Below are positions 1-64,000 of a stretch of DNA of 64,000 nucleotides, piece after piece. Location of the stretch: positions 1-64,000 of the IMG/VR virus record IMGVR_UViG_3300007609_001486; one strand, written 5' to 3'. Position 1 is the stretch's first letter; every line of letters begins with the position of its first letter. Under the pieces are notes generated by a model, which was given only the letters and a program-made list of their open reading frames with translations, did no database searches and was not told where the DNA came from. Both the position numbers and the translations under genes were made by a program. Origin of the DNA: a virus.

Positions 1-1
1 A

Positions 2-1114
2 ACATTAGAAAATCCTGAATACACTGTTAAGGGAAACGATCCTTTATTTAATGCAGGAGTAGCACCAGAATACAATCCAATTCAAACAATAGATCCAAAT
101 TTAGATCTCACAATCGTGGATTTCGATACAGGAAATCCCATAGAAATTTCAGAACAAGAAAAAAAGCAGAATGCAAATAAGATAGTCAAAGAATTAACTA
201 AACAGGGAATCACTGACAAAAGAGAACAGGCAAATCTTTTAGCTGTCGTAGAAACCAAAAGTAAATTAAGTCCCCGTGCTGTAAAAAATTACAGTAATGC
301 ATCTGTGCAGGATATTCGCAGTGAATTTGGGTCAAGGATTGACGATATATCAGATACAGAGTTAACAAATCTAAAAGACAACCCTTCAGATTTCTATGAC
401 GAGGTGCTGAAAGATGTAGGTGGTAGCGAATATCAGGGAAGGGGATTTGTTCAACTTACGGGTCGAGATAATTATGTAGAAGTGGGCAATAGATTAAACA
501 TGGATCTTGCTAATAATCCTGAACTTGCATTTGATACAGACACTTCTGCAAAAATAGCCGCCGATTTTTACAAAGACCAAAACTCAAAAACCAATCTCAA
601 AAGCATAAGAAATTTGTTTAGTTCTATGTTTAGTTTTGATCCATTTACAACTACCGACCAATCCCTGCAATCTGGCGGCAAATCTATGCTGGAAAAAATA
701 CAGGCTTTAAGCGATTCCTGGTTAAGCCGATTAGAAAGTGCAGATCCTGTTCAGTTGTCCAACACCACTACTGAGATTGTGCAAGATAGAGATGGAGGCC
801 TCAGAGGAACTAGTGATAAGCCATTGCCAACAGGAAGAAGTTTACCTAGCCCTAATAATAATTTAGACATTGACGACAGTCTTTTAAACGAAATAGATTC
901 ACTGTCAGATAGTCCGTATAATGAACTTCTTGCACAAGAATATCTGGGCGAAGACGATCAAGGTAATATTATAGATATAAACACAGGTGAAATTTTTGGG
1001 GAGAAGCCTCTTGACAGCGAAATAGTCTATGACACAGAGGGTAATGTGTCTTTAAATAGATCAGGTTGGCGATTTGTTAATAACGGAAGCGGAGCAATAG
1101 AAGAAAATGTATAG
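2..1114 (+). CDS. GH19-type lysozyme/chitinase-like protein, 5'-truncated by window
   Basis: The reading frame is open to the left edge, so the gene begins outside the window; the GTG at 116 is only an internal codon. The middle of the visible part resembles glycoside hydrolase family 19: a glutamate in VVETKSKLS (about nt 245-260), then YQGRGFVQLTGRDNY and LANNPELAF (about nt 430-540), the GH19 substrate-cleft signature. Family members cut chitin or the glycan strands of peptidoglycan. The C-terminal third is acidic, Gly/Ser/Asn-rich and unrecognised. The gene overlaps the next one, a gp5-like hub gene, by 8 bases (ATGTATAG), so the product is probably a tail-associated lysin used at infection. 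I see no holin beside it, which argues against a free endolysin, but that is inference. Confidence 0.75.
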   Translation, partial: TLENPEYTVKGNDPLFNAGVAPEYNPIQTIDPNLDLTIVDFDTGNPIEISEQEKKQNANKIVKELTKQGITDKREQANLLAVVETKSKLSPRAVKNYSNASVQDIRSEFGSRIDDISDTELTNLKDNPSDFYDEVLKDVGGSEYQGRGFVQLTGRDNYVEVGNRLNMDLANNPELAFDTDTSAKIAADFYKDQNSKTNLKSIRNLFSSMFSFDPFTTTDQSLQSGGKSMLEKIQALSDSWLSRLESADPVQLSNTTTEIVQDRDGGLRGTSDKPLPTGRSLPSPNNNLDIDDSLLNEIDSLSDSPYNELLAQEYLGEDDQGNIIDINTGEIFGEKPLDSEIVYDTEGNVSLNRSGWRFVNNGSGAIEENV

Positions 1115-3869
1115 CTATTCACGTACCACAGTTAAAGATGCTCCGATTAGAGGATCAGGACCATACGAGGCAATGATAGTAAATCATTTAGATCCTTACA
1201 TGCAAGGCAGCTTAGAAGTAGAACTTCTACGAAGAAATAGTGCAGCGAATTCGCCGCAACGCAGTGGGCAATTGGTTGTAGTAAAATACCTGTCTCCTTT
1301 TTATGGAGCTACTCCAGCTTCGGGTCTCAAAGAAAACGACGGATATGAAAACACCCAAAAGAGTTACGGGTTTTGGGCGGTGCCGCCAGATTTTGGCACA
1401 CGTGTGTTAGTAATCTTTGCAGAGGGCAATCCTGCTTACGGTTATTGGATAGGTTGTATACAAGACAGTAACATGAATTTCATGGTTCCTGATGGGAGGG
1501 CAAGCACAGCTGCCACTACTGATGCCACACCCGGCGAACTCCAAGGTAAAAAACTTCCAGTTGGTGAGTACAATAAAAAGTTAGAAACTGGCGGCAAAAT
1601 AGATCCTAATTTCTTTGACAAGCCCTACAATAAAGATTTCACCGGCGTATTGCAAACACAAGGGCTTCTGGATGATGAAGCTCGCGGAACAACCACGACC
1701 AGTTCAAGGAGAGAAGTTCCTAGCATGGTATTTGGGATAAGCACGCCCGGACCGTTGGATAAGCGCAGAGGCTCTCCCAAAGCAAAATACGGAACTACAG
1801 AAGATAGCGTAGAAATTCCATATAATAGATTGGGCGGATCCAGTTTTGTAATGGACGACGGTGATGAAAAATTCATCCGTGCAACTCATGCAGAAGATGG
1901 TCCTCCTATATACATTAATAGAACTAGAAATGAAGGCGGCGGCGACGAGACAATTCCTCAAAATGAACTCACACGAATCCGCACACGCACCGGACATCAA
2001 ATACTGTTACACAATTCAGAAGACTTAATTTATATAGCAAACTCCAGAGGCACTGCCTGGATAGAACTTACTTCTGACGGAAAGATTGATATTCATGCCC
2101 AAGACAGCATCAGCGTAATGAGTGATAATGATATAAACTTCACCGCCGAGCGTGATTTCAACGTTGACGCTGGCAGAAATGTTAACATCAAAGCCAGTGC
2201 TCGTTGGAGTGATTTTAAAAGCGTGGAAGAAGATCTTGAAAGCGGTAGAGTACAGATAGAAAGTGCATATAACACAAATCTACATGTGGGCAGAGATTAC
2301 AAGATAACAGTAAAACGAGATAAGCACCTATATATCGAAGATGAATATAAAACCAACGTAGGAGCAAGTATTAACACTAGCAGCGGCAGCGACATAATGA
2401 TGAAAAGTGCAGGAAGCATACATACAAGTGCTGGCGGAAGTGTTTTTACAACCAGCGACGGTAGCACACATAATATAACTGCTGGAGATATGTACACTAA
2501 AGTCGAAGGAAAAATACATAACCGTGCAGGAGAAACAATACAGACAAATGCAGGAACAGATATTCATACTATAGCAGGTGATAATATTTACGTCAAAACC
2601 TTGACAGGTGAAATTCACAGCATTGCAGAAACAAATGCTTACACAAGAACAAAAACTGGGGACATGCATCACATAGCCGAAGGGGGTATTTTTACAGAAG
2701 CAATTACACTGGGAATTCATAATACCGCTGCAGTTGATATTAGGAATGCCGCAGGCAACACCATTGATCTACAAGCTGGCACTTTGATAGCAGGCGACGC
2801 AGCGCAGATACATTGGAATAGCAACAAGTCTGACACAGCTATAATTGCACAAGAGGCCTCGGATGCAGAAGCAGCCAAATATGCAGTGCAAGCAGAAGAC
2901 CCAAAAAGTGATGCAGAACCTGTGAAACCTTTGCCTACTATTACACTGCCGTATGTGATGCCAGGTGTTGATCAGCCTATTCCTTATCCTAGTATTTTAG
3001 CAAGGGCGCCTCAGCACGAGCCATGGCCCCATCATGAAAATCTCAATCCCCTATCTTTCAAGCGTGACCAAACGGATAGGGAAGCAACTGGAGCATTAGT
3101 TACAGCCGATAGATTTGCTACTCCAGATACTTTTTTAAAGAATAAAACTATTGGCGAGTCTACTATACGAGTTATGGGCACCGGCGGCAATCTTAGCTCG
3201 CAAAACGTACCAGAAGACGGCGACGGAACGGGCTCCGACTATAGAAATAGTGACAGCTTTGATGATTCAGCCGGAATTGGCGAAGGACAAATTGATCCTA
3301 GGCTAAAAAATGAATCAGAAGTTACCGGATCGACGGATTTCGGTGAAGAAGGAACAGACAAATCAAACCTCAAATACGAAAACAAAAATGCGACTAGAAA
3401 TCTAGCACTTGAACCTGCTCTTGAAAACCTGTTAATTAAAGTAGCCACAGAGTTAGACGTCACAGCACACATAACAAGTGGGGGTCAAATGCCGTATGAC
3501 GAGTGTATTGCACGTGGTGGATATAAAGCGCAAAATTCCAAAAAATGGTACGTGGGCGGCAAAGCAGTGCGTACAGGATCAACAAGACACGACGGTGGAG
3601 CCGCCTGCGATCTTTACATTACCCGAGATGATGTGCAAATTCCAAGTAACAATCCTATATTCAACAAATTTGTAGAACTGTTTATGAAGTACGGCGGCAG
3701 AGCAGGAGGATCAAGTCCCGCTTATATGGGCCCATATGTAATGCATCTTGATATTGTAGGCTCAGACCGAGGGGGCGGCATTGTTTGGTTAAGCACAAGA
3801 GATTTTGAAAGGTCATTGCGCAAAGGACTTGCCCAGCAAACTGCGCCCATAAAGAGTGCATTTGTGTAG
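1107..3869 (+). CDS. 5: gp5-like baseplate hub/spike with C-terminal M15-type peptidase domain
   Basis: Residues about 15-125 (GPYEAMIVNHLDPYMQG ... FGTRVLVIFAEGN ... YGYWIGCIQD) match the OB-fold of T4 gp5/VgrG-type spikes. Residues about 320-570 are a run of short repeats with regularly spaced Gly, Ser, Ala, Ile and His (IHTSAGGSVFTTSDG, IHNRAGETIQTNAG), as expected for the trimeric beta-helix needle. After a linker, residues about 785-890 carry STRHDGGAACDLYI (H828, D835) and YVMHLDIVG (H880, D882), the zinc-ligand pattern of M15/VanY-type D,D- or L,D-peptidases. In T4 gp5 the enzyme domain is a lysozyme between OB-fold and needle; here it is a peptidase after the needle, and a GH19 protein is encoded just upstream. 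The start overlaps the previous stop by 8 bases. Confidence 0.85.
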   Translation: MYSYSRTTVKDAPIRGSGPYEAMIVNHLDPYMQGSLEVELLRRNSAANSPQRSGQLVVVKYLSPFYGATPASGLKENDGYENTQKSYGFWAVPPDFGTRVLVIFAEGNPAYGYWIGCIQDSNMNFMVPDGRASTAATTDATPGELQGKKLPVGEYNKKLETGGKIDPNFFDKPYNKDFTGVLQTQGLLDDEARGTTTTSSRREVPSMVFGISTPGPLDKRRGSPKAKYGTTEDSVEIPYNRLGGSSFVMDDGDEKFIRATHAEDGPPIYINRTRNEGGGDETIPQNELTRIRTRTGHQILLHNSEDLIYIANSRGTAWIELTSDGKIDIHAQDSISVMSDNDINFTAERDFNVDAGRNVNIKASARWSDFKSVEEDLESGRVQIESAYNTNLHVGRDYKITVKRDKHLYIEDEYKTNVGASINTSSGSDIMMKSAGSIHTSAGGSVFTTSDGSTHNITAGDMYTKVEGKIHNRAGETIQTNAGTDIHTIAGDNIYVKTLTGEIHSIAETNAYTRTKTGDMHHIAEGGIFTEAITLGIHNTAAVDIRNAAGNTIDLQAGTLIAGDAAQIHWNSNKSDTAIIAQEASDAEAAKYAVQAEDPKSDAEPVKPLPTITLPYVMPGVDQPIPYPSILARAPQHEPWPHHENLNPLSFKRDQTDREATGALVTADRFATPDTFLKNKTIGESTIRVMGTGGNLSSQNVPEDGDGTGSDYRNSDSFDDSAGIGEGQIDPRLKNESEVTGSTDFGEEGTDKSNLKYENKNATRNLALEPALENLLIKVATELDVTAHITSGGQMPYDECIARGGYKAQNSKKWYVGGKAVRTGSTRHDGGAACDLYITRDDVQIPSNNPIFNKFVELFMKYGGRAGGSSPAYMGPYVMHLDIVGSDRGGGIVWLSTRDFERSLRKGLAQQTAPIKSAFV

Positions 3870-3881
3870 GTAAATAATGTT

Positions 3882-4319
3882 ATGAGTTCGCTAGAAAAAA
3901 ATCTATATAAAAGAATAATAGTTCCTGGCAAGCCAGAGAAACCAAAACCTAGCACATCATATAGAGGATTTTCTACTATAAACGATGCGGCTGATAAATT
4001 TGCTCTGTATGATTTCGAATTGATAAAGCAAAATATCATAAATCATTTTCATATTCGCAAAGGAGAAAAATTAAGCGACCCAGAATTCGGTACTATAATA
4101 TGGGACATGTTATACGAGCCGTTCACGGACGCAGTAAGAGATGCTGTCTTGGATAATGTCACAGAAATCTGTAATTATGATCCTAGGGCACAAGTTGACC
4201 AAATTCTTGTGGATAGCTACGAAAATGGCATAGAAGTTGTGTGTTTCTTATCATATCTCCCCTTTAATATATCTGAACAATTGCAATTCAGATTTGATCA
4301 AGCCGCCGCATTAGATTAA
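3882..4319 (+). CDS. 25: gp25-like baseplate wedge protein
   Basis: A 145-residue protein of the GPW/gp25 family, the wedge component related to lysozyme-like sheath-initiator proteins of contractile systems. Visible features are KGEKLSDPEFGTIIWDMLYEP (residues about 60-80), matching the family signature in which a short acidic/Gly motif is followed by PEFGT and a hydrophobic helix, and the preceding I..NI..H...RKGE. The length is typical. It sits 12 bases after the hub gene and 52 before gene 6, the order 5-25-6 seen in marine T4-like phages. In the virion it nucleates sheath assembly with gp6 and gp53-type partners; that role is taken from the family. Confidence 0.92.
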   Translation: MSSLEKNLYKRIIVPGKPEKPKPSTSYRGFSTINDAADKFALYDFELIKQNIINHFHIRKGEKLSDPEFGTIIWDMLYEPFTDAVRDAVLDNVTEICNYDPRAQVDQILVDSYENGIEVVCFLSYLPFNISEQLQFRFDQAAALD

Positions 4320-4339
4320 ATGCTAGTTTAATTTTTGCT

Positions 4340-4347
4340 GATAAATA
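4340..4347 (+). promoter_or_regulatory. T4-type late promoter upstream of gene 6
   Basis: GATAAATA matches seven of eight bases of the T4 late promoter consensus TATAAATA and ends 24 bases before the gene 6 start, with AAAAGGA as ribosome site between them. Late promoters of this class have only the -10-like element and need the gp55 sigma-like factor. Confidence 0.6.
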
Positions 4348-4371
4348 TCTTATATTAAAAGGATTATCTCT

Positions 4372-7300
4372 ATGTCTTCTACTGATAGACAATCACGGTT
4401 ACTAGTAACCGAAGATTGGAAGAAAATATATCAAAGTTTCAGAAATGCGGACTTTCAAAGCTACGATTTTGACAATCTCCGCAGAACAATGATAAACTAT
4501 CTTAGACAGAACTATCCTGAAGACTTTAACGATTACATAGAAAGCTCTGAATATCTTGCACTGATTGATCTAATAGCATTCCTAGGACAAAATCTTTCAT
4601 TCAGGGTTGATCTAAATGCCAGAGAAAATTTCCTCGAAACCGCAGAGCGTAGAGAAAGCGTTTTAAGATTAGCCAAACTTATATCTTATAATCCTAGCAG
4701 AAACAAACCCGCAAATGGATTATTGAAGTTCGATACGGTAACGACCACAGAATCTGTCAAAGACAGCACTGGTTTGGATCTGGCAGGAACCACAGTAACG
4801 TGGAACGACAGAGCAAATCCTAATTACTTTGAGCAGTTTATCAAAATAATAAATGCGGCCCTGCCACAAGGGGGCGGAGTAGGCAGCCCGATCAAAACAG
4901 CAGATATACAAGGCATAAGCACAGAACAATACAGATTTAATGCCCTTAACACTGACATACCCTCATATGGTTTTAACAAACCAGTAGAAGGCCTTACCAC
5001 TAGATTTGAAGTTGTAAGCACTACTCTAAACGGAAACACAATTTTGGAAGAACCTCCTTTACCTGGAAACAGTCCTAGTTTTCTATACAGAGACGATGGT
5101 CAGGGTGCAGGAAGTTCTAATACTGGATTCTTCATGCATTTCAGACAAGGCACTCTAGAAAGTTCAAATTTCAACGTGCAAAATCCAATTCCTAATCAAG
5201 TTGTTAGCATAGATGACGAAAACATTAATAATTCTGATATTTGGGTGTATGGCACTGATTCCAATGGATTTGAAACTACTTTATGGACAAAATTAGATTC
5301 AGTAGAAGGAAACAATATTATCTACAACAGTATCTTCAAAGATACAAAAAATGTCTATTCGGTATCCACTAGGACTAACGATAGGATTAATTTGGTATTT
5401 TCTGATGGTGTTTTTGGTAATTTGCCGTCCGGCGGTTTCCGCATTTATTATAGAACCAGTGATAACAGGAACATGATAATCAGCCCAAGTGCTGTAACAA
5501 ACGTAAACATTGAAATACCATATATTAGCAGAGCAAACAGACAAGAAATACTCACAATAGGCCTCAGCCTCAAAACTACTGTTAACAATTCTCGACCAAG
5601 CGAATCTAATGCTGATATCAAAGCGGATGCCCCGTCAACCTATTATACGCAAAACAGATTGATAACAGCCGAAGACTATAACATAGGACCGCTAGGTATC
5701 GATCAAGATATCATTAAGACCAAGACAGTAAATAGAATCAGCAGCGGAATCAGCAAATATTTGGATCTAAGAGACCCTACTGGAAAATATTCAACAACAA
5801 AATTATATGCCAGCGACGGAGTAATCTATAAACAGGAATATACAGACAAATTTAATTTTGATTTTGTCACCCAGGCAGATATAGAAGGAGTTGTATATAC
5901 ACAACTTGAGCCTTTGATAAACAGCGAAGAAATTAAATCCTTTTATCAACAGAATTTTTCAAGACAAGATGTTACAGAGCTTAATGCTGTTTGGAGACAG
6001 ACCACAAATTCCACAAATAGAAGCACAGGATATTTACAAGAAATTCTAAACAGTAATCAGTTGTTAACCTCTGCCGCAGGAGTGCCGATTTCAAATGCTC
6101 AATTTTATCCTGTTGGATCGTTTGCCACAAACAATTTACAGTTTTTTGAAGTAGGTGCTCTTGTAAAGTTCAAAGCACCTCAAACTACCTCCACCGACGG
6201 CGCAATTGTTCAGCAGTATTTTTTAGAAAACAACACGCTCACAGTTGATTCCAACGCTTCCGGATCAAGTTTATACAAATGGGCAGTTGTGCAAGGAGTG
6301 AACGGTGACGGAACATTAATAGATGAAGACGGATTTGGAGCAATTACTTTCAATGATGTAATACCAGAGGGTTCTAAGGTCACTGAGATATTGCCCAGGT
6401 ATGTTAGAAATGTAGGAGCAGATACCAAAAGACAAATCATTGACAGAGCGTTTGCTTACAGAGACTTCGGCTTAAGATACAGTCAGACAGAACGGCAATG
6501 GAAAATTATCACCGCTGAAGACATTAACACTTTTAGTGGATTTTCTCTACAGACTGAAGGAAACACCATAGGTGAAAATCTTGACACAAGTTGGTTGTTC
6601 TATTTTCAGACTGATGGGTCTAAGTACACTGTTACATATAGGGCTCTTAGGTATGTTTTTGAAAGCGCAGACGAAATAAAGTTTTATTTTGATAATGCTG
6701 ACAAGATTTTTGACCCCAAAACAGGCAAAACACAAAAAGACAGTATCACGGTGCTGGGCATAAATCCAAGATCTAACTCACCTCAACCTTTTAATAAAGA
6801 TTTTGTATGGAGCATATCAAATGCATATAAAGATGCAGGAGGTTACAACGACACGCGAAAAATACAGTTGGCATTGTTTGACAGCGACGATGACGGCATC
6901 GCAGACAATCCTGATATTTTTTCCGATATAGTGAATGAACGTGCAAAAATAGAAAATAGATTCATCTTCCAGGAAAAATATTCAAATTCCGACGGAGTAG
7001 AAGATTTTAGATATGTGCCTAATCCAGGAATTAAAGTCTTACAAAATGAAAGCACTCCAATACAGCCCAGCGCAGAATCAGATGGGCAAGTTTTCTATTT
7101 TGTAGATTTTGATCTCTTCAAGGTTTTAGATAAAACACAAAATAACATGACAGTTAGCACCAATTACCGTGCATTTGTAGGTAGAGATAGATTGAAGTTT
7201 GAATATGTTCATGTTGCTGATCAAAATTATAGAATAGACCCTGCACGCAGCAACATACTTGATACTTTTTTGCTCACAAGGGGCTATGATAATGAAATGC

Positions 7301-8355
7301 GCAGTTATTTGCGCGGAGAAATTAATAATAAACCATTGCCGCCCAGCACCGACGAATTGTTTAGATCTTACGGTAGTGAAATTAACAAAATCAAAAGTAT
7401 AAGCGACGAGGTTGTATATCATCCAGTTAAGTATAAAATACTTTTTGGAAGCAAAGCAGACAGCGATTTGCAAGTTACCTTTAAAATTGTCAAGAACAGT
7501 GAGGTAGCCGTTAACAATAATGAACTAAAGGCAAATGTAATAGATCTAATCAATAGATATTTTTCTATAGAAAACTGGGATTTTGGTGAAACATTTTATT
7601 TTCAAGAGTTAGCAACCTATGTAATGAATAATCTGAGTCCAGATCTAGTCAGCTTCATCATAGTGCCGAAAAGAGCAGATCAAGGATTTGGAAGCTTATT
7701 CGAAATTAAATCTGAAACTGACGAAATATTTGCCAATGGTGCCACAGTGAATGACATCGAGATTATAAATCAACATACTGCTAGCAATCTGCAGAGTAAT
7801 GGCAAAGTTATCACCAGTATTTCATCTAATGCCACAGGAATACAAACACGCTCTCCTAGTGATCCAACAACCTTGCCTAGCACTACAGCAGGATCAGTGC
7901 TAGAAACCGGCAACACAGCGGGTACACTGAATCCTCCTTCACCACTGGAAGAACTAGATCTGTCTGAAAACGCAGATCCGTTTGAAGACGCAATCGGAAA
8001 TACTGCTCCAATAGATCCGACATATAATTTAAGAGTCATTCAAGTCAATAACACCAGCATTGCGGAGGACAATACAGGACCATTTGTTATACAAGAAGGT
8101 GATTCGTTTGTGATACAGCTGACAACCACTGATATATCCAACGGACAGACTATACCATACAATATATCTGGTTTAGATACATTTGATCTCAATGAGGCAC
8201 CGCTCACTGGACAATTTGTGATACAAAATAACACAGCTATAGCAGGATTCCAGTTGAGTGACACAATTGCATCTGATCGTCCTACAGTTTTCAAATTGAC
8301 TTTGAATGATCAACAAGTTTCCATAGAATTACCCATAGCAGGTTTACAGGCATAA
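4372..8355 (+). CDS. 6: gp6-like baseplate wedge protein (baseplate J-like)
   Basis: The N-terminal 110 residues (SSEYLALIDLIAFLGQNLSF, RVDLNARENFLETAERRESV, LAKLISYNPSRNKPANG) are a strong match to T4 gp6, the dimeric wedge protein of the inner baseplate ring that belongs to the baseplate J superfamily. The middle (NRLITAEDYNIGPL, about residue 424, and ISKYLDLRDPTGKYS) also fits the gp6 core. At 1,327 residues it is about twice T4 gp6 (660). The extra length is a long insertion-rich central part and a C-terminal tail (after about residue 1150) rich in Thr/Ser/Asn/Pro that may be an added Ig-like or surface domain. It follows gp25 and precedes the giant structural gene by 12 bases. Confidence 0.9.
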   Translation: MSSTDRQSRLLVTEDWKKIYQSFRNADFQSYDFDNLRRTMINYLRQNYPEDFNDYIESSEYLALIDLIAFLGQNLSFRVDLNARENFLETAERRESVLRLAKLISYNPSRNKPANGLLKFDTVTTTESVKDSTGLDLAGTTVTWNDRANPNYFEQFIKIINAALPQGGGVGSPIKTADIQGISTEQYRFNALNTDIPSYGFNKPVEGLTTRFEVVSTTLNGNTILEEPPLPGNSPSFLYRDDGQGAGSSNTGFFMHFRQGTLESSNFNVQNPIPNQVVSIDDENINNSDIWVYGTDSNGFETTLWTKLDSVEGNNIIYNSIFKDTKNVYSVSTRTNDRINLVFSDGVFGNLPSGGFRIYYRTSDNRNMIISPSAVTNVNIEIPYISRANRQEILTIGLSLKTTVNNSRPSESNADIKADAPSTYYTQNRLITAEDYNIGPLGIDQDIIKTKTVNRISSGISKYLDLRDPTGKYSTTKLYASDGVIYKQEYTDKFNFDFVTQADIEGVVYTQLEPLINSEEIKSFYQQNFSRQDVTELNAVWRQTTNSTNRSTGYLQEILNSNQLLTSAAGVPISNAQFYPVGSFATNNLQFFEVGALVKFKAPQTTSTDGAIVQQYFLENNTLTVDSNASGSSLYKWAVVQGVNGDGTLIDEDGFGAITFNDVIPEGSKVTEILPRYVRNVGADTKRQIIDRAFAYRDFGLRYSQTERQWKIITAEDINTFSGFSLQTEGNTIGENLDTSWLFYFQTDGSKYTVTYRALRYVFESADEIKFYFDNADKIFDPKTGKTQKDSITVLGINPRSNSPQPFNKDFVWSISNAYKDAGGYNDTRKIQLALFDSDDDGIADNPDIFSDIVNERAKIENRFIFQEKYSNSDGVEDFRYVPNPGIKVLQNESTPIQPSAESDGQVFYFVDFDLFKVLDKTQNNMTVSTNYRAFVGRDRLKFEYVHVADQNYRIDPARSNILDTFLLTRGYDNEMRSYLRGEINNKPLPPSTDELFRSYGSEINKIKSISDEVVYHPVKYKILFGSKADSDLQVTFKIVKNSEVAVNNNELKANVIDLINRYFSIENWDFGETFYFQELATYVMNNLSPDLVSFIIVPKRADQGFGSLFEIKSETDEIFANGATVNDIEIINQHTASNLQSNGKVITSISSNATGIQTRSPSDPTTLPSTTAGSVLETGNTAGTLNPPSPLEELDLSENADPFEDAIGNTAPIDPTYNLRVIQVNNTSIAEDNTGPFVIQEGDSFVIQLTTTDISNGQTIPYNISGLDTFDLNEAPLTGQFVIQNNTAIAGFQLSDTIASDRPTVFKLTLNDQQVSIELPIAGLQA

Positions 8356-8367
8356 GGATAATAATTA

Positions 8368-11300
8368 ATGTCATCTAATGAACAAAATGAATTTGGATCA
8401 CCAACTCCAGGAGACAACAATCGTCAGAGTGCTCGTTTTCTCCCTAGATTCTTTAGATCAGAAGCCAATCTAAAATTTCTACAAGCAACAGTTGATCAGT
8501 TGACCCAGCCGGGTGTGGCAGAAAAACTGAGCGGATTCTTTGGTAGGACTATAGCGAAAGGATTTAAGTCTGAGGATAATTATATCGGTGATGTCAACAA
8601 AGACAGATTGGATTATCAGTTCGAACCTGCACTGGTTATCAAAGACGTATTTGACAATGTAACGTTCTACAAAGATTACAATGATTATATCAACACATTG
8701 AAGTTTTTTAATGTAAACACCGCTAATCATGACAAAATTAATCAACAAGAAAGTTATCCGTGGAATCCTAACATAGACTGGGACAAATTTGTAAATTTCA
8801 GAGAGTATTATTGGTTACCAGACGGTCCACTCAGCGTTCCGGTTCAAGGACAGGCTAGAGATGTCACTAGTACATTTACGGTAACCGTAGAGGAAGCTGA
8901 TGGAGATTTTGCATTTGTTTTTAACGGCAAAAATACAAGAAATCCAAGCCTTAGATTATTCAGAGGACAAAAATATAGATTTGAAATAGACACACCAGGG
9001 CATCCTTTTGCCGTTGCAGTAACAAGAAGTTTCACACCGGGCAACGCCGTAATTGTTGCCACACGAGAAGGTATTCGCCAAGACGGGTTATTTGATAGTC
9101 AACTGTATGGGGAAACCTACGACATTGGAGATTGGTTGGTTTTGCCACAGAGCGGTAGTGTTACATTTGAAGACGACGAAAATGTAAGCACTTTGTATCC
9201 TGATGGAATCCGCTACATTTCTGAAGCCGGCAACGAAATTGCTAATGTCTATATTGAAAAAGGAATACTGGAATTTACAGTGCCTTTTAATTCTCCTGAT
9301 CGTCTTTATTATATTTCACAAAACAGCATAGATACCAGCGGTTTATTCAAAATATACGATATCGAAGAAAACAGCTTTCTTGATGTAGAAGAAGACATTA
9401 TAGGAAAAAAATATTACACAAGCTCTAACGGAGTTGAATTTACTAATGGTTTAAAAGTGTCCTTCAGGGGAAATACACAACCAGAAGAATACAGCTCGGG
9501 CGAATACTATGTAGAAGGTGTCGGTAATTCAATTAAGTTGATCCCCAAAGAAAATTTAACAATAACCACATCATTTAACAATGATGTCCTACAACCGTTT
9601 GACGAGCAAGCGTTTGACGAGCTACCTTTTGGGTCAGCAAAGTCTTATCCGATCAAAAAAGATTATCTCACAGTCAGTCGAGAAAGTGCAGATCTTAATG
9701 CATGGAGTCGCAGTAATAGATGGTTTCATAGAACAGTCATAGAGGATAGTTTTAGATATAATGAAATTCCTATTGACTTGAAAGACAGCCAAAAAGCCAA
9801 AAGACCGATAATTGAATTCGAGCCCGGTTTAAAGTTATATAATTACGGAACATTTGCAAAACAATTTGTAGACGTAGTCGATACATTTACCAAAGATGTT
9901 TTTTCTACCATAGAAGGCTCTGTTGGTTACAACATTGACGGTGTTGATCTAATAGAAGGCATGAGAGTTTTGTTTACTGCTGATACGGACGTCTTGGTAA
10001 ATGGAGCAATATATGAAGTGAAATATGTAAACATTGACAACGCAAACAGAATCACCCTTATACCAACACTAGATACACTGCCACAACTTTTTGAAAATGT
10101 CTTAGTTCAGCAAGGTAAAACCTATGCTGGTAAAATATTCTTTTATAATGGATCTACATGGAAACTTGCACAAGACAAAACAGATGTTAATCAGGCACCT
10201 TTGTTTGACTTATGTTGTCCCCAAGGTGAGTTTTATGGCGATACTGAAATTTTTAATTCCACTTCATTCAAAGGTTGCAAGGTATTTTCTTACAAGCAGG
10301 GATCTGGAGCGGTTGACCCGGAGTTAGGATTTCCACTGAGTTATAGAAATATCAATAATACCGGGGATATAGTATTCGACTTTAATTTACTTACAGACAG
10401 TTTTAATCTGCAGATTAATGAAGAATTAGTTACAGTAAAAACCGATACAGCATTCTTAAGAAAATACTCTGACAGAACAAATTTCGTTTATCAGAATGGT
10501 TGGAGCAGTGTACCTGTTATCAGCAAACAAAAGGTTCTAAGACAATACACTGTAAGTCCTAGCCAAAGATCTGTTTTTGAAATAGATGTATATGAAAATG
10601 CAGCAATACTAGAAGATCTAGAAGTAAGCGTTTTTGTGAATAATGAAATTAGAACTGACTACAGCATTGATGTTTCCGGCGATCGTGTTGTGGTTCGTTT
10701 TACAAATTTGTTAGAGCTTGATGACGTAGTCTTATTGAAGACGCATTCATCTGCAGCTAAGAACAACACCGGACTTTATGAAATACCTAGCAATCTTGAA
10801 AAAAATCCTCTAAATGAAGACATTGTTGATTTTACTCTTGGTGAAGTGATAGATCATGTAGGCAGTATGATAGAAGATATTCCTGATTTTGCAGGAACAT
10901 TTCCTGGAAATAGCAATATTAGAGACCTGGGTAACTTGGATATATACGGAAAACGCTTCCTTAAACATTCCGGTCCTTGGAACCTGCCTGCATTTAGCAT
11001 CACCAGCAAAGAATTTAACATTGTAAGAGCAATCGAATACGGCAAAACAGAATACAGCAAGTTTAAAAGAAATTTTATTAAGATTGCAACTGATCTAGGA
11101 TTCACTGGAGAAACCAAACAGCACGTTGATAAAATATTAACAGAACTTAATTTAGAAAAAGTAAGCACACAACCATTTTATTTCTCTGACATGGTAGGCT
11201 ATAAAAGCGGCAACTCCATTCAATACGAAGTAATAGACGAAGAGAATCCATTTTATAATCTCACAGAGTTGTTTGCATTAGATAATCTCAACAATCAAGC

Positions 11301-14300
11301 GGTTAACATTTATTTAAACGGTGCTCAATTGTTATTCGACAGAGATTATTATTTCACCGCAGAAGGTTTTGCATATATCGACGCTGGTCAAAAACTTGGC
11401 GACACGATTGAAATTGTTGAATATAGCTCCACAGATGGAAGTTACATTCCGCCTACGCCTACAAAATTAGGACTTTATCCAAGATTTGAACCTGAAATAA
11501 CCATAGATGAACAGTGGTTAGACAGCACCGCAGATAATGTTGATGCCAGGATAGCCCATGCAATTTATGGAGAAAATCTCAATAATCATTTGCAAAGAGG
11601 TTGGTTTTATCCAGTTTATCTCGATCGCAAAACTGCCATGCAAAATGATGCCAACGAAACTGTTGTGGTGTTACGTCTTAAAGGATCAAGCAAAGTCTTT
11701 TATGCACCGGCTAATAAGTTTGTAGCAGGATCGCTTACTCCCACAGAAGAATACAAAGAATATCCTATTGGCCATGCATTTGTTACCGGACACGACGGAA
11801 GTTTTACAAAGTGTTATAAAGATTATAGAGATATTCTTTGGTTGGAACTTGAAAAAAGAATATACAACAACATCAAAATCGATTATGCAAAGACCCAGAT
11901 AAACATTCATGATTACGTGGGAGGAAGATTCCGTGACACCGGATTGACGGATTCAGATATAGACAGGATTCTCATTAAAGATTTCACAGCTTGGAATAGA
12001 ATCGTCAAGGCTGATTACACAGAAAATAAGTTTTTCCAAAATCAAAATCAATTCACTTTCAATTACAGTCAAACAAGCTCTGTGGTTGATGACAGAAATC
12101 TTCCGGGATTCTGGAGAGCCGTTTACAAAGATGCATTTGATACCGATCGTCCGCACACACATCCTTGGGAAATGCTAGGGTTTACTCGCAAGCCTATCTG
12201 GTGGGAGACACAATATGGAGCACCACCGTACACAAGCAACAACACAATTCTGTGGCGCGACCTTGAAGACGGCGTTATTAGAAAGCCCGATAGCACACCT
12301 GTTTTAGATTCTAAATATACTAGACCAGGTCTTAGAGATTTTTTACCTGTTGATTCGCAAGGACAATTGAAGCCTCCAGTAAGCGCAAATTATGCAAAAA
12401 ATATTATTGTGCGAAATCTTGATGACAGTTTCAAGTTTGGAGATAATGCTCCTGTAGAATCTGCATGGAGAAGAAGTTCTGAGTATGCGTTTTCTCTCAT
12501 AAAGGCAATTTTATTGAATCGTCCTTCAGACTTTTTAGGAAAAGGTTTTGATGTTGCAAGAATACAGAGAAATCTAGCAGGACAATTTGTTTACACGGAA
12601 ACTGGAAAAAATACCCAATTGACTAATTTGGTATTTCCTAACACATACTCGGACAATTTCCGAATACCCACAAGCGGGCTTGTAAATTACATATACAATC
12701 TCATAGGAAGCAATGTATTAAGTGTATACGATGACTACAAAAACAATATCAAAGCAATAAGAAATCAGCTGGGTTTTAAACTTGGCGGATTCACAGACAA
12801 ACAAAAAATAAATTTAATTTTGCAAAGCAAAAGCCCCAGTGAGGAAAATTCACAAGGTTTATTTGTACCACAAGATAATTTTGAAATATTCCTTAACACA
12901 AGCAGTCCTATTGACAATGTAAATTACAGTGGTGTAATAATCGAGCTACGGGCCGATGGATTTATTGTGCAAGGCTATGACTCTGAAACGCCCATATTCA
13001 AATACTACAAGACCATCTCCACGCAAGGCGACCCTACTGTGGTTGTAGGCGCAGAAGCAGAAGATGTTGTACAATGGACACCTAACAGGGTGTATGTCAA
13101 AGGACAAATTGTAGAAAATGCGTTTGCATATTACAGAGTTACCCAGGATTTTACCAGTGGCTCTTCATTTGACCTAGAAAATCTAGCAAAATTAAGCGAA
13201 CTTCCTGTAACAGGAGGCCAGCGTGCACAGTTTCGAAATGGTTTTGATAAAAATTTCATACTGGAATTAACATACGGATCCAAGTTAGCAGATGTGCAAA
13301 GTGTGGTGGACTTTATATTAGGCTACGGCGAATACCTCAAAGATCAAGGATTTATTTTCGATTATTTTGATACAGATTTTCAAAAAGTTGAAGATTGGAA
13401 GACTGCTGCCAAAGAGTTTTTATTCTGGAGTGCCCAAGGTTGGTCAGAGGGCACGGTCATTAGCGTTAGTCCTGCAGCTTACAAACTCATGCTGAAAAGA
13501 GACTTCAGTGTAGCAGATGACATTTTTGATCGATTTTATGAATACAGCTTGCTATCAGAAAACGGGAATCCTTTGCCTAGGGAATTTGGCACCATTCTCA
13601 GAGAAAAAAACAGTTTTAGTTTGTCAGTAGATAATACCGACAATGGCATATATAATCTCACTGTGCCCTTGGTACAAAAAGAACATGTGGTGTTACTGGA
13701 TAATAAAACAGTTTTCAGTGATATATTATATCAACCATACAGCGGTTATAGACAAGAAAGAATCAAGGTTCTAGGTTTTAGAAGTGACAACTGGAACGGA
13801 AGTTTGAATATTCCAGGGTTTGTTTTTGATGATGCAAAAGTCACAGAATGGGAGCCGTGGCAAGATTACGAAATAGGCAGTCTGGTTAAACACAAAGAAT
13901 TCTTTTATGTTGCTATAGAAACAGCATATGGGTCTGCAGAATTTAACTTCAATTTCTGGAATAGGCTATCGAATCAACCCGAACCGCAACTGATGACAAA
14001 TTTTGATTTCAGAGCAAATCAATTCACAGACTATTACGATGTTGACAGTATAGGATTTGACAGAGACCAACAGAGACTTGCACAACATCTTATTGGCTAC
14101 CAAAAAAGAGATTACCTGGCTAACATAATTAATGATGACGTAAGCCAATTCAAATTCTATCAAGGATTTATCAAAGACAAGGGAACAAGAAATGCTATAG
14201 ATAAATTGTTTGATGCTCTGGGCGGTAACGAAAGCGGCCTAGATTTCTACGAAGAGTGGGCTGTACAGAGCGGTATTTACGGACAGTCTGATAAAATACG

Positions 14301-17300
14301 GCAATTAGGTATACCTTTAAAAGAAGATAAAATACTGGAAAGTCCACAAGGTATAGAACTTGTAGATTATATTCCCAATGACATTTTTGATACAACATAT
14401 AGAGTTCGTCCCGATGATCTTATAACACGACCTGAAGATTTTAGTATAAATTGTTTCCCTACAAAACAGCTAGATGAATATATACTCACAGGCGGATATG
14501 TTCATGAAGATGACATAGACTATAAAATTGAAAGTGTATTAGAATTGCAAAATGTAGATGTAAACCTTATGAACATAGGTGAATACATTTGGGTCACTGA
14601 CGTTTCTCCTAATGATTGGAACGTGTTTAGAATTATAAATTCCAATATCACTGTTAATTCGCTTACTGTAAATCCTGAACAAAATACGTTGGGAGAAACC
14701 ACAGCTACAATAGAATTTGCATCCACCGAGTTACCTGATATACGAGAAAATGACGTTATTGCTATATTGGGTGCACAATTATACGATGTAACCGGTTTTT
14801 ACCAAATTACAGAAGCAGTGTCTGGAAATATTTTAGTTATCGAAATTCCAGAAGATAACAGCTTCCAAGATTTTGTTGATGAAGAATTTGAGTGTGTGGT
14901 CCTTAAGAGCGAACGGGTAGACTCTTTTGCTAATTTTAATGACGTTGCCCAAGAATCGAGACTGGATGATCAAAAAGTTTGGGTGGATTCGTTTAGATCT
15001 GATCTTGAATGGGCAATGTTGCAAAACACAAAAGTCTATTCTAAAATTACAGAGCAAATTAATCCTAATGACATAGAAGATTCCAGTGCCGCGCAGGACG
15101 TTTCTAATAGATTCGGAACCGATATTGCTAGTTCAAACGATAATAGATTTGTTTTTGTAAGTGCACCTGGATTCGCAGACGGAGAAGTATACTTCTATAG
15201 AAGAAATCAAGACACAGACGAATTAGTATTAAACGATTCTATAAACAATCCTGGATTTAATTTATATCAATTAGAACAAAGCAATTTTGGTCAAAGCATT
15301 TCTGTCAGTGACGACGGAGAATATCTTGCGATCGGTGCACCAGCTGCCAGCGAAGTAAAGACAAAATACAAAAAAGATTGGTTATCTACTAGAGAATATG
15401 CAAAAGGCGATATTGTGAGACATAAAGGCTCACTGTGGCGTGCACAGAGGACCATACTTCCGGAAGTCGGTGACAAAAAATACAAAACATTTGACAGTCA
15501 CTATTTAATGGAAGATAGGAAGAATGACAGTGCAGTTTTGCAAACGCTAATAACTGGTTCTCCTTTGTTGCCAGGCCGTCAGGTTAACCACCTACTTGTG
15601 AGAGCACCTGCTGATTTGTACTTGGCATCGACGCCCGGAGATTGGTTAAAGCTAGCATGGAATGAGTTTACTTATTTTAACGGACAAATAGATACAGCAC
15701 GTTATCCTTTTGACAACACCATACAGCAAATAGGATTCGACGGCCAAAATAATTTCCTAGATGGCTTCCATCAAATCAAAGAAAAAGTTGACAAGATATT
15801 TTTCTTACCACAATTTGATATTTTACTTCAAGTAGGAGACACAGTGCAAACCAACAGCGGTTTTGCAATAGTTTGTTATGTGGATTTTAGATTGGGCGAC
15901 ATGACAATATACCTTAAGGATATACGCGGCAATTTCGATGCCACGGGCACACTTGAAAGATTTAATTTTAGAGATGCCAGTGTTGAGATCATTGGCGAAT
16001 ATCAAGAAATAGATTATGGCTTTGTTGAGGATTTCAATGGTTTTTGGGCTATTGCGTTGGACTCTTCCGATGAAGGTATTGCATTTAACGACAATAACAC
16101 AAACTATTTTACCGACGATGTTTATTTTGACGAAGGCAAAGGCCTAGTTATTGCTGATTTAATCAAAGAATCGGTATATCCTGCTCAGAAAAACAGAAAC
16201 ACATACCTCAACATCACTGATGAAATAAAGCGTCTAGGGACCGTTACAACCACAAACTTGAAAGCAAGCATGTTACATAATCTAGGCGAATACTGGGTAG
16301 CACGTATGTCTACTTCGGTCACTGCGGAACTTTCTCAAAGAGACACAGTTGGATTTTATCTTAACGACGAAATATCAACACCTTATTTTGACCGAGTGGC
16401 AGAAATAGGTCTTGAATTTAGCCAACTTAATAAGATTGATCATGTCATTGAAGACATATGGGACGGGTACATTGATGTGACCGTTAATGCAGAAGATCCT
16501 AATACACGCGAACTTTTGTTATTTGCAGAAGGCGATATCGTGCGAGACAAACAACGCCCATTTAATATTTTCCAACAACCTGCAGATATTCCTCTTGATT
16601 TAGGCAACGAAGCAGAAGTTGTGTTTGTAAAAAATAATATTGGTGGCAGATTTGATAGACAAAGAATTTATATTAGAATACTCAACGGAAATTGGAACCT
16701 GCAAAATAATATCGCTGTAACAAATATTTCCAGAGAAAGACAGGAAAATGGAAACCTCGTAGAGAGGATTATGGGAGACATTGTTGATTACAGGAATGAT
16801 GTAGTGGTTCCAAACAGCAATGCAGGTATAGGAAAATTTTTAGTAGTAACCAGCGAGACTGTTTCGGGAGTAGATTTTGAAATTCAAGATGCAGAATATC
16901 ACATCAACAGTTTTTCAGAGTTAGATGCTCCGGCAATACCACCAAGTGTACCAAGCAGTTTAAACAGAGATTACGAACAGGTCTTTAATATTTCTGCTAA
17001 CACTGCTGGCATTGCAGGAGAGCAAAATACCGGTGCGGTTGTTATTTTAAGAAAGTCTGGACCAAATGCATATTCGTTAAGCAAAGTGATTACCAGTGAG
17101 AAGAATTTCGACATTGAGAATGCAGAATTTGGCAAGCAAGTGCGACTTGTTCAAAATGGTATAAATTACAGCCTGTATGTTTCCAGCAATGCCAATAACA
17201 GCGAATCTGGCTTTGTGGAAATTTTTGAACATGGGCCTGTTGCGGATTCGAATTTCAAAGGAACGTGGAATCCTGATTTGCCATATGTCAAGGACGACGT

Positions 17301-20300
17301 AGTGTTGCATCTGGGTAATTACTATCTAGCAAAAATTAACATTAACACACAAACACAAACAAGTATATTTAACACGAATTTTTGGACGGAAATTTCTTGG
17401 AGAAGATCAACCGATATAGATTTTAGAGGACAATGGACCCCCGGCGAAGAATACATAAAAGACAGTGTTGTGCAATATGAAAATGAGCTATACGTTGCGC
17501 TGACAAATATATCCTCCGCAAACAGTCAACAAAATCCTCAATTAGACAGCGACAGATGGCTGAGAAATAGCGAGTCTATCGTGATTGACGGATCTATAAC
17601 CGATTCCAGTGTGGACGAATTTGCAGAGGAGTTTGCAATAAACAACAGCGGCGACGTTTTAGTAATTAAATCCAAAACACTGTCACCTGATCCTGTCACA
17701 CAATTTTCGATTTATAGAAAAGCTCTGTCAGGAAATTATGTAAAACAAGATGCCACAATCAACATTCAATCTAGCGATGTAAATTTTGACCTTGACTATG
17801 AAGGCAACACATTGGCACTGGGTATTCCAGACAATAATGACGCAGGACAGAATGTTGGAAAGTTGATCATTTACAACTTGTCAGATCAAAGCCAAACTGT
17901 GATATATCCACCTGCCATTGAAAACCTAAGAAGCTTCGGTTACATGGTAGCATTTAATCAAACCAGCTTAATTGTAGGTGCAATTGATTTAGTTAGCGAC
18001 CAAGGAAAAGCTCTGGTTTACGAAGTACTGAGAAACCAATTTATATACAGCGAGATAATTGCATTTGACCGCCCTGTGGATTCAACTTCACAAAAATTGC
18101 ATGGAAGGAACAATCACATTTATGTTGGTGTACCTAACAGTGAAAATAATCTGTTTACGGGCTCATTTGTGGACTTTAGAAAAGATCAAAACAGTTTGGG
18201 TTGGACGGTTGCAAGGGAATTGATTCCATCGGTTGATCTAGAAAAAATCAACGGCGTATTCCTATACAACAAGAGAACAGAACAAAAAATTACTAGCCTT
18301 GATTACATAGATCCTGTACAAGGAAAAATTGCAGGACCAGCAGAACAAAACATCAGTTACAAGGTTCCTTACGATCCTGCACAATACAATGTAGGAGATA
18401 CGGCCAACGATGTTAACTGGGCAGAAGAACATGTGGGCAAGATATGGTGGAACACCGGCAATGCTAGGTTCACTTACGCATACCAAGGTGATATAAATTA
18501 TCAACGGTCCAATTGGAACGAACTACAACCGGGCGCAACCGTGGATGTATATGAATGGGTAGAATCTAATTTATTGCCCAGTAGTTGGGACAGTATAACA
18601 AACACCGCTCAAGGGGATGTGCTAGGCATTACAGGTGTAACACTATACGGCAACGACAGATACAGCAAACGTTTTACCTATGACAGAGAAAGTCAGACAT
18701 TCAGAGAAGTGTACTATTATTGGGTAAAGAACAAAAGAACAGTGCCTAATATAGAAGGCAGAACGCTTTCTGCATTGGATATTGCGAGGCTTATTGCTCA
18801 ACCAAGGGAACAAGGCTATCGTCATGTAAATTTCTTGTCCGACAACAGATTGGTTTTAAACAACTGCAAGCCTTTGATAGAAAACGAAGATGTGGTTTTG
18901 AATATCGATTATGTTTTGGACAAATTGGATGACCAAAACACTCACAGTGCCTATCAGATAATCACAGATGGTTTAGCATCCAGTGTTCCGCACACTGACA
19001 TCGAACAGAAATGGTTTGACAGTTTGATAGGCGTAGATAAAAATCAAAAGTCTGTTCCAGACATCAGCCTACCTGAAAATCAAAAATACGGTGTACAAAC
19101 AAGACCTCGCCAGTCAATGTTTAGAAACAGACCTGAGGCACTTAAACAGGTTATTACGAGAACAAATATTGCGTTAGAATCTAACTTGATTGTAGATGAC
19201 AGAGACATCAGTGATTTGTTACAAGCAGACGAGATTCCTAACCAAGCGTCTGGTCTTTACGATCTAAGTGTTGATACAAAAGACGAAATGCTGCTTTTAG
19301 GCGTTAAGTTCACACAAGCCGAATTAAAGCCGGTTATAATAAACGGAAGAATTATAAGGGTAGAAATCATAAACAGAGGTAGAGGTTATAAACTTCCGCC
19401 TTCTTATGTTGTGCAAGGAACTGGTTCAGAAGCAGCAATTGACCTTGATATCAATAATCTTGGCCAGATAACTGCTGCCAGGGTAACCAATCCTGGAAAA
19501 AATTATGATGGTAACACAAAAATAACAGTAAGGCCTTTTGCGGTTTTGGTCAACACCGATGAGGATGCACAAGGCAGATGGTCCATTTACAATTACCAAT
19601 CTGACAATGATAGTTGGTTTAGAACACGTATTCAAACCTTCGATGTAAGCAGATATTGGGAGTATGCAGATTGGTATGATCAAGGATTCAATCAACTCTC
19701 AGAAATTGATCATTATGTTGATGCACAGTATCAACTAAATGCGTTAGAGGATAACATAGGGGATACAATTAAAATAGCCAATGTGGGATCTGGAGGATGG
19801 TTGCTTCTCAGAAAAATAAACAATACCGATCAAAACTCCGCTGTGGACTACGAAGTAGTGGGCAGACAGAACGGAACAATCCAGTTCAAAGCCAGCTTGT
19901 ATGATTACAATCTAGGAGGTCCAGGCTTTGATAATCGCAGTTTTGGAGAATTATTCTATGATGATACTCCCACTACCGAACTGAGGATTATTCTAGAAAC
20001 CATAAGAGATAAATTGTTTACAGGAAATCTGCGCACAGAATATAACCAGCTATTCATAGCCAGTCTACGTTATGTTTTGAACGAGCAAAAAAATCCAGAT
20101 TGGTTTTTCAAAACCAGCTTTGTGAAATTAGCCCACTCAGCAGGCACCCTAGACCAAGATTTGACCTATAATTTTGACAACCTTCAAAGCTATGTAGATT
20201 ATGTGAATGAAGTAAAACCGTTCAGTACCGTAGTTAGAGAATTTGTAAGTCATTATACCAAGAATGAAGATTCAAACACTTCAGTGTCTGACTTTGATTT

Positions 20301-22446
20301 GCCTGCGTCCTACAACTTGTTGTCAGAAAAAATAGAGCCTGTGGATGTGTTTGTAACCGAAGGCATTGCTGTGCACGACAGCGAATTGCTGGAAAAATAT
20401 CCTAGGAAGTATTGGTTGGATAATTTTGGCTATTCGATAACAGAAATATCTTTGATAGATGGAGGTAGCTTATATACTACCGCTCCTAGGGTAACCATAA
20501 CCGGCGGGTTTGGCAAAGGTGCAAAAGCCCAGGCGTTTATTGGATATGGCAGTGTTACAAAGATAATTGTAACCCATCCTGGCACCGGATACACAAAGCG
20601 CCCGACGGTGGAAATTCAACCTCCGCCTAATTCAGCTGGTACTACAGCAAGAGCAGTTGCGAATTTAGGAGATTCGCCTGTAAGATCAGTTAGCACAAGA
20701 TTGAAATTTGACAGAAATACTATTTCGAATCTTTATACAGCTGAGACTCTTGCAGAGACAGAAATATTCACGGGCACGGGTGCAGACACAGACTTCACTT
20801 TGAAATGGCCAATGGATTTAAAAACCACCAGTATCTCTGTAACCATTGACGGACAGGACATTTTCCAAAGCCAATTTGAAATTGAAAACACAATTGACAG
20901 TAGTAAATCCTATACCAGACAGCTTGGAAAAATCAGATTTGCTAATCCTCCTGCTAAAGATGCTGTGATTATAATAAATTATCACAAGAATATTTCTTTG
21001 CTTAATGCGGTTGACAGAATAAAATTTGCATATACTCCGGATACAGGAATGTTTGGTGCACCGAAACTAGACGAGAACAAGTACGATTATAGTCAGCTAA
21101 TGGAAGGCGTAGACTTTGGCGGAGTGGAAATCAAGAGCTTTGATTTTGTTACCAGTTCTGGTTGGGACACAGAAGGTTGGTTCAACGACATTTGGGACGA
21201 CGCTGAACCACCAGAAGACGAAGTTGTAACACTGGATGACTCCACAAATATTATCATATTAAACGAGCCTCTAGAAGACGGTGTAACATACAACATATAT
21301 CGTGTAAGTTATAAGGTTAACACAGACGGCATAGAAGAAATATACTCTAACGTAAGATTGGACGATCCAAACTTCGGCACGCCAGGCCAGACAAATTTAA
21401 ATGCTGTGTGTGCGCCTTTACAAGGAGACGGAAGTACCCAAGTGGTGGATTTGGATGACCTTGGAATTCGCGTAGATCCCCAGGCAGAAGAAGACAGGGT
21501 CACAATTGTTGTGAGAAAAACTACTAGCGATGGCGCTATGACTCCGGATAGAAACATTTATGATGCAGACATAGATGGTGGTAGGTTAGATTATGGTAAT
21601 GCAAAAGGTGTAAATGCGGAAGAAATTGTTATAGATGGCGACGGATTCGTCACCGAATTCAATGCCGGCGGCGTAGAAGAACTGGTTCCTGGACAGATAT
21701 TGGATACTTTAGATATGCAAGTCACAACCAAAGGAGATGACTCAAGCACCGTGGTTAAGTATAGAATATTCAAAGACATATTGAACAGAACCAGTTATAA
21801 GAGAATTGACACGGCCGCCACTGTATTGACAGAGGCCCTAGGACAAGATGATCTCAGCATTGTGGTTGAAAGCACAGAAAACTTGCCCACTCCAAATCGT
21901 AATCGTAATTTACCAGGCGTGATTTGGTTAGGAAAAGAAAGAATAGAATATTTTGTAAAAGAAGAAAACAAGCTGAGACAAATACGCAGGGGTACACTAG
22001 GGACCGGAGTTGCAAATGTCCATCCAGTAGGCACGGAAGTATATGACCAAAGTGCGCTGAAAAACATACCATATAGAGATCTAGAACAAACTCAAACTGC
22101 AACTAATGTAGACGAAGTTGTGCTTAATTTCCGTCCTGCATCAGCCTCAGAATTTGAGATGTTTGTTAACGGAATTCGTTTAAATGGGCGCGATGTTGCT
22201 GAGTTTGATCCTGCTAAAGATCAAGATTCCCCAGAAGGCGATGTAATTCGCGCGGCAGATTTTGAATTGGATTACTCCAGCGAAGATGGAGATGTCAAGG
22301 TAATAATAACGAATTCTGATATTTTGGAAATGTCCACAAAAAATATCGTTATCGTAAGAAAGGCAGGCAGCCTATGGCAAAACCGCGGAGAGTCACTGGC
22401 TGAAACAAATACAAATATAGGATTTTTCTTAAGATCTGGAAACTAA
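8368..22446 (+). CDS. giant modular virion protein (4,692 aa), in the gp7 position
   Basis: A single uninterrupted 14.1-kb frame starting 12 bases after gene 6 with AAGGATAATAATT upstream. Position suggests baseplate wedge gp7, but T4 gp7 is only 1,032 residues and I cannot confirm homology. Modules seen, in order: N-terminal anchoring region (about 20-130); cupredoxin-like pattern SLRLFRGQKYRFEIDTPGH (about 190-210); five W..xxxY..G/DxxVxxxxxxYxA units resembling CBM5/12 carbohydrate-binding modules at about 1570, 1827, 2337, 2965 and 3021; FG-GAP/propeller-like repeats (NFGQSISVSDDGEYLAIGAP at about 2306; others at about 2245, 2920, 3082, 3141, 3188); paired GxGY...P repeats at about 3661-3725 and 4028-4088; and a C-terminal module with ERIEYF...RRGTLGTG. 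It probably forms a large baseplate or fibre structure that contacts surface glycans. Confidence 0.7.
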   Translation: MSSNEQNEFGSPTPGDNNRQSARFLPRFFRSEANLKFLQATVDQLTQPGVAEKLSGFFGRTIAKGFKSEDNYIGDVNKDRLDYQFEPALVIKDVFDNVTFYKDYNDYINTLKFFNVNTANHDKINQQESYPWNPNIDWDKFVNFREYYWLPDGPLSVPVQGQARDVTSTFTVTVEEADGDFAFVFNGKNTRNPSLRLFRGQKYRFEIDTPGHPFAVAVTRSFTPGNAVIVATREGIRQDGLFDSQLYGETYDIGDWLVLPQSGSVTFEDDENVSTLYPDGIRYISEAGNEIANVYIEKGILEFTVPFNSPDRLYYISQNSIDTSGLFKIYDIEENSFLDVEEDIIGKKYYTSSNGVEFTNGLKVSFRGNTQPEEYSSGEYYVEGVGNSIKLIPKENLTITTSFNNDVLQPFDEQAFDELPFGSAKSYPIKKDYLTVSRESADLNAWSRSNRWFHRTVIEDSFRYNEIPIDLKDSQKAKRPIIEFEPGLKLYNYGTFAKQFVDVVDTFTKDVFSTIEGSVGYNIDGVDLIEGMRVLFTADTDVLVNGAIYEVKYVNIDNANRITLIPTLDTLPQLFENVLVQQGKTYAGKIFFYNGSTWKLAQDKTDVNQAPLFDLCCPQGEFYGDTEIFNSTSFKGCKVFSYKQGSGAVDPELGFPLSYRNINNTGDIVFDFNLLTDSFNLQINEELVTVKTDTAFLRKYSDRTNFVYQNGWSSVPVISKQKVLRQYTVSPSQRSVFEIDVYENAAILEDLEVSVFVNNEIRTDYSIDVSGDRVVVRFTNLLELDDVVLLKTHSSAAKNNTGLYEIPSNLEKNPLNEDIVDFTLGEVIDHVGSMIEDIPDFAGTFPGNSNIRDLGNLDIYGKRFLKHSGPWNLPAFSITSKEFNIVRAIEYGKTEYSKFKRNFIKIATDLGFTGETKQHVDKILTELNLEKVSTQPFYFSDMVGYKSGNSIQYEVIDEENPFYNLTELFALDNLNNQAVNIYLNGAQLLFDRDYYFTAEGFAYIDAGQKLGDTIEIVEYSSTDGSYIPPTPTKLGLYPRFEPEITIDEQWLDSTADNVDARIAHAIYGENLNNHLQRGWFYPVYLDRKTAMQNDANETVVVLRLKGSSKVFYAPANKFVAGSLTPTEEYKEYPIGHAFVTGHDGSFTKCYKDYRDILWLELEKRIYNNIKIDYAKTQINIHDYVGGRFRDTGLTDSDIDRILIKDFTAWNRIVKADYTENKFFQNQNQFTFNYSQTSSVVDDRNLPGFWRAVYKDAFDTDRPHTHPWEMLGFTRKPIWWETQYGAPPYTSNNTILWRDLEDGVIRKPDSTPVLDSKYTRPGLRDFLPVDSQGQLKPPVSANYAKNIIVRNLDDSFKFGDNAPVESAWRRSSEYAFSLIKAILLNRPSDFLGKGFDVARIQRNLAGQFVYTETGKNTQLTNLVFPNTYSDNFRIPTSGLVNYIYNLIGSNVLSVYDDYKNNIKAIRNQLGFKLGGFTDKQKINLILQSKSPSEENSQGLFVPQDNFEIFLNTSSPIDNVNYSGVIIELRADGFIVQGYDSETPIFKYYKTISTQGDPTVVVGAEAEDVVQWTPNRVYVKGQIVENAFAYYRVTQDFTSGSSFDLENLAKLSELPVTGGQRAQFRNGFDKNFILELTYGSKLADVQSVVDFILGYGEYLKDQGFIFDYFDTDFQKVEDWKTAAKEFLFWSAQGWSEGTVISVSPAAYKLMLKRDFSVADDIFDRFYEYSLLSENGNPLPREFGTILREKNSFSLSVDNTDNGIYNLTVPLVQKEHVVLLDNKTVFSDILYQPYSGYRQERIKVLGFRSDNWNGSLNIPGFVFDDAKVTEWEPWQDYEIGSLVKHKEFFYVAIETAYGSAEFNFNFWNRLSNQPEPQLMTNFDFRANQFTDYYDVDSIGFDRDQQRLAQHLIGYQKRDYLANIINDDVSQFKFYQGFIKDKGTRNAIDKLFDALGGNESGLDFYEEWAVQSGIYGQSDKIRQLGIPLKEDKILESPQGIELVDYIPNDIFDTTYRVRPDDLITRPEDFSINCFPTKQLDEYILTGGYVHEDDIDYKIESVLELQNVDVNLMNIGEYIWVTDVSPNDWNVFRIINSNITVNSLTVNPEQNTLGETTATIEFASTELPDIRENDVIAILGAQLYDVTGFYQITEAVSGNILVIEIPEDNSFQDFVDEEFECVVLKSERVDSFANFNDVAQESRLDDQKVWVDSFRSDLEWAMLQNTKVYSKITEQINPNDIEDSSAAQDVSNRFGTDIASSNDNRFVFVSAPGFADGEVYFYRRNQDTDELVLNDSINNPGFNLYQLEQSNFGQSISVSDDGEYLAIGAPAASEVKTKYKKDWLSTREYAKGDIVRHKGSLWRAQRTILPEVGDKKYKTFDSHYLMEDRKNDSAVLQTLITGSPLLPGRQVNHLLVRAPADLYLASTPGDWLKLAWNEFTYFNGQIDTARYPFDNTIQQIGFDGQNNFLDGFHQIKEKVDKIFFLPQFDILLQVGDTVQTNSGFAIVCYVDFRLGDMTIYLKDIRGNFDATGTLERFNFRDASVEIIGEYQEIDYGFVEDFNGFWAIALDSSDEGIAFNDNNTNYFTDDVYFDEGKGLVIADLIKESVYPAQKNRNTYLNITDEIKRLGTVTTTNLKASMLHNLGEYWVARMSTSVTAELSQRDTVGFYLNDEISTPYFDRVAEIGLEFSQLNKIDHVIEDIWDGYIDVTVNAEDPNTRELLLFAEGDIVRDKQRPFNIFQQPADIPLDLGNEAEVVFVKNNIGGRFDRQRIYIRILNGNWNLQNNIAVTNISRERQENGNLVERIMGDIVDYRNDVVVPNSNAGIGKFLVVTSETVSGVDFEIQDAEYHINSFSELDAPAIPPSVPSSLNRDYEQVFNISANTAGIAGEQNTGAVVILRKSGPNAYSLSKVITSEKNFDIENAEFGKQVRLVQNGINYSLYVSSNANNSESGFVEIFEHGPVADSNFKGTWNPDLPYVKDDVVLHLGNYYLAKININTQTQTSIFNTNFWTEISWRRSTDIDFRGQWTPGEEYIKDSVVQYENELYVALTNISSANSQQNPQLDSDRWLRNSESIVIDGSITDSSVDEFAEEFAINNSGDVLVIKSKTLSPDPVTQFSIYRKALSGNYVKQDATINIQSSDVNFDLDYEGNTLALGIPDNNDAGQNVGKLIIYNLSDQSQTVIYPPAIENLRSFGYMVAFNQTSLIVGAIDLVSDQGKALVYEVLRNQFIYSEIIAFDRPVDSTSQKLHGRNNHIYVGVPNSENNLFTGSFVDFRKDQNSLGWTVARELIPSVDLEKINGVFLYNKRTEQKITSLDYIDPVQGKIAGPAEQNISYKVPYDPAQYNVGDTANDVNWAEEHVGKIWWNTGNARFTYAYQGDINYQRSNWNELQPGATVDVYEWVESNLLPSSWDSITNTAQGDVLGITGVTLYGNDRYSKRFTYDRESQTFREVYYYWVKNKRTVPNIEGRTLSALDIARLIAQPREQGYRHVNFLSDNRLVLNNCKPLIENEDVVLNIDYVLDKLDDQNTHSAYQIITDGLASSVPHTDIEQKWFDSLIGVDKNQKSVPDISLPENQKYGVQTRPRQSMFRNRPEALKQVITRTNIALESNLIVDDRDISDLLQADEIPNQASGLYDLSVDTKDEMLLLGVKFTQAELKPVIINGRIIRVEIINRGRGYKLPPSYVVQGTGSEAAIDLDINNLGQITAARVTNPGKNYDGNTKITVRPFAVLVNTDEDAQGRWSIYNYQSDNDSWFRTRIQTFDVSRYWEYADWYDQGFNQLSEIDHYVDAQYQLNALEDNIGDTIKIANVGSGGWLLLRKINNTDQNSAVDYEVVGRQNGTIQFKASLYDYNLGGPGFDNRSFGELFYDDTPTTELRIILETIRDKLFTGNLRTEYNQLFIASLRYVLNEQKNPDWFFKTSFVKLAHSAGTLDQDLTYNFDNLQSYVDYVNEVKPFSTVVREFVSHYTKNEDSNTSVSDFDLPASYNLLSEKIEPVDVFVTEGIAVHDSELLEKYPRKYWLDNFGYSITEISLIDGGSLYTTAPRVTITGGFGKGAKAQAFIGYGSVTKIIVTHPGTGYTKRPTVEIQPPPNSAGTTARAVANLGDSPVRSVSTRLKFDRNTISNLYTAETLAETEIFTGTGADTDFTLKWPMDLKTTSISVTIDGQDIFQSQFEIENTIDSSKSYTRQLGKIRFANPPAKDAVIIINYHKNISLLNAVDRIKFAYTPDTGMFGAPKLDENKYDYSQLMEGVDFGGVEIKSFDFVTSSGWDTEGWFNDIWDDAEPPEDEVVTLDDSTNIIILNEPLEDGVTYNIYRVSYKVNTDGIEEIYSNVRLDDPNFGTPGQTNLNAVCAPLQGDGSTQVVDLDDLGIRVDPQAEEDRVTIVVRKTTSDGAMTPDRNIYDADIDGGRLDYGNAKGVNAEEIVIDGDGFVTEFNAGGVEELVPGQILDTLDMQVTTKGDDSSTVVKYRIFKDILNRTSYKRIDTAATVLTEALGQDDLSIVVESTENLPTPNRNRNLPGVIWLGKERIEYFVKEENKLRQIRRGTLGTGVANVHPVGTEVYDQSALKNIPYRDLEQTQTATNVDEVVLNFRPASASEFEMFVNGIRLNGRDVAEFDPAKDQDSPEGDVIRAADFELDYSSEDGDVKVIITNSDILEMSTKNIVIVRKAGSLWQNRGESLAETNTNIGFFLRSGN

Positions 22447-22452
22447 TAAATA
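22445..22452 (+). promoter_or_regulatory. T4-type late promoter
   Basis: AATAAATA, overlapping the stop codon of the giant gene and ending 19 bases before the next start, fits the late consensus TATAAATA except for the first base. TATAGGA lies between it and the ATG as ribosome site. Confidence 0.55.
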
Positions 22453-22471
22453 CACGTATAGGAAAACACAA

Positions 22472-23086
22472 ATGAACAGTCTAAAAGATTTAAATGGAAT
22501 TTCAGTGCAAGGTCATATAAAAATCTATGATCCGCAGAGCCAAGAAATTTACATCGAAAAAAGAAATGCAATCCATTACGAAAATATGAGTGTGGCCTTG
22601 GCAGAAAGTATTGCTAATCTAGGTCAAGGATTTATCTACGAAATCAGTTTCGGAAATGGAGGAACCAGTGTTGACCCAACCGGAATAATAGCATACTTGA
22701 CTCCTAACAGCACCGGAACCAACGCAGATTTATACAATCAGACATATTCCAAAGTGGTAGTAGATGACGGTACGCTGAACACAAATCCTGCACAGAACTT
22801 TATTGAAACAAGACATGTAAGCGGAACGAATTACACAGATGTTTTGGTAAGCGTGTTGCTAGACTACGATGAACCAGAAGGCCAAGAAGCCTTTGATAAT
22901 GCCACTGATATGGAGAGTAATTTTGTGTTCGACGAACTCGGACTGAGAAGCAGATCCGCCGACCCTAATGGCACCGGTAGGCTTATCACCCATGTGATTT
23001 TTCATCCCGTGCAAAAAAGTCTCAACAGACAAATTCAAATCGATTACACTGTGCGAATTCAAAGTCTGAGCGGAGGTAATCTATAA
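22472..23086 (+). CDS. small virion-associated protein of unknown function
   Basis: A 204-residue protein that I cannot assign to a named family. Its N-terminus (ISVQGHIKIYDPQSQEIYIE) and the core IYEISFGNGGTSVDPTGIIA are beta-rich, with no signal peptide or membrane segment and no cysteines, which suits a baseplate or fibre-base component. The end (LNRQIQIDYTVRIQSLSGG) is a predicted beta-strand pair. It has its own late-type promoter, follows the giant structural gene and overlaps the next fibre-like gene by one base (TAATG), so it is almost certainly translated with the fibre genes. A gp8- or connector-like role is possible but not shown. Confidence 0.7.
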   Translation: MNSLKDLNGISVQGHIKIYDPQSQEIYIEKRNAIHYENMSVALAESIANLGQGFIYEISFGNGGTSVDPTGIIAYLTPNSTGTNADLYNQTYSKVVVDDGTLNTNPAQNFIETRHVSGTNYTDVLVSVLLDYDEPEGQEAFDNATDMESNFVFDELGLRSRSADPNGTGRLITHVIFHPVQKSLNRQIQIDYTVRIQSLSGGNL

Positions 23087-25437
23087 TGCCCTACAGTATT
23101 AGATTCACAGATTTTCAAAACAAAGGCGAAATAGTAGTAGAAGATAGCACGTTAAACACAGACACAAGCCTAAGCATTCCTGGCAAAGGTGCCACAGGAT
23201 ATGGAAAATCTGTGGCAGAGAATTTCCTACATCTTCTAGAAAATTTCGCAGGGTCTAATGAACCTACTAATCCGATAGAAGGTCAACTATGGTACGACAC
23301 TAGCAATGGTGTCGACCAACTTAAAATTTATGATGCTACCCAATGGAGAACTGCTAGCGGATTTACCAAAAGTGGAAGCCAACCTGCCGCGTCACAGAGC
23401 GAAGCAGGAGATCTATGGGTAGATGTTAACAACCAACAATTATTTGTTTACACCGGAAACAGTTGGCAACTTATTGGACCAGAATTTGGTTCGGGTTTGC
23501 TTACTGGAGGCCAGGCAGAAAAAGTCATTGACATTGACAATATTGAAAGACAGGTATTCACTGTAAAGATTGACGATGTACCTTTTCTAATCTTAAGTGG
23601 CATTGAGTTCACTCCAAAAGCCAAAATTCCAGGATTTACAACTATCAAACAGGGGTTCAACCTAAAGAATGACAATCCACTGGTCGCAAATAATCCCATT
23701 AAATTTGTCGGTGTAGCAGAATCTGCTAAATCTTTGACCGTAGAAACAGATTCAGGGTCACAGAATGTGCAGTCTGAAAACTTTATTAGAAAAGACGCCC
23801 CTGGGATAATAGATGAGACGCTGAAAATTAAGAACAATGCAGGTATTAATGTAGGAGTTGATGATCAATTTGGTCTAGTAATTAACCAGAACAGTGTTGA
23901 GTTGCGCAATAATGTAAACGTAAGTTCTGTAGACGTCATCCTCAGGGATAGAAATGCATTTAATAACATTCTCAGGGTCAAAAGTGATAAAAGAGTGGGC
24001 ATTAATAATTTGGCGCCTGAAGCTGAGTTGGATGTGGTGGGTAACATCAAAGTATCTCCATTTTCTGACAATGTTGACAGCGGAAAAATTCTAATCACAA
24101 ACAAGACAGACAGCACTGCATTTGACAGCGGTTCATTTGTCACACAAGGCGGCGCTGGCGTTGCGATGAATTTGAATGTAGGCGCCGATCTAGGAGTGAA
24201 CGGGGTGAGCACATTCAACAACGATCTTAAACCGTTACCTGGTAGCCGTCCTAACATAGGCGAGCAGTCTAACATCTTTGGAAATGTATATGCGGACAGT
24301 TTTGTAGGAAATCTGCAAGGAGATGTAACTGGCAGACTGAGTGGTATATCTGAGTTCGCAAACCAGCTTACTAATGCTACAACCTTCAACGTTAATGGTG
24401 ATGTGGAAAGTGACAGTTTTGATTTTGACGGCGCAACCGGCGGCAACACCAAGACATTTAATATTTCTATCAAAAACAGTTTTATTGCAAACAAAACACA
24501 GATAAGCAGTGTGGATAATTCAGACGAATTAATCGTAAACAAGGTCACTGGTAACACAGGTGTGTTTAAAGTAAGCAAGATTGATTTCTTAAAAAGTGTG
24601 CCGGTTACTCCGATAGGAACTCTAGTACCTTACGCAGGACAAACTGCGCCCACAGGTTGGTTGTTATGTGACGGTTCTGTGGTTCTTAAGAGCGATTACA
24701 ACGATTTATGGCAAACTATCGGCCACAGTTTTAGAGATCCTACCCTGCTCGAAGACGGCGGCGCACTCAGTTTTGCGTTACCTGACATGCGAGGCCGTTT
24801 CCCATTAGGTGTAGACAACATGGGCGGCCAAGCGGCAAACAGAGTAACTAGTTCAATCCAGAGTTTTACAAATGTGCGTGGCGAAAACACGATTGGAACG
24901 GGCTTCAATGCTGTGTTTAATGTGCAGTCCAGCGTGGGTGTATATAGTGTACAAATTGCACAGGCAGGACAAAACTATCAAGTAGGTGACAGAATTTTAA
25001 TCACAGGTGACATATTCGGTGGTGCTAGTCCTACCCACGATCTTGCAATTACAGTTACTAATGTTACTAATGGTGCAATTACGAATTTTACATTCGATGG
25101 TACAGCGTTCCAAGGCGCTGGGCCAGATCAAGTAGGATCTAATGCTGGACTTCAAAGCAGAGCAATTGAAGTAAGGAATCTGCCAGAGCACGAGCACGAC
25201 TTACAAGGCGATCAAAGCCAATTCTATGCAGTTTCACAAAGACCGCAAGATCCCGATAATCCGGGACAATTGCAAACAGATAACGATGCTATTCCTATTG
25301 CGCTTGAGCCAGGCGCTACAGGATTCCAAGGTGTTCCTAACACAGGGGGCGTAGACGCATCTACTACGCTGGGAGTGCCACTTAATGTAATGAATCCGTA
25401 TTTGGCTTTGAATTATCTAATTTATGCAGGGACCTAA
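23086..25437 (+). CDS. tail-fibre-like protein with tail-collar domain
   Basis: 783 residues, first of three tandem paralogues. Residues about 1-130 hold the shared N-terminal module: TGYGKSVAENFLHLLENFAG, then PIEGQLWYDTS and AGDLWVDVNNQQLFVYTG, and a GP segment. The middle is rich in beta-helix-like D/N/G repeats. Residues about 505-590 are a phage tail-collar domain (GTLVPYAGQTAPTGWLLCDG, then LPDMRGRFPLGVDNMGG), which in T4 gp12-type fibres precedes the receptor-binding tip. A GxNY...G-type repeat unit (about 620-690) sits inside the collar-to-tip region before LPEHEHDL. By analogy it is a trimeric fibre that binds the host surface. Confidence 0.85.
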   Translation: MPYSIRFTDFQNKGEIVVEDSTLNTDTSLSIPGKGATGYGKSVAENFLHLLENFAGSNEPTNPIEGQLWYDTSNGVDQLKIYDATQWRTASGFTKSGSQPAASQSEAGDLWVDVNNQQLFVYTGNSWQLIGPEFGSGLLTGGQAEKVIDIDNIERQVFTVKIDDVPFLILSGIEFTPKAKIPGFTTIKQGFNLKNDNPLVANNPIKFVGVAESAKSLTVETDSGSQNVQSENFIRKDAPGIIDETLKIKNNAGINVGVDDQFGLVINQNSVELRNNVNVSSVDVILRDRNAFNNILRVKSDKRVGINNLAPEAELDVVGNIKVSPFSDNVDSGKILITNKTDSTAFDSGSFVTQGGAGVAMNLNVGADLGVNGVSTFNNDLKPLPGSRPNIGEQSNIFGNVYADSFVGNLQGDVTGRLSGISEFANQLTNATTFNVNGDVESDSFDFDGATGGNTKTFNISIKNSFIANKTQISSVDNSDELIVNKVTGNTGVFKVSKIDFLKSVPVTPIGTLVPYAGQTAPTGWLLCDGSVVLKSDYNDLWQTIGHSFRDPTLLEDGGALSFALPDMRGRFPLGVDNMGGQAANRVTSSIQSFTNVRGENTIGTGFNAVFNVQSSVGVYSVQIAQAGQNYQVGDRILITGDIFGGASPTHDLAITVTNVTNGAITNFTFDGTAFQGAGPDQVGSNAGLQSRAIEVRNLPEHEHDLQGDQSQFYAVSQRPQDPDNPGQLQTDNDAIPIALEPGATGFQGVPNTGGVDASTTLGVPLNVMNPYLALNYLIYAGT

Positions 25438-25439
25438 AC

Positions 25440-27308
25440 ATGAGTTATCAACTTAATAAGACAGACGGCACAATATTAGTTGAATTAGTAGATGGAAGAT
25501 TAGATACTAGTTCAACAAATTTAACTTTAGTAGGAAGGGGGTATCGTGGATACGGTGAAGTCTTCAATGAAAACTTCATAAAACTTCTAGAAAATTTTGC
25601 AAACACTTCTGCACCAAGTAATCCTCTTAGGGGACAAATATGGTGGGATACTGCAAACGATAAACTAAACATTTGGACAGGAGATCAATGGCGGGCGAAT
25701 GCAGAGCCTTACGTGCAGGCCACACAGCCACTAGACTTGTTGCCGGGGGAATTTTGGTATAACAGCAGAGATAACCAATTGTTCTTCACAAATAATTCTA
25801 GTGATCCTGTATTGATAGGTCCTTCATTTACATCCAGTCAGGGAAAAAGCGGTCTTTTTGTTGAAAATATATTAAGTGCTGAAAATCAAACTTTCGCTAT
25901 TGTTAAATTATTTATTGCTAATTTAGCAGTTGGAGTTTTCAGCAACAGTGAATTTACTCCTGCTATTGAAAATAGAATCGAGGAATTAGTATCGGCCGAT
26001 AACCCCTTGGGAATTATTTTCAAAGGTTTTAATGCGTTTGACAAGGCACAATTCAAATACATAGGCACCGCCGAAAATGCTACAAAGCTTGAAGCACCTG
26101 ACGGAAGTTTGATTTCTGCAGATCAATTCTTGAGAGCGGATCAAAATTCTCTCATGCGCGGATCTTTGGAAATTAGAAACCAAAATGGATTGGTGTTCTC
26201 AACCGCAGGCGCAAGATATGTAAACATGCGACCTCAAGGGGAAAACTTTTTCATAGAAAATCAGCTAGCAAATTCCGACATTGCGTTAAGAGTGCGATCA
26301 CAAAAATTTCAAGGTAGTATTGTAAATGCTTTGTATGTGGATGCTAGCGAAGGCAGGATTGGAATTTTCAACAGAAGCCGCTTACCGGCATACACATTGG
26401 ATGTAGAAGGGGATATCAGAGTTACAGGCGACTTGTTAGTAGAAGGGACCAATTTAATAACCCAGACAGAAACAGTGCAGATTGAGGACAAAAATCTAGA
26501 GATTGGCCTTGTCTCAAGTCCGACAGATACTACAGCAGCCGATGGCGGCATCATTCTTAAAGGCACAACGGATAAAACAATCCTGTGGAAGCAAGATACC
26601 GGATCTTGGACGTTCAGTGAAAGCATTAATATTGATGATGCAGGAAATAGCTTATCAATAAATGGGAGCGAAAAGCTTTCTAACAACGCACTCACAAACA
26701 TAGAATTTGCCACAGATTTAAAAGAAATTGGCACTTTGGAATTCTTGAATGTGGATAATATTGGCATTGATGGAAATGATATCAGCAGCAGTTCTAATTT
26801 GCAATTAACAGCTGCGGATGATATTATCCTTACCACTACAGGACCAATGCAGTTTGCATCACCCAGACAGATCAAAAACGTTGCAACTCCAACAGGAGTA
26901 AATGATGTAACTAACAAAGCATATGTAGATTCTGAGATTGAATTGAGTCCAATAGTGATGACCTGGGATGTTACAGGATTAGATACAATACCCACATTCC
27001 TACTGGATTTGGCCGAATTTATAGACGACTTATATCCAGCGAACACAGCAAATGTGGGCAAGGTAGCTAGGTTACATACTTACAGCTACTCAGCAGTATC
27101 CTATACAGTGCCAAGCACCATTGCAAATGTGTTAGTAGATGCTAACGGCACATTGAATCAACAGGTAGTAGAAGCAATAGCATTTCAAAATATTCCATTT
27201 GGTAACCCCAATAGGAAGCTAGAAGAATTTGAAGTACAGTTGGTTGATCCAGGCACAGGAACACCTGTTCCTACATGGGTTCATCAGTCTACATTGCGAG
27301 ATTATTAA
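25440..27308 (+). CDS. fibre-like structural protein, paralogue 2
   Basis: 622 residues, starting two bases after the previous stop. It repeats the N-terminal module of its neighbours (YGEVFNENFIKLLENFANT, PLRGQIWWDTANDKLNIWTG, PGEFWYNSRDNQLFF), then continues with a beta-rich shaft (ALYVDASEGRIGIFNRSRLP, YTLDVEGDIRVTGDLLVEGT) of the kind found in phage fibres before trimerisation or chaperone regions. The C-terminus (NKAYVDSEIE ... PTWVHQS) lacks the collar domain and the C-terminal domain of the third paralogue, so the tips of the three differ while the anchor is shared. Probably a baseplate-attached fibre or pin. Confidence 0.8.
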   Translation: MSYQLNKTDGTILVELVDGRLDTSSTNLTLVGRGYRGYGEVFNENFIKLLENFANTSAPSNPLRGQIWWDTANDKLNIWTGDQWRANAEPYVQATQPLDLLPGEFWYNSRDNQLFFTNNSSDPVLIGPSFTSSQGKSGLFVENILSAENQTFAIVKLFIANLAVGVFSNSEFTPAIENRIEELVSADNPLGIIFKGFNAFDKAQFKYIGTAENATKLEAPDGSLISADQFLRADQNSLMRGSLEIRNQNGLVFSTAGARYVNMRPQGENFFIENQLANSDIALRVRSQKFQGSIVNALYVDASEGRIGIFNRSRLPAYTLDVEGDIRVTGDLLVEGTNLITQTETVQIEDKNLEIGLVSSPTDTTAADGGIILKGTTDKTILWKQDTGSWTFSESINIDDAGNSLSINGSEKLSNNALTNIEFATDLKEIGTLEFLNVDNIGIDGNDISSSSNLQLTAADDIILTTTGPMQFASPRQIKNVATPTGVNDVTNKAYVDSEIELSPIVMTWDVTGLDTIPTFLLDLAEFIDDLYPANTANVGKVARLHTYSYSAVSYTVPSTIANVLVDANGTLNQQVVEAIAFQNIPFGNPNRKLEEFEVQLVDPGTGTPVPTWVHQSTLRDY

Positions 27309-27316
27309 GATAAATA
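27309..27316 (+). promoter_or_regulatory. T4-type late promoter
   Basis: GATAAATA begins just after the previous stop codon and lies 27 bases before the next ATG; AACAGGGG between them can serve as ribosome site. Seven of eight bases match the late consensus. Confidence 0.55.
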
Positions 27317-27343
27317 TACTTTATAACAGGGGTTAAAAAAACA

Positions 27344-28864
27344 ATGGCTTACCAAATTGACAGATTCGACAATTCTTTGCTTACCACAGTTGAGGATGGA
27401 ACGCTTGATCAAACAACCAATTTAAAATTTATTGGAAAAAATTATGCCGGTTATGGCGAAATACAAAACGAAAATTTTCTTTTCCTTTTAGAAAATTTTG
27501 CAGGCGGAAATGCACCTACTAGAGCAATCCGTGGACAGCTTTGGTTCGACACAGCAGAAACAAAATTGAAATATTTTGTTGCAAGCGATGGAGCCGATCC
27601 TGGTGTAGGATATTGGAAAAGCACAGGTGGATCCAGCGTATCAGCTTCCCAACCAACAGGACTTACAGAAGGCGATTTTTGGTGGGACAGCATCAATGGA
27701 CAGTTATATGTCCGCAACGCTGACGGCAATTTTGTGCTTATCGGTCCACAATTGGCAGGCAGTGGCGTAACCAGTATGGTAAGTGATGAAGTGCAGGACA
27801 GTTCAGGTGTTTTGAGAAGCATAATCAAAGCGGTTGTAAATGATGATGTAATTTATATTATAAGCCCTACGGAGTTCTCACTCAACGAATTAACTCCGAT
27901 AGAAGGGTATGATAGGATTAAAAAAGGACTTACATTAAAGTGGACCAAAGTCTTAGATAATGGCGTTACAAACAGCGTAGGCGATAATACTAAAAATTAC
28001 GAATTCCACGGCACTGCCTCTAATGCGCAGAAACTAGGCGGAGTAGCATTTGACCAGTTTGTCCTCAAGAGTAATCTTAACTTTTCAGGGTTGGTTGCTT
28101 TTGACGATGCAGGCTTAACCGTAGGTAATAATGTAATAAGAATTTACACCGAAGACACTGATAAAGGTGTAATTGGAAATCAAATCAGTGCATCTAACAG
28201 TGAAATTAGAATCAAAACCACAGACGGCTCTGGAACTGCAACACATACATGGACTTTCGATATCACCGGGTTCAAACCAAAGCAAGACAATGCATTTGAC
28301 ATTGGCGGAGCAAACAATCGAGTCAAGGAAATCTATGCCGAACGTCTCAGAGGAGAAGCAGACGAATCCCGCACATTAAGAACTGACGGTGCATCTACCA
28401 CACACGTTTCGGCTGATGTAGCGGCTACTCCTGAAAAAATTGCAACCAGAGACAGTAACGGTAATATCAACGCAAATCTTTTCCAAGGCACTGCAACGCA
28501 AGCTAGATTTGCTGACTTGGCAGAAAAATATACCACAGGCGAAGAGCTATCAGTAGGCACAGCGGTTGCAGTTTGTGCACACGGTGATCACGAAGTTCAT
28601 CCAGCAAAGGCAAGCGATATATGCGTTGGCGTAATTTCACACAAGCCTGCATATTTGATGAACGCAGAAGCAGAAGGGCAAGCAGTAGGATTGAAAGGCA
28701 GGGTTCCTGTTAGGGTAACAGGACCAGTGTCAAAAGGCATGGCTGTGTATGCATACGATAATGGCGTATGTTCAACGATTGCCAGTGCTGCACTGGTAGG
28801 TATAGCATTGGAAACAAATCAAGACGAGGGCGAAAAACTAGTAGAGTGTATACTTAAAGTATAA
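27344..28864 (+). CDS. fibre-like structural protein, paralogue 3
   Basis: 506 residues. The shared N-terminal module is clear (YGEIQNENFLFLLENFAGG, IRGQLWFDTAETKLKYF, EGDFWWDSINGQLYVRNADG). After a beta-rich centre, the C-terminal part (from about residue 385: ARFADLAEKYTTGEELSVGT, then GVISHKPAYLMN and VPVRVTGPVSKGMAVYAYDN) is a domain common at the end of marine phage fibre proteins and reminiscent of G2-type intramolecular chaperone/peptidase ends; I cannot prove self-cleavage. The gene follows a late-type promoter and precedes the next structural gene by 10 bases. Confidence 0.8.
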   Translation: MAYQIDRFDNSLLTTVEDGTLDQTTNLKFIGKNYAGYGEIQNENFLFLLENFAGGNAPTRAIRGQLWFDTAETKLKYFVASDGADPGVGYWKSTGGSSVSASQPTGLTEGDFWWDSINGQLYVRNADGNFVLIGPQLAGSGVTSMVSDEVQDSSGVLRSIIKAVVNDDVIYIISPTEFSLNELTPIEGYDRIKKGLTLKWTKVLDNGVTNSVGDNTKNYEFHGTASNAQKLGGVAFDQFVLKSNLNFSGLVAFDDAGLTVGNNVIRIYTEDTDKGVIGNQISASNSEIRIKTTDGSGTATHTWTFDITGFKPKQDNAFDIGGANNRVKEIYAERLRGEADESRTLRTDGASTTHVSADVAATPEKIATRDSNGNINANLFQGTATQARFADLAEKYTTGEELSVGTAVAVCAHGDHEVHPAKASDICVGVISHKPAYLMNAEAEGQAVGLKGRVPVRVTGPVSKGMAVYAYDNGVCSTIASAALVGIALETNQDEGEKLVECILKV

Positions 28865-28874
28865 GGAATAGGTT

Positions 28875-29969
28875 ATGGCCGTCGGCGATTTAGTTACAGC
28901 ATCAAGATTTAATAGTTTACAGAACAGAATATCCAGCATTTTAGGATTCGGAGCAGGCAACACTGGTTACGGACAAGGACTGTCTGGCTACGGGAGCAGT
29001 GTGTCAAGTTTGGAGGTTTCGAATGACGATCAACAAACAAATAATCAGATCTTAACTGACAATGCCAACAGTCTATATATTGATCTTATTAGGGCAAGAA
29101 TTCATCAGATAGGCCCAAATGACGCAGAAATACAAACCATTGTTGATAGTTTGTTAACTGATGACAGACCTATCCTATTCCAGAAAGATAAAAATATCGT
29201 AGCAGAAGAAACATCTACATTTGTAGAGATTCCAGAACAAGGTGATCCTGATCAAAGCTACGAAAGAGAAGACCCTCTAGGGGCATTCAAAGGTTTTGCA
29301 GATTTCGAAAGGCTAATGGACGGAATTGAGCAGGATAAATTTCTAATGGACCCTACTCAAGGACAGTACGAACAAGGTTTACAAGACTCATTTTCAAACT
29401 CATGGAATAACCTCAGAACACACGAAATAAAAGTTACGTTTCGAAGTCCAGACCATCGTCGACATTTTTTTAATGCAGGCGGCGAAATCAGATTAGAATT
29501 TGATTTGACACCGTCAGGGTCCGACGCCAAATCGTTGGAATGGCAAAATCTTTTAAGCACAGCAGGGGTTGTTATTTTTAATTACAATTCCACAACAAGA
29601 AAACAGTCTAACGACCCTAACGCATATCAAGGTGCTGTATCCCCAACCGAAACCTCTATCGGAAATTCACAACTTGTTAGTTCCTATCAAGTGATTTACC
29701 AGAAGACCAGTAACTCTTTTGTAGCCGCCGGAATATATTCACAAAATCTTGTTAAGGTTCGTGCAAAAGAATTAAGCCCAACAGAAATTCAATTTGAAGT
29801 TAGATTTGAAGACCTTTCACAAGACCCTGTTATAGATAATACTGTAAATGGCACACTTACCAGTACTATAGGCCACTTCAGAGCTAAAGGAAGCTTCACT
29901 GAAGCTAATGAGGCATATCTTAACATAGAAGTTCCTGCTCCAGTATACGAAACTGTTTCAAGTTTATAA
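28875..29969 (+). CDS. structural protein, paralogue of the next gene
   Basis: 364 residues, preceded by AAGGAATAGG. It shares its plan with the protein encoded at 30030: an N-terminal VTASRFNSLQNRISSILGFG with a GYGQ segment, a central YIDLIRARIHQIG, and HRRHFFNAGGEIRLEFDL. No enzymatic motif, signal peptide or membrane segment is visible. The position at the end of the fibre module indicates a virion component, perhaps a fibre or baseplate decoration; the exact role is unknown to me. Confidence 0.75.
   Translation: MAVGDLVTASRFNSLQNRISSILGFGAGNTGYGQGLSGYGSSVSSLEVSNDDQQTNNQILTDNANSLYIDLIRARIHQIGPNDAEIQTIVDSLLTDDRPILFQKDKNIVAEETSTFVEIPEQGDPDQSYEREDPLGAFKGFADFERLMDGIEQDKFLMDPTQGQYEQGLQDSFSNSWNNLRTHEIKVTFRSPDHRRHFFNAGGEIRLEFDLTPSGSDAKSLEWQNLLSTAGVVIFNYNSTTRKQSNDPNAYQGAVSPTETSIGNSQLVSSYQVIYQKTSNSFVAAGIYSQNLVKVRAKELSPTEIQFEVRFEDLSQDPVIDNTVNGTLTSTIGHFRAKGSFTEANEAYLNIEVPAPVYETVSSL
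29460..29485 (+). repeat. 26-base exact repeat, copy 1 (paralogous genes)
   Basis: A 26-base stretch encoding part of RHFFNAGGE is identical to 30516-30541 in the neighbouring paralogue. The flanks have diverged. Confidence 0.85.
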
Positions 29970-30002
29970 ATTCAAAACGGTGTTCCAGATAATTAATTTT
30001 GT

Positions 30003-30010
30003 ATTAAATA
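30003..30010 (+). promoter_or_regulatory. possible late promoter
   Basis: ATTAAATA lies 19 bases before the ATG at 30030 in a 60-base gap, with AACAAGGA as ribosome site. Two bases differ from TATAAATA, so this is weaker than the other sites. TATAAATT at about 29965 is a second candidate. Confidence 0.4.
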
Positions 30011-30029
30011 AGCATAACAAGGATTTTCT

Positions 30030-31001
30030 ATGAGCCAAACCCTAATCACTGTAGCGAAGTTTAACGAATTGCAAGAAAGAATTACAGCTATTTTGGGCAC
30101 TTCGACAACAGGAGCTCCGCAGTCTGGATATGGTCAGACATTGGAAAGCAGTGTGCATTATCCCGTAGAAGCTACAGTTGATTTAATAACAGCTCAGCAG
30201 TATGAAGATATCTATATTGATTTAGTCCGGGCAAGAATTCATCAGGTAGGTGCATCTGCTTTTTCAGTAGATCCTTTTGTGATTGGAAGCGGTGCAGCTG
30301 GAACCGGAGCAGACAAAGCAGAGCTTGCTTACATAACAGATTTAGAAACTCTAATGACTACGATAGAACAGAATAAGTTTGATATAGATTCTACACAAAT
30401 TAGTTTGGAGTTATTTGATCCAGGAAGCACAGGGTATACAGATCAGAGAACATCAAGTTGGCGTAATCGAATACAACATATATTTCGAATACAATTTGCA
30501 TCAGTAACAGACAGGCGACATTTTTTTAATGCAGGCGGCGAGATTAGATTCGAATCAGATTTGGTGTCTGCATCTGGAAATAAGGCATTAGACTGGGCCG
30601 ACTTATTGGACTCAATGGGAGTAATCAGTTTCGATCATACTGCAACTTCATCATCTGGTGCAGGCACAGGATCTACCATAGGAAATTATGATCTAACTGC
30701 AAGCAATCAATTGCTGTTCAGAAAAAACAGCAATGCTATTAATAGCAGCGGAGCTTATTCTTCGAACTTTTTTGAATTATATGGTAGAAACATAAATGAT
30801 TCAACAATAGAATTCTTAATGGATTTTAGAGATGCCGCAGGTGATAATGTTATTGACGACTTTGCTAGCGGAACTGTTAGAACCTTCATAAGATCAGCAA
30901 CGCCATTCGGCACTGCTTCTATAAATGGAACTACATACGACACAGTGAAGCTATCTGATCCTGTTTACTCAATAGTTACTAGTTTAACATCCGGTAATTG
31001 A
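30030..31001 (+). CDS. structural protein, paralogue of 28875-29969
   Basis: 323 residues with the same layout as the preceding gene: VAKFNELQERITAILGTST and GYGQTL at the N-terminus, YIDLVRARIHQVG, and DRRHFFNAGGEIRFESDL. It is a little shorter because the acidic middle of the first copy (about residues 100-150) is reduced. No catalytic motif is seen. It is the last gene of the virion module; the sigma-70-type promoter of the accessory region starts at its final codons. Confidence 0.75.
   Translation: MSQTLITVAKFNELQERITAILGTSTTGAPQSGYGQTLESSVHYPVEATVDLITAQQYEDIYIDLVRARIHQVGASAFSVDPFVIGSGAAGTGADKAELAYITDLETLMTTIEQNKFDIDSTQISLELFDPGSTGYTDQRTSSWRNRIQHIFRIQFASVTDRRHFFNAGGEIRFESDLVSASGNKALDWADLLDSMGVISFDHTATSSSGAGTGSTIGNYDLTASNQLLFRKNSNAINSSGAYSSNFFELYGRNINDSTIEFLMDFRDAAGDNVIDDFASGTVRTFIRSATPFGTASINGTTYDTVKLSDPVYSIVTSLTSGN
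30516..30541 (+). repeat. 26-base exact repeat, copy 2 (paralogous genes)
   Basis: Identical to 29460-29485. It marks either strong constraint on this motif or recent recombination between the two neighbouring genes. Confidence 0.85.
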
Positions 31002-31026
31002 CAACTGTAGATAATCCTGTTATACT
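30998..31026 (+). promoter_or_regulatory. near-consensus sigma-70 promoter opening the accessory region
   Basis: TTGACA (30998-31003), a 17-base spacer, and TATACT (31021-31026). The -35 box is perfect and the -10 box has five of six consensus bases. A 5-base inverted repeat (ATCCT at 31014-31018, AGGAT at 31031-31035) flanks the -10 box and could be an operator or a 5' hairpin. The structural genes to the left use ATAAATA late sites instead, so this boundary is also a change of promoter class. Confidence 0.8.
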
Positions 31027-31035
31027 ATTTAGGAT

Positions 31036-31041
31036 AGGAGG
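31036..31041 (+). promoter_or_regulatory. perfect Shine-Dalgarno before 31047
   Basis: AGGAGG with five bases to the ATG. This is the strongest ribosome site I noticed in the window and fixes the start at 31047. Confidence 0.85.
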
Positions 31042-31046
31042 ACTAT

Positions 31047-31397
31047 ATGGACCAACGACTTTCAAAAGCTCTCGAGTTTGCAAACTATTCTCTCACATTA
31101 AGCAATCAGAAAAGAATTCTGCAGGAAAAGTTCTTTGAAGACTGTTTGTATTTCGCACAAGGCAGACAGTTTACAGTTACACCAGTATTAATAAATTTTG
31201 TTTCTTTATTATCCAAAGAATCCAGAGATAACAGTGCAATTATAATTGACGATAACAATACTCCTGTAATAATTTCTGATCTAGAATCCTTTTTGAGTGA
31301 TATTCTTGAATGTTATAGCACAGCCTCTCAAGAATATCACGATAAGTATCTAGAATTATCTAAAAAAAGAAGTGTTGAGAGCTTGATAGATGAATAA
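31047..31397 (+). CDS. small protein of unknown function, first gene of accessory region
   Basis: 116 residues, largely helical at the start (ALEFANYSLTLSNQKRILQE) and end, with FTVTPVLINFVSLLSK in the middle and no signal peptide or membrane segment. I do not recognise the family. It is driven by a strong sigma-70-type promoter and a perfect AGGAGG, so it is expected to be made in quantity and earlier than the virion genes. Its stop overlaps the first glycosyltransferase-like start by 8 bases (ATGAATAA), so the genes are probably translationally coupled. A regulator or partner of the glycosyltransferases is possible, but nothing in the sequence shows it. Confidence 0.7.
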   Translation: MDQRLSKALEFANYSLTLSNQKRILQEKFFEDCLYFAQGRQFTVTPVLINFVSLLSKESRDNSAIIIDDNNTPVIISDLESFLSDILECYSTASQEYHDKYLELSKKRSVESLIDE

Positions 31398-32229
31398 TGG
31401 CGCAATACTAGTAGCTAATAATAATGGCCAGATTGACTATGTAAAACAGGCTGTTTTTCTGTCTACTAGAATTAAGAAATATCTAGATTTACCAACTACC
31501 GTTATTACGGATTCTCCCGAATATTTAAAAAATAAATTTGATGTGAGCAATATTGATCAAATTTTAGAGATTCCCTATGTAAACACTGACAACAAAAGAT
31601 TCTATTTTGATGGATCTACTAAACATAAAACACTAATGTTCAAAAACCAATCTAGAACATTGGCGTACTTCATGTCGCCTTATGATAAAACAATAGTGTT
31701 AGACACTGATTTTATTGTATCAAACAGTTTGTTGAAAAATTGCTTCGACAGCCCGAACGATTTAATGATGTATAAAGAAGCCCATGATTTGGCTAATGTA
31801 AGAGATATGCACGAATTTTCGTATGTAAGTGATAAAGGAATAGAATTCTACTGGGCTACAGTAATATATTTTCAAAAAAATAAGAAAAATGATATATTCT
31901 TTGATTTGGTATCCTATATAGAAGATAATTGGCAGCATTATCGGAAAGTATATCAAATCAGTAACTCTATGTTTAGAAACGACTTTGCCTTTAGTATTGC
32001 AATTAATATAATGCAAAATTTTTATCCGGATCAAAGCATAGTAACAAAACTTCCTGGTAAACACTTTTTTACAATAGACAAGGACATCTTATATAAGATT
32101 CATGACGATTATATGATGTTTTTGGTTGAGAAAAAAGATATTATCGGCGAGTACACTCCTATTTCTACAAAGGGTTTAAATGTACATGTTATGAATAAAT
32201 TTAGTTTGGAAAGGTGCATTAATGAGTAG
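31390..32229 (+). CDS. glycosyltransferase-like protein (GT-A fold, DxD)
   Basis: 279 residues. The N-terminal strand/helix start (GAILVANNNGQIDYVKQAVF), a second strand (LPTTVITDS) and IVLDTDFIVSN, with D105 and D107 as the DxD metal/nucleotide-sugar site, resemble GT8-like retaining transferases such as glycogenin-type enzymes. KHKTLMFKNQSR just before the DxD (about residues 78-89) fits the acceptor-side helix. It is a paralogue of the next gene. The sugar donor and acceptor cannot be read from the sequence; a phage or host surface glycan is the usual guess for phage GT-A proteins. 8-base overlaps with both neighbours. Confidence 0.7.
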   Translation: MNNGAILVANNNGQIDYVKQAVFLSTRIKKYLDLPTTVITDSPEYLKNKFDVSNIDQILEIPYVNTDNKRFYFDGSTKHKTLMFKNQSRTLAYFMSPYDKTIVLDTDFIVSNSLLKNCFDSPNDLMMYKEAHDLANVRDMHEFSYVSDKGIEFYWATVIYFQKNKKNDIFFDLVSYIEDNWQHYRKVYQISNSMFRNDFAFSIAINIMQNFYPDQSIVTKLPGKHFFTIDKDILYKIHDDYMMFLVEKKDIIGEYTPISTKGLNVHVMNKFSLERCINE

Positions 32230-33061
32230 AGGATTTCTTGTGTTGGCGCAAGATGAAAATACATCGGAAGATAAAAAATTAAGTTATATATCTCAGGCCT
32301 GTCTTCTTGCAAAAACTTTAAAAAAACATAATGCGGAAGAAAAAATTTCTGTGGTTACAAATAACAAGATCCAGACTAAGGATTTGAAATACTTTGATAA
32401 AGTTATTTCAATTCCGGGTAACGACGATGCAACAAGTACACAATGGAAAATAGAAAATAGGCATAAACTTTATCAGTGCACTCCTTACGATAACACAATT
32501 GTAATGGACGTTGACATGGTTGTACTTGAGGATATAAGTAGATGGTGGACCTATTTAGAAAAATATGATTTATTTTTTACATCAAATGTAAAAACATATA
32601 GACAAGAACTTGTAACGGAGGATTCTTATAGAAAGGTTTTTACTGCAAATAATCTTCCTAATATTTACACAGGATTACATTACTTTAAAAAATCTAAAAC
32701 CGCAGAAGAGTTTTATAATATGTTAGAACTAATTTGCAATAATTGGAAAGTTTTTTTTGCAGAGTGTTTGCCAAAAAATACGCCACCTGTGTTGAGTATC
32801 GATGTTGCTGCCAGTTTAGCAATAAAAATTTTAGGGATAGAATCACAAGTTCTCACCCCCAAATCCAGCGTCACCTTTACGCATATGAAATCATTGATAC
32901 AAAATTGGAAAACTTATTCAGGAAGCTGGCAAGATAATGTATCTCCATACATAGGACGTAACGGTGATTTAAAAATTGGCAACAGTTTACAAAAAGGTGT
33001 TTTACACTACACAGAAGAAACTTTCCTAGACTGTCCGGGGATAGAAAATTTACATGAATAA
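32222..33061 (+). CDS. glycosyltransferase-like protein (GT-A fold, DxD), second copy
   Basis: 279 residues, the same length and plan as the previous gene: FLVLAQDE at the N-terminus, ISQACLLAKTLKKH, KISVVTNN, and TIVMDVDMVVLED with D96 and D98 forming the DxD. Similarity between the two is moderate, so this is an old duplication with probable change of donor or acceptor. A central TGLHYFKKSKTAEEFYN (from about residue 153) fits the second half of GT8-like folds. Overlaps of 8 bases on both sides (ATGAGTAG, ATGAATAA) place it in the same coupled operon. Confidence 0.7.
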   Translation: MSRGFLVLAQDENTSEDKKLSYISQACLLAKTLKKHNAEEKISVVTNNKIQTKDLKYFDKVISIPGNDDATSTQWKIENRHKLYQCTPYDNTIVMDVDMVVLEDISRWWTYLEKYDLFFTSNVKTYRQELVTEDSYRKVFTANNLPNIYTGLHYFKKSKTAEEFYNMLELICNNWKVFFAECLPKNTPPVLSIDVAASLAIKILGIESQVLTPKSSVTFTHMKSLIQNWKTYSGSWQDNVSPYIGRNGDLKIGNSLQKGVLHYTEETFLDCPGIENLHE

Positions 33062-33701
33062 TTTAACAAGTGTTTTTGAAAAAATTAATAAATCGTTGAA
33101 GCAAGAAGTTACTAACTTCGTTTATTACGATAAACAAGGAGATATCAAAAGAATATCTAATACTTTTGAAAAGGATTCTGTTCTGAAATGCATAGAAGTC
33201 CCTCATAATTTAGTAAAAAATTTAATAATTGGAAAACATAAGTTTAGTGAGTATATGGTCTCATATGATAATTCTACAAAATTATTTTCGGTTGTTAATA
33301 AAAAAATAAAATTTCAGTCTTGTCAACTGATATATCAAATTCCTAAATTACAGTTAGACGGCACGGCTTGTAGTATTAATCAGCTCAGAGACAACAACGA
33401 CATGGTAGTAATTCAAAATCTTAAAAACAATGTATGGCAAATTTACATTTCAAAAATCATACTGGCAAATATAAAAAAATATTATAACACTGATTTAAAA
33501 AAACTTATACATATTAGCATTACTGAAGAAAATGATCCTCATATATTTCTAAATTATGTTGATTTACCTACTAATGGTTTTCTAGGCAACGGCCCTATCG
33601 AAATTCCTTTTACAACGTTATTAGAACAAGAAAATAATGGAGTAAGTTTATTTGTTGAGAAATATTTTGATTCATATATCCACGGAGTCCTAAATGACTA
33701 A
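33054..33701 (+). CDS. unknown protein between glycosyltransferase-like genes
   Basis: 215 residues, Lys/Asn/Ile-rich, with no motif I recognise. The N-terminal 20 residues are a likely amphipathic helix (NLTSVFEKINKSLKQEV), followed by a beta-rich body (FSEYMVSYDNSTKLFSVVNK, ISITEENDPHIFLNYVDLP). No signal peptide, membrane span or cysteine-based metal site is apparent. 8-base overlaps with both neighbours (ATGAATAA, ATGACTAA) tie its production to the glycosyltransferase-like genes, so a scaffold, acceptor or accessory role is plausible. Confidence 0.65.
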   Translation: MNNLTSVFEKINKSLKQEVTNFVYYDKQGDIKRISNTFEKDSVLKCIEVPHNLVKNLIIGKHKFSEYMVSYDNSTKLFSVVNKKIKFQSCQLIYQIPKLQLDGTACSINQLRDNNDMVVIQNLKNNVWQIYISKIILANIKKYYNTDLKKLIHISITEENDPHIFLNYVDLPTNGFLGNGPIEIPFTTLLEQENNGVSLFVEKYFDSYIHGVLND

Positions 33702-35337
33702 TAAAAAATTTAAAGTAATAGATTATGATATTGTTTATCTCAGTTATGACGAACCAAATGCTGAAAAAAATTATGCCGATTTGTTAACGAAAGTACCTTG
33801 GGCTAAACGTGTACACGGTGTAGAAGGTTCTGATGCAGCACATAAAGAGTGCGCTCGTGTATCAGAGACTGAGAGATTTATCACTATTGACGGGGATAAT
33901 ATCATAAATCCTGAATTTTTGAATCAGGAAATAGACTTTGGGGATAAACAAGGTTTAGAAAACAGTGTTATTAGTTGGGTAGGAAAAAACCAAATTAATG
34001 GACTGATGTATGGCAACGGCGGAATAAAATGCTGGCCAAAAGACTTAGTACTAAATATGCGGACGCATGAACACGCGGATCCTAATAATCCGCATGCACA
34101 AGTAGATTTCTGTTGGGATATTGAATATATTCAGATGAATACTTGTTTTTCTGAGGTGCATAATAATGCAACCCCGCAACAAGCATGGCGAGCAGGTTTT
34201 AGAGAAGGTGTTAAGATGGCCTTAGTTGAAGGAGTAAGGCCCTCGAAAGACGAGTTCTTAAATGGACATTGGAAAAATCTTAACAGACTATGGATTTGGT
34301 TAATGGTAGGCGCTGATGTAAAAAATGGTATGTGGGCGATTTATGGAGCACGTCATGGGCTATATAAAACCATGTGTACAGATTGGGATTATGTAAATGT
34401 AAGAGACTTTGAATACCTTAATAGTTTATGGCGCGAAATAGAAACCGAATTTGACAGTGCTTCTGGAGTTTACGAAGATACTATTGCATATGGAAATATG
34501 TTGCAACAAGAGTTAGATATTCCTATTGCAAGTGAACCTCTGAATCCAGAACAAAGTATTTTCTTTAAAACTGTGTATCAGAATCCAGTCAGGACGCATG
34601 GGCAGTTTATAAAAGAAAGTAAGTCTAATGCAACAGCTACAGAAGAATATGATATTGTAATGATTACATATGGCGAGCCTAATGCAGATGAAAATTACGA
34701 AAATCTAAAATTAAGGTTCCCCCGTGCAAAACGTGTTGATAATGTCGAAGGAATACACAATGCACACAAAAAAGCTGCTACCATTTGTAATACAGATATG
34801 TTTTGGGTAGTAGACGGCGATGCTAAAATAAAAGAAGATTTTAATTTTGAGTATAACGTACCAGAATCTGATAAAAACACTGTACATGTCTGGCGTTGTG
34901 AGAATCCTGTAAATGGATTAATTTACGGATATGGAGGTATTAAGTTATTACCTAGACATCTTACAGAAAACATGGATACAAGCAAGCCCGATATGACCAC
35001 TAGTATTAGTAGGCATTTTAAAGTCGTTAATGAACTATCTAACATTACCAGTTTTAACACAGATGAATTTAATGCATGGCGAAGTGGATTCAGAGAGTGC
35101 TGTAAGTTAGCTTCTAAGGTAATCGATAGGCAAAAGACAGACGAAACAGAAGAACGGCTCAATATCTGGTGTACAGTAGGTGCAGATAAACCGTTTGGTA
35201 ATTTTGCTATTGCTGGCGCAATTGCTGGAAGAAAATATGGCCAAGAGCACACTGGTAATATAGACGCACTTAAAAAAATAAATGATTTTGATTGGTTGAG
35301 AAGACACTATGACGAATACTACAGAAACAACGCTTAA
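33694..35337 (+). CDS. double-domain GT-A-like protein (tandem internal duplication)
   Basis: 547 residues made of two related halves. Half 1: YDIVYLSYDEPNAEKNYADL, then AKRVHGVEGSDAAHK and FITIDGDNIINPEF (D66, D68). Half 2: YDIVMITYGEPNADENYENL, then AKRVDNVEGIHNAHKK and FWVVDGDAKIKEDF (D374, D376). Each half continues with a GLMYGNGGIK or GLIYGYGGIK segment and a W-R-(A/S)-GFRE motif. The DGD pairs and strand order fit a GT-A nucleotide-sugar-binding fold. Both halves keep the motifs, so both may be active. Related proteins in marine phages are usually annotated as glycosyltransferase or hypothetical; the activity is inferred. Confidence 0.65.
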   Translation: MTNKKFKVIDYDIVYLSYDEPNAEKNYADLLTKVPWAKRVHGVEGSDAAHKECARVSETERFITIDGDNIINPEFLNQEIDFGDKQGLENSVISWVGKNQINGLMYGNGGIKCWPKDLVLNMRTHEHADPNNPHAQVDFCWDIEYIQMNTCFSEVHNNATPQQAWRAGFREGVKMALVEGVRPSKDEFLNGHWKNLNRLWIWLMVGADVKNGMWAIYGARHGLYKTMCTDWDYVNVRDFEYLNSLWREIETEFDSASGVYEDTIAYGNMLQQELDIPIASEPLNPEQSIFFKTVYQNPVRTHGQFIKESKSNATATEEYDIVMITYGEPNADENYENLKLRFPRAKRVDNVEGIHNAHKKAATICNTDMFWVVDGDAKIKEDFNFEYNVPESDKNTVHVWRCENPVNGLIYGYGGIKLLPRHLTENMDTSKPDMTTSISRHFKVVNELSNITSFNTDEFNAWRSGFRECCKLASKVIDRQKTDETEERLNIWCTVGADKPFGNFAIAGAIAGRKYGQEHTGNIDALKKINDFDWLRRHYDEYYRNNA

Positions 35338-36163
35338 TTGGGTCAGAGGCCTTTCTTCATATTTTGAATATGAAGGTGATCAAGAAGCTTACAAATTTAT
35401 GCAGTTTTTAGAAAAAGCAATGTATTCAGATAATCCTGTTATTGATACTACAAACCCTAGTGGAATGATTGAGTTTATTAGCATTTTGCGAAAGTTTGCT
35501 CCTAACAAAATTTTTGATATTTTTCACAAATATTATAGGCTAGACAACGATCCGGTTGCTTTACAAGATGCTTTCAGCAGGGGACAAGTCCTAAGTAAAA
35601 TTTGGATAATACAAGAACTAAAAAAAATAAAGGAAGGCAATTTAGGAAATATTTTAGTTTTAGCAGGATGGTTTGGCCAATTTATTTCTTATATCGATAA
35701 CTTTGACTTCGATGATGCAAGAATAATCGAATTAGATAAATCTGCATGTATAGCAAGTGATAGAATATTTAACTTAGACCATATTGAAGGTCATAAAGTC
35801 AAATCTGTTTTAGCTAATATAAATAATCTTGAATTGAATAAGAACGGTTATAATTTAAATGTAAAAACATACCATTCCGATAACGACGAAGGTTATACAC
35901 AACAATTTTTACCTAATCTTATAGTTAACACTAGTTCAGAACATATGTCAGAAGAATGGTTTTTTCAGCTTAAATTTAAAGAGTTAAATTCTGATCCACT
36001 GGTAATAATACAGTCTAACAATTTATTTGACATTGAAGAACACGTAAATTGTGTACACAGCATCGATCACATGAAGAAAAAATATCCCTTTGATCAAATT
36101 TTGTACGAAGGCGAATTAGAACTTTATGGATATAAAAGATTTATGTTAATAGGAAGACCATGA
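35309..36163 (+). CDS. SAM-dependent methyltransferase-like protein
   Basis: 284 residues, beginning 29 bases inside the previous gene. NILVLAGWFGQFISYI (about residues 113-128) resembles the glycine-rich motif I loop of class I methyltransferases, and ARIIELDKSACIASDRIF (about 137-154) the acidic motif II that holds the ribose of S-adenosylmethionine. A later PNLIVNTSSEHMSEEWFF (from about 204) would be motif IV. The 100 residues before motif I are helical and unrecognised. The gene lies between glycosyltransferase-like and SGNH-like genes, so O-methylation of a glycan is one possibility; the target is not visible. Confidence 0.6.
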   Translation: MTNTTETTLNWVRGLSSYFEYEGDQEAYKFMQFLEKAMYSDNPVIDTTNPSGMIEFISILRKFAPNKIFDIFHKYYRLDNDPVALQDAFSRGQVLSKIWIIQELKKIKEGNLGNILVLAGWFGQFISYIDNFDFDDARIIELDKSACIASDRIFNLDHIEGHKVKSVLANINNLELNKNGYNLNVKTYHSDNDEGYTQQFLPNLIVNTSSEHMSEEWFFQLKFKELNSDPLVIIQSNNLFDIEEHVNCVHSIDHMKKKYPFDQILYEGELELYGYKRFMLIGRP

Positions 36164-36387
36164 AATTAGATAATCTTACACTGCGGGAACTGCAAAAAGA
36201 AAGTGCCAGGGCATTAAGCACGATGCAGGCGACAAATAATAACATTTATCAATTTAACAAAGAAGCCCATCATAATAGTCACAATTGGTACAAAGCAGTA
36301 ATAAAATGGTATGTAGCCCAATATGGAGATTTACCAAGCAATATTGGACCTGGTAAAGATATTCAATTAATAGCAGGTGAAAAATGA
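36160..36387 (+). CDS. 75-residue protein of unknown function
   Basis: A short gene with ATGA overlaps at both ends, so it is translated with its neighbours and unlikely to be spurious. The N-terminal half is a charged helix (LTLRELQKESARALSTMQ), the second half is HNSHNWYKAVIKWYVAQYGD followed by a flexible Gly/Pro end. It has several His, Trp and Tyr residues and no Cys. I do not recognise it. It could be a small adaptor, or a substrate for the tailoring enzymes, but neither is shown. Confidence 0.6.
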   Translation: MKLDNLTLRELQKESARALSTMQATNNNIYQFNKEAHHNSHNWYKAVIKWYVAQYGDLPSNIGPGKDIQLIAGEK

Positions 36388-37109
36388 ATAAAAAGACAAT
36401 TGCTGTTATAGGTTGTAGCTTTAGTCTTCATAGACACAAATATGATACAAAGGTATGGCCCCAACTCCTTGCAGAACGTGTGTCCCCGCAAATAATAGTA
36501 AAAAATTTTTCAATGTTTTGTAACAGTGTGTCTAACCAGTGTCTACAAGCATTGGAAATTGTTAAATCTAAACCAGATTTAATTATAATCCAGTGGACCA
36601 CAGATGGTCGTGTTACCTTTATAGAGGACGCAAACAAGTATAAGCATTTTTTATCCAGCAAAAAATACATGCGAGAATACTCGAAAGGATATTACGAGTA
36701 TGATAGAAATTATTTAGTTACCAAAGAGCAAAAAGCAAAAGGAAATTTTGATAATTACTGTATTCATTTCAATCCTGCAGATTTAGAATTGTATAAAAAT
36801 AAATTTATAGATACATACCAAACTATGTTACTGCACGGAGTAGGACCTTTAGGCGAATTCTCTGATAGATATTCTTATCTGCTTAAATCTTCTATTGCAC
36901 ACGAATGTAAAGAAAATGAGATAGGCTTGATAATGTTTGATTTCTTGGATAGATATCGTAATTGTCAAACACAGCACCTGGATTTCGTTGCAGAGAGAGA
37001 AATAGTTGATTTTCCTAAAAAAGTTGTAGATACAGGGTTTCATTTAGGTCAAGATGGTCATAAAGAATTATCTAAAATTATGTATCCAAAAGTTAACAAG
37101 TTTATTTAG
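36384..37109 (+). CDS. SGNH/GDSL hydrolase-like protein
   Basis: 241 residues. AVIGCSFS (residues 7-14) occupies the place of the GDS(L) block I with S12 or S14 as candidate nucleophile; VKNFSMFCNSVSN fits the Gly/Ala block II in modified form; DLIIIQWTTDGR (about 66-77) fits the strand of block III; and DTGFHLGQDGHKE near the end (D216, H220, H226) is a slightly expanded version of the DxxH block V. Such enzymes add or remove acyl groups on sugars and lipids. The block II Gly and block III Asn are not clear, so activity is uncertain. ATGA overlap with the previous gene. Confidence 0.6.
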   Translation: MNKKTIAVIGCSFSLHRHKYDTKVWPQLLAERVSPQIIVKNFSMFCNSVSNQCLQALEIVKSKPDLIIIQWTTDGRVTFIEDANKYKHFLSSKKYMREYSKGYYEYDRNYLVTKEQKAKGNFDNYCIHFNPADLELYKNKFIDTYQTMLLHGVGPLGEFSDRYSYLLKSSIAHECKENEIGLIMFDFLDRYRNCQTQHLDFVAEREIVDFPKKVVDTGFHLGQDGHKELSKIMYPKVNKFI

Positions 37110-37117
37110 GTTCTATA

Positions 37118-38074
37118 ATGAAGAAATTAAAAGTAGAAAGAGCATCTATAGAAATTTTTGGTGGCTGTAACTATAAATGCGTAATGTGTCCCCAGTCGAA
37201 AGGAAGGGGCTCGTCGTGGACTCGGAAAATGCCATTACCACATTTTGTAAAATTGCTCGATCAATTAGACGGCAATCCTCTTATACAATTAGAAGGTTCG
37301 GGAGAAGCGTTTCTTGCAAAAGACTTAGATTTATATATTGCTGAATGTTCTAAAAGAAATATGAAAACATTCGTTAAAACAAATGGCTCTTTCAACACAA
37401 CTCTTATGGATAAATGTCTAAAAGCGGGGTTGACGTACATCAGATTTAGCGTAATAGGGCATGACAGACTTTCATATAAGAAAAATATGTCTGTTGATAA
37501 CTTTGACTTGATCATGGATAATATAACATATTGTATTGATCAAATAAGAAAAAAGCATTACAATTGCGAAATTAGCATATATCACATTTTATTGTCTTCT
37601 GATGACGAGGAACTCCAAAAATATAAAACAATAGCAAAAAAACTAAACTGTAAATCATATGTTTGGAAAATGCACAATTGGAGCGGTAACATTGATAGTA
37701 AAAATAGAAAAATTGTTAATAAGCGCAGAACTTGTGGCCGACCTTTTGCTAATGAAATTACAATTAGAGCAGGAGGAGAACCGGGCAGATATGGTGCGGT
37801 AACACCCTGCGCACAAACACTAGGACCGCCCAATGAGACAAAGAGTGTATTAGGATATTCTGACAAAGAAAGTTTACATGATATATGGAATGGAGCTTTA
37901 TACAACGAACTAAGAGAAAAACATCTCAAGGAAGACTTTGATAATATAGATTATTGTAAAAAATGTGACTTTTTATATGATGATCCTGACGTGTTAGTTT
38001 GGACAAATGATGAGGCTACCGATGTAGGTGATATACAAGGGACTAGCCTAAATTTATTAAGGCATTTAAAATGA
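37118..38074 (+). CDS. radical SAM protein with C-terminal SPASM-like cysteines (family A-like)
   Basis: 318 residues. IEIFGGCNYKCVMCPQ places the CxxxCxxC [4Fe-4S] site at C17, C21 and C24, close to the N-terminus as in SPASM-type enzymes; IQLEGSGEAFLAKDLDLYI is the variant of the GGEP strand. Cysteines in RTCGRPF, TPCAQT and DYCKKCDF in the last third form a probable auxiliary Fe-S site. Radical SAM/SPASM enzymes start a 5'-deoxyadenosyl radical reaction, commonly on peptides or sugars. It is the first of thirteen such loci and the only one in which GSGEA replaces GGEP or GDP. It ends in an ATGA overlap with the next gene. Confidence 0.9.
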   Translation: MKKLKVERASIEIFGGCNYKCVMCPQSKGRGSSWTRKMPLPHFVKLLDQLDGNPLIQLEGSGEAFLAKDLDLYIAECSKRNMKTFVKTNGSFNTTLMDKCLKAGLTYIRFSVIGHDRLSYKKNMSVDNFDLIMDNITYCIDQIRKKHYNCEISIYHILLSSDDEELQKYKTIAKKLNCKSYVWKMHNWSGNIDSKNRKIVNKRRTCGRPFANEITIRAGGEPGRYGAVTPCAQTLGPPNETKSVLGYSDKESLHDIWNGALYNELREKHLKEDFDNIDYCKKCDFLYDDPDVLVWTNDEATDVGDIQGTSLNLLRHLK

Positions 38075-39021
38075 AACTTGACCGAGACATATCCGACTTA
38101 CCTCGTTTACCCAACGAAGCATACGAATGCTTCAAAAATTATTTCTTTTATTACTTACCAAAATACCCCACTAGAAATATCTTAAAACAAGCGTTATGGG
38201 ATCCAAACAGAGTGCCCGAATATGCTGAGCCTCACCGTTATTTAAATTTGGATTATAAAATGATGAAATTTTATCATACAGTGCCGGCGATAAAAAGTTA
38301 TGCAGAACAATTGTGGTTTTTAGTTTCAAGCATAGATCAAAAAGGAATACAAAGTCCATTATGTTCGGAGAATCTTAAAACTTTCCATCCTGGGGGTAAA
38401 AGGTATGCAATTGCAGGTTATTTAGATATTCCCACAATGCCTGTACTTTTACAATCAACCAAAAAAATTCAAGAATATAACAGTCGGCAATTGCATCATT
38501 TATTTGAAATTACAAATTTATATAATAATCAGTGTAGTATGAAAGTTAGAAAAGACACTGGTGCCTTGGAAGTTTCTTGGCATGGCGAAACTTCAATGCG
38601 TGACAATAATGGTTATGATGATTGGAGGAAAAAAGCAGACAATGTGCTATCAAATACGAATACGAATACAAATTTTAACATACCAAAGTTTTTGCTACAA
38701 AACGGACTAGATGTTGTTAATAAATTTAGGGTAGGAACAAAAATTGACGGTATTTTTAAGACAAATTATTGTAGGAAATCTAATAGCCCTATCAAAATTA
38801 TAATTGATGATATCAAGTATATTGATTTAGATTTGTGGGAGCTATATTTTCATATAGATCCCACTGTGCATTTGAAGGTAGATAAATCAAGTTACATACA
38901 GATTGTAAATGAAATTGCTTCTAAAGACATTGTTTATAATAACTGTAGATTATTAGAAACATTAACTAGAAAAAAAATTTTTACAGCAGAGACTGTGTTA
39001 CTAAACAGAAAAGGCAGATAA
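38071..39021 (+). CDS. unknown protein with ParB/sulfiredoxin-like motif
   Basis: 316 residues between two radical-SAM genes (ATGA overlap upstream, TAATG downstream). The only motif I can suggest is at about residues 90-130: KGIQSPL, then FHPGGKRYAIAGYLDIPTMP, which follows the pattern of ParB/Srx-like folds (a GxxRxxA loop followed by an IPV strand). These domains bind nucleotides and act in partition proteins, nucleases and sulfiredoxins. The rest (N-terminal helical part, SWHGETSMRDNNGYDDW in the middle, beta-rich end) is unrecognised. The resemblance is short and should be held loosely. Confidence 0.5.
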   Translation: MKLDRDISDLPRLPNEAYECFKNYFFYYLPKYPTRNILKQALWDPNRVPEYAEPHRYLNLDYKMMKFYHTVPAIKSYAEQLWFLVSSIDQKGIQSPLCSENLKTFHPGGKRYAIAGYLDIPTMPVLLQSTKKIQEYNSRQLHHLFEITNLYNNQCSMKVRKDTGALEVSWHGETSMRDNNGYDDWRKKADNVLSNTNTNTNFNIPKFLLQNGLDVVNKFRVGTKIDGIFKTNYCRKSNSPIKIIIDDIKYIDLDLWELYFHIDPTVHLKVDKSSYIQIVNEIASKDIVYNNCRLLETLTRKKIFTAETVLLNRKGR

Positions 39022-40103
39022 TGTATACATATGATGATATAAAAGAAGTTCATTTAGAAGTAACACAGCGGTGTCAAGCATCTTGTCCTATGTGTGACCG
39101 TAATATGAACGGCGGTGCAGATAATCCACATATAACAAACGCAGAACTAACACTTGCAGATTGCAAACGTATATTCAAACCAGAATTTATCAAACAATTA
39201 AAAACGATGTACATGTGCGGCAATTTAGGCGATCCTATTGTTGCTAGAGATACGCTGGATATTTTTAAATATTTCAGGCAGCATAATCCAAGCATGTGGC
39301 TCAGTATGAATACAAATGCAGGAGCAAGGGACGAAGACTGGTGGACTGAACTAGCTGATACATTGGGAAGAATGGGTGCTGTCATTTTTAGTGTAGACGG
39401 ACTGAAAGACACTAATCATATATATAGGCAAGGAGTGAATTGGGAAATCGTAGAAAGGTCAATGCAGTCATTTATAAGGGCAGGCGGCCGAGCTAGGTGG
39501 GATTTTTTAATTTTTCAACACAATGAACATCAGGTCGAAGAAGCAGAACAACTTGCAAGATCCTGGGGAGTAGAAAGATTTATAAAAAAGAAATCAGGCA
39601 GATTTGTTACATCAGATATTAAACCAAAAGAACTGCATCAAGCAATTAACAGAAAAGGTGAACATACGGCCAAAATAGCAAAGCCAAGTAAAGAAGTTAA
39701 TGTTAATCTTGCGTTACAAAAGCAAAAAGAAATTGAAAAAACATATGGTAGTATGAAAGAGTATCTTAACAAATGTTCAATTAATTGCAAGGTTGCAGAA
39801 CAAGGTAGTATATTCATAACGGCAGAAGGTTTACTGATGCCATGCTGTTGGACAGCAGGTCGTATGTACAAATGGTGGCACCAAGATCCTAGGGTAGAGC
39901 AAATTTGGGATCACATAGAAATGGCCGGCGGCAAAGAGGGCATAAACGTAATAAATAACGATATACAAGATGTAATTAATGGTAACCTAATAAAAAGTAT
40001 TAGTGATAGCTGGTCGCTCACTGGAGTGGAAAATGGAAAATTAGGAGTTTGCGCTCAGAAGTGCGGTTCCGATTTTGATCCATTTTCTGAACAGTTCAAA
40101 TAA
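39021..40103 (+). CDS. radical SAM/SPASM protein, family A
   Basis: 360 residues. EVHLEVTQRCQASCPMCDRN gives the Fe-S ligands C18, C22 and C25. MYMCGNLGDPIVARD replaces the usual GGEP strand with GDP. MNTNAGARDEDWW and IFSVDGLKDTNHIYR are shared with the family A genes at 41386 and 50121. The last third (CSINCKVAEQGSIFITAEG, LLMPCCWTAG, CAQKCGSDF) is a SPASM-like auxiliary-cluster domain. Reaction and substrate are unknown. It starts with TAATG after the previous gene, and its 3' end overlaps the convergent gene on the other strand by 49 bases. Confidence 0.9.
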   Translation: MYTYDDIKEVHLEVTQRCQASCPMCDRNMNGGADNPHITNAELTLADCKRIFKPEFIKQLKTMYMCGNLGDPIVARDTLDIFKYFRQHNPSMWLSMNTNAGARDEDWWTELADTLGRMGAVIFSVDGLKDTNHIYRQGVNWEIVERSMQSFIRAGGRARWDFLIFQHNEHQVEEAEQLARSWGVERFIKKKSGRFVTSDIKPKELHQAINRKGEHTAKIAKPSKEVNVNLALQKQKEIEKTYGSMKEYLNKCSINCKVAEQGSIFITAEGLLMPCCWTAGRMYKWWHQDPRVEQIWDHIEMAGGKEGINVINNDIQDVINGNLIKSISDSWSLTGVENGKLGVCAQKCGSDFDPFSEQFK

Positions 40104-41329
40104 AATTCTCTAAGTTCAGGAAACGTAGATGTAAAATCTGTGTTTCTCAGCGCATCAAATTTTTGTAGACTGCTAGCAAATCTAGTTTTTGCAACATGTA
40201 ATTTATTATCAGCTTCTCTTGTGTTTAGAAATGATTTAAGATGTGCTATATTCCAAGAATTGTTTCCTTGTATAATATTATTCAAAATATCTAGTTGTTG
40301 ATTGGCTTGTGCAAATAATTCTTCGTCTACCTGTAAAAACTTTGCAGTGTATGGTAAAGGATCGTACCAAGGATTTATTTTTCTATCTCTTCGGTCGACT
40401 TTAGTATTGTCGTCATACCATTGATATAGTTCTGCCAAGTGTAGTGCATTAAATACACTATAACAAGTTTGAATATTTACATTAACATTTGCATTTTGCA
40501 AATTATTCAAAGTTTCTAACCATTTCTGCTGTTTTAGTCCGTAACGAACATATTCACCTTGTTTGCCATGTCCGTCGTGGCTGATAGTTATAATGCACTT
40601 TTTACCCCATCTTGCGAGGTAGTCGTCAATAATGTTTATGCTTTTGTATTTGCTTATACTGCCATTAGTGTGAGACCAGATTGTAATTTTTTTATGAAGA
40701 TTGTGTTTTATCATTATTTCTAAAAGCTCATGGACATCTTCTTGCATAAAAGGTTCGCCGCCGTTTAGATGTATTTTTTCTATACTGTCTTGATGCTTTA
40801 GAATATAGTCTATTTTATTATCATTATTATTTCTCCATAATTTTGAATTTAGACTATCGCTATTGCATCCGTGTGCTAAGGCAAAAGCCTCGTTATAATT
40901 TTGTGCAATAGTGCTAGATAGTTCTCCATTACAACCAAGGCATGCAAAGTTACATTTATTGGTCCATAAAAAATCTAACATCACTGGAAATTGTTGCTGC
41001 ATATACCCGGTTGAATCGGTTGCAATTATTGCCTCTTTAATTTTCGATCTTCCAAATTTATTAGAGGCATCTCTTACATCTGCAATTGAGCCTGTTTCTT
41101 TTTCAAAATTAGAACATGTATCGCATTCTTTAGGGAAAGTATTGTTGAGGAAAGATTTTCTGATATTCTTAAATTTCTCATTGTTAACAATAGATTCTAG
41201 ATCTGCTTGATGTGTAGATCCTAATTCTGTATACATTGCACAACATGCAGTTACTTTACCAAACTGTCCTTCGTATAGAGAAGTAAATGGCGCAGCACAA
41301 AACTTGTCGCCCATTTTGTTAGATACCAT
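40055..41329 (-). CDS. twitch-type radical SAM protein, family B
   Basis: 424 residues on the minus strand. It has an N-terminal twitch/SPASM-like module before the core: FCAAPF (C11), TACCAM (C29, C30) and CDTCSNF (C69, C72). The radical-SAM site CNFACLGC is C126, C130 and C133, followed by IHLNGGEPFMQEDVHELLEI. This layout matches what NCBI calls twitch domain-containing radical SAM proteins. AAGGAAA lies upstream of the ATG, supporting this start. A perfect late-promoter sequence sits 32 bases upstream. It is the only minus-strand gene in this stretch and its 3' end overlaps the end of the family A gene at 39021-40103. Confidence 0.9.
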   Translation of the reverse strand: MVSNKMGDKFCAAPFTSLYEGQFGKVTACCAMYTELGSTHQADLESIVNNEKFKNIRKSFLNNTFPKECDTCSNFEKETGSIADVRDASNKFGRSKIKEAIIATDSTGYMQQQFPVMLDFLWTNKCNFACLGCNGELSSTIAQNYNEAFALAHGCNSDSLNSKLWRNNNDNKIDYILKHQDSIEKIHLNGGEPFMQEDVHELLEIMIKHNLHKKITIWSHTNGSISKYKSINIIDDYLARWGKKCIITISHDGHGKQGEYVRYGLKQQKWLETLNNLQNANVNVNIQTCYSVFNALHLAELYQWYDDNTKVDRRDRKINPWYDPLPYTAKFLQVDEELFAQANQQLDILNNIIQGNNSWNIAHLKSFLNTREADNKLHVAKTRFASSLQKFDALRNTDFTSTFPELREFYLNCSENGSKSEPHF

Positions 41330-41350
41330 AAAAATAATTTCCTTAAATAC

Positions 41351-41379
41351 TTGACCTAAATATTTATAAAGTGTATTAT
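41351..41379 (+). promoter_or_regulatory. sigma-70-type promoter with possible leaderless start
   Basis: TTGACC (41351-41356), 17 bases, TATTAT (41374-41379). Transcription would begin at about 41386, which is the A of the ATG chosen for the next gene, so the transcript may have no leader. Confidence 0.55.
41361..41368 (-). promoter_or_regulatory. perfect late promoter on the minus strand
   Basis: Read on the minus strand this is TATAAATA, an exact match to the T4 late consensus, 32 bases upstream of the family B gene ending at 41329. It overlaps the spacer of the plus-strand sigma-70 site. A minus-strand TATAAT (41375-41380) lies just beyond. Confidence 0.6.
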
Positions 41380-41385
41380 AGTGTA

Positions 41386-42012
41386 ATGTTTGAATTAGAG
41401 TCTCTTAATAAAATTGAATTAGAAATTACTAGTAATTGTAATGCTGCTTGTCCGGGTTGTGCAAGAACGCTTAATCCTGATAAATTTTCAATCAATACGA
41501 TAACTTTTGCCGATATAAAACAAATGTTCCCTTCACGTAGCACAATCGAAGGTAAAAAATTTAAATTCTGCGGAGTTTTAGGAGATCCTGCTTTTAATAA
41601 AGAATGTGTAGATATGGTAGATTACCTAGTTTCGTATGACGGGTTTTGTGAAATTAGCACAAACGGAGGAATACAGTCGGCCGACTGGTGGTCTAAATTA
41701 GGCAAAATAGCCTCAAGTAGTCCTAACTTACTCCATATACATTTTTGCGTCGACGGTTACAAAGAAACTAATCATATATATCGTGTTAACACAATATATG
41801 ATGTTATTGATAGAAATATGCAAGCATTTTGTGATTCAGCTCCTCCTAATCACGCTAGTTGGATTTATATAGTATTCGATCATAATGAACACGAATTACT
41901 ATTAGCTGAACAACGTGCAAAAGAATTAAATTTTATGTTTGCAACTAGAACCGGTATGCGTAATAGTTACAACGAATGGATTGCTCAAATTAAGAAGAAA
42001 AAAAATGTCTAA
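41386..42012 (+). CDS. radical SAM core protein, family A, separated from its SPASM part
   Basis: 208 residues when started at the ATG 41386; the GTG at 41371 lies inside the promoter -10 region. From this ATG the site NCNAACPGCART falls at C18, C22 and C25, exactly as in the family A genes at 39021 and 50121, which supports the start. FCGVLGDPAFNKEC and HFCVDGYKETNHIYR match those relatives. The protein ends at KKKKNV, just where the SPASM domain would begin. The next gene, in the +1 frame, encodes that domain. The two overlap by 8 bases at an A8 tract (41998-42005). On its own this protein lacks an auxiliary cluster. Confidence 0.85.
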   Translation: MFELESLNKIELEITSNCNAACPGCARTLNPDKFSINTITFADIKQMFPSRSTIEGKKFKFCGVLGDPAFNKECVDMVDYLVSYDGFCEISTNGGIQSADWWSKLGKIASSSPNLLHIHFCVDGYKETNHIYRVNTIYDVIDRNMQAFCDSAPPNHASWIYIVFDHNEHELLLAEQRAKELNFMFATRTGMRNSYNEWIAQIKKKKNV

Positions 42013-42463
42013 CAAAATAATAATAACAACAACAGGTTCTAAAGAACACAGTAAAAAAGATATAGTACAAGAACTAGATAATTTTATTAAAGAATATGAA
42101 GATCATAACCTTGATGAGGAAAAACTCAAAGAAGTTCTTAATAGTATTGTATGCAAATATGTGCACGAAGGAGAAATTTTTATTGCTAGCGATAAAACAG
42201 TTTGGCCGTGCTGCTTTCTCTGGGATAGTTATTTTAGAAACAAAGACAATATAAAAGAAACATTTTCTGACTTTAGAGAAAACTGGAATAGTTTACAGGA
42301 AAATAACATTGATGATATTTTGTCTCATCCTTGGTTTAAAACCATACTAGGAGAAAGTTGGGACCCTCGACACCCCAAGCATATTAGTCGTTGTATTAGA
42401 ACGTGTGCTAAGAATAAAGCATACCACAATGAAATAAATTACAAAGATACCACGAACAAATAA
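42005..42463 (+). CDS. stand-alone SPASM-like domain, partner of 41386-42012
   Basis: 152 residues, starting at the ATG inside ATGTCTAA. After a helical, acidic linker (residues about 15-55) it contains IVCKYVHEGEIFIASDK, VWPCCFLWD and CIRTCAKN. This matches the C-terminal third of the radical SAM/SPASM proteins at 39021 (NCKVAEQGSIFITAEG, MPCCWTAG) and 50121 (LYPCCLIG). It has no radical-SAM motif of its own. Removing one A from the A8 tract would fuse it to the upstream gene as a 358-residue protein, very near the 360 and 350 residues of the intact relatives. Confidence 0.8.
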   Translation: MSNKIIITTTGSKEHSKKDIVQELDNFIKEYEDHNLDEEKLKEVLNSIVCKYVHEGEIFIASDKTVWPCCFLWDSYFRNKDNIKETFSDFRENWNSLQENNIDDILSHPWFKTILGESWDPRHPKHISRCIRTCAKNKAYHNEINYKDTTNK

Positions 42464-42492
42464 CATACTGATGTATAAAGGTAAGTAAATTT

Positions 42493-43905
42493 ATGAAAAA
42501 TAAAATATCCGATACCTGGTGCATTCTGCCCTGGGTACATTTAAGCACTCGGCCTGATGGAAGTATGAGGGTATGTTGTACAGCAAATGCAAGTTCGGTA
42601 GGTCCTACTAACGATAAAGAACACGGCGGACAAGTTGGTATACTAAAAACTGAAGACGGAAAACCTAACAATCTAAATGTAAGCGACTTTGAAACAGCAT
42701 GGAATAGCACATACATGCGCAATGTGCGCAAACAAATGCTTAATGGCGAAATACCTCCGAGTTGTGTGAAATGTTTTAAAGAAGAAGCAGCCGGTCATAA
42801 CAGTAAAAGAATGTGGGAAACACACTACTGGAGCCAACGAGTTGATGTAGATAAGTTAATTCAAAATACTGCCGAGGACGGTAGTGTTCCTCCTCAGTTG
42901 GCATATATTGATTTGCGATTTGGTACTAAGTGTCAATTAGCGTGTGTAATGTGTTCTCCCCATGACAGTTCGGGCTGGATTAAAGACTATAAAGCAATTT
43001 TTCCAGCAGTAGAAAATGCATCACTAAAAGAAACTATGCAGTGGCAGGACAAAGGAAGTTATAACGGAAGTAGTTATAATTGGCATAAACAGAATCCTGT
43101 ATTCTGGGAGCAGTTCTATGAGCAAATGCCAAATATGCAGCAAATTTATTTTGCAGGCGGCGAAAGTCTTATTATCGAAGAGCATTACGAAATATTAGAG
43201 CATGCAATAAAAATGGGATATGCGAAAGATCTTGAATTGCGTTATAATTCGAATGGTGTCGAATGGCGAGAAGATTTATTTGATTTGTGGAAAGAGTTTA
43301 AATTAGTTCGATTCCATTATAGTGTTGATAGTATACACAAAATGAATGACTATATTCGTTATCCAAGCAAATGGGACAGAACACGAGAAGTGTTCCATAT
43401 TTTAGATAAAGAAACATCAAATAATGTCGAAGTTACTGTTGCTTGTGCAGTACAAGCATTAAACATTTATTATATTCCTGATTTCATTCGTTGGAAACTA
43501 GAAGAAGGATTTAATAAAATTAACATGTGGCCATTTGGAGCGGGCGGTGTTAACTATCATTTTGTATATCATCCTCCGCACTTAAATGTTAAAGTATTAC
43601 CCAAATGGTTTAAAGAAGAAGTACGCAGAAAATATGAAGAATTTTATCCATGGTGGGAAGAAAATTGGGAATTAGGTGTCCCTAATTGGCATCGAGGCAA
43701 AGTTACAAAGGAACAGTTTATGGAAGCAGGATATGGGATTAAACGCTTGAAAGGAATGCTACAGTTTATGGAAAGTGAAGACTGGAGTATACGTTTACCT
43801 GAAATGAAAGAATTTTTAGATTTATGCGATAAACAGCGCGGAATAACATTTGCAGAAACATTTCCAGAGATGAAAAATATTTTTAGTGAGGACCCTAATG
43901 TTTGA
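42493..43905 (+). CDS. twitch-type radical SAM protein, family B
   Basis: 470 residues, the longest radical-SAM gene here. N-terminal module: WCILPWVHLSTRPDGSMRVC with C10 and C28/C29, then SCVKCFKEEAAG. Core: CQLACVMCSPHDSS at C147, C151 and C154; IYFAGGESLIIEEHYEIL gives the GGE strand, with S in place of P. It is closest to the gene at 51166, which shares LPW(V/T)H, MR(V/L)CC and CVMCSPHDSS. The start is 30 bases after the stand-alone SPASM gene, with AAAGGTAAG upstream, and the end overlaps the PP-loop gene by 8 bases (ATGTTTGA), so the PP-loop enzyme is likely to act with it. Confidence 0.9.
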   Translation: MKNKISDTWCILPWVHLSTRPDGSMRVCCTANASSVGPTNDKEHGGQVGILKTEDGKPNNLNVSDFETAWNSTYMRNVRKQMLNGEIPPSCVKCFKEEAAGHNSKRMWETHYWSQRVDVDKLIQNTAEDGSVPPQLAYIDLRFGTKCQLACVMCSPHDSSGWIKDYKAIFPAVENASLKETMQWQDKGSYNGSSYNWHKQNPVFWEQFYEQMPNMQQIYFAGGESLIIEEHYEILEHAIKMGYAKDLELRYNSNGVEWREDLFDLWKEFKLVRFHYSVDSIHKMNDYIRYPSKWDRTREVFHILDKETSNNVEVTVACAVQALNIYYIPDFIRWKLEEGFNKINMWPFGAGGVNYHFVYHPPHLNVKVLPKWFKEEVRRKYEEFYPWWEENWELGVPNWHRGKVTKEQFMEAGYGIKRLKGMLQFMESEDWSIRLPEMKEFLDLCDKQRGITFAETFPEMKNIFSEDPNV

Positions 43906-44725
43906 AGATAATAATCTACTTTACAAAGACTTACATGAAAACTTAATCAAAGAAACAATTAGTGGTTTAGATATCTATCTAGATCCAAACTGGAAAAAAA
44001 TTGCAGTAAATCTCAGTGGCGGTGCAGACAGTGCATTACTAACCTATATAGTTTGCAGTATCATTAAAAAATACAAACTCAACATTCGAGTAAATGTTAT
44101 TACATACCAAAGATGCTGGACAACTAGACCTTGGCAAGGATGGTGGAGTATACAGGTTTATAACAAGCTAAAAAGTTATTTTCCAAATATTATTGCAGAT
44201 AGAATTACAAATTATATTCCTCCTGAATTAGAATATGGAGTTTCTGGACCTATTATAGACGGTAGAAGTGGAGATCAAATTATTGTTGGAAGTTTCAATA
44301 AATTTGCTGCATGGGAATATAATCTAGATGCAATTTTTAATGCTACAAGTAAGAACCCTGATAACGATACTAGAAGTGATAGAATGAATAATAGAGACGG
44401 TGATGCTGCTAGTGGAAATGTAAAAGATGTGTGGTCTCATAACGATACATTAAATGTTGTATTGGCGCATCCGTTTAAATATGTACAAAAGGATTGGATA
44501 GTAACACAATATCATGTGTTAGATATTATAGAATTGTACGATACAACAAGAAGTTGCGAGGGAGACATTAATCTTCATTCAGAAATTAAAAGAGCAGTAC
44601 CCTCGGCGACTGATTATGTAGAAGGCATGAAGATTCCAACTTGTGGAGAATGTTGGTGGTGTTACGAACGAGAATGGGCAGAGAGTAGAGTACAAACAAT
44701 GATGGAAGCTCTTAACAATGTCTGA
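43898..44725 (+). CDS. QueC-like PP-loop ATP pyrophosphatase family protein
   Basis: 275 residues from the ATG inside the 8-base overlap. VNLSGGADSALLTY (SGGADS at residues 40-45) is the PP-loop of N-type ATP pyrophosphatases, which adenylate a substrate. Near the C-terminus DTTRSC and IPTCGECWWCYERE give four cysteines in the order and spacing of the QueC zinc site (SC, then CGxCxxCxxR). QueC makes 7-cyano-7-deazaguanine by amide and nitrile formation on a carboxylate. No QueD, QueE or FolE homologue is in the window, so a different carboxylate substrate, perhaps a product of the flanking radical-SAM enzymes, is as likely. Both ends have 8-base overlaps with family B genes. Confidence 0.75.
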   Translation: MFEDNNLLYKDLHENLIKETISGLDIYLDPNWKKIAVNLSGGADSALLTYIVCSIIKKYKLNIRVNVITYQRCWTTRPWQGWWSIQVYNKLKSYFPNIIADRITNYIPPELEYGVSGPIIDGRSGDQIIVGSFNKFAAWEYNLDAIFNATSKNPDNDTRSDRMNNRDGDAASGNVKDVWSHNDTLNVVLAHPFKYVQKDWIVTQYHVLDIIELYDTTRSCEGDINLHSEIKRAVPSATDYVEGMKIPTCGECWWCYEREWAESRVQTMMEALNNV

Positions 44726-46037
44726 CACATTTTGTCCTATACCTTGGATATTTCAGGCTGCTAGGGCAAACGGAGATCTGCGAGTTTGTTGTCAAGCCAA
44801 TGTTACAGAAAATAGGGGCGTAATACGGAAATCCAACGGGAATGCTTACAATGCGGGATCGGATGACTTAGACGAAGCAAGAAACGCAGATATTATGAAA
44901 GAAATGCGTATTAACATGCTCCAAGGTGTTTGGAATAACGAATGCGGAAGATGCAAAGCAGAGGAAGAAGCAGGTCTAAATAGTAGAAGACAATACGAAA
45001 ATGAAAATTGGAATTTTTCTGTTCAAGATGCAGCATTAGTGACTGATGCAGATGGCACAATTGATGTAGAACAATCTCCTGTCCAATATTATGATTTACG
45101 GTTTGGAAATTTTTGTAATCTAAAATGCCGTATGTGCGGACCAACCGATAGCAATGCCTGGTACGATGATTGGATTAAACTTACAGGTTCTAATTTTTTT
45201 AAAGAAACAAGCGGCAATGTAGAAATAAAAGAAGTAAACGGAAAATTGTGTGCGAGCGAATATGACTGGCCCAATCATGAACCGTTTTGGGAATATCTTG
45301 AAAAACATATTGAAAACATTGGACATATCTATTTTGCCGGCGGCGAGCCAATGTTGATTGAACGTCATTATGATTTCCTACAACGCTGTATAGATCAAGG
45401 ACATGCAAAGAATATAATTATTGAATACAATACTAATATGAGTACACTACCGCCTAGAGTATCAAAGATGTGGGAGAGTTTTAAACAAGTTCGTGTTGGC
45501 GCAAGCGTCGACGGTTACGGTAAAGTTTTAGAGTATCAAAGATATCCTGCAAAGTGGGAAAAAATATATAAAAACTTGCAAACGCTAGACGCTATGCCAA
45601 AAAATATCTATGGGTGGTTAGCGTTTACTGTTACAGCATACAATGTAAATCATATGATAGATTTTATGAAATGGAAACTGACTGAAAGTGGATTTACGAC
45701 TATCAATAGTACATTAAAACGTCCTGTTATTACGCATCATGTTGCTCATCATCCTAAGCACCTGAATATTAGAGTCTTGCCAGAAGATGCAAAACAAAAA
45801 TTAACAAAACGTTTTGAAGAATTTATAAAATGGATTAATGATAATAATTTTGAAAGCCATGTGGTAAAACATGCTACAGATATAGCAACTGGTGTTTGTA
45901 ATTATATGAATTCTGAAAGTTATTACGACACACATTGGAACGAATTTAAAACTTATACGAAGAAGCTAGATACCATGCGTAACGAAAGTTTATTTGAAAT
46001 AGAACCTGCATTTAAGGAATATATAGATGAGTTTTGA
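44718..46037 (+). CDS. twitch-type radical SAM protein, family B
   Basis: 439 residues. FCPIPWIFQAARANGDLRVC with C6 and C24/C25 and ECGRCKAEEEAG form the N-terminal Cys module; FCNLKCRMCGPTDSNAW is the core site at C133, C137 and C140; IYFAGGEPMLIERHYDFL is the GGEP strand. It resembles the gene at 42493 in its VxHH-PxHLN C-terminal segment (HHVAHHPKHLNIRVLP here, VYHPPHLNVKVLP there), which may be a substrate-side motif of this subgroup. It is followed with an 11-base overlap by a family C gene, forming one of the recurrent B-C pairs. Confidence 0.9.
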   Translation: MSDTFCPIPWIFQAARANGDLRVCCQANVTENRGVIRKSNGNAYNAGSDDLDEARNADIMKEMRINMLQGVWNNECGRCKAEEEAGLNSRRQYENENWNFSVQDAALVTDADGTIDVEQSPVQYYDLRFGNFCNLKCRMCGPTDSNAWYDDWIKLTGSNFFKETSGNVEIKEVNGKLCASEYDWPNHEPFWEYLEKHIENIGHIYFAGGEPMLIERHYDFLQRCIDQGHAKNIIIEYNTNMSTLPPRVSKMWESFKQVRVGASVDGYGKVLEYQRYPAKWEKIYKNLQTLDAMPKNIYGWLAFTVTAYNVNHMIDFMKWKLTESGFTTINSTLKRPVITHHVAHHPKHLNIRVLPEDAKQKLTKRFEEFIKWINDNNFESHVVKHATDIATGVCNYMNSESYYDTHWNEFKTYTKKLDTMRNESLFEIEPAFKEYIDEF

Positions 46038-47238
46038 TACAATTGATTTACTTACAGGGGGAGTATTTCAGGTAACTTGGGATACAGGTCGTAGATGTAA
46101 TTACGATTGTTCATACTGCCCCGCAATACGGCACGATAATTTTTCTCCGCATGCAACATTAGAAGAATTAAAAAATAACACAGACTTCCTATTTGAATAT
46201 ATTGACTTGCATATGCAGTATAGAAAATATAAGTCTGCTAATATAGGGTTTACTGGAGGAGAGCCCACCGTTAATCCTAATTTTATTCCATTTGCCAAAT
46301 ACCTTAAAACAGAATACGAAAACAAATACAGAGATAAATGGAACTGCGGATTTGCGCTTACGACAAATGGTGCAATGGGTAAAAAAATGGCCAATGCGGT
46401 CATGGAAAACTTTGGCTTTGCAACAGTTAGTTATCATGCTGAGAGTGATAACAAATTAAAACAGCAGGTTAGAGACAGAATTATGCAATTCCATACCGAA
46501 GGACCTGACCACAATTTTGGTGTTAGTGTTAATGTAATGTTTCATGCAGCCTACTTTGACGAATGTAAAGACCTATGTGATTTCCTACATGATAATGGTG
46601 TTAAATATGTGCCTCGTGTAATAGGAGAAGAACCAGGAAGTCGAAGTAATTTTGCTCACACCTATTCAGACGATCAACTTGATTACATGAAAAATTATTG
46701 GCAATACAAAAATGCTGAATTAAATGGAGAGAAAGAAGTTTCAGACCGTCTTAGGGCCACAGGCGAACCGACTCCAGAAGAAATAAAAGCCAAAGAATTA
46801 GAAATAATAAAGAAAAAAGAATCCGAAAAGAAAGGTTATAAAATAGGAAGGCCGTGTTGCGGAAGCAGAGAAATGTGTCTAAGTAACGCGGGCGAAAGCA
46901 GAAAGAGTACTTTCGTTGACTTTAGAGAGTTTAAAGGTTGGCATTGCAGTGTAAATTGGTTCTTCCTGCATCTAGAGCAACAAACAGATAGTGTATTCCA
47001 TCATCAAACCTGTCAAGCAAGGTTTGATAAAACTAGAGGGCCTATAGGAAAAATTAGTGAAGGAAAAAAACTTATAGCCCAATTAAAACAACAAATGGAA
47101 AGCGGAACTTTACCTACTGTGATATGTCCTAAACATACATGCGGATGCGGATTATGTGCACCTAAAAGCCAGTATGAAGAGAATTACTACGATGTTATTA
47201 AAGGTCATATAGATACAAATATTATTGGAAAAGCATAA
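46027..47238 (+). CDS. radical SAM protein, family C
   Basis: 403 residues. VTWDTGRRCNYDCSYCPAIR gives C24, C28 and C31; DNFSPHATLEEL follows directly; IGFTGGEPTVNPNF is the GGEP strand. A Lys/Glu-rich insertion (about residues 245-275) precedes FKGWHCSVNW, HHQTCQARF and a terminal ICPKHTCGCGLC, a C-terminal Cys cluster likely to hold an extra Fe-S centre. The family C relatives at 49013 and 52468 share FKGW(N/S)C, C...G.I..G and a terminal paired-Cys motif. It lies between two family B genes and overlaps the upstream one by 11 bases. Confidence 0.9.
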   Translation: MSFDTIDLLTGGVFQVTWDTGRRCNYDCSYCPAIRHDNFSPHATLEELKNNTDFLFEYIDLHMQYRKYKSANIGFTGGEPTVNPNFIPFAKYLKTEYENKYRDKWNCGFALTTNGAMGKKMANAVMENFGFATVSYHAESDNKLKQQVRDRIMQFHTEGPDHNFGVSVNVMFHAAYFDECKDLCDFLHDNGVKYVPRVIGEEPGSRSNFAHTYSDDQLDYMKNYWQYKNAELNGEKEVSDRLRATGEPTPEEIKAKELEIIKKKESEKKGYKIGRPCCGSREMCLSNAGESRKSTFVDFREFKGWHCSVNWFFLHLEQQTDSVFHHQTCQARFDKTRGPIGKISEGKKLIAQLKQQMESGTLPTVICPKHTCGCGLCAPKSQYEENYYDVIKGHIDTNIIGKA

Positions 47239-47242
47239 AGTT

Positions 47243-48469
47243 ATGTCAAGAAATACATATTGTAAATATCCCTTTAAACAACTGGCAATGAAAAATTTTG
47301 AAAATAATAAAGCAAGGTCGTTTTGGCCTTGTTGTAACATGCCAAACACTCAAGAAGGAGTTTATGATCCTGATGTTTTAGGTACCGGAGAAATAAGCAA
47401 TTTGACTCCGGAAGAAATGTTTAATCATCCTAGAATGGACCAATTGCGCAATAATCTTATTGCAGGAATAAGAGATCCTGCATGTAGTGTATGCTGGAAA
47501 ATGGAAGATAAAGGACTTAAATCATATAGAAATAATTCTTTTGACGAAAACACCGCTCTAGATTATGAAAAAAATCTAGAAATAATTGATGTGACTATTT
47601 CAAATATTTGTAACCTTAGGTGTAGAATGTGCACCCCTGGTAACAGTAATCTGTTAATGAAAGACCACAAATACTTCGAAGAAAACAATTTATTATCAGA
47701 ATTAGGCGATGCAATTAAAGACAGATGGAGCGCAAGTGTACCGCATGCTACACACCAGTCTCCTCAGTGGAAATGGCTTTTAGAAAATCCTAGTAAAATT
47801 AAAATGCTTAAAATGTCAGGAGGAGAACCATTTTATGATAAAGAAGTGATCAAACTTTTGCAAAGCTATATTGACAATGACACTGCAAAGGATATAGTCT
47901 TAGCCTTTCACACAAACGGAACACAATTTGACGATAATCTGATAAGCATGCTTCAACAATTTAAAGGAAATAAACATACACTCAGCATAGACGGCGTCAA
48001 CAAGGTTTATGACTATATCAGATATCCAGGAACATTTAAAGAAATAGAAAATCAGTTACCAAAATATATCAGTGAAGTTGTTGACGTAGAAGATTGGGTT
48101 GATTTTAATTTTGTTTTGACCTCTCTAAATGTGCTTAATGCTGGCGATTACATAAAATGGTGTTTATCCCTTGTGCAAAAGCCTGCTCTTGTTTTTACAG
48201 AAGTATATCCTACCGAGCGTGGCATTGCAATTAAAAGACTGCCTTGCTATATATTAGAGGAAGCAAAACGCAGAATTATACCTTATATGGATGTTCCTTA
48301 TGTAGATTACGCAGTGAGCGAACTTATAAATCAAATTAATTGGGCAATAAAGAATAATAACGAAGATAAGAGTTTATTGCTAAAGGAAATTACATTGTTT
48401 GATAGATCGAGGAATCAATATTTTGGAGATTATATAGATCCATTGCTTACAGATTGGTTAGAATCATGA
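47243..48469 (+). CDS. twitch-type radical SAM protein, family B
   Basis: 408 residues when started at ATG 47243, four bases after the previous stop; an earlier in-frame ATG at 47225 lies inside the upstream gene and would add six residues. N-terminal module: YCKYPFKQLAM (C7), FWPCCNMP (C30, C31) and PACSVCWKMEDKG. Core: ICNLRCRMCTPGNSN at C123, C127 and C130, then LKMSGGEPFYDKEVIKLL. The start of the core, IIDVTISNICN, is typical of the family. It is followed in an ATGA overlap by an SDR-like gene, so the usual B-C pair is interrupted here by one gene. Confidence 0.9.
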   Translation: MSRNTYCKYPFKQLAMKNFENNKARSFWPCCNMPNTQEGVYDPDVLGTGEISNLTPEEMFNHPRMDQLRNNLIAGIRDPACSVCWKMEDKGLKSYRNNSFDENTALDYEKNLEIIDVTISNICNLRCRMCTPGNSNLLMKDHKYFEENNLLSELGDAIKDRWSASVPHATHQSPQWKWLLENPSKIKMLKMSGGEPFYDKEVIKLLQSYIDNDTAKDIVLAFHTNGTQFDDNLISMLQQFKGNKHTLSIDGVNKVYDYIRYPGTFKEIENQLPKYISEVVDVEDWVDFNFVLTSLNVLNAGDYIKWCLSLVQKPALVFTEVYPTERGIAIKRLPCYILEEAKRRIIPYMDVPYVDYAVSELINQINWAIKNNNEDKSLLLKEITLFDRSRNQYFGDYIDPLLTDWLES

Positions 48470-49020
48470 TAATAACCGGAAATCCAAATCAAGGACTAGC
48501 CCGAGCACTATCTAAAATTTTTCCGACTGCAGAATTTTTCAGTAAGTCGACCGGATGGGATTTATGCAAAACAGAACACCAGCAACAATTTGCAAAACTC
48601 TGTCTATCCCATGACACAATTATAAACTGTGTAGCACTATGGCGGTTTGAACAAACCACCCTCTTAGACGCAATATATAGGTCGTGTGTGGACGCAAATC
48701 ATACTCCGCATATAGTATGCATAGGAAGCACAACTGACAGAGTAAAAAACGGAAAGCCTTGGCTATATAATGCAGAGAAAAAAGCACTCAGGGATTACAG
48801 TAACACTTTAGCTATAGGCGGAGTGTGGTCTGACAAACCAAAAGTAAGTTATATTAGTTTTGGCACACTTTCAAACAAGCAAGAAAAACATACTGATAGA
48901 AAGTGTCTTGATATAGACACAGCTGCTCAGTACGTTCAGTGGTTGATAGAACAACCTAAACATGTTAATATAAATGAGATAAGTATAGATCCTATGCAAT
49001 GCGAGAAATGGTATGAATGA
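48466..49020 (+). CDS. short-chain-dehydrogenase-like protein
   Basis: 184 residues from the ATG at 48466, which forms an ATGA overlap with the previous gene. MIITGNPNQGLARALSK fits the N-terminal nucleotide-binding strand/loop of SDR proteins in degenerate form (TGxxxGLA). YNAEKKALRDYSN gives the Y101xxxK105 catalytic pair, and HIVCIGSTTD (about residue 80) the strand with the catalytic Ser. It is shorter than classical SDRs (about 250), as is the SDR-like protein at 59047; the two look distantly related. Likely an NAD(P)-dependent oxidoreductase or reduced variant, embedded in the radical-SAM operon with an 8-base downstream overlap. Confidence 0.65.
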   Translation: MIITGNPNQGLARALSKIFPTAEFFSKSTGWDLCKTEHQQQFAKLCLSHDTIINCVALWRFEQTTLLDAIYRSCVDANHTPHIVCIGSTTDRVKNGKPWLYNAEKKALRDYSNTLAIGGVWSDKPKVSYISFGTLSNKQEKHTDRKCLDIDTAAQYVQWLIEQPKHVNINEISIDPMQCEKWYE

Positions 49021-50128
49021 AGATCTCAAATGGAGTAATTACGATTTTACGAAAATTCCCTTTCATGATATTACGCAAGTAGGCCAGCGCACACTTTTAT
49101 ACAGAGATATCTTCACAGTGTCGTGGCTCCTTGGAAGATTCTGTAATTATAGATGTAGCTATTGCTGGCCATACGCCAGATCTGACAAAAAAGATCATCG
49201 ACCGACAGAACTTTGTCTTAAAACAATAGATGAAATAAAGCGCCAAGCACGGGATAACGGATTTAACAGTTTTCATTTTAGTCTCAGCGGTGGAGAACCA
49301 ACTTTTCATCCAGGATATTTAGATATTTTAAAATACCTTGCAGACGATGTACAGAATACTAATTATACCAGTATTCATATGACTAGTAATTGTAGTCGAA
49401 ATATGAAATGGTTTGAAGAATATGTGGAAAGCGCAAAACCCTTCCACCGTGCAAGTATAACTGCAAGCTTACACACAGAGCATGTAAACACTCCGGAAAA
49501 AATGCAGGAATTTGCGGACAAATTAATCTTTTGCCAAGAACATGATGTTCAAGTGACCATTAACCAAGTAATGGTCCCAGACTGGTTTGAACGAGATTGG
49601 GAAAATGCTCTTTTCTTTCATGAGCAGGGCATAAATGTAACGTTAAAACCTCAGAGCGACCCCACGGCCAGCAGGGTTGTTGATGGGTATACCGAAGACA
49701 TGTTAAAACGATTATATAACGGAATGCCTCAGAGAGCATATACAGAATTAAAAAGAAAATGGGCAGGTAGACCCAAGCCCAACTTTCAAATTCCAGTTGG
49801 AGTAAACGGAAAAAATGATGCTAGTGTGCCGTGGCATATGCAAGTTGAGTTTAAAGATTCCACCGGCAAAAAATGGTACATGGATCAAGCAGAAAGGTTT
49901 AATGCATTCAACTTTAACAAATTTAAAGGTTGGAACTGCAATGCAGGCTTCCAAGGTATTATAATTAGAGAGCCCGACGGAAGCGTTAAACGGTCTTATA
50001 GTTGCCATGATGTTCCTTTAGGAAATATAGAAACAGGATTTAATTTATTTGACCAACCGATGCCTTGCATAACTGAAAGTTGTGTAAGTTCTGCAGATAG
50101 CAAGATTCCAAAAAGAAAAGATGTATAA
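49013..50128 (+). CDS. radical SAM protein, family C
   Basis: 371 residues. VSWLLGRFCNYRCSYCWPYA gives C44, C48 and C51; FSLSGGEPTFHPGYLDIL is the GGEP strand. The N-terminus is about 20 residues longer than the other family C members. The C-terminal part has FKGWNCNAGF, SYSCHDVPLGNIETG and PCITESCVSS, as in the genes at 46027 and 52468, so an auxiliary Cys cluster is expected. It overlaps the SDR-like gene by ATGAATGA and the next gene by ATGTATAA, so it is embedded in a coupled run. Confidence 0.9.
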   Translation: MNEDLKWSNYDFTKIPFHDITQVGQRTLLYRDIFTVSWLLGRFCNYRCSYCWPYARSDKKDHRPTELCLKTIDEIKRQARDNGFNSFHFSLSGGEPTFHPGYLDILKYLADDVQNTNYTSIHMTSNCSRNMKWFEEYVESAKPFHRASITASLHTEHVNTPEKMQEFADKLIFCQEHDVQVTINQVMVPDWFERDWENALFFHEQGINVTLKPQSDPTASRVVDGYTEDMLKRLYNGMPQRAYTELKRKWAGRPKPNFQIPVGVNGKNDASVPWHMQVEFKDSTGKKWYMDQAERFNAFNFNKFKGWNCNAGFQGIIIREPDGSVKRSYSCHDVPLGNIETGFNLFDQPMPCITESCVSSADSKIPKRKDV

Positions 50129-51173
50129 TGTAAACGATGTTCGGGAATTACATATTGAGCTGACAGATAAATGCCAGGCGCAATGTCCTATGTGTGCTAG
50201 GAATTATAACGGATATGGCACTAGAACTTTTATTGAAAATAGAGAAATATCATTCAACGAGTTTAAAGAATGGTTCCCTGAAGAATTCCTAGCACGATTA
50301 GATAATTTTTACAGTTGTGGTAACTATGGTGATCCTGCATTTGCTAGTGACTGTCTAGAAATATTTGCATATGCTCGCAAATGTAATCCTACCGCCAAAA
50401 TGTCATTACATACTAATGGCGGCATGCGCAATCCGAAATGGTGGTCCGAACTTGCAAAACATAATATTGAGGTTGTATTTGCGGTAGACGGATTCAAGGG
50501 TAAACATGAACTTTATCGTAAAAATACAAAATTTGAAAAGGTAATTGAAAACTTAAAAGCATTTATCGATGCAGGCGGAAGTGCCTGTGTTGATAGTTTA
50601 GTATTTGCACATAACGAATTTGAAACAGAATTATTAGAAGATTATTTGTTAAAATTAGGTGTCAAATACGTAAACTTTGTTAGCACTACTAGGTTTTACG
50701 AAATGAAAGAATTCTATGTTTATAACGAAGATAAAAATTTTCAATATTCGTTAAAGCCACCAACATTACCTCCTTATAAACGGGAACCTAATAATACATT
50801 AGAGTCTTTATTAAACCATAACGTAAGAAAACAAGTAGTACACGATGCTGTAATTTCTCCAAAATGTACTAGTGTAAAAGGAATCTACGTTGATCCAAGG
50901 GGAAACTTATATCCCTGCTGTCTAATAGGACACGATTATATTGAGGATGACGTAAAGGAAATTCTGCCAGTACACACCTTACATAATATTTCAATAAAAC
51001 ACACTAAGAATATTCTTGGTAAAGTAGGATTACAAAACTGTAAAGATAGAATATTATATACAAATGAAGTTTTATTTAAAGATTTTGATAAAACATGGAG
51101 TAATGAAGACAAATGTTTAACATGTGTAAATGCTTGCTCTAAAACAGTATACGAGTATACAAAAAATGTCTAA
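50121..51173 (+). CDS. radical SAM/SPASM protein, family A
   Basis: 350 residues. ELHIELTDKCQAQCPMCARN gives C18, C22 and C25, the same positions as at 39021 and 41386; CGNYGDPAFASDCLEIFAYA is the GDP variant of the substrate strand; HTNGGMRNPKWW and VFAVDGFKGKHELYR match the relatives. SPASM-like part: KCTSVKGIYVDPRGNLYPCC, then CKDR and CLTCVNAC. This is an intact reference for the split gene at 41386/42005. Its stop forms ATGTCTAA with the next start, the same junction sequence that separates the two parts of the split gene. Confidence 0.9.
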   Translation: MYNVNDVRELHIELTDKCQAQCPMCARNYNGYGTRTFIENREISFNEFKEWFPEEFLARLDNFYSCGNYGDPAFASDCLEIFAYARKCNPTAKMSLHTNGGMRNPKWWSELAKHNIEVVFAVDGFKGKHELYRKNTKFEKVIENLKAFIDAGGSACVDSLVFAHNEFETELLEDYLLKLGVKYVNFVSTTRFYEMKEFYVYNEDKNFQYSLKPPTLPPYKREPNNTLESLLNHNVRKQVVHDAVISPKCTSVKGIYVDPRGNLYPCCLIGHDYIEDDVKEILPVHTLHNISIKHTKNILGKVGLQNCKDRILYTNEVLFKDFDKTWSNEDKCLTCVNACSKTVYEYTKNV

Positions 51174-52485
51174 GATAGATAAATTGAAAAAAGAAATAGA
51201 GGAAAAAACAGGATCTACTACATTCTGTGCGTTACCTTGGACGCATGTTGCGACAGAAACAAACGGCTCTATGCGGTTGTGCTGTGCATCTAATACTAAA
51301 GGCATTGTATCTAATCCTAAAAATACCGGCACTCAGGCAACTTTAGACAATACTACAATCACTAAAGAATGGAATAACGAATATTACAAGAATATTCGTA
51401 ACAAAATGTTATCAAATGAAGAGCCCTTAGATTGTCAAAAGTGTTTCCAACAAGAAAAATTAGGGATTATCTCTAAACGACTTTGGGAAACCAGAGAATG
51501 GCTTAATAGACGTTTGGATACATCTTTCCTATCTGAGATTGCAGAGCCACCAGTATACTTAGATTTACGTTTAGGCAATAGCTGTAATTTAAAATGCGTA
51601 ATGTGCTCTCCGCATGACAGTTCACAGTGGGTAAAGGATTATAAAAATTTAAACGCAGAAACCAAAGCACTGGTAGATTGGGATCAAGAAACAAAAAATC
51701 CTTTTTGGCATAGAAATAAACCTTTTATACACGATCTTTATAAATTAATACCTACCTTGGAACAAGTTCAGTTTGCAGGCGGAGAGCCTTTAATGATCCC
51801 TGAACATTTTAATTTATTAAACGAAATTATAAATGAAGGACGAAGTCACCATGTAGTTTTGAAATATAATACCAATGGTACAATTGTTAATGATGAGATC
51901 TTAGACATATGGAAAAATTTTAAAAAAGTCAAAGTTTCTATAAGTTTAGACGGAATAGAGGGCAGAGGTGAATATATCAGACACCCGATGGCTTGGGAGC
52001 AAATTAAAGAAAATCTACAAATCCTTGATAAATCACCGGAAAACATTGATGTAAATTTAGCTGTCACAGTTCAATTATTAAACATAAAACATTTGCCTGA
52101 TTTTGCGAAATGGAAAATTGCACAAAAATTTAAAAAAATTAATTTAGAAATTATAGAAGGATATCAAATAGGCGCAGGTATTTTTAACATGCATCTCCTT
52201 TATATTCCTACCTTTTTAAGTATTCAGTGTTTACCAGAACAAGATAAAAAAGAAGTGGAAGAAAGTTTTTTACAATTTAAAAAGTGGCTTAAAGACAATT
52301 ATAACCAATCATTTTGGCATAATCCTGTTGGCTGGCAAAAATGGCAATCATTGTTAGATTACATGTATAAACACGATGGATCCGACCAAATTCCTAATTT
52401 TCAAAAATATATTTTAAATTTAGATTCTATAAGAGGAACTGATGCAAAAGAAATATTTCCTGAACTATCACATCTTTTTCTTTGA
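51166..52485 (+). CDS. twitch-type radical SAM protein, family B
   Basis: 439 residues from the ATG in the 8-base overlap; an ATG 36 bases upstream lies within the previous gene. A Lys/Glu-rich 18-residue leader precedes FCALPWTHVATETNGSMRLC (C21, C39/C40), then DCQKCFQQEKLG. Core: SCNLKCVMCSPHDSSQW at C140, C144 and C147; VQFAGGEPLMIPEHFNLL. It is the closest relative of the gene at 42493. Its 3' end overlaps the end of the minus-strand family C gene by 18 bases, in convergent orientation. Confidence 0.9.
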   Translation: MSKIDKLKKEIEEKTGSTTFCALPWTHVATETNGSMRLCCASNTKGIVSNPKNTGTQATLDNTTITKEWNNEYYKNIRNKMLSNEEPLDCQKCFQQEKLGIISKRLWETREWLNRRLDTSFLSEIAEPPVYLDLRLGNSCNLKCVMCSPHDSSQWVKDYKNLNAETKALVDWDQETKNPFWHRNKPFIHDLYKLIPTLEQVQFAGGEPLMIPEHFNLLNEIINEGRSHHVVLKYNTNGTIVNDEILDIWKNFKKVKVSISLDGIEGRGEYIRHPMAWEQIKENLQILDKSPENIDVNLAVTVQLLNIKHLPDFAKWKIAQKFKKINLEIIEGYQIGAGIFNMHLLYIPTFLSIQCLPEQDKKEVEESFLQFKKWLKDNYNQSFWHNPVGWQKWQSLLDYMYKHDGSDQIPNFQKYILNLDSIRGTDAKEIFPELSHLFL

Positions 52486-53361
52486 TATAGGAATATCGCC
52501 TGCACAAGTGCACCAATTTCGTGTGCAAATTACAGGTTCTTCAGGAACTTCAAAACTACCTTCATAGATATTACCTAAACTCCCCCCAACTCTGCATGTA
52601 GCACGATGCACTTCTCCGTCCCAGTTTATCATTAAACTTTCTAATCCCACATTGCAACTCCATCCCTTGAATTTATTGAGGTGATTCTTTATAATTTCGT
52701 TTGCGTGCATGGTTGATGTATCATCTATAACACAATTTGGCCTTGCAGTTCCAGTGTTTTGTAGAATCCAGTCTAAATCTTCTGTAGCATACTTTAAATC
52801 GTCAAACCAGTCATGATCGCCATTAGTCCATCTTATGCGTCTTATTACTGTAGGAATATTCATTGATTGCAACATTTCCCATGCTCTTTTTACCATATCC
52901 ATATATTCGTGGTGTGCCATTAAATGTACTATTACGTCTCTATCAAATACTTTACCTACATTAATTGCATTGTTTAAACTTTTAGACCATAACTCGTTGT
53001 CAAAGTGTAGACTGAATACGTATTGATTCACAGGCTGATCAAGGTACCATTGCACATTACGTAACCCGTTTGAAGTTACATTTATCCATTTAACATGCAT
53101 TGATTCATCTATATGATTTATAAGTTCTTCAATTTTAGGGTGAACAGTTGGCTCGCCCCCGGTCAGACTCATTCTTACAGGTTTTGCAAGTTCTTCTAAT
53201 TTATCTACAGCATCTAACATATGCTTAATTTCGGCATGGGGACTAAAATTATCATGTATACTCGGAGGACAATAGGCACAATCTAAATTGCATCTTTTAC
53301 CTATATTCCATTCTACTTTAACAGTGTCAGTATTGTCGTAAACATTTTCGACTTTAAACAT
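52468..53361 (-). CDS. radical SAM protein, family C
   Basis: 297 residues, the shortest of family C. VEWNIGKRCNLDCAYCPPSI gives C24, C28 and C31, identical in position to the gene at 46027; DNFSPHAEIKHMLDA follows; MSLTGGEPTVHPKIEELI is the GGEP strand. C-terminal FKGWSCNVG, RATCRVGGSLGNIYEG and ICTRNWCTCAGD form the family's Cys cluster. It starts inside the stop of the upstream minus-strand family B gene (ATGTTTAA, 8-base overlap), a B-C pair equivalent to 44718/46027 but on the other strand. Confidence 0.9.
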   Translation of the reverse strand: MFKVENVYDNTDTVKVEWNIGKRCNLDCAYCPPSIHDNFSPHAEIKHMLDAVDKLEELAKPVRMSLTGGEPTVHPKIEELINHIDESMHVKWINVTSNGLRNVQWYLDQPVNQYVFSLHFDNELWSKSLNNAINVGKVFDRDVIVHLMAHHEYMDMVKRAWEMLQSMNIPTVIRRIRWTNGDHDWFDDLKYATEDLDWILQNTGTARPNCVIDDTSTMHANEIIKNHLNKFKGWSCNVGLESLMINWDGEVHRATCRVGGSLGNIYEGSFEVPEEPVICTRNWCTCAGDIPISKKKM

Positions 53362-54619
53362 ATTTCTTAAACTCTGGATTGATATGTTCGAAAGGTCCCT
53401 GCGATCTAGTTTTATCTAATGCGCGATTAAACTCAATAGTTTCCCGCCATAAATGATGTTGATCAGTGGCTTTTATATATGTTATTACGTCGTTAATTTG
53501 GTTAATTGTAAATTCCAATAACTTACCATTATCTTTGACAAGTTTAAAATTTGGAACTTTTTCTTTAACCTGTTCTAGTCTTTTCACTACTTCTTGTTTT
53601 AGATCTTTTGGTAATACTTGAGCAGAAAGAACCCTAGGATGGTCGACACTTTTAGCATAAAATATTATGCCCAAATCATCTAAGAAATATTCTATCATTT
53701 TATCTAAGACCATAATGTTATTTACTTGGAATGCAACTGCTCCTACAATACGATTAATATTGGGAATATCTTGCATTACTTTTATATTTTTTATTAGGGT
53801 TTCCCAATCACCATTTCCTCTTACATATTCATAACTTTTACCTATTCCATCTATGCTAACATTTACAGCGACACTTTTAAATCTAGGCCAGTAATCGTGT
53901 ATATTCCTGCCACCTTTTATACCTAAAATCGTCCCATTAGTTGCATATTTAATTTCGATATTTTCTCCGTATGTGGAAAGCATATCTAAGATCTTATAAT
54001 GGTGCGGGTCCATGAGAGGCTCGCCTCCGGCAAATTCAACCCTTCGGAAATATGGCAACAACTTTTCAAAACTGTTCCACCAGTTTGTGTTATCTTCAAA
54101 ATGACCTAAATAAGGATTCTTTTTGAGGTTTAAATTATCTACCATGTTAGGTAAGAAAACATCGTCGTCCTTATAGTAACCTTCGATAGAATCCCAATCT
54201 TTCCACGAAGTGCTGTCAACAGGATTGCACATTCTGCACTTTAAATTACATAGATTGTTAATTTTAATTTCAATGGTAGGGATTTCAAAAGGCATTGAGT
54301 AATCTTCATTAAGGTTGTCTAAAGCATTAGGATAAAGATTTATTCTTGACTCTGGAATAACATTCTCTATATGTCGTTGTCGTAAACTTTGTACTCCTTG
54401 ATCCTCCAACATATAACAGGGTAAACATTCAGGCGGCCTCTCATCATTTAACACCTGCTGTCTGATACGTAGCATATTTTCGTTATTCCAAATTTCTTCT
54501 AAACTTTCATCTTGAATGTAGCCAACAGGGTGACTGCGGCAGCATATTTTTACTGCGCCGTCCTCTCGGGTAGCAAGTCCAGTAAAAGGGTGCATACAAA
54601 ATGTACAGGATTTTTTCAT
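53354..54619 (-). CDS. twitch-type radical SAM protein, family B
   Basis: 421 residues on the minus strand. N-terminal module: SCTFCMHPF (C5, C8), VKICCRS (C26, C27) and ECLPCYMLEDQG. Core: LCNLKCRMCNPVDSTSW at C124, C128 and C131; VEFAGGEPLMDPHHYKIL. VNVSIDGIGKSYEYVRG is the strand after the core, shared with the other family B genes. It has a divergent start relative to the 2OG-dioxygenase-like operon, 39 bases away; a minus-strand TATAAT (54644-54649) is its likely -10 element. Downstream it couples to a family C gene by 8 bases. Confidence 0.9.
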   Translation of the reverse strand: MKKSCTFCMHPFTGLATREDGAVKICCRSHPVGYIQDESLEEIWNNENMLRIRQQVLNDERPPECLPCYMLEDQGVQSLRQRHIENVIPESRINLYPNALDNLNEDYSMPFEIPTIEIKINNLCNLKCRMCNPVDSTSWKDWDSIEGYYKDDDVFLPNMVDNLNLKKNPYLGHFEDNTNWWNSFEKLLPYFRRVEFAGGEPLMDPHHYKILDMLSTYGENIEIKYATNGTILGIKGGRNIHDYWPRFKSVAVNVSIDGIGKSYEYVRGNGDWETLIKNIKVMQDIPNINRIVGAVAFQVNNIMVLDKMIEYFLDDLGIIFYAKSVDHPRVLSAQVLPKDLKQEVVKRLEQVKEKVPNFKLVKDNGKLLEFTINQINDVITYIKATDQHHLWRETIEFNRALDKTRSQGPFEHINPEFKKYV

Positions 54620-54645
54620 AATGTTACTTATCTCATATGGCTAAT

Positions 54646-54653
54646 TATAAATA
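54646..54653 (+). promoter_or_regulatory. divergent promoter region with perfect late element
   Basis: TATAAATA on the plus strand, six bases before ATG 54659 and 21 before ATG 54674. As a T4-type -10 element it would start transcription near 54659, giving a leaderless or very short leader. It overlaps a minus-strand TATAAT (54644-54649) serving the opposite gene. Confidence 0.5.
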
Positions 54654-54658
54654 ATTTT

Positions 54659-55327
54659 ATGATAACTCCCACTATGTATTCATTAGACGAAAATATTTTA
54701 CAAGAAGCAGTCAATTCTTTACCTCAAATAAGTTTTAAACTTTCCTTAAATCACCCTACAGAAGATTTTTTTTATAGTCCATGGGTTATAAAAGACGAAT
54801 ATAAAGGCACGGTATGGAACGACGTTTTGAAAAGTTTACCAGAAATGCAGGGAGAAGCTAGATTAATAAAACTAGATCCTGGATTTTGTTATTATGCTCA
54901 TGCTGATATAGATGACAGATGGCACTTATCGTTACAAGCCGAACATTCCTTTTTAGTTGACATACAAAATGAAAAACTACATAAAGTACAAGTTGATGGA
55001 AAATGGTATTATTTCGAAGCAACTAATATTCATAGCGCAACAAACTTTAGTAACAAACCTCGTATTCAATTAGTTGTGAGAAAATTATTGCAAAAAAATA
55101 AAATTATAGATCCCATATGTGTAAATTTAATTTTAAAAGAGTATAGACATGATTATAGATATCTATTTGATAGCACAGTAAGCCCATGGTTAAATAAAGC
55201 TAATAAAACTGGATATATCTCTAACTTTGAAAAGAAAGATAAATCTGTAAAATTTATAATTTCCGAGTATGCGCTAAGTTCGCTTAAACAAATTTTACCA
55301 AAGGAGTTTGAATTAAGATGTCTGTAA
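54659..55327 (+). CDS. 2OG-Fe(II) dioxygenase-like protein (aspartyl-hydroxylase type)
   Basis: 222 residues from ATG 54659; ATG 54674 is an alternative with 217 residues and more room for a leader. YYAHADIDDRWHLSL gives H81 and D83 of the iron-binding facial triad, IHSATN the distal His, and RIQLVVRK the arginine that binds 2-oxoglutarate, in the order seen in aspartyl/asparaginyl beta-hydroxylase-like enzymes. These use oxygen and 2-oxoglutarate to hydroxylate amino acids or related compounds. The last 80 residues are unrecognised. It is first of five adjacent dioxygenase-like genes and overlaps the next by 10 bases. Confidence 0.7.
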   Translation: MITPTMYSLDENILQEAVNSLPQISFKLSLNHPTEDFFYSPWVIKDEYKGTVWNDVLKSLPEMQGEARLIKLDPGFCYYAHADIDDRWHLSLQAEHSFLVDIQNEKLHKVQVDGKWYYFEATNIHSATNFSNKPRIQLVVRKLLQKNKIIDPICVNLILKEYRHDYRYLFDSTVSPWLNKANKTGYISNFEKKDKSVKFIISEYALSSLKQILPKEFELRCL

Positions 55328-55866
55328 GGTTTGTAGGAAATTGTAAGACAGTAAACTGGCAAGAATTAATCGAATCAATAAGCCGTATAGACGGAGACGT
55401 AAGAACATATGGAGTAAACTTTTATCAAGATTCTAATCAAAATTTTAATGAGATAATAGATTTATGGAAGACTGCAGGATACGATAAAACAGAAACAGTA
55501 GAATGGATAAATTATTATCCAGGAAAACATTTTGGAACCCATTACGTAACACAATTTGAAGAGTATACTGATACTTTATGTGCACGTGCTTGGATTAGTA
55601 AAATACGTCCTGGGAAGTATGCGCCTTATCATAAAGATATCGATGATAATATAGAAGAATACCTAGCCAGGGGAGATTTAGTACGATATACCGCGCATCC
55701 TTGTATTCCTAAAAAAGGACAAATCTTAATTATAGACGAAACCGTATTACATTTAGAAGAACAAGGAAATGTGTACAAGTGGTCAGATTACTTTGCATGG
55801 CATGGCGGCGGAAATATAAGTTTTGAACCTAAATACTTATTCAATTATCTAGGAGTCAAAAAATGA
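55318..55866 (+). CDS. 2OG-Fe(II) dioxygenase-like protein, paralogue pair member 1
   Basis: 182 residues. APYHKDIDDN gives H105 and D107; RYTAHPCIPKKGQILIIDE and VLHLEEQGNVYKW provide the probable distal His, and AWHGGGNISF follows. The next gene has the same plan (WHPDYTDD, FHMESQGNSYQW, DWHGGLNMG) and the same start (VRFVGN against MRFIGN) and end (NYLGVKK against NFLGYKR), so the pair arose by tandem duplication. The 2-oxoglutarate-binding basic residue is not certain. AAGGAG lies upstream of the ATG. It overlaps the second copy by four bases. Confidence 0.65.
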   Translation: MSVRFVGNCKTVNWQELIESISRIDGDVRTYGVNFYQDSNQNFNEIIDLWKTAGYDKTETVEWINYYPGKHFGTHYVTQFEEYTDTLCARAWISKIRPGKYAPYHKDIDDNIEEYLARGDLVRYTAHPCIPKKGQILIIDETVLHLEEQGNVYKWSDYFAWHGGGNISFEPKYLFNYLGVKK

Positions 55867-56396
55867 GATTTATAGGTAACAGTAGTGAAGTAATTGATTG
55901 GGATCAGTATGTAAATTTGATCGAATGTGATCAAGGAAGAATTAGGGGAACAGCTCAAAGAGATGATATTCATCATAATCCTAAGGTTGCCGAATTAAAA
56001 AATATATGGGAAGTAGCTGGCTACACAAATAATAATGCTGTTGGCTGGATAGATTACGAAATATCACAGGATATAGTTGACAAATTTGCATTTTGGGCAG
56101 GAATGAATCCAATAGCTGGTTGGATTACTAGTGTTCCGCCAGGCTATTGTGTTCCGTGGCATCCCGACTATACAGATGACGAGGAAAAAATACTTTCTAA
56201 CGGTGAGGTATTTAGATTCACCTGTCATATTGGTAAGCCAAGATGGGGCCAAGTCTTTGTACTAGAAGAGCATGTATTTCATATGGAGTCGCAAGGAAAC
56301 TCATATCAATGGTCGGACTGGCAGGACTGGCACGGCGGATTAAATATGGGGTTACACTCTAAACTCCTCTTTAACTTTTTGGGATATAAGCGTTGA
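55863..56396 (+). CDS. 2OG-Fe(II) dioxygenase-like protein, paralogue pair member 2
   Basis: 177 residues, tandem copy of the previous gene (ATGA overlap). VPWHPDYTDDEE gives H100 and D102, VFRFTCHIGKPRWGQVFVLE is the central strand pair, and HVFHMESQGNSYQWSDW holds the distal His. It is richer in Trp than its partner. Both lack a signal peptide and are expected in the cytoplasm. The two copies have diverged widely outside the motifs, so different substrates or a heterodimer are possible. Confidence 0.65.
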   Translation: MRFIGNSSEVIDWDQYVNLIECDQGRIRGTAQRDDIHHNPKVAELKNIWEVAGYTNNNAVGWIDYEISQDIVDKFAFWAGMNPIAGWITSVPPGYCVPWHPDYTDDEEKILSNGEVFRFTCHIGKPRWGQVFVLEEHVFHMESQGNSYQWSDWQDWHGGLNMGLHSKLLFNFLGYKR

Positions 56397-56962
56397 AAAA
56401 TAAATTTTGTTTCGATTTAAAACTTCCAATTAGCGGACCATTAAATAATTTTAAATGTATATACAGGAACGATGCAGAGCCAGACATTTTCTTCATAGAT
56501 CATTCTGACGTAAGCGAAGATTATAAAAATTGGATAAGTGAATGTGGATTAATAATGACATATCCGCCTTTGATTTTTTATACACCCATTGGACATCAAA
56601 TAGGTGTTCACATAGACGGTCCTGGCAAAGTTATGGATAGGGCTTGTATGAACTGGTGCGTACAAGGAGCAGGGAGTCTAATGCACTGGTACGAAGTTAA
56701 AGCAGGGTGTTCTCCATTTGAAGAAACAGAGACACAAGCCGGCACACCATATACACAATACCATCCTAAGGATCTAAATCATCTTCATAGTCAAACTGTT
56801 AAATGGCCTAGTGTTGTTCAAACAGGAATACCCCACAATGTTCATAATAGCACTTGGGAGCCTAGGTGGACAATTAGTTGCGATCTAAGTTTTAAAGATA
56901 CTCCTGAACAAGGACTCACAATGTTTCAAGCACAGGAAATATTTTTTAAATGGATGATTTAG
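56393..56962 (+). CDS. 2OG-Fe(II) dioxygenase-like protein, TTG start
   Basis: 189 residues, starting with TTG in a TTGA overlap with the previous stop; no in-frame ATG is near, and the overlap matches the spacing of neighbouring junctions. IGVHIDGPGK gives H73 and D75, GIPHNVHNS the distal His and PRWTISCDL the arginine. MDRACMNWCVQGAGSLMHWY between them follows the cupin strand order. The region CSPFEETETQAGTPYTQYHP is a loop with no counterpart in the other copies. It is distinct from the paralogue pair upstream, closer in motif order to prolyl/aspartyl hydroxylase-like proteins. Confidence 0.7.
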   Translation: MKNKFCFDLKLPISGPLNNFKCIYRNDAEPDIFFIDHSDVSEDYKNWISECGLIMTYPPLIFYTPIGHQIGVHIDGPGKVMDRACMNWCVQGAGSLMHWYEVKAGCSPFEETETQAGTPYTQYHPKDLNHLHSQTVKWPSVVQTGIPHNVHNSTWEPRWTISCDLSFKDTPEQGLTMFQAQEIFFKWMI

Positions 56963-57663
56963 ATATTCAATTTTACAAAGCTAATAAAAATAAAACCTTC
57001 AAATTAGAACAATTACCGGATGGAACTTATGAGTATCAAGCTATGTGGATTATGGAGCAAAGACACATTGGGTGGTTAGAACTGGAATGCAATCACCCAG
57101 TTGAAATCTACAATGAATTGGAATATTATCTTCATAGAGGACACGAAACACATGTTGGGTGGAGCAGTGTGTGTTTACATGGGCTTGGAGCTGATAAAAT
57201 AGCTACTGCTCCTACATATGGTTATAATGAGTTTACTGCTCCTTACACTTTTACAGATATTTCAACATATTTTCCTAAAACCGTTGAATATTGGAAAAAA
57301 TTTCCTGCAGAGCGGTTTACAAGAATACGATTTATGAAACTTGAAGCAGGGGGGAGCATTAGTGTACACAATGACAACTATGAAAATGTACCAGAAGATT
57401 TTAATCCTTTAGATGGTATACTGCCTATTAATGTTGCAATAGTTCATCCTGATAATTGCGATATGATTATAGAAGATTGCGGGTCAGTGCCTTTTACTTC
57501 TGGCAAAGTTTTTCTAATTAACGTAGCAAAAAATCACATGGTAGTAAATAACTCCAACAAAGATAGAATACACCTTATATCAAACATTATTTTAGGAAAT
57601 AAACGAAGTGAATTTTGTAAATTACTGGTAAGAAGTTATGAAAAATGTTATAACCTTCAATAA
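56950..57663 (+). CDS. 2OG-Fe(II) dioxygenase-like protein (aspartyl-hydroxylase type)
   Basis: 237 residues; the ATG lies 13 bases inside the previous gene. RIRFMKLEAGGSISVHNDNY gives H140 and D142, LPINVAIVHPDNCDMI a central strand, KNHMVVNNS the distal His, and KDRIHLIS the arginine. The N-terminal 110 residues (WLELECNHPVEIYNELEYYL, HVGWSSVCLHGLG) are conserved in style with phage proteins of this type. It overlaps the next gene by 26 bases. Fifth in the row of dioxygenase-like genes, which is inferred from motifs alone. Confidence 0.72.
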   Translation: MDDLDIQFYKANKNKTFKLEQLPDGTYEYQAMWIMEQRHIGWLELECNHPVEIYNELEYYLHRGHETHVGWSSVCLHGLGADKIATAPTYGYNEFTAPYTFTDISTYFPKTVEYWKKFPAERFTRIRFMKLEAGGSISVHNDNYENVPEDFNPLDGILPINVAIVHPDNCDMIIEDCGSVPFTSGKVFLINVAKNHMVVNNSNKDRIHLISNIILGNKRSEFCKLLVRSYEKCYNLQ

Positions 57664-59050
57664 AACATCCCAAGAAATAGTATTTTGTATTGTAGATAAC
57701 ACTGCAAAAATAAAACATGATTGGACCAGAGAAATTATTAAAAACTTATCTGATTTTGTCTTATCGAATATAATACAAAAAGGCTATACTGTATTACAGG
57801 GTGTTTCTGAGGAAGCATTGTTAAGAGAAAGTGCGTCAAAGTATAAACATGCTGTAGTTATATCCACCGGAACAGAGTTTTTAAATGGAGATAATTTTTT
57901 TAAAGCTATTGAAAAGGCAACTTTTCAAGATTATTTTATACAAGGTCATGTTGCTGATAGAAAGGATGGTTACTATGAACTACACGATCAATGTTATTTA
58001 ATTAATTTAAGTATCTATAAGAAGTTAGGTTATCCTTCAATTGGTAGCTTTTCTTATTACGATTCACATGAACAAATAGAACCACATAGAAGTGATGAAA
58101 ACATTCACGATGATTATACGCCAGTGTGGATAAAACCGGGCTCATCAAGGCGGAGATACGAGCATAAGTGGCATGGATGGAATATATTATCAATTGCATT
58201 AGATAATAATTTACCTGTAATAGTATTCAATGAAGATATAAGAAATAATAAAAAATTTTATTATCCTGATTATGAACCTTCATTTCAACTGGCTCATGAG
58301 TACTTGTATGGCAAGCAAATTATAAGTAGCCAGGCTTTCTTTTATCCTTTCAACACTGAACAATACAATACTTCGAATGTAGATTCTATAAATCAGTTAG
58401 TAACACAGGCAAGTGGCCTTAATTGGATCGATTACTTAATTAATAATAATTATTCTAAAGGAACAATTGTAAATTTTGTAGACAATAATACATTTGCATT
58501 AGAAACAATGAAATATATCACTGAATGGAACGGCGAAGATTATCCCCAAATGCTTGAAGACTACGTGCTATCTAGAAGTAGTTTTATGAAGGTATCAAAA
58601 AATAATAGATTAGCAAATATGGATGATCCTTTAACTACATGTTGGGAATATTTTCTAGAACAACATCCTAATTGGAAGGATACGTGGCAAGATATCAAAC
58701 ATAAGGTACAATTTAAATTCACTCATGCAGACTTAGTCCTTAATAAATCACTACCGATTGAACATTGGTTAGAGGAAAAAACAAACACACTTATTAATTT
58801 AAGTCATATTTTTAATTATGATCCAGTTGCTCCATTTATTCCTCTTCAATTGCGTGTAAATAATGAGAATAATCTTATAAAGAAGATTAGACAATATATG
58901 CCTGATGCAACTATTATATTTAGCGCAAGATCTGCAGAAGGTTTTTTTGATTCGTCACCTAACCATTATGTATGCCAAGCAAGTAAAATGCCTTTGGTTA
59001 CCATAAAGGATTTGACTTTCCCCACATGGCGTTATGGGGAGTGGTTATGA
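57638..59050 (+). CDS. large protein of unknown function
   Basis: 470 residues that I cannot place. The N-terminal half has alternating strands and helices with HAVVISTGTEFLNGDNFFKA, FIQGHVADRKDGYYELHDQC and YLINLSIYKKLGYPSIGSFS, which is suggestive of a Rossmann-like or GT-A-like domain but has no clear DxD. The C-terminal half includes LSHIFNYDPVAPFIPLQLRV and DATIIFSARSAEGFFDS, which resembles a second alpha/beta domain. No signal peptide or membrane span is seen. It sits between the dioxygenase-like run and an SDR gene with a 4-base overlap, so it is probably an enzyme of the same pathway. A novel glycosyltransferase is one possibility. Confidence 0.55.
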   Translation: MKNVITFNKTSQEIVFCIVDNTAKIKHDWTREIIKNLSDFVLSNIIQKGYTVLQGVSEEALLRESASKYKHAVVISTGTEFLNGDNFFKAIEKATFQDYFIQGHVADRKDGYYELHDQCYLINLSIYKKLGYPSIGSFSYYDSHEQIEPHRSDENIHDDYTPVWIKPGSSRRRYEHKWHGWNILSIALDNNLPVIVFNEDIRNNKKFYYPDYEPSFQLAHEYLYGKQIISSQAFFYPFNTEQYNTSNVDSINQLVTQASGLNWIDYLINNNYSKGTIVNFVDNNTFALETMKYITEWNGEDYPQMLEDYVLSRSSFMKVSKNNRLANMDDPLTTCWEYFLEQHPNWKDTWQDIKHKVQFKFTHADLVLNKSLPIEHWLEEKTNTLINLSHIFNYDPVAPFIPLQLRVNNENNLIKKIRQYMPDATIIFSARSAEGFFDSSPNHYVCQASKMPLVTIKDLTFPTWRYGEWL

Positions 59051-59640
59051 AGATAGCAATTACGGGGCACACAAGCGGTATAGGTAAAGGTATATATACC
59101 TTTTATAGACGTAGAGCAGTTGAAGTGAAAGGATATAGTTTAGATAATGGCTATAATATTAATGAATACGAATCTATTCTTAAAGATAGTGCAGATTGTA
59201 ACATTTTTATAAACAATGCCTATAGTCATTATAAGCAAAGTGAGATAATTTCTACTTGGGGCGAAATGCATAAAAATTATAAACATTTAATTATTAGTAC
59301 AAGTAGTATAGCTGCAGAGCCGCTATTAGAAATAGAAAAAATATTTCCCCATCTCGTACCATACGGCGAAGAAAAATATGCTATTAATAAAGCAAGTTGG
59401 TTTTTAAATCACAGCGGCTCTAGATGTAAATCCAGCGTTATTATGCCAGGGGTAGTAGAAACTAATTTTTATAATCCCTACGACACAGAAGACGAAAACG
59501 GAATAGAATTATATAATCAAGTCATGAATACCAATAGTATAATCACTGTTGACGATTTAGTTAAGACTGTAGATTTTATTATTCAAAGTTGGAACGGAAG
59601 AAACTTTATAGCAAGTATGACGGTGTTAAATGCTTATTAA
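59047..59640 (+). CDS. short-chain dehydrogenase/reductase (SDR)
   Basis: 197 residues from ATG 59047 (ATGA overlap); an earlier in-frame ATG lies inside the previous gene. KIAITGHTSGIGKG is the cofactor loop TGxxxGIG (residues 6-13), IFINNAY the NNA motif, LIISTSSIAA the catalytic Ser strand and EKYAINKASW the Y111xxxK115 pair, followed by VIMPGVVETNF, the PG motif after the active site. All core SDR motifs are present although the protein is about 50 residues short, with a compact dinucleotide-binding part. An NAD(P)-dependent oxidoreductase in the cytoplasm; substrate unknown. Confidence 0.82.
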   Translation: MKIAITGHTSGIGKGIYTFYRRRAVEVKGYSLDNGYNINEYESILKDSADCNIFINNAYSHYKQSEIISTWGEMHKNYKHLIISTSSIAAEPLLEIEKIFPHLVPYGEEKYAINKASWFLNHSGSRCKSSVIMPGVVETNFYNPYDTEDENGIELYNQVMNTNSIITVDDLVKTVDFIIQSWNGRNFIASMTVLNAY

Positions 59641-60049
59641 AGATTGGATAGATAGAATTTCAAAACCGCAAGAATTACTAGGAGGATATTCAGTGTGTCC
59701 TTATTCTAGGCATGCGCAGTATGAAATAGTACAAGTATATGGGCGTAATATAGTTGTTCCAAATGCAGACTTTGACTTAATAATTTATATACTTTCGGAT
59801 AACTTTTCTCAAATACAAGTTGAAAGTATAGCAAAGGAGTATAATCTACTGTACAAGGAATTGGTTTTCTTACCAGATCCTAAAGATCGATATACAGAAA
59901 TCAATGGCGTAAAAACAAATAATGGTGAACAGAATCTAATACTTTGCCAACCAAGAGCTAAATTAAGAAAAGCAAGAGAAAATCTGTCTAAAACAGATTA
60001 TTATAGTTTCTGGAGTGAAGATTATCTTCGGGAGATCTTAGATACATGA
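59630..60049 (+). CDS. 139-residue conserved-looking protein of unknown function
   Basis: Overlaps the SDR gene by 11 bases and the amidinotransferase by 4. GGYSVCPYSRHAQY near the N-terminus and VFLPDPKDRYTEINGVKTNN, then NLILCQPRAKLRKARENLSK, look strongly constrained (CP, PDP, and the basic RAKLRKAR). There are two cysteines and no CxxC. I do not know the family. The basic, polar signature and the tight coupling to an amidinotransferase suggest a small enzyme or cofactor in the same step, but this is a guess from context. Confidence 0.6.
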   Translation: MLIKDWIDRISKPQELLGGYSVCPYSRHAQYEIVQVYGRNIVVPNADFDLIIYILSDNFSQIQVESIAKEYNLLYKELVFLPDPKDRYTEINGVKTNNGEQNLILCQPRAKLRKARENLSKTDYYSFWSEDYLREILDT

Positions 60050-61119
60050 CATGCTGGACAGAGTACGATCCGTTAAAGGAAATAATTGTAGGAGATTGTA
60101 ATCAGCCCGGCGATTTTGATTGGTTCCTTGACGAAAGAGTAAAATCAAAATTCAATCTAATACTAGAAGAAACAAAAGAAGATTTACAAAATCTTAGCGA
60201 GTATCTATCCGGTTTAGGTATTCGTGTGCATAGGCCTAAACCTACAAAGTTTGAAAGTCGAGTCAGTTTAGGAAGTTTTACAATCCCTAATCCTGCAAGT
60301 CCTATAGTTCCCAGGGATCAGTATTTGGCATACAATAATATTATCATACAAACTTATACAAGTATGGTAGATAGATATTTAGATAGTGCAACATATTACC
60401 ACATCTTTAAAGAACAATTTGATAAGGGCATTAATTGGATTAGTATGCCACCGCCTGTGTTAATAGATATAGGAGAAACAGAAAAGTGGTGGATAAAGGG
60501 CGAAGAAATTTATCATGATATATTAAAAGATAGATTGCTATGGCATACAGCAACCATGTATAAATTAGGTGATACATTGATTACAAACACAAAAGGTCCT
60601 GGTAATTATAACGGTTTAGAATGGATGACAAGGAATCTTCCTAATATTAAAATTATCGAAAATACACAAACGCATCAGCAAGGATATGGGCATATTGATC
60701 ACGGCTGGTTTATGACAGACGACGAAACAGTATTTTGTGTTGATAAAAGTTGGGTTCCATTAGTGCTCCTTGACAAAGAGATTATTGAGTTGCATAAATT
60801 TTTTGATCCTTTTGACGATCAAAAATTCTTTATGGATTACAATAGTACTGGCGGAAAATACAGTGTAGATTGGTTAGATAAATGGTTAAACGGCTGGAAG
60901 GGTTACGCACAGGAATGTTTTTTTGATACCAACGTTTTAGTCCTAGATAAGGAAAATATACTATTCACAAACGAACAACCTCGTATATTTAAATTAATGG
61001 AAAATAGAGGAATCAACTGTCACGTAGTTCCGCAAAGACACAGTTTCTTCTGGGAGGGCGGCGTTCATTGCTTAACTTTAGATTTGGTCAGGGATGGCAG
61101 TTGTAGATCGGTTATATGA
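60046..61119 (+). CDS. amidinotransferase (GATM/arginine-dependent type)
   Basis: 357 residues. TEYDPLKEIIVGD at the N-terminus is the entry signature of the amidinotransferase superfamily; GYGHIDHGWFMTDD (about residues 213-226, H216 and D218) carries the catalytic His; FWEGGVHCLTLDLVRDG contains the catalytic Cys (C342) near the end, as in L-arginine:glycine amidinotransferase and related enzymes. They move the amidino group of arginine to an amine via a Cys adduct. The length is close to typical. In phages this family is rare. The class III aminotransferase on the opposite strand could supply the amine acceptor. It has a 42-base overlap with that convergent gene. Confidence 0.85.
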   Translation: MTCWTEYDPLKEIIVGDCNQPGDFDWFLDERVKSKFNLILEETKEDLQNLSEYLSGLGIRVHRPKPTKFESRVSLGSFTIPNPASPIVPRDQYLAYNNIIIQTYTSMVDRYLDSATYYHIFKEQFDKGINWISMPPPVLIDIGETEKWWIKGEEIYHDILKDRLLWHTATMYKLGDTLITNTKGPGNYNGLEWMTRNLPNIKIIENTQTHQQGYGHIDHGWFMTDDETVFCVDKSWVPLVLLDKEIIELHKFFDPFDDQKFFMDYNSTGGKYSVDWLDKWLNGWKGYAQECFFDTNVLVLDKENILFTNEQPRIFKLMENRGINCHVVPQRHSFFWEGGVHCLTLDLVRDGSCRSVI

Positions 61120-62322
61120 TGCTAGTGCACTTATAAGTCTCTTTGATAACTCTATAAAATAATCATCAGTTGCAGATAATGGGATAATTATCAAAAGTCC
61201 ATCCCCTGCTTCGTTAAACATACCGCTGCTCAATCCAAACTTTTTAAAATGACTTTCCAGGGTATCTTGATTTTCTAAGTAATTTTCATTTAACAGATTA
61301 AGATTAAATACCAGTCCGTGGTTGTTAAAGCCTTTTATAAGATTCTCTTGTTTTAGTTTTTCGAATAAAGAAACGGCTGAATTTTTTATCGCAGAATGAT
61401 TTTTTAGAATTTGTTCTTTTTCTAGAATATCCATATATTCTAAAACACTGTAGATGCCACTTAGGCTGAAACTATATGAGAATCCATGCAGTAACGGCAA
61501 ATTCATTATTGTTTGGTATATAATGTCATTTACAAGTGTTGCACTCAATGGATAAAAGCCACCTGTAAACCCTTTACCCATTGTGAATATATCAGGCTGT
61601 ATCAAAGTTTCCCCATGTTCGTTTTTCCATCCAAACATGTTTCCGGTTTTTCCTCCGCACATTGCAATATCGTCAACTATCAAAATCACATCGTTTTCAG
61701 TGCAGACACGTCTAAGTTTTTGCCAAAATTCCTGTGTCACAGGCTTCAGTCCATCCTGCCAGCTACAAGTCTCAATGACAACACATAGTGTGTTACTCCA
61801 GTCTCTGTCCAGGTCTGTTTCCTGTCTTCTCAAAGTAACACAATTACCTTCTCTGCCATATATATGATGCATGTCTCTGGTATCTGCAATACTGCTACTT
61901 AAGAATGTGCTACCGTGATAACTGTTTTCAAAACCTATTATCTCTTTCCTGTCTTGATTTTTTGCAACATTATATAGATGTGCAACTCTAATTGCACCCT
62001 CTATGGCATCACTGCCCGATAAGCTGAAAATACTACGATACCCGCCGCTTAAGTCAAACAGTTTAGATGCAAGTGTCTGAATGACTGAGTTAGAAGTTTT
62101 GAACTCGCCGCTACAAAAAGGTGTGTCTTTTATTTTTTCGCCTACCTTATCAACAATATCAGTTCTATCAAACCCTAGTGTAAAACACCCGCAGTTCCCC
62201 ATACTGAGATCAATAAAATTAACATTGTCCTCATAAAAACCAAAAGACCAGTATTTTTCTAAAAGTCTATATTCTTCTAGATTATCGTTTATTGCGTAAG
62301 GAAAAAGTGCTCGGGATATCAT
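61078..62322 (-). CDS. class III PLP-dependent aminotransferase
   Basis: 414 residues, full length for the family. FSLSGSDAIEGAIRVAHLYN is the phosphate-binding region, IGFENSYHGST the YHG motif, LIVDDIAMCGGKTG the DE-type strand after which the cofactor sits (DD here), and FTMGKGFTGGFYPLSATLV the Schiff-base Lys (K250). Such enzymes interconvert amines and carbonyls, for instance 4-aminobutyrate, ornithine or glutamate-1-semialdehyde. The D-D in place of the usual D-E is a variation seen occasionally. It converges on the amidinotransferase gene with overlapping ends. Confidence 0.88.
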   Translation of the reverse strand: MISRALFPYAINDNLEEYRLLEKYWSFGFYEDNVNFIDLSMGNCGCFTLGFDRTDIVDKVGEKIKDTPFCSGEFKTSNSVIQTLASKLFDLSGGYRSIFSLSGSDAIEGAIRVAHLYNVAKNQDRKEIIGFENSYHGSTFLSSSIADTRDMHHIYGREGNCVTLRRQETDLDRDWSNTLCVVIETCSWQDGLKPVTQEFWQKLRRVCTENDVILIVDDIAMCGGKTGNMFGWKNEHGETLIQPDIFTMGKGFTGGFYPLSATLVNDIIYQTIMNLPLLHGFSYSFSLSGIYSVLEYMDILEKEQILKNHSAIKNSAVSLFEKLKQENLIKGFNNHGLVFNLNLLNENYLENQDTLESHFKKFGLSSGMFNEAGDGLLIIIPLSATDDYFIELSKRLISALASYNRSTTAIPDQI

Positions 62323-62347
62323 AATTTTTTACTAATATACTTTTTGC

Positions 62348-62956
62348 TTATATTACACTTAAGGTTAAAGATATTCTTTTACTACCTGGATTTATATTTT
62401 CTACACTATGGATTTTATTTGCTGGTAATAAATGCCATCTGTCTAATGGCACTTTTATTTCTTCCTTCTTTGTAACTTTATCATAAGGAATAAACATTTG
62501 TGGGTGTATCCAGGTATTATCCTTGTAGTCATTTAATTCATAAAATATTAACGAAACATCTCCGCCTGTTTGTATCAGATAATTATAAGCCTTGGATCTT
62601 AATTCGTCTATGTGAGGAGGTATAATCGATCCTTCTTCCATTACTTGAATATTAATGGAATCGTATTTGATTGGAATATGTGTATTAACCCATTTACTTA
62701 TAGTGTCAGATACATCTATAAAACTATATTTTACTAGTCCGGGAAATCTTTCACGTGCTTCTTGTCCGCTGTACCCTAGTTTAGATTTGTTAATATTAGG
62801 ATCATATGCATTTTCTACTAAGTTTAGAATCTCCTCAGAAGAACTTATAAGAAGTGTGTCCAAACGAGTATTTTCGCTTTTAGCTACTACATCAAATATT
62901 TCTTGTTTTATTTCTTCAGGCATTAAGGGATATGCAGGATATTTTAAGTATGCCAT
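62348..62956 (-). CDS. 2OG-Fe(II) dioxygenase-like protein
   Basis: 202 residues on the minus strand, 25 bases upstream of the aminotransferase gene. MEEGSIIPPHIDELRSKAYN gives H115 and D117, then GGDVSLIFYEL, PLDRWHLLPANKIHSVENIN the distal His, and KRISLTLSVI the arginine. This is the sixth dioxygenase-like gene of the window and is separated from the other five. It lies 8 bases after the halogenase and may act on the same compound. Confidence 0.7.
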   Translation of the reverse strand: MAYLKYPAYPLMPEEIKQEIFDVVAKSENTRLDTLLISSSEEILNLVENAYDPNINKSKLGYSGQEARERFPGLVKYSFIDVSDTISKWVNTHIPIKYDSINIQVMEEGSIIPPHIDELRSKAYNYLIQTGGDVSLIFYELNDYKDNTWIHPQMFIPYDKVTKKEEIKVPLDRWHLLPANKIHSVENINPGSKRISLTLSVI

Positions 62957-62964
62957 TATTTGTT

Positions 62965-63999
62965 TTATATACCTTCCTTGTTCGTCCGAAAATAACCATG
63001 CAGGACAGCATCTGTATTAGTCTTACAACTAGACATATTTCGAATCTGTATTTTTTTCCATGCCTCAAAATCTTTAATAATTTCCACTTCTCTTCCTGTG
63101 ATATGATTTTTTGCAACCTGTTTATTTATAAAGCCCAACCCTGCAAGAATCTGATTCCATGCATTATATCCTATACTATTTTCTTTGTTAGGAACATCAG
63201 ATGCTGTAAGTAAACGAGTCTTAGAAATGTCAATAATATTTTTAACGAAATCTGTAGCAATGTCAGATTTCTTTATGTAATCCCAAAACGGAGATCCTGA
63301 TTTTCCCCCTAAATAATGCAAAATTATAAAATCTTTGATTTCGTCATACATTTCTGTAATTTCTTCGTTATATTTTTTGAAGTCATTTGAACCTATATAA
63401 TCTACAAATTTTTGTATTTGAATTATTGTTGCATGTATGCTCGTGGCCTCTAACGGTTCAATAAAAGCACTAGCTAACCCTAATGCCAAACAATTTTTCC
63501 GCCAAGGCGCATCTAATCTTCCTGAATCAAACTTAATTTGTTTTATAGGGGTTATTTCGTGTCCTAATAAGGCTTCGATTTCATTTTGTGCTTCATTAAA
63601 GGTTATAAACTTGTCACAAAATACGTAGCCGCATCCGAACCTTTCTGCAGTTGGTATCTGCCACATCCAGCCCGCACTTAAGGCTTTTGAAATGGTCAAG
63701 GGTTTAGGCCAAACTGGCGGAACATAGTCTAAAACAAATGGCATAGCACTGTTCATAAGTAGGTGTCTGTTATAACTTACCCATTTTGCACCTAGGCTCT
63801 TCATTAAAGTTTGCGCAAATCCTGTGCAATCTATAAAGAAATCCCCAGGTATAGTCATATTATTAGATAACTTTAATGAGTCTATAGCGTTATTTTCATT
63901 ATGGATTATTTTTTCAACTGTTGCATCAATAACTGAACCGCCCATAGAGAGAACACGCTTTTTAAAAAATTTGCCAACTTTACTTCCGTCAAAATGAAA
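62965..63999 (-). CDS. flavin-dependent tryptophan-halogenase-type protein, 5'-truncated by window
   Basis: Minus-strand frame open to the right edge; the ATG at 63945 is internal. The visible end begins FHFDGSKVGKFFKKRVLS, a typical halogenase segment, then FFIDCTGFAQTLMKSLGAKW, AGWMWQIPTAERFGCGYVF with the WxWxIP signature of flavin-dependent halogenases, and LGLASAFIEPLEATSIH. Such enzymes use FADH2, oxygen and halide to make HOX that attacks an aromatic or activated substrate. The N-terminal FAD-binding GxGxxG motif is outside the window. A viral member of this enzyme class (VirX1, from a cyanophage) is known, so the presence in a phage has precedent. Confidence 0.88.
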   Translation of the reverse strand, partial: FHFDGSKVGKFFKKRVLSMGGSVIDATVEKIIHNENNAIDSLKLSNNMTIPGDFFIDCTGFAQTLMKSLGAKWVSYNRHLLMNSAMPFVLDYVPPVWPKPLTISKALSAGWMWQIPTAERFGCGYVFCDKFITFNEAQNEIEALLGHEITPIKQIKFDSGRLDAPWRKNCLALGLASAFIEPLEATSIHATIIQIQKFVDYIGSNDFKKYNEEITEMYDEIKDFIILHYLGGKSGSPFWDYIKKSDIATDFVKNIIDISKTRLLTASDVPNKENSIGYNAWNQILAGLGFINKQVAKNHITGREVEIIKDFEAWKKIQIRNMSSCKTNTDAVLHGYFRTNKEGI

Positions 64000-64000
64000 A

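Follow-up and report, generated by a model that had tools for sequence, protein, structure and literature searches.

The window analysed here comprises the first 64,000 bases of an 82,510-base contig from an uncultured phage (virus record IMGVR_UViG_3300007609_001486). At its very beginning, two open reading frames encoding 370 and 920 amino acids lie back to back with an 8-base overlap (Table 1); the first lacks its 5' end, which falls outside the record. An earlier note on this DNA had described the pair as a GH19-type gene followed by an M15-type gene, and this arrangement is borne out by our analysis. The gp25-like and gp6-like genes downstream, together with the viral nature of the record, place the hub in a phage baseplate and not in a type VI secretion locus.

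Table 1. Features at the start of the window (positions counted from its first base).
Feature	Position	Strand	Basis
Hub neighbour, C-terminal 370 aa, cut by record start	2..1114	+	5'-open ORF; contig L002
GH19-fold domain, fragment residues 50-261	149..784	+	AF2 pLDDT 88.2, pTM 0.82
gp5-like baseplate hub/central spike protein, 920 aa	1107..3869	+	PHROG 13211, E 2e-52
OB-fold region, residues 22-118	1170..1460	+	PHROG 13211 match starts at residue 22; PF04717 weak
Beta-helix needle (DUF2345/gp5 C-like)	2052..2906	+	PF10106, E 1.5e-7, above cut-off
Neck with motif HEPWPHHEN, before variable tip	3015..3377	+	Motif at residue 637
M15/LAS-like zinc-peptidase domain, residues 758-920	3378..3866	+	AF2, VIA, Foldseek
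Predicted zinc ligands H828 and D835 (motif RHDGGAACD)	3588..3611	+	Sequence, alignment
Predicted third ligand H880 and invariant D882 (H-x-D, cf. E. coli MepK)	3744..3752	+	Alignment
gp25-like baseplate wedge gene (context)	3882..4319	+	PHROG 261, E 9.5e-17
gp6-like baseplate wedge gene (context)	4372..8355	+	PHROG 10646, E 7e-297

The longer protein is a gp5-like hub with an M15/LAS-like zinc-peptidase domain C-terminal to the beta-helix. The PHROG family that it matches is labelled 'baseplate hub subunit and tail lysozyme', and tblastn links it to the hubs of PA5oct, RaK2, CBB, and Atu_ph07. An OB fold is recognized at the N terminus, where PF04717 matches residues 85-118 under its cut-off (E 0.0024), and the needle follows in the same chain, its Pfam match covering residues 316-370 and its extent to about residue 600 being estimated from composition. 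In T4 gp5, a GH24 lysozyme lies between the OB fold and the needle. The window hub resembles T4 gp5 in its OB fold, its beta-helix needle (trimeric in T4), the presence of a wall hydrolase, here putative, in one chain, and the proximity of gp25- and gp6-type genes; however, no Pfam or PHROG match to a lysozyme domain was found between its OB fold and needle, and its enzyme-like domain is peptidase-like and comes after the needle, just as the earlier note had proposed. The neck that joins needle and tip is conserved, and of 139 distinct hubs just 2 lack a HEPWPHHEN-type pattern.

For the tip, the model (AF2; pLDDT 87.2, pTM 0.84) places M15/LAS enzymes at the head of both lists of fold matches, at weak scores: the Zn DD-peptidase 1lbu in VIA (Z 7.0, below 8; rmsd 3.2, 101 aligned residues) and LysB4 and Ply500 among PDB matches in Foldseek (E 0.02-0.04, best 0.023). 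The residues H828, D835, and H880 form the pattern originally pointed out, and the metal site is predicted to be intact in the modelled fold. This triad and the H-x-D are invariant in 14/14 aligned relatives down to 25% identity, which is more conservation than chance would give. Nor is the site degenerate in homologues, since its spacing is standard in 22 of the 23 distinct relatives found by HMM, the exception (L320) having an insertion within the motif. The H-x6-D and the third His are common to the tip and to Streptomyces albus G DD-peptidase (1lbu), Ply500 (2vo9), LysB4, and MepK/YcbK, which its predicted fold may also resemble; unlike these known M15/LAS peptidases, the tip is fused to a tail spike and has no Pfam M15 match. 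Indeed, no Pfam family matched the 160-aa tip of the window, and Pfam M15 models matched 0 of its 14 relatives. Profile matches to L-Ala-D-Glu peptidases are weak (best E 0.005), and it is these, taken with the motif and the predicted fold, that identify the domain as peptidase-like.

Single-sequence searches yielded little: phmmer of the tip against the PDB returned nothing beyond one chance match, and tblastn over a set of 50,697 phage records, with E values of up to 1 admitted, returned nothing either for this tip or for that of its relative L114. M15 enzymes generally have an acid three residues ahead of the last His ligand (D/E-x-x-H). This acid is missing in 21/22 type A segments (present in one), whereas type B tips have D at this position in 40/43 cases; E. 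coli MepK, annotated as an L,D-endopeptidase, also has no acid there and shares the H-x-D with the tip. By hhalign, type A tips align significantly neither with canonical M15_4 tips nor with MepK, so that the sequences do not demonstrate descent of A and B tips from one ancestor. Assignment of type A to Peptidase_M15_3 was rejected, PF08291 having no match in the record. Constraint was compared by pN alone because saturation of synonymous sites makes dN/dS unusable; by this measure, constraint within the hub peaks at the M15 domain in relative L003 (0.048), and in L087 the M15 domain comes second only to the OB region (0.086 versus 0.064). The tip is a zinc-peptidase-like domain that probably cuts the cell wall.

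The full neighbour, 809 aa long, is encoded by the near-identical contig L002 (L002:2624-5053), which differs from the window at 1 of 9,866 shared bases; the window fragment is its C-terminal 46%. In order, it comprises a weak SGNH-like domain, a GH104-like (lambda-lysozyme-like) domain, a linker with a DRYDF motif, and the GH19-fold domain. The latter is matched by PF00182 under the Pfam cut-off (E 5e-5) and by PHROG 181, 'endolysin' (E 7e-19), and the structures nearest to its model are GH19 endolysins, with VIA Z scores of 20.3 to 7r6s, 16.4 to the GH19 endolysin 9eoi, and 15.5 to the SPN1S endolysin 4ok7. Of the separate glycosidase put forward in the earlier note, the fold stands. That it is a working enzyme in this phage is not supported: GH19 catalysis relies on two Glu nine residues apart (PMC12329726, PMC8547705), E51 and E60 in one characterized pair (PMC12329726), and in our alignments the first Glu is kept (fragment residue 84) and the +9 position (residue 93) is Ala, or Thr in L003 and L087. 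Since a GH19 E60Q variant retains some activity at 1 uM (PMC12329726), this loss need not mean a dead enzyme. The first Glu and the GRG and QLTG motifs are preserved in the window subclade and eroded in sister clades; by pN, no stretch of the neighbour is less constrained than the GH19 domain in L003 (0.171), and in L087 the domain ranks near the bottom as well (0.302; SGNH 0.309).

The GH104-like domain, which only L002 reveals for this protein, has Asn in place of the catalytic Glu near its N-terminus, the column being set by alignment to lambda lysozyme. Asn occupies this site in L002, L003, L004, and L114, and Glu in 47 of the 51 distinct segments covering it. A GH104 profile search of the window's own record found nothing, as expected if this part lies past the contig end. 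Judged by these alignments, both glycosidase domains of the window subclade lack a residue needed for full catalysis.

Hubs with M15 fusions, a survey of which had been suggested together with the original claim, proved to be one case of a broader phenomenon. Among 168 distinct hubs, with tip types assigned by regex and HMM, the tip is M15 (in three sequence types), GH24, GH19, GH104-like, VgrG3-like, SLT-like, SleB-like, CHAP, or none, with Pfam-level support for M15_4, GH24, VgrG3-like C, Hydrolase_2, Phage_lysozyme2, and CHAP; on the core tree, the type of tip switches 18 times or more. The VgrG3-like domain sits on type F hubs, and GH104, GH19, and M15 types A and B are tip-borne in certain lineages but belong to a neighbouring protein elsewhere. 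On this sequence evidence, the hub tip is an exchangeable slot holding wall-hydrolase families. Among isolates, Atu_ph07 and Phosso carry two-domain tips of a GH104-like and an HtrA-like domain, and Vibrio 2.275.O carries one of a LytM/DipM-like domain and an annotated GH24; these jumbo phage hubs thus also have enzyme-like domains after the needle but, unlike the window hub, in two-domain tips. The hubs of PA5oct and SCTP-2 end with no tip domain. L176 is the sole hub in which an SLT-like domain occupies the T4 position, and its tip bears an M15-like motif.

Gene content around the hubs follows a reciprocal pattern. All 43 M15-tipped hubs with enough flank are accompanied by a separate GH104-like gene, the catalytic Glu being intact in most, whereas the stored flanks of 102 glycosidase-tipped hubs hold no separate glycosidase (0/102), and in 21 of these an M15 domain is located on another tail protein. 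When only whole records are considered, a separate glycosidase-type gene is present in 15/15 M15-tipped versus 0/5 glycosidase-tipped cases. Independent contrasts number 2-3 on starred (well-supported) branches and 4 on all branches, too few for a sign test to attain 0.05, and no independent pair runs contrary; we therefore regard the reciprocity as a strong pattern that is statistically unproven. A universal presence of both enzyme classes in this group of phages was rejected, given that a search for M15 alone found no match in 10/10 type F records; it is also countered by GH19-tipped hubs, which have no M15 in their flanks.

The reading that we favour, with somewhat better than even confidence, is that the locus constitutes the wall-opening module of a T4-related contractile-tail phage, in which the peptidase tip is the main cutter and the partner is glycan-binding or weakly active, given that both glycosidase domains have lost needed residues. 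The hub would form a spike consisting of the beta-helix, the conserved neck, and the exchangeable tip, which is predicted to bind zinc through its His-Asp-His triad; D882 is conserved in addition. After the spike has passed the outer membrane, the tip would cut the peptide part of peptidoglycan, and the partner, which we infer to be present in the virion, would bind glycan or contribute weak activity. In relatives, the module usually couples a peptidase with a glycosidase, shuffling the same domain types among the hub tip, the neighbouring gene, and a third tail protein.

The earlier note went further, suggesting that both bonds of the wall are cut during penetration. For the window phage, simultaneous activity of the GH19 and M15 domains, with the tail cutting glycan and peptide bonds together, appears unlikely: the clear GH19 fold and the motifs kept in the window subclade would agree with it, but the Ala (or Thr) and Asn substitutions in the two glycosidase domains speak against it, as does the low constraint on GH19 compared with most of the neighbour. 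Among relatives, the claim fares better, given the consistent pairing and the mostly intact GH104 Glu. It is also conceivable, albeit quite improbable, that the M15-like tip is non-enzymatic, serving as a zinc-stabilized cap or a stem-peptide-binding tip comparable to PAAR tips. The absent -3 acid and the lack of a Pfam M15 match fit such a role; nevertheless, MepK shares both that absence and the H-x-D, and the slot is elsewhere occupied by wall-hydrolase families. Similarly, we give little credence to the neighbour being a lysis enzyme (endolysin) that merely adjoins the hub and has no role in entry. Although the PHROG 90 and 181 labels read 'endolysin', the gene has baseplate genes on its flanks, the DRYDF linker persists in proteins at this location that have no lysozyme domain, and the same domains are found fused to the hub.

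A more serious contender, with a chance a little short of even, is that the reciprocity arose by chance through common ancestry, a small number of ancient events having been copied into many related phages. The small number of contrasts accords with this view, as does the weight of family F, which accounts for 49 of the 102 glycosidase tips, formed a single clade in an earlier 95-row tree, and is the family whose records yielded no M15 match. Conversely, the same domain types being tip-borne in some lineages and neighbour-borne in others, the absence of a contrary independent pair, and the two-domain tips of distant isolates all argue against mere inheritance. One could tentatively generalize, though we consider this doubtful, that in a large group of T4-related environmental phages the tip is a cartridge subject to a rule of complementarity: each baseplate has one glycan cutter and, in many lineages, one peptide cutter, with families swapping among the tip, the adjoining gene, and a third tail protein and no second copy of the same class being gained. 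The window phage would then represent a late stage, its glycan cutters decayed and the work left to its peptidase tip.

Comparable architectures are known outside the T4 lineage. Evolved VgrG proteins likewise combine a spike, a DUF2345 beta-helix, and a C-terminal enzyme or enzyme-like domain, VgrG3-type C-termini corresponding to PF21277. VgrG2b of type VI secretion carries a C-terminal zinc metallopeptidase of the HEXXH gluzincin kind and serves as an antibacterial effector that is paired with an immunity protein (PMC6899460); the window tip, in contrast, is M15/LAS-like and belongs to a phage baseplate operon. Two activities within a single particle or protein are also described, in a review, for the dual-domain virion lysins CwlP of SP-beta and HydH5, from phages of Gram-positive hosts, and among virion lysins of Gram-negative phages the same review cites a single demonstrated endopeptidase, that of phi6 (PMC5380687). 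The T6SS effector TseP, going by the title of 8xcl, is comparable in this respect. In the literature covered, mostly non-subscription journals and partial texts (including PMC6116005, PMC5380687, PMC7029224, and PMC7824862), so that absence carries little weight, neither an M15-type domain at a gp5-like hub tip nor reciprocal peptidase/glycosidase placement was seen to be described.

The T4 spike has long been the model of a single lysozyme opening the wall, and the present group shows an interchangeable wall-opening tip, with peptidase-like tips as frequent as several of the glycosidase kinds. Were the complementarity to have a functional basis, both bonds would need to be cut for entry into many environmental bacteria, the link between tip type and host wall chemistry would become testable, and the group would offer a source of many natural spike-borne wall-cutting domains. 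In 2020, gp5 of marine myophages was described as unusually divergent, with adaptation to the host wall as the guessed reason (PMC7029224); domain exchange at the tip might provide a concrete mechanism for this divergence.

Two adjoining open reading frames, overlapping by 8 bases, lie at the start of the window, and both are present as the earlier note had described: a neighbour fragment and a gp5-like hub, or spike protein, with H828, D835 and H880 at the residues named there. The record is 82,510 bases long and the window is its first 64,000, so the neighbour ORF is truncated by the record end; the complete gene, encoding 809 aa, is found in L002, a contig of another record with 1 difference in 9,866 shared bases. 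The hub matches a PHROG of jumbo-phage hubs (E 2e-52) and, above the Pfam cut-off, DUF2345. Its closest named relatives by tblastn are those of PA5oct, RaK2, CBB and similar phages, with the best rows spanning residues 18-488; none of the 60 records covers 80% of the query, and the C-terminal 349 aa have no match in 50,697 phage records at E values up to 1. Gp25-like and then gp6-like wedge genes follow 3' of the hub.

Coordinates of the features discussed (window positions unless a locus is named)
Feature	Position	Strand	Remark
Neighbour fragment	2-1114	+	ORF open at 5' end
gp5-like hub	1107-3869	+	920 aa
4,692-aa ORF	8368-22446	+	3' of gp6-like gene
Phage tail collar domain protein	23086-25437	+	783 aa; E 2.5e-14
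Three radical SAM proteins and a class-III aminotransferase	40055-41329, 44718-46037, 51130-52485, 61078-62322	-, +, +, -	
RHph_TM30 type A carrier	L470:72-3284		YP_010671131.1; tail protein of unrelated isolated phage

The domain beyond the beta-helix of the hub, here called the tip, resembles M15-type peptidases. In the last 163 residues of the hub, H828, D835, H880 and D882 are invariant across 14 aligned relatives, so that the degenerate homologues envisaged in the earlier note were not what the alignment revealed, and a profile of the 14 tips places L-Ala-D-Glu peptidases weakly on top of a PDB search (2vo9, E 0.0053; 6akv, E 0.044). Structure prediction, which the same note had suggested as a check, gave an AlphaFold2 model (pLDDT 87.2, pTM 0.84) whose fold matches are led by M15-type enzymes: the top five Foldseek rows against the PDB, with E values of 0.023 to 0.53, are LysB4, Ply500, MepA and two VanY rows, and the top VIA-align match is the zinc DD-peptidase 1lbu (Z 7.0, rmsd 3.2, 101 aligned), followed by four L-Ala-D-Glu-type peptidases or endolysins (Z 5.9-6.3) and a Hedgehog complex (5.9), with plainly unrelated folds starting at Z 5.6. 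The model is therefore consistent with an M15/LAS-like fold, if not overwhelmingly so, and the lack of an M15 match for the tip in Pfam counts against membership in M15 proper. So does the residue three positions before the last His, which is not an acid in 21/22 segments of type A, the window's M15-like variant, but is Asp in 40/43 of type B. Since the annotated peptidoglycan L,D-endopeptidase MepK of E. coli also lacks this acid and has H-x-D, the type A configuration is compatible with activity. At non-synonymous sites the tip diverges less than any other hub region in L003 (0.048), and in L087 only the OB region diverges less (0.064 versus 0.086 for the tip), which speaks against degeneration. 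We regard the spike tipped with a peptidase-like domain as a real finding, and the domain is probably a peptidase. Such a hub is a phage counterpart of evolved VgrG; no earlier report of an M15-type tip on a gp5-like hub was found in the literature searched, which included few subscription journals.

The earlier note had further proposed that a GH19-type glycosidase encoded beside the peptidase would allow both bonds of the wall to be cut. This is likely for many relatives but doubtful in the window's phage, given the residues at two glycosidase sites of the neighbour. In the 809-aa protein, Pfam and PHROG recognise an SGNH-like N-terminus, weakly (PF13472, below cut-off with E 0.0004 when the stretch is searched by itself), a region at 161-374 assigned to PHROG 90 'endolysin', and a GH19-type region. 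A middle-region profile of 11 relatives finds lambda lysozyme in the PDB (E 0.0065), outranked by the 66-kDa protein of 11mn (E 0.0003), and aligns an invariant Glu with the Glu of lambda WSEG, which we take to be the catalytic Glu19. This GH104-like Glu is present in 47/51 distinct segments covering the site (three further segments stop short of it) and is Asn in L002, L003 and L004, of the window's subclade, and in L114. The L114 replacement (ORF 7736-10954) is separate and lies outside that subclade; the same change arising twice may make chance a doubtful explanation. The GH19 region is modelled with a GH19 fold (VIA-align Z 20.3 to 7r6s, 16.4 to 9eoi, 15.5 to 4ok7). GH19 endolysins have two catalytic Glu nine residues apart, E51/E60 in PaGH19Lys and E49/E58 in SPN1S (PMC12329726, PMC8547705). 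The window's domain retains the first and has Ala at the second, a position that is non-Glu in the other neighbour-borne copies as well. Residual activity is nevertheless possible, since PaGH19Lys E60Q retained some lysis at 1 uM (PMC12329726). The window's subclade retains the GRG/QLTG core; in L006, L010 and L013-type relatives, which have the GH104 Glu intact, this core is eroded. Across loci (L002:2624-5053, L027:4447-5685, L131:4623-5948, L066:5266-5976 and others), the product of the gene preceding the hub ranges in length from about 190 to 930 aa and may contain no recognised enzyme; a DRYDF-x-TG-x-K type of motif is retained in most copies and may mark a baseplate-docking part.

Eight IMG/VR scans and a few loci from a genome search yielded 467 loci and 463 hub ORFs, of which 178 are distinct and 168 of these have a closed 3' end. 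As most scans contributed the best 80 rows of more (for several queries), the survey is a sample and its counts are not frequencies. Typed with local HMMs at E 1e-5, the 168 sampled tips comprise M15 type B (31), M15-like types A (20) and C (3), VgrG3-like (49), GH19 (19), SLT-like (17), GH24 (8), GH104-like (8), SleB-like (1) and CHAP (1, assigned by Pfam) domains, together with two two-domain tips (C plus SleB-like, A plus Phage_lysozyme2) and nine tipless hubs. Representatives exceed Pfam cut-offs for M15_4 (L027, E 1e-14), VgrG3-like C (L131, E 6e-28), GH24 (L159, E 1e-18), Hydrolase_2 (L066, E 2e-8), Phage_lysozyme2 (L320, E 2e-26) and CHAP (L364, E 6e-7); SLT-like and GH19 tips score below cut-off, and no Pfam family matches type A or type C. 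In the L320 hub (L320:6953-10276), the type A domain following Phage_lysozyme2 carries an insertion interrupting its first motif. The L176 hub (L176:5551-8016) has an SLT-like domain where T4 has its lysozyme, after the OB fold and before the beta-helix, plus a C-terminal H-x6-D...H motif in a region with no Pfam match and no PDB match at a meaningful E-value; it is a possible link between the T4 and tip layouts.

Tip type and neighbouring enzymes are reciprocal in this sample. Among 54 hubs with an M15-type tip only, a separate GH104-like ORF accompanies 43/43 whose upstream flank is 2.5 kb or longer and 4/11 with a shorter flank, and a second M15 accompanies 0/54. Beside glycosidase-tipped hubs, none of the searched glycosidase types is found on a separate ORF (0/102; 0/81 where 2.5 kb upstream is present), and another ORF carries M15 of type A or B in 21/102: 8/8 GH104-like, 6/8 GH24, 6/17 SLT-like and 1/1 SleB-like, with 0/49 VgrG3-like and 0/19 GH19. 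In complete, examined cases, this M15 lies in the C-terminal part of a protein of roughly 1,050-1,214 aa, one or two genes upstream. The CHAP-tipped hub is an exception, lacking a separate glycosidase; the C plus SleB-like hub also has a GH104-like neighbour, and two of the nine tipless hubs have separate enzyme-type ORFs, SLT-like in one case and lysozyme-like plus type A in the other. Over whole records, a GH104-like domain occurs in 15/15 M15-tipped and 0/5 glycosidase-tipped cases, and ten records with VgrG3-like tips have no M15_4 or type A match. These row counts overstate the evidence, because class changes and independent pairs are few: a tree of hub cores, built without the tip, shows at least 17-18 changes of tip type and about 4 of peptidase/glycosidase class. 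Independent pairs on well-supported branches behave as expected for tip peptidase and separate GH104 (3/3 with 95 rows, 2/2 with 109 rows) and are concordant or uninformative for tip glycosidase and separate M15; with so few pairs, a sign test is unable to reach significance.

Two-domain tips exist in culture, being found on hubs of isolated phages. A GH104-like domain follows the needle in Atu_ph07 (E 2e-27) and Phosso (E 9e-14), and both hubs (L471:6800-9397 and L472:6806-9940) end in HtrA-like serine protease domains, recognised in Atu_ph07 by a PDB match (E 1e-7) and in Phosso by likeness to it. The H and S of Atu_ph07 NAHV and GMSGGP are Q and A in Phosso, whose copy appears to have lost catalytic residues. 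The Vibrio 2.275.O hub, annotated GH24, has a DipM-like stretch (E 0.0015), and those of PA5oct and SCTP-2 end at the neck. A type A domain (E 5e-10) also occurs in a 1,071-aa putative tail protein of Rhizobium phage RHph_TM30, perhaps akin to large proteins that rank high among the viral fold matches.

Elsewhere in the window, the 4,692-aa ORF matches CBM_5_12 weakly (E 2e-9 over its full length, with no individual stretch passing), and Vibrio 2.275.O has an annotated CBM 5/12 protein near the corresponding place; in marine myophages gp7 is replaced by a protein named VrlC (PMC7029224). A scan of 10 ORFs from the window's right half found the three radical SAM proteins, two of them with SPASM-type domains, and the aminotransferase, a concentration of such enzymes that is unusual for a phage.
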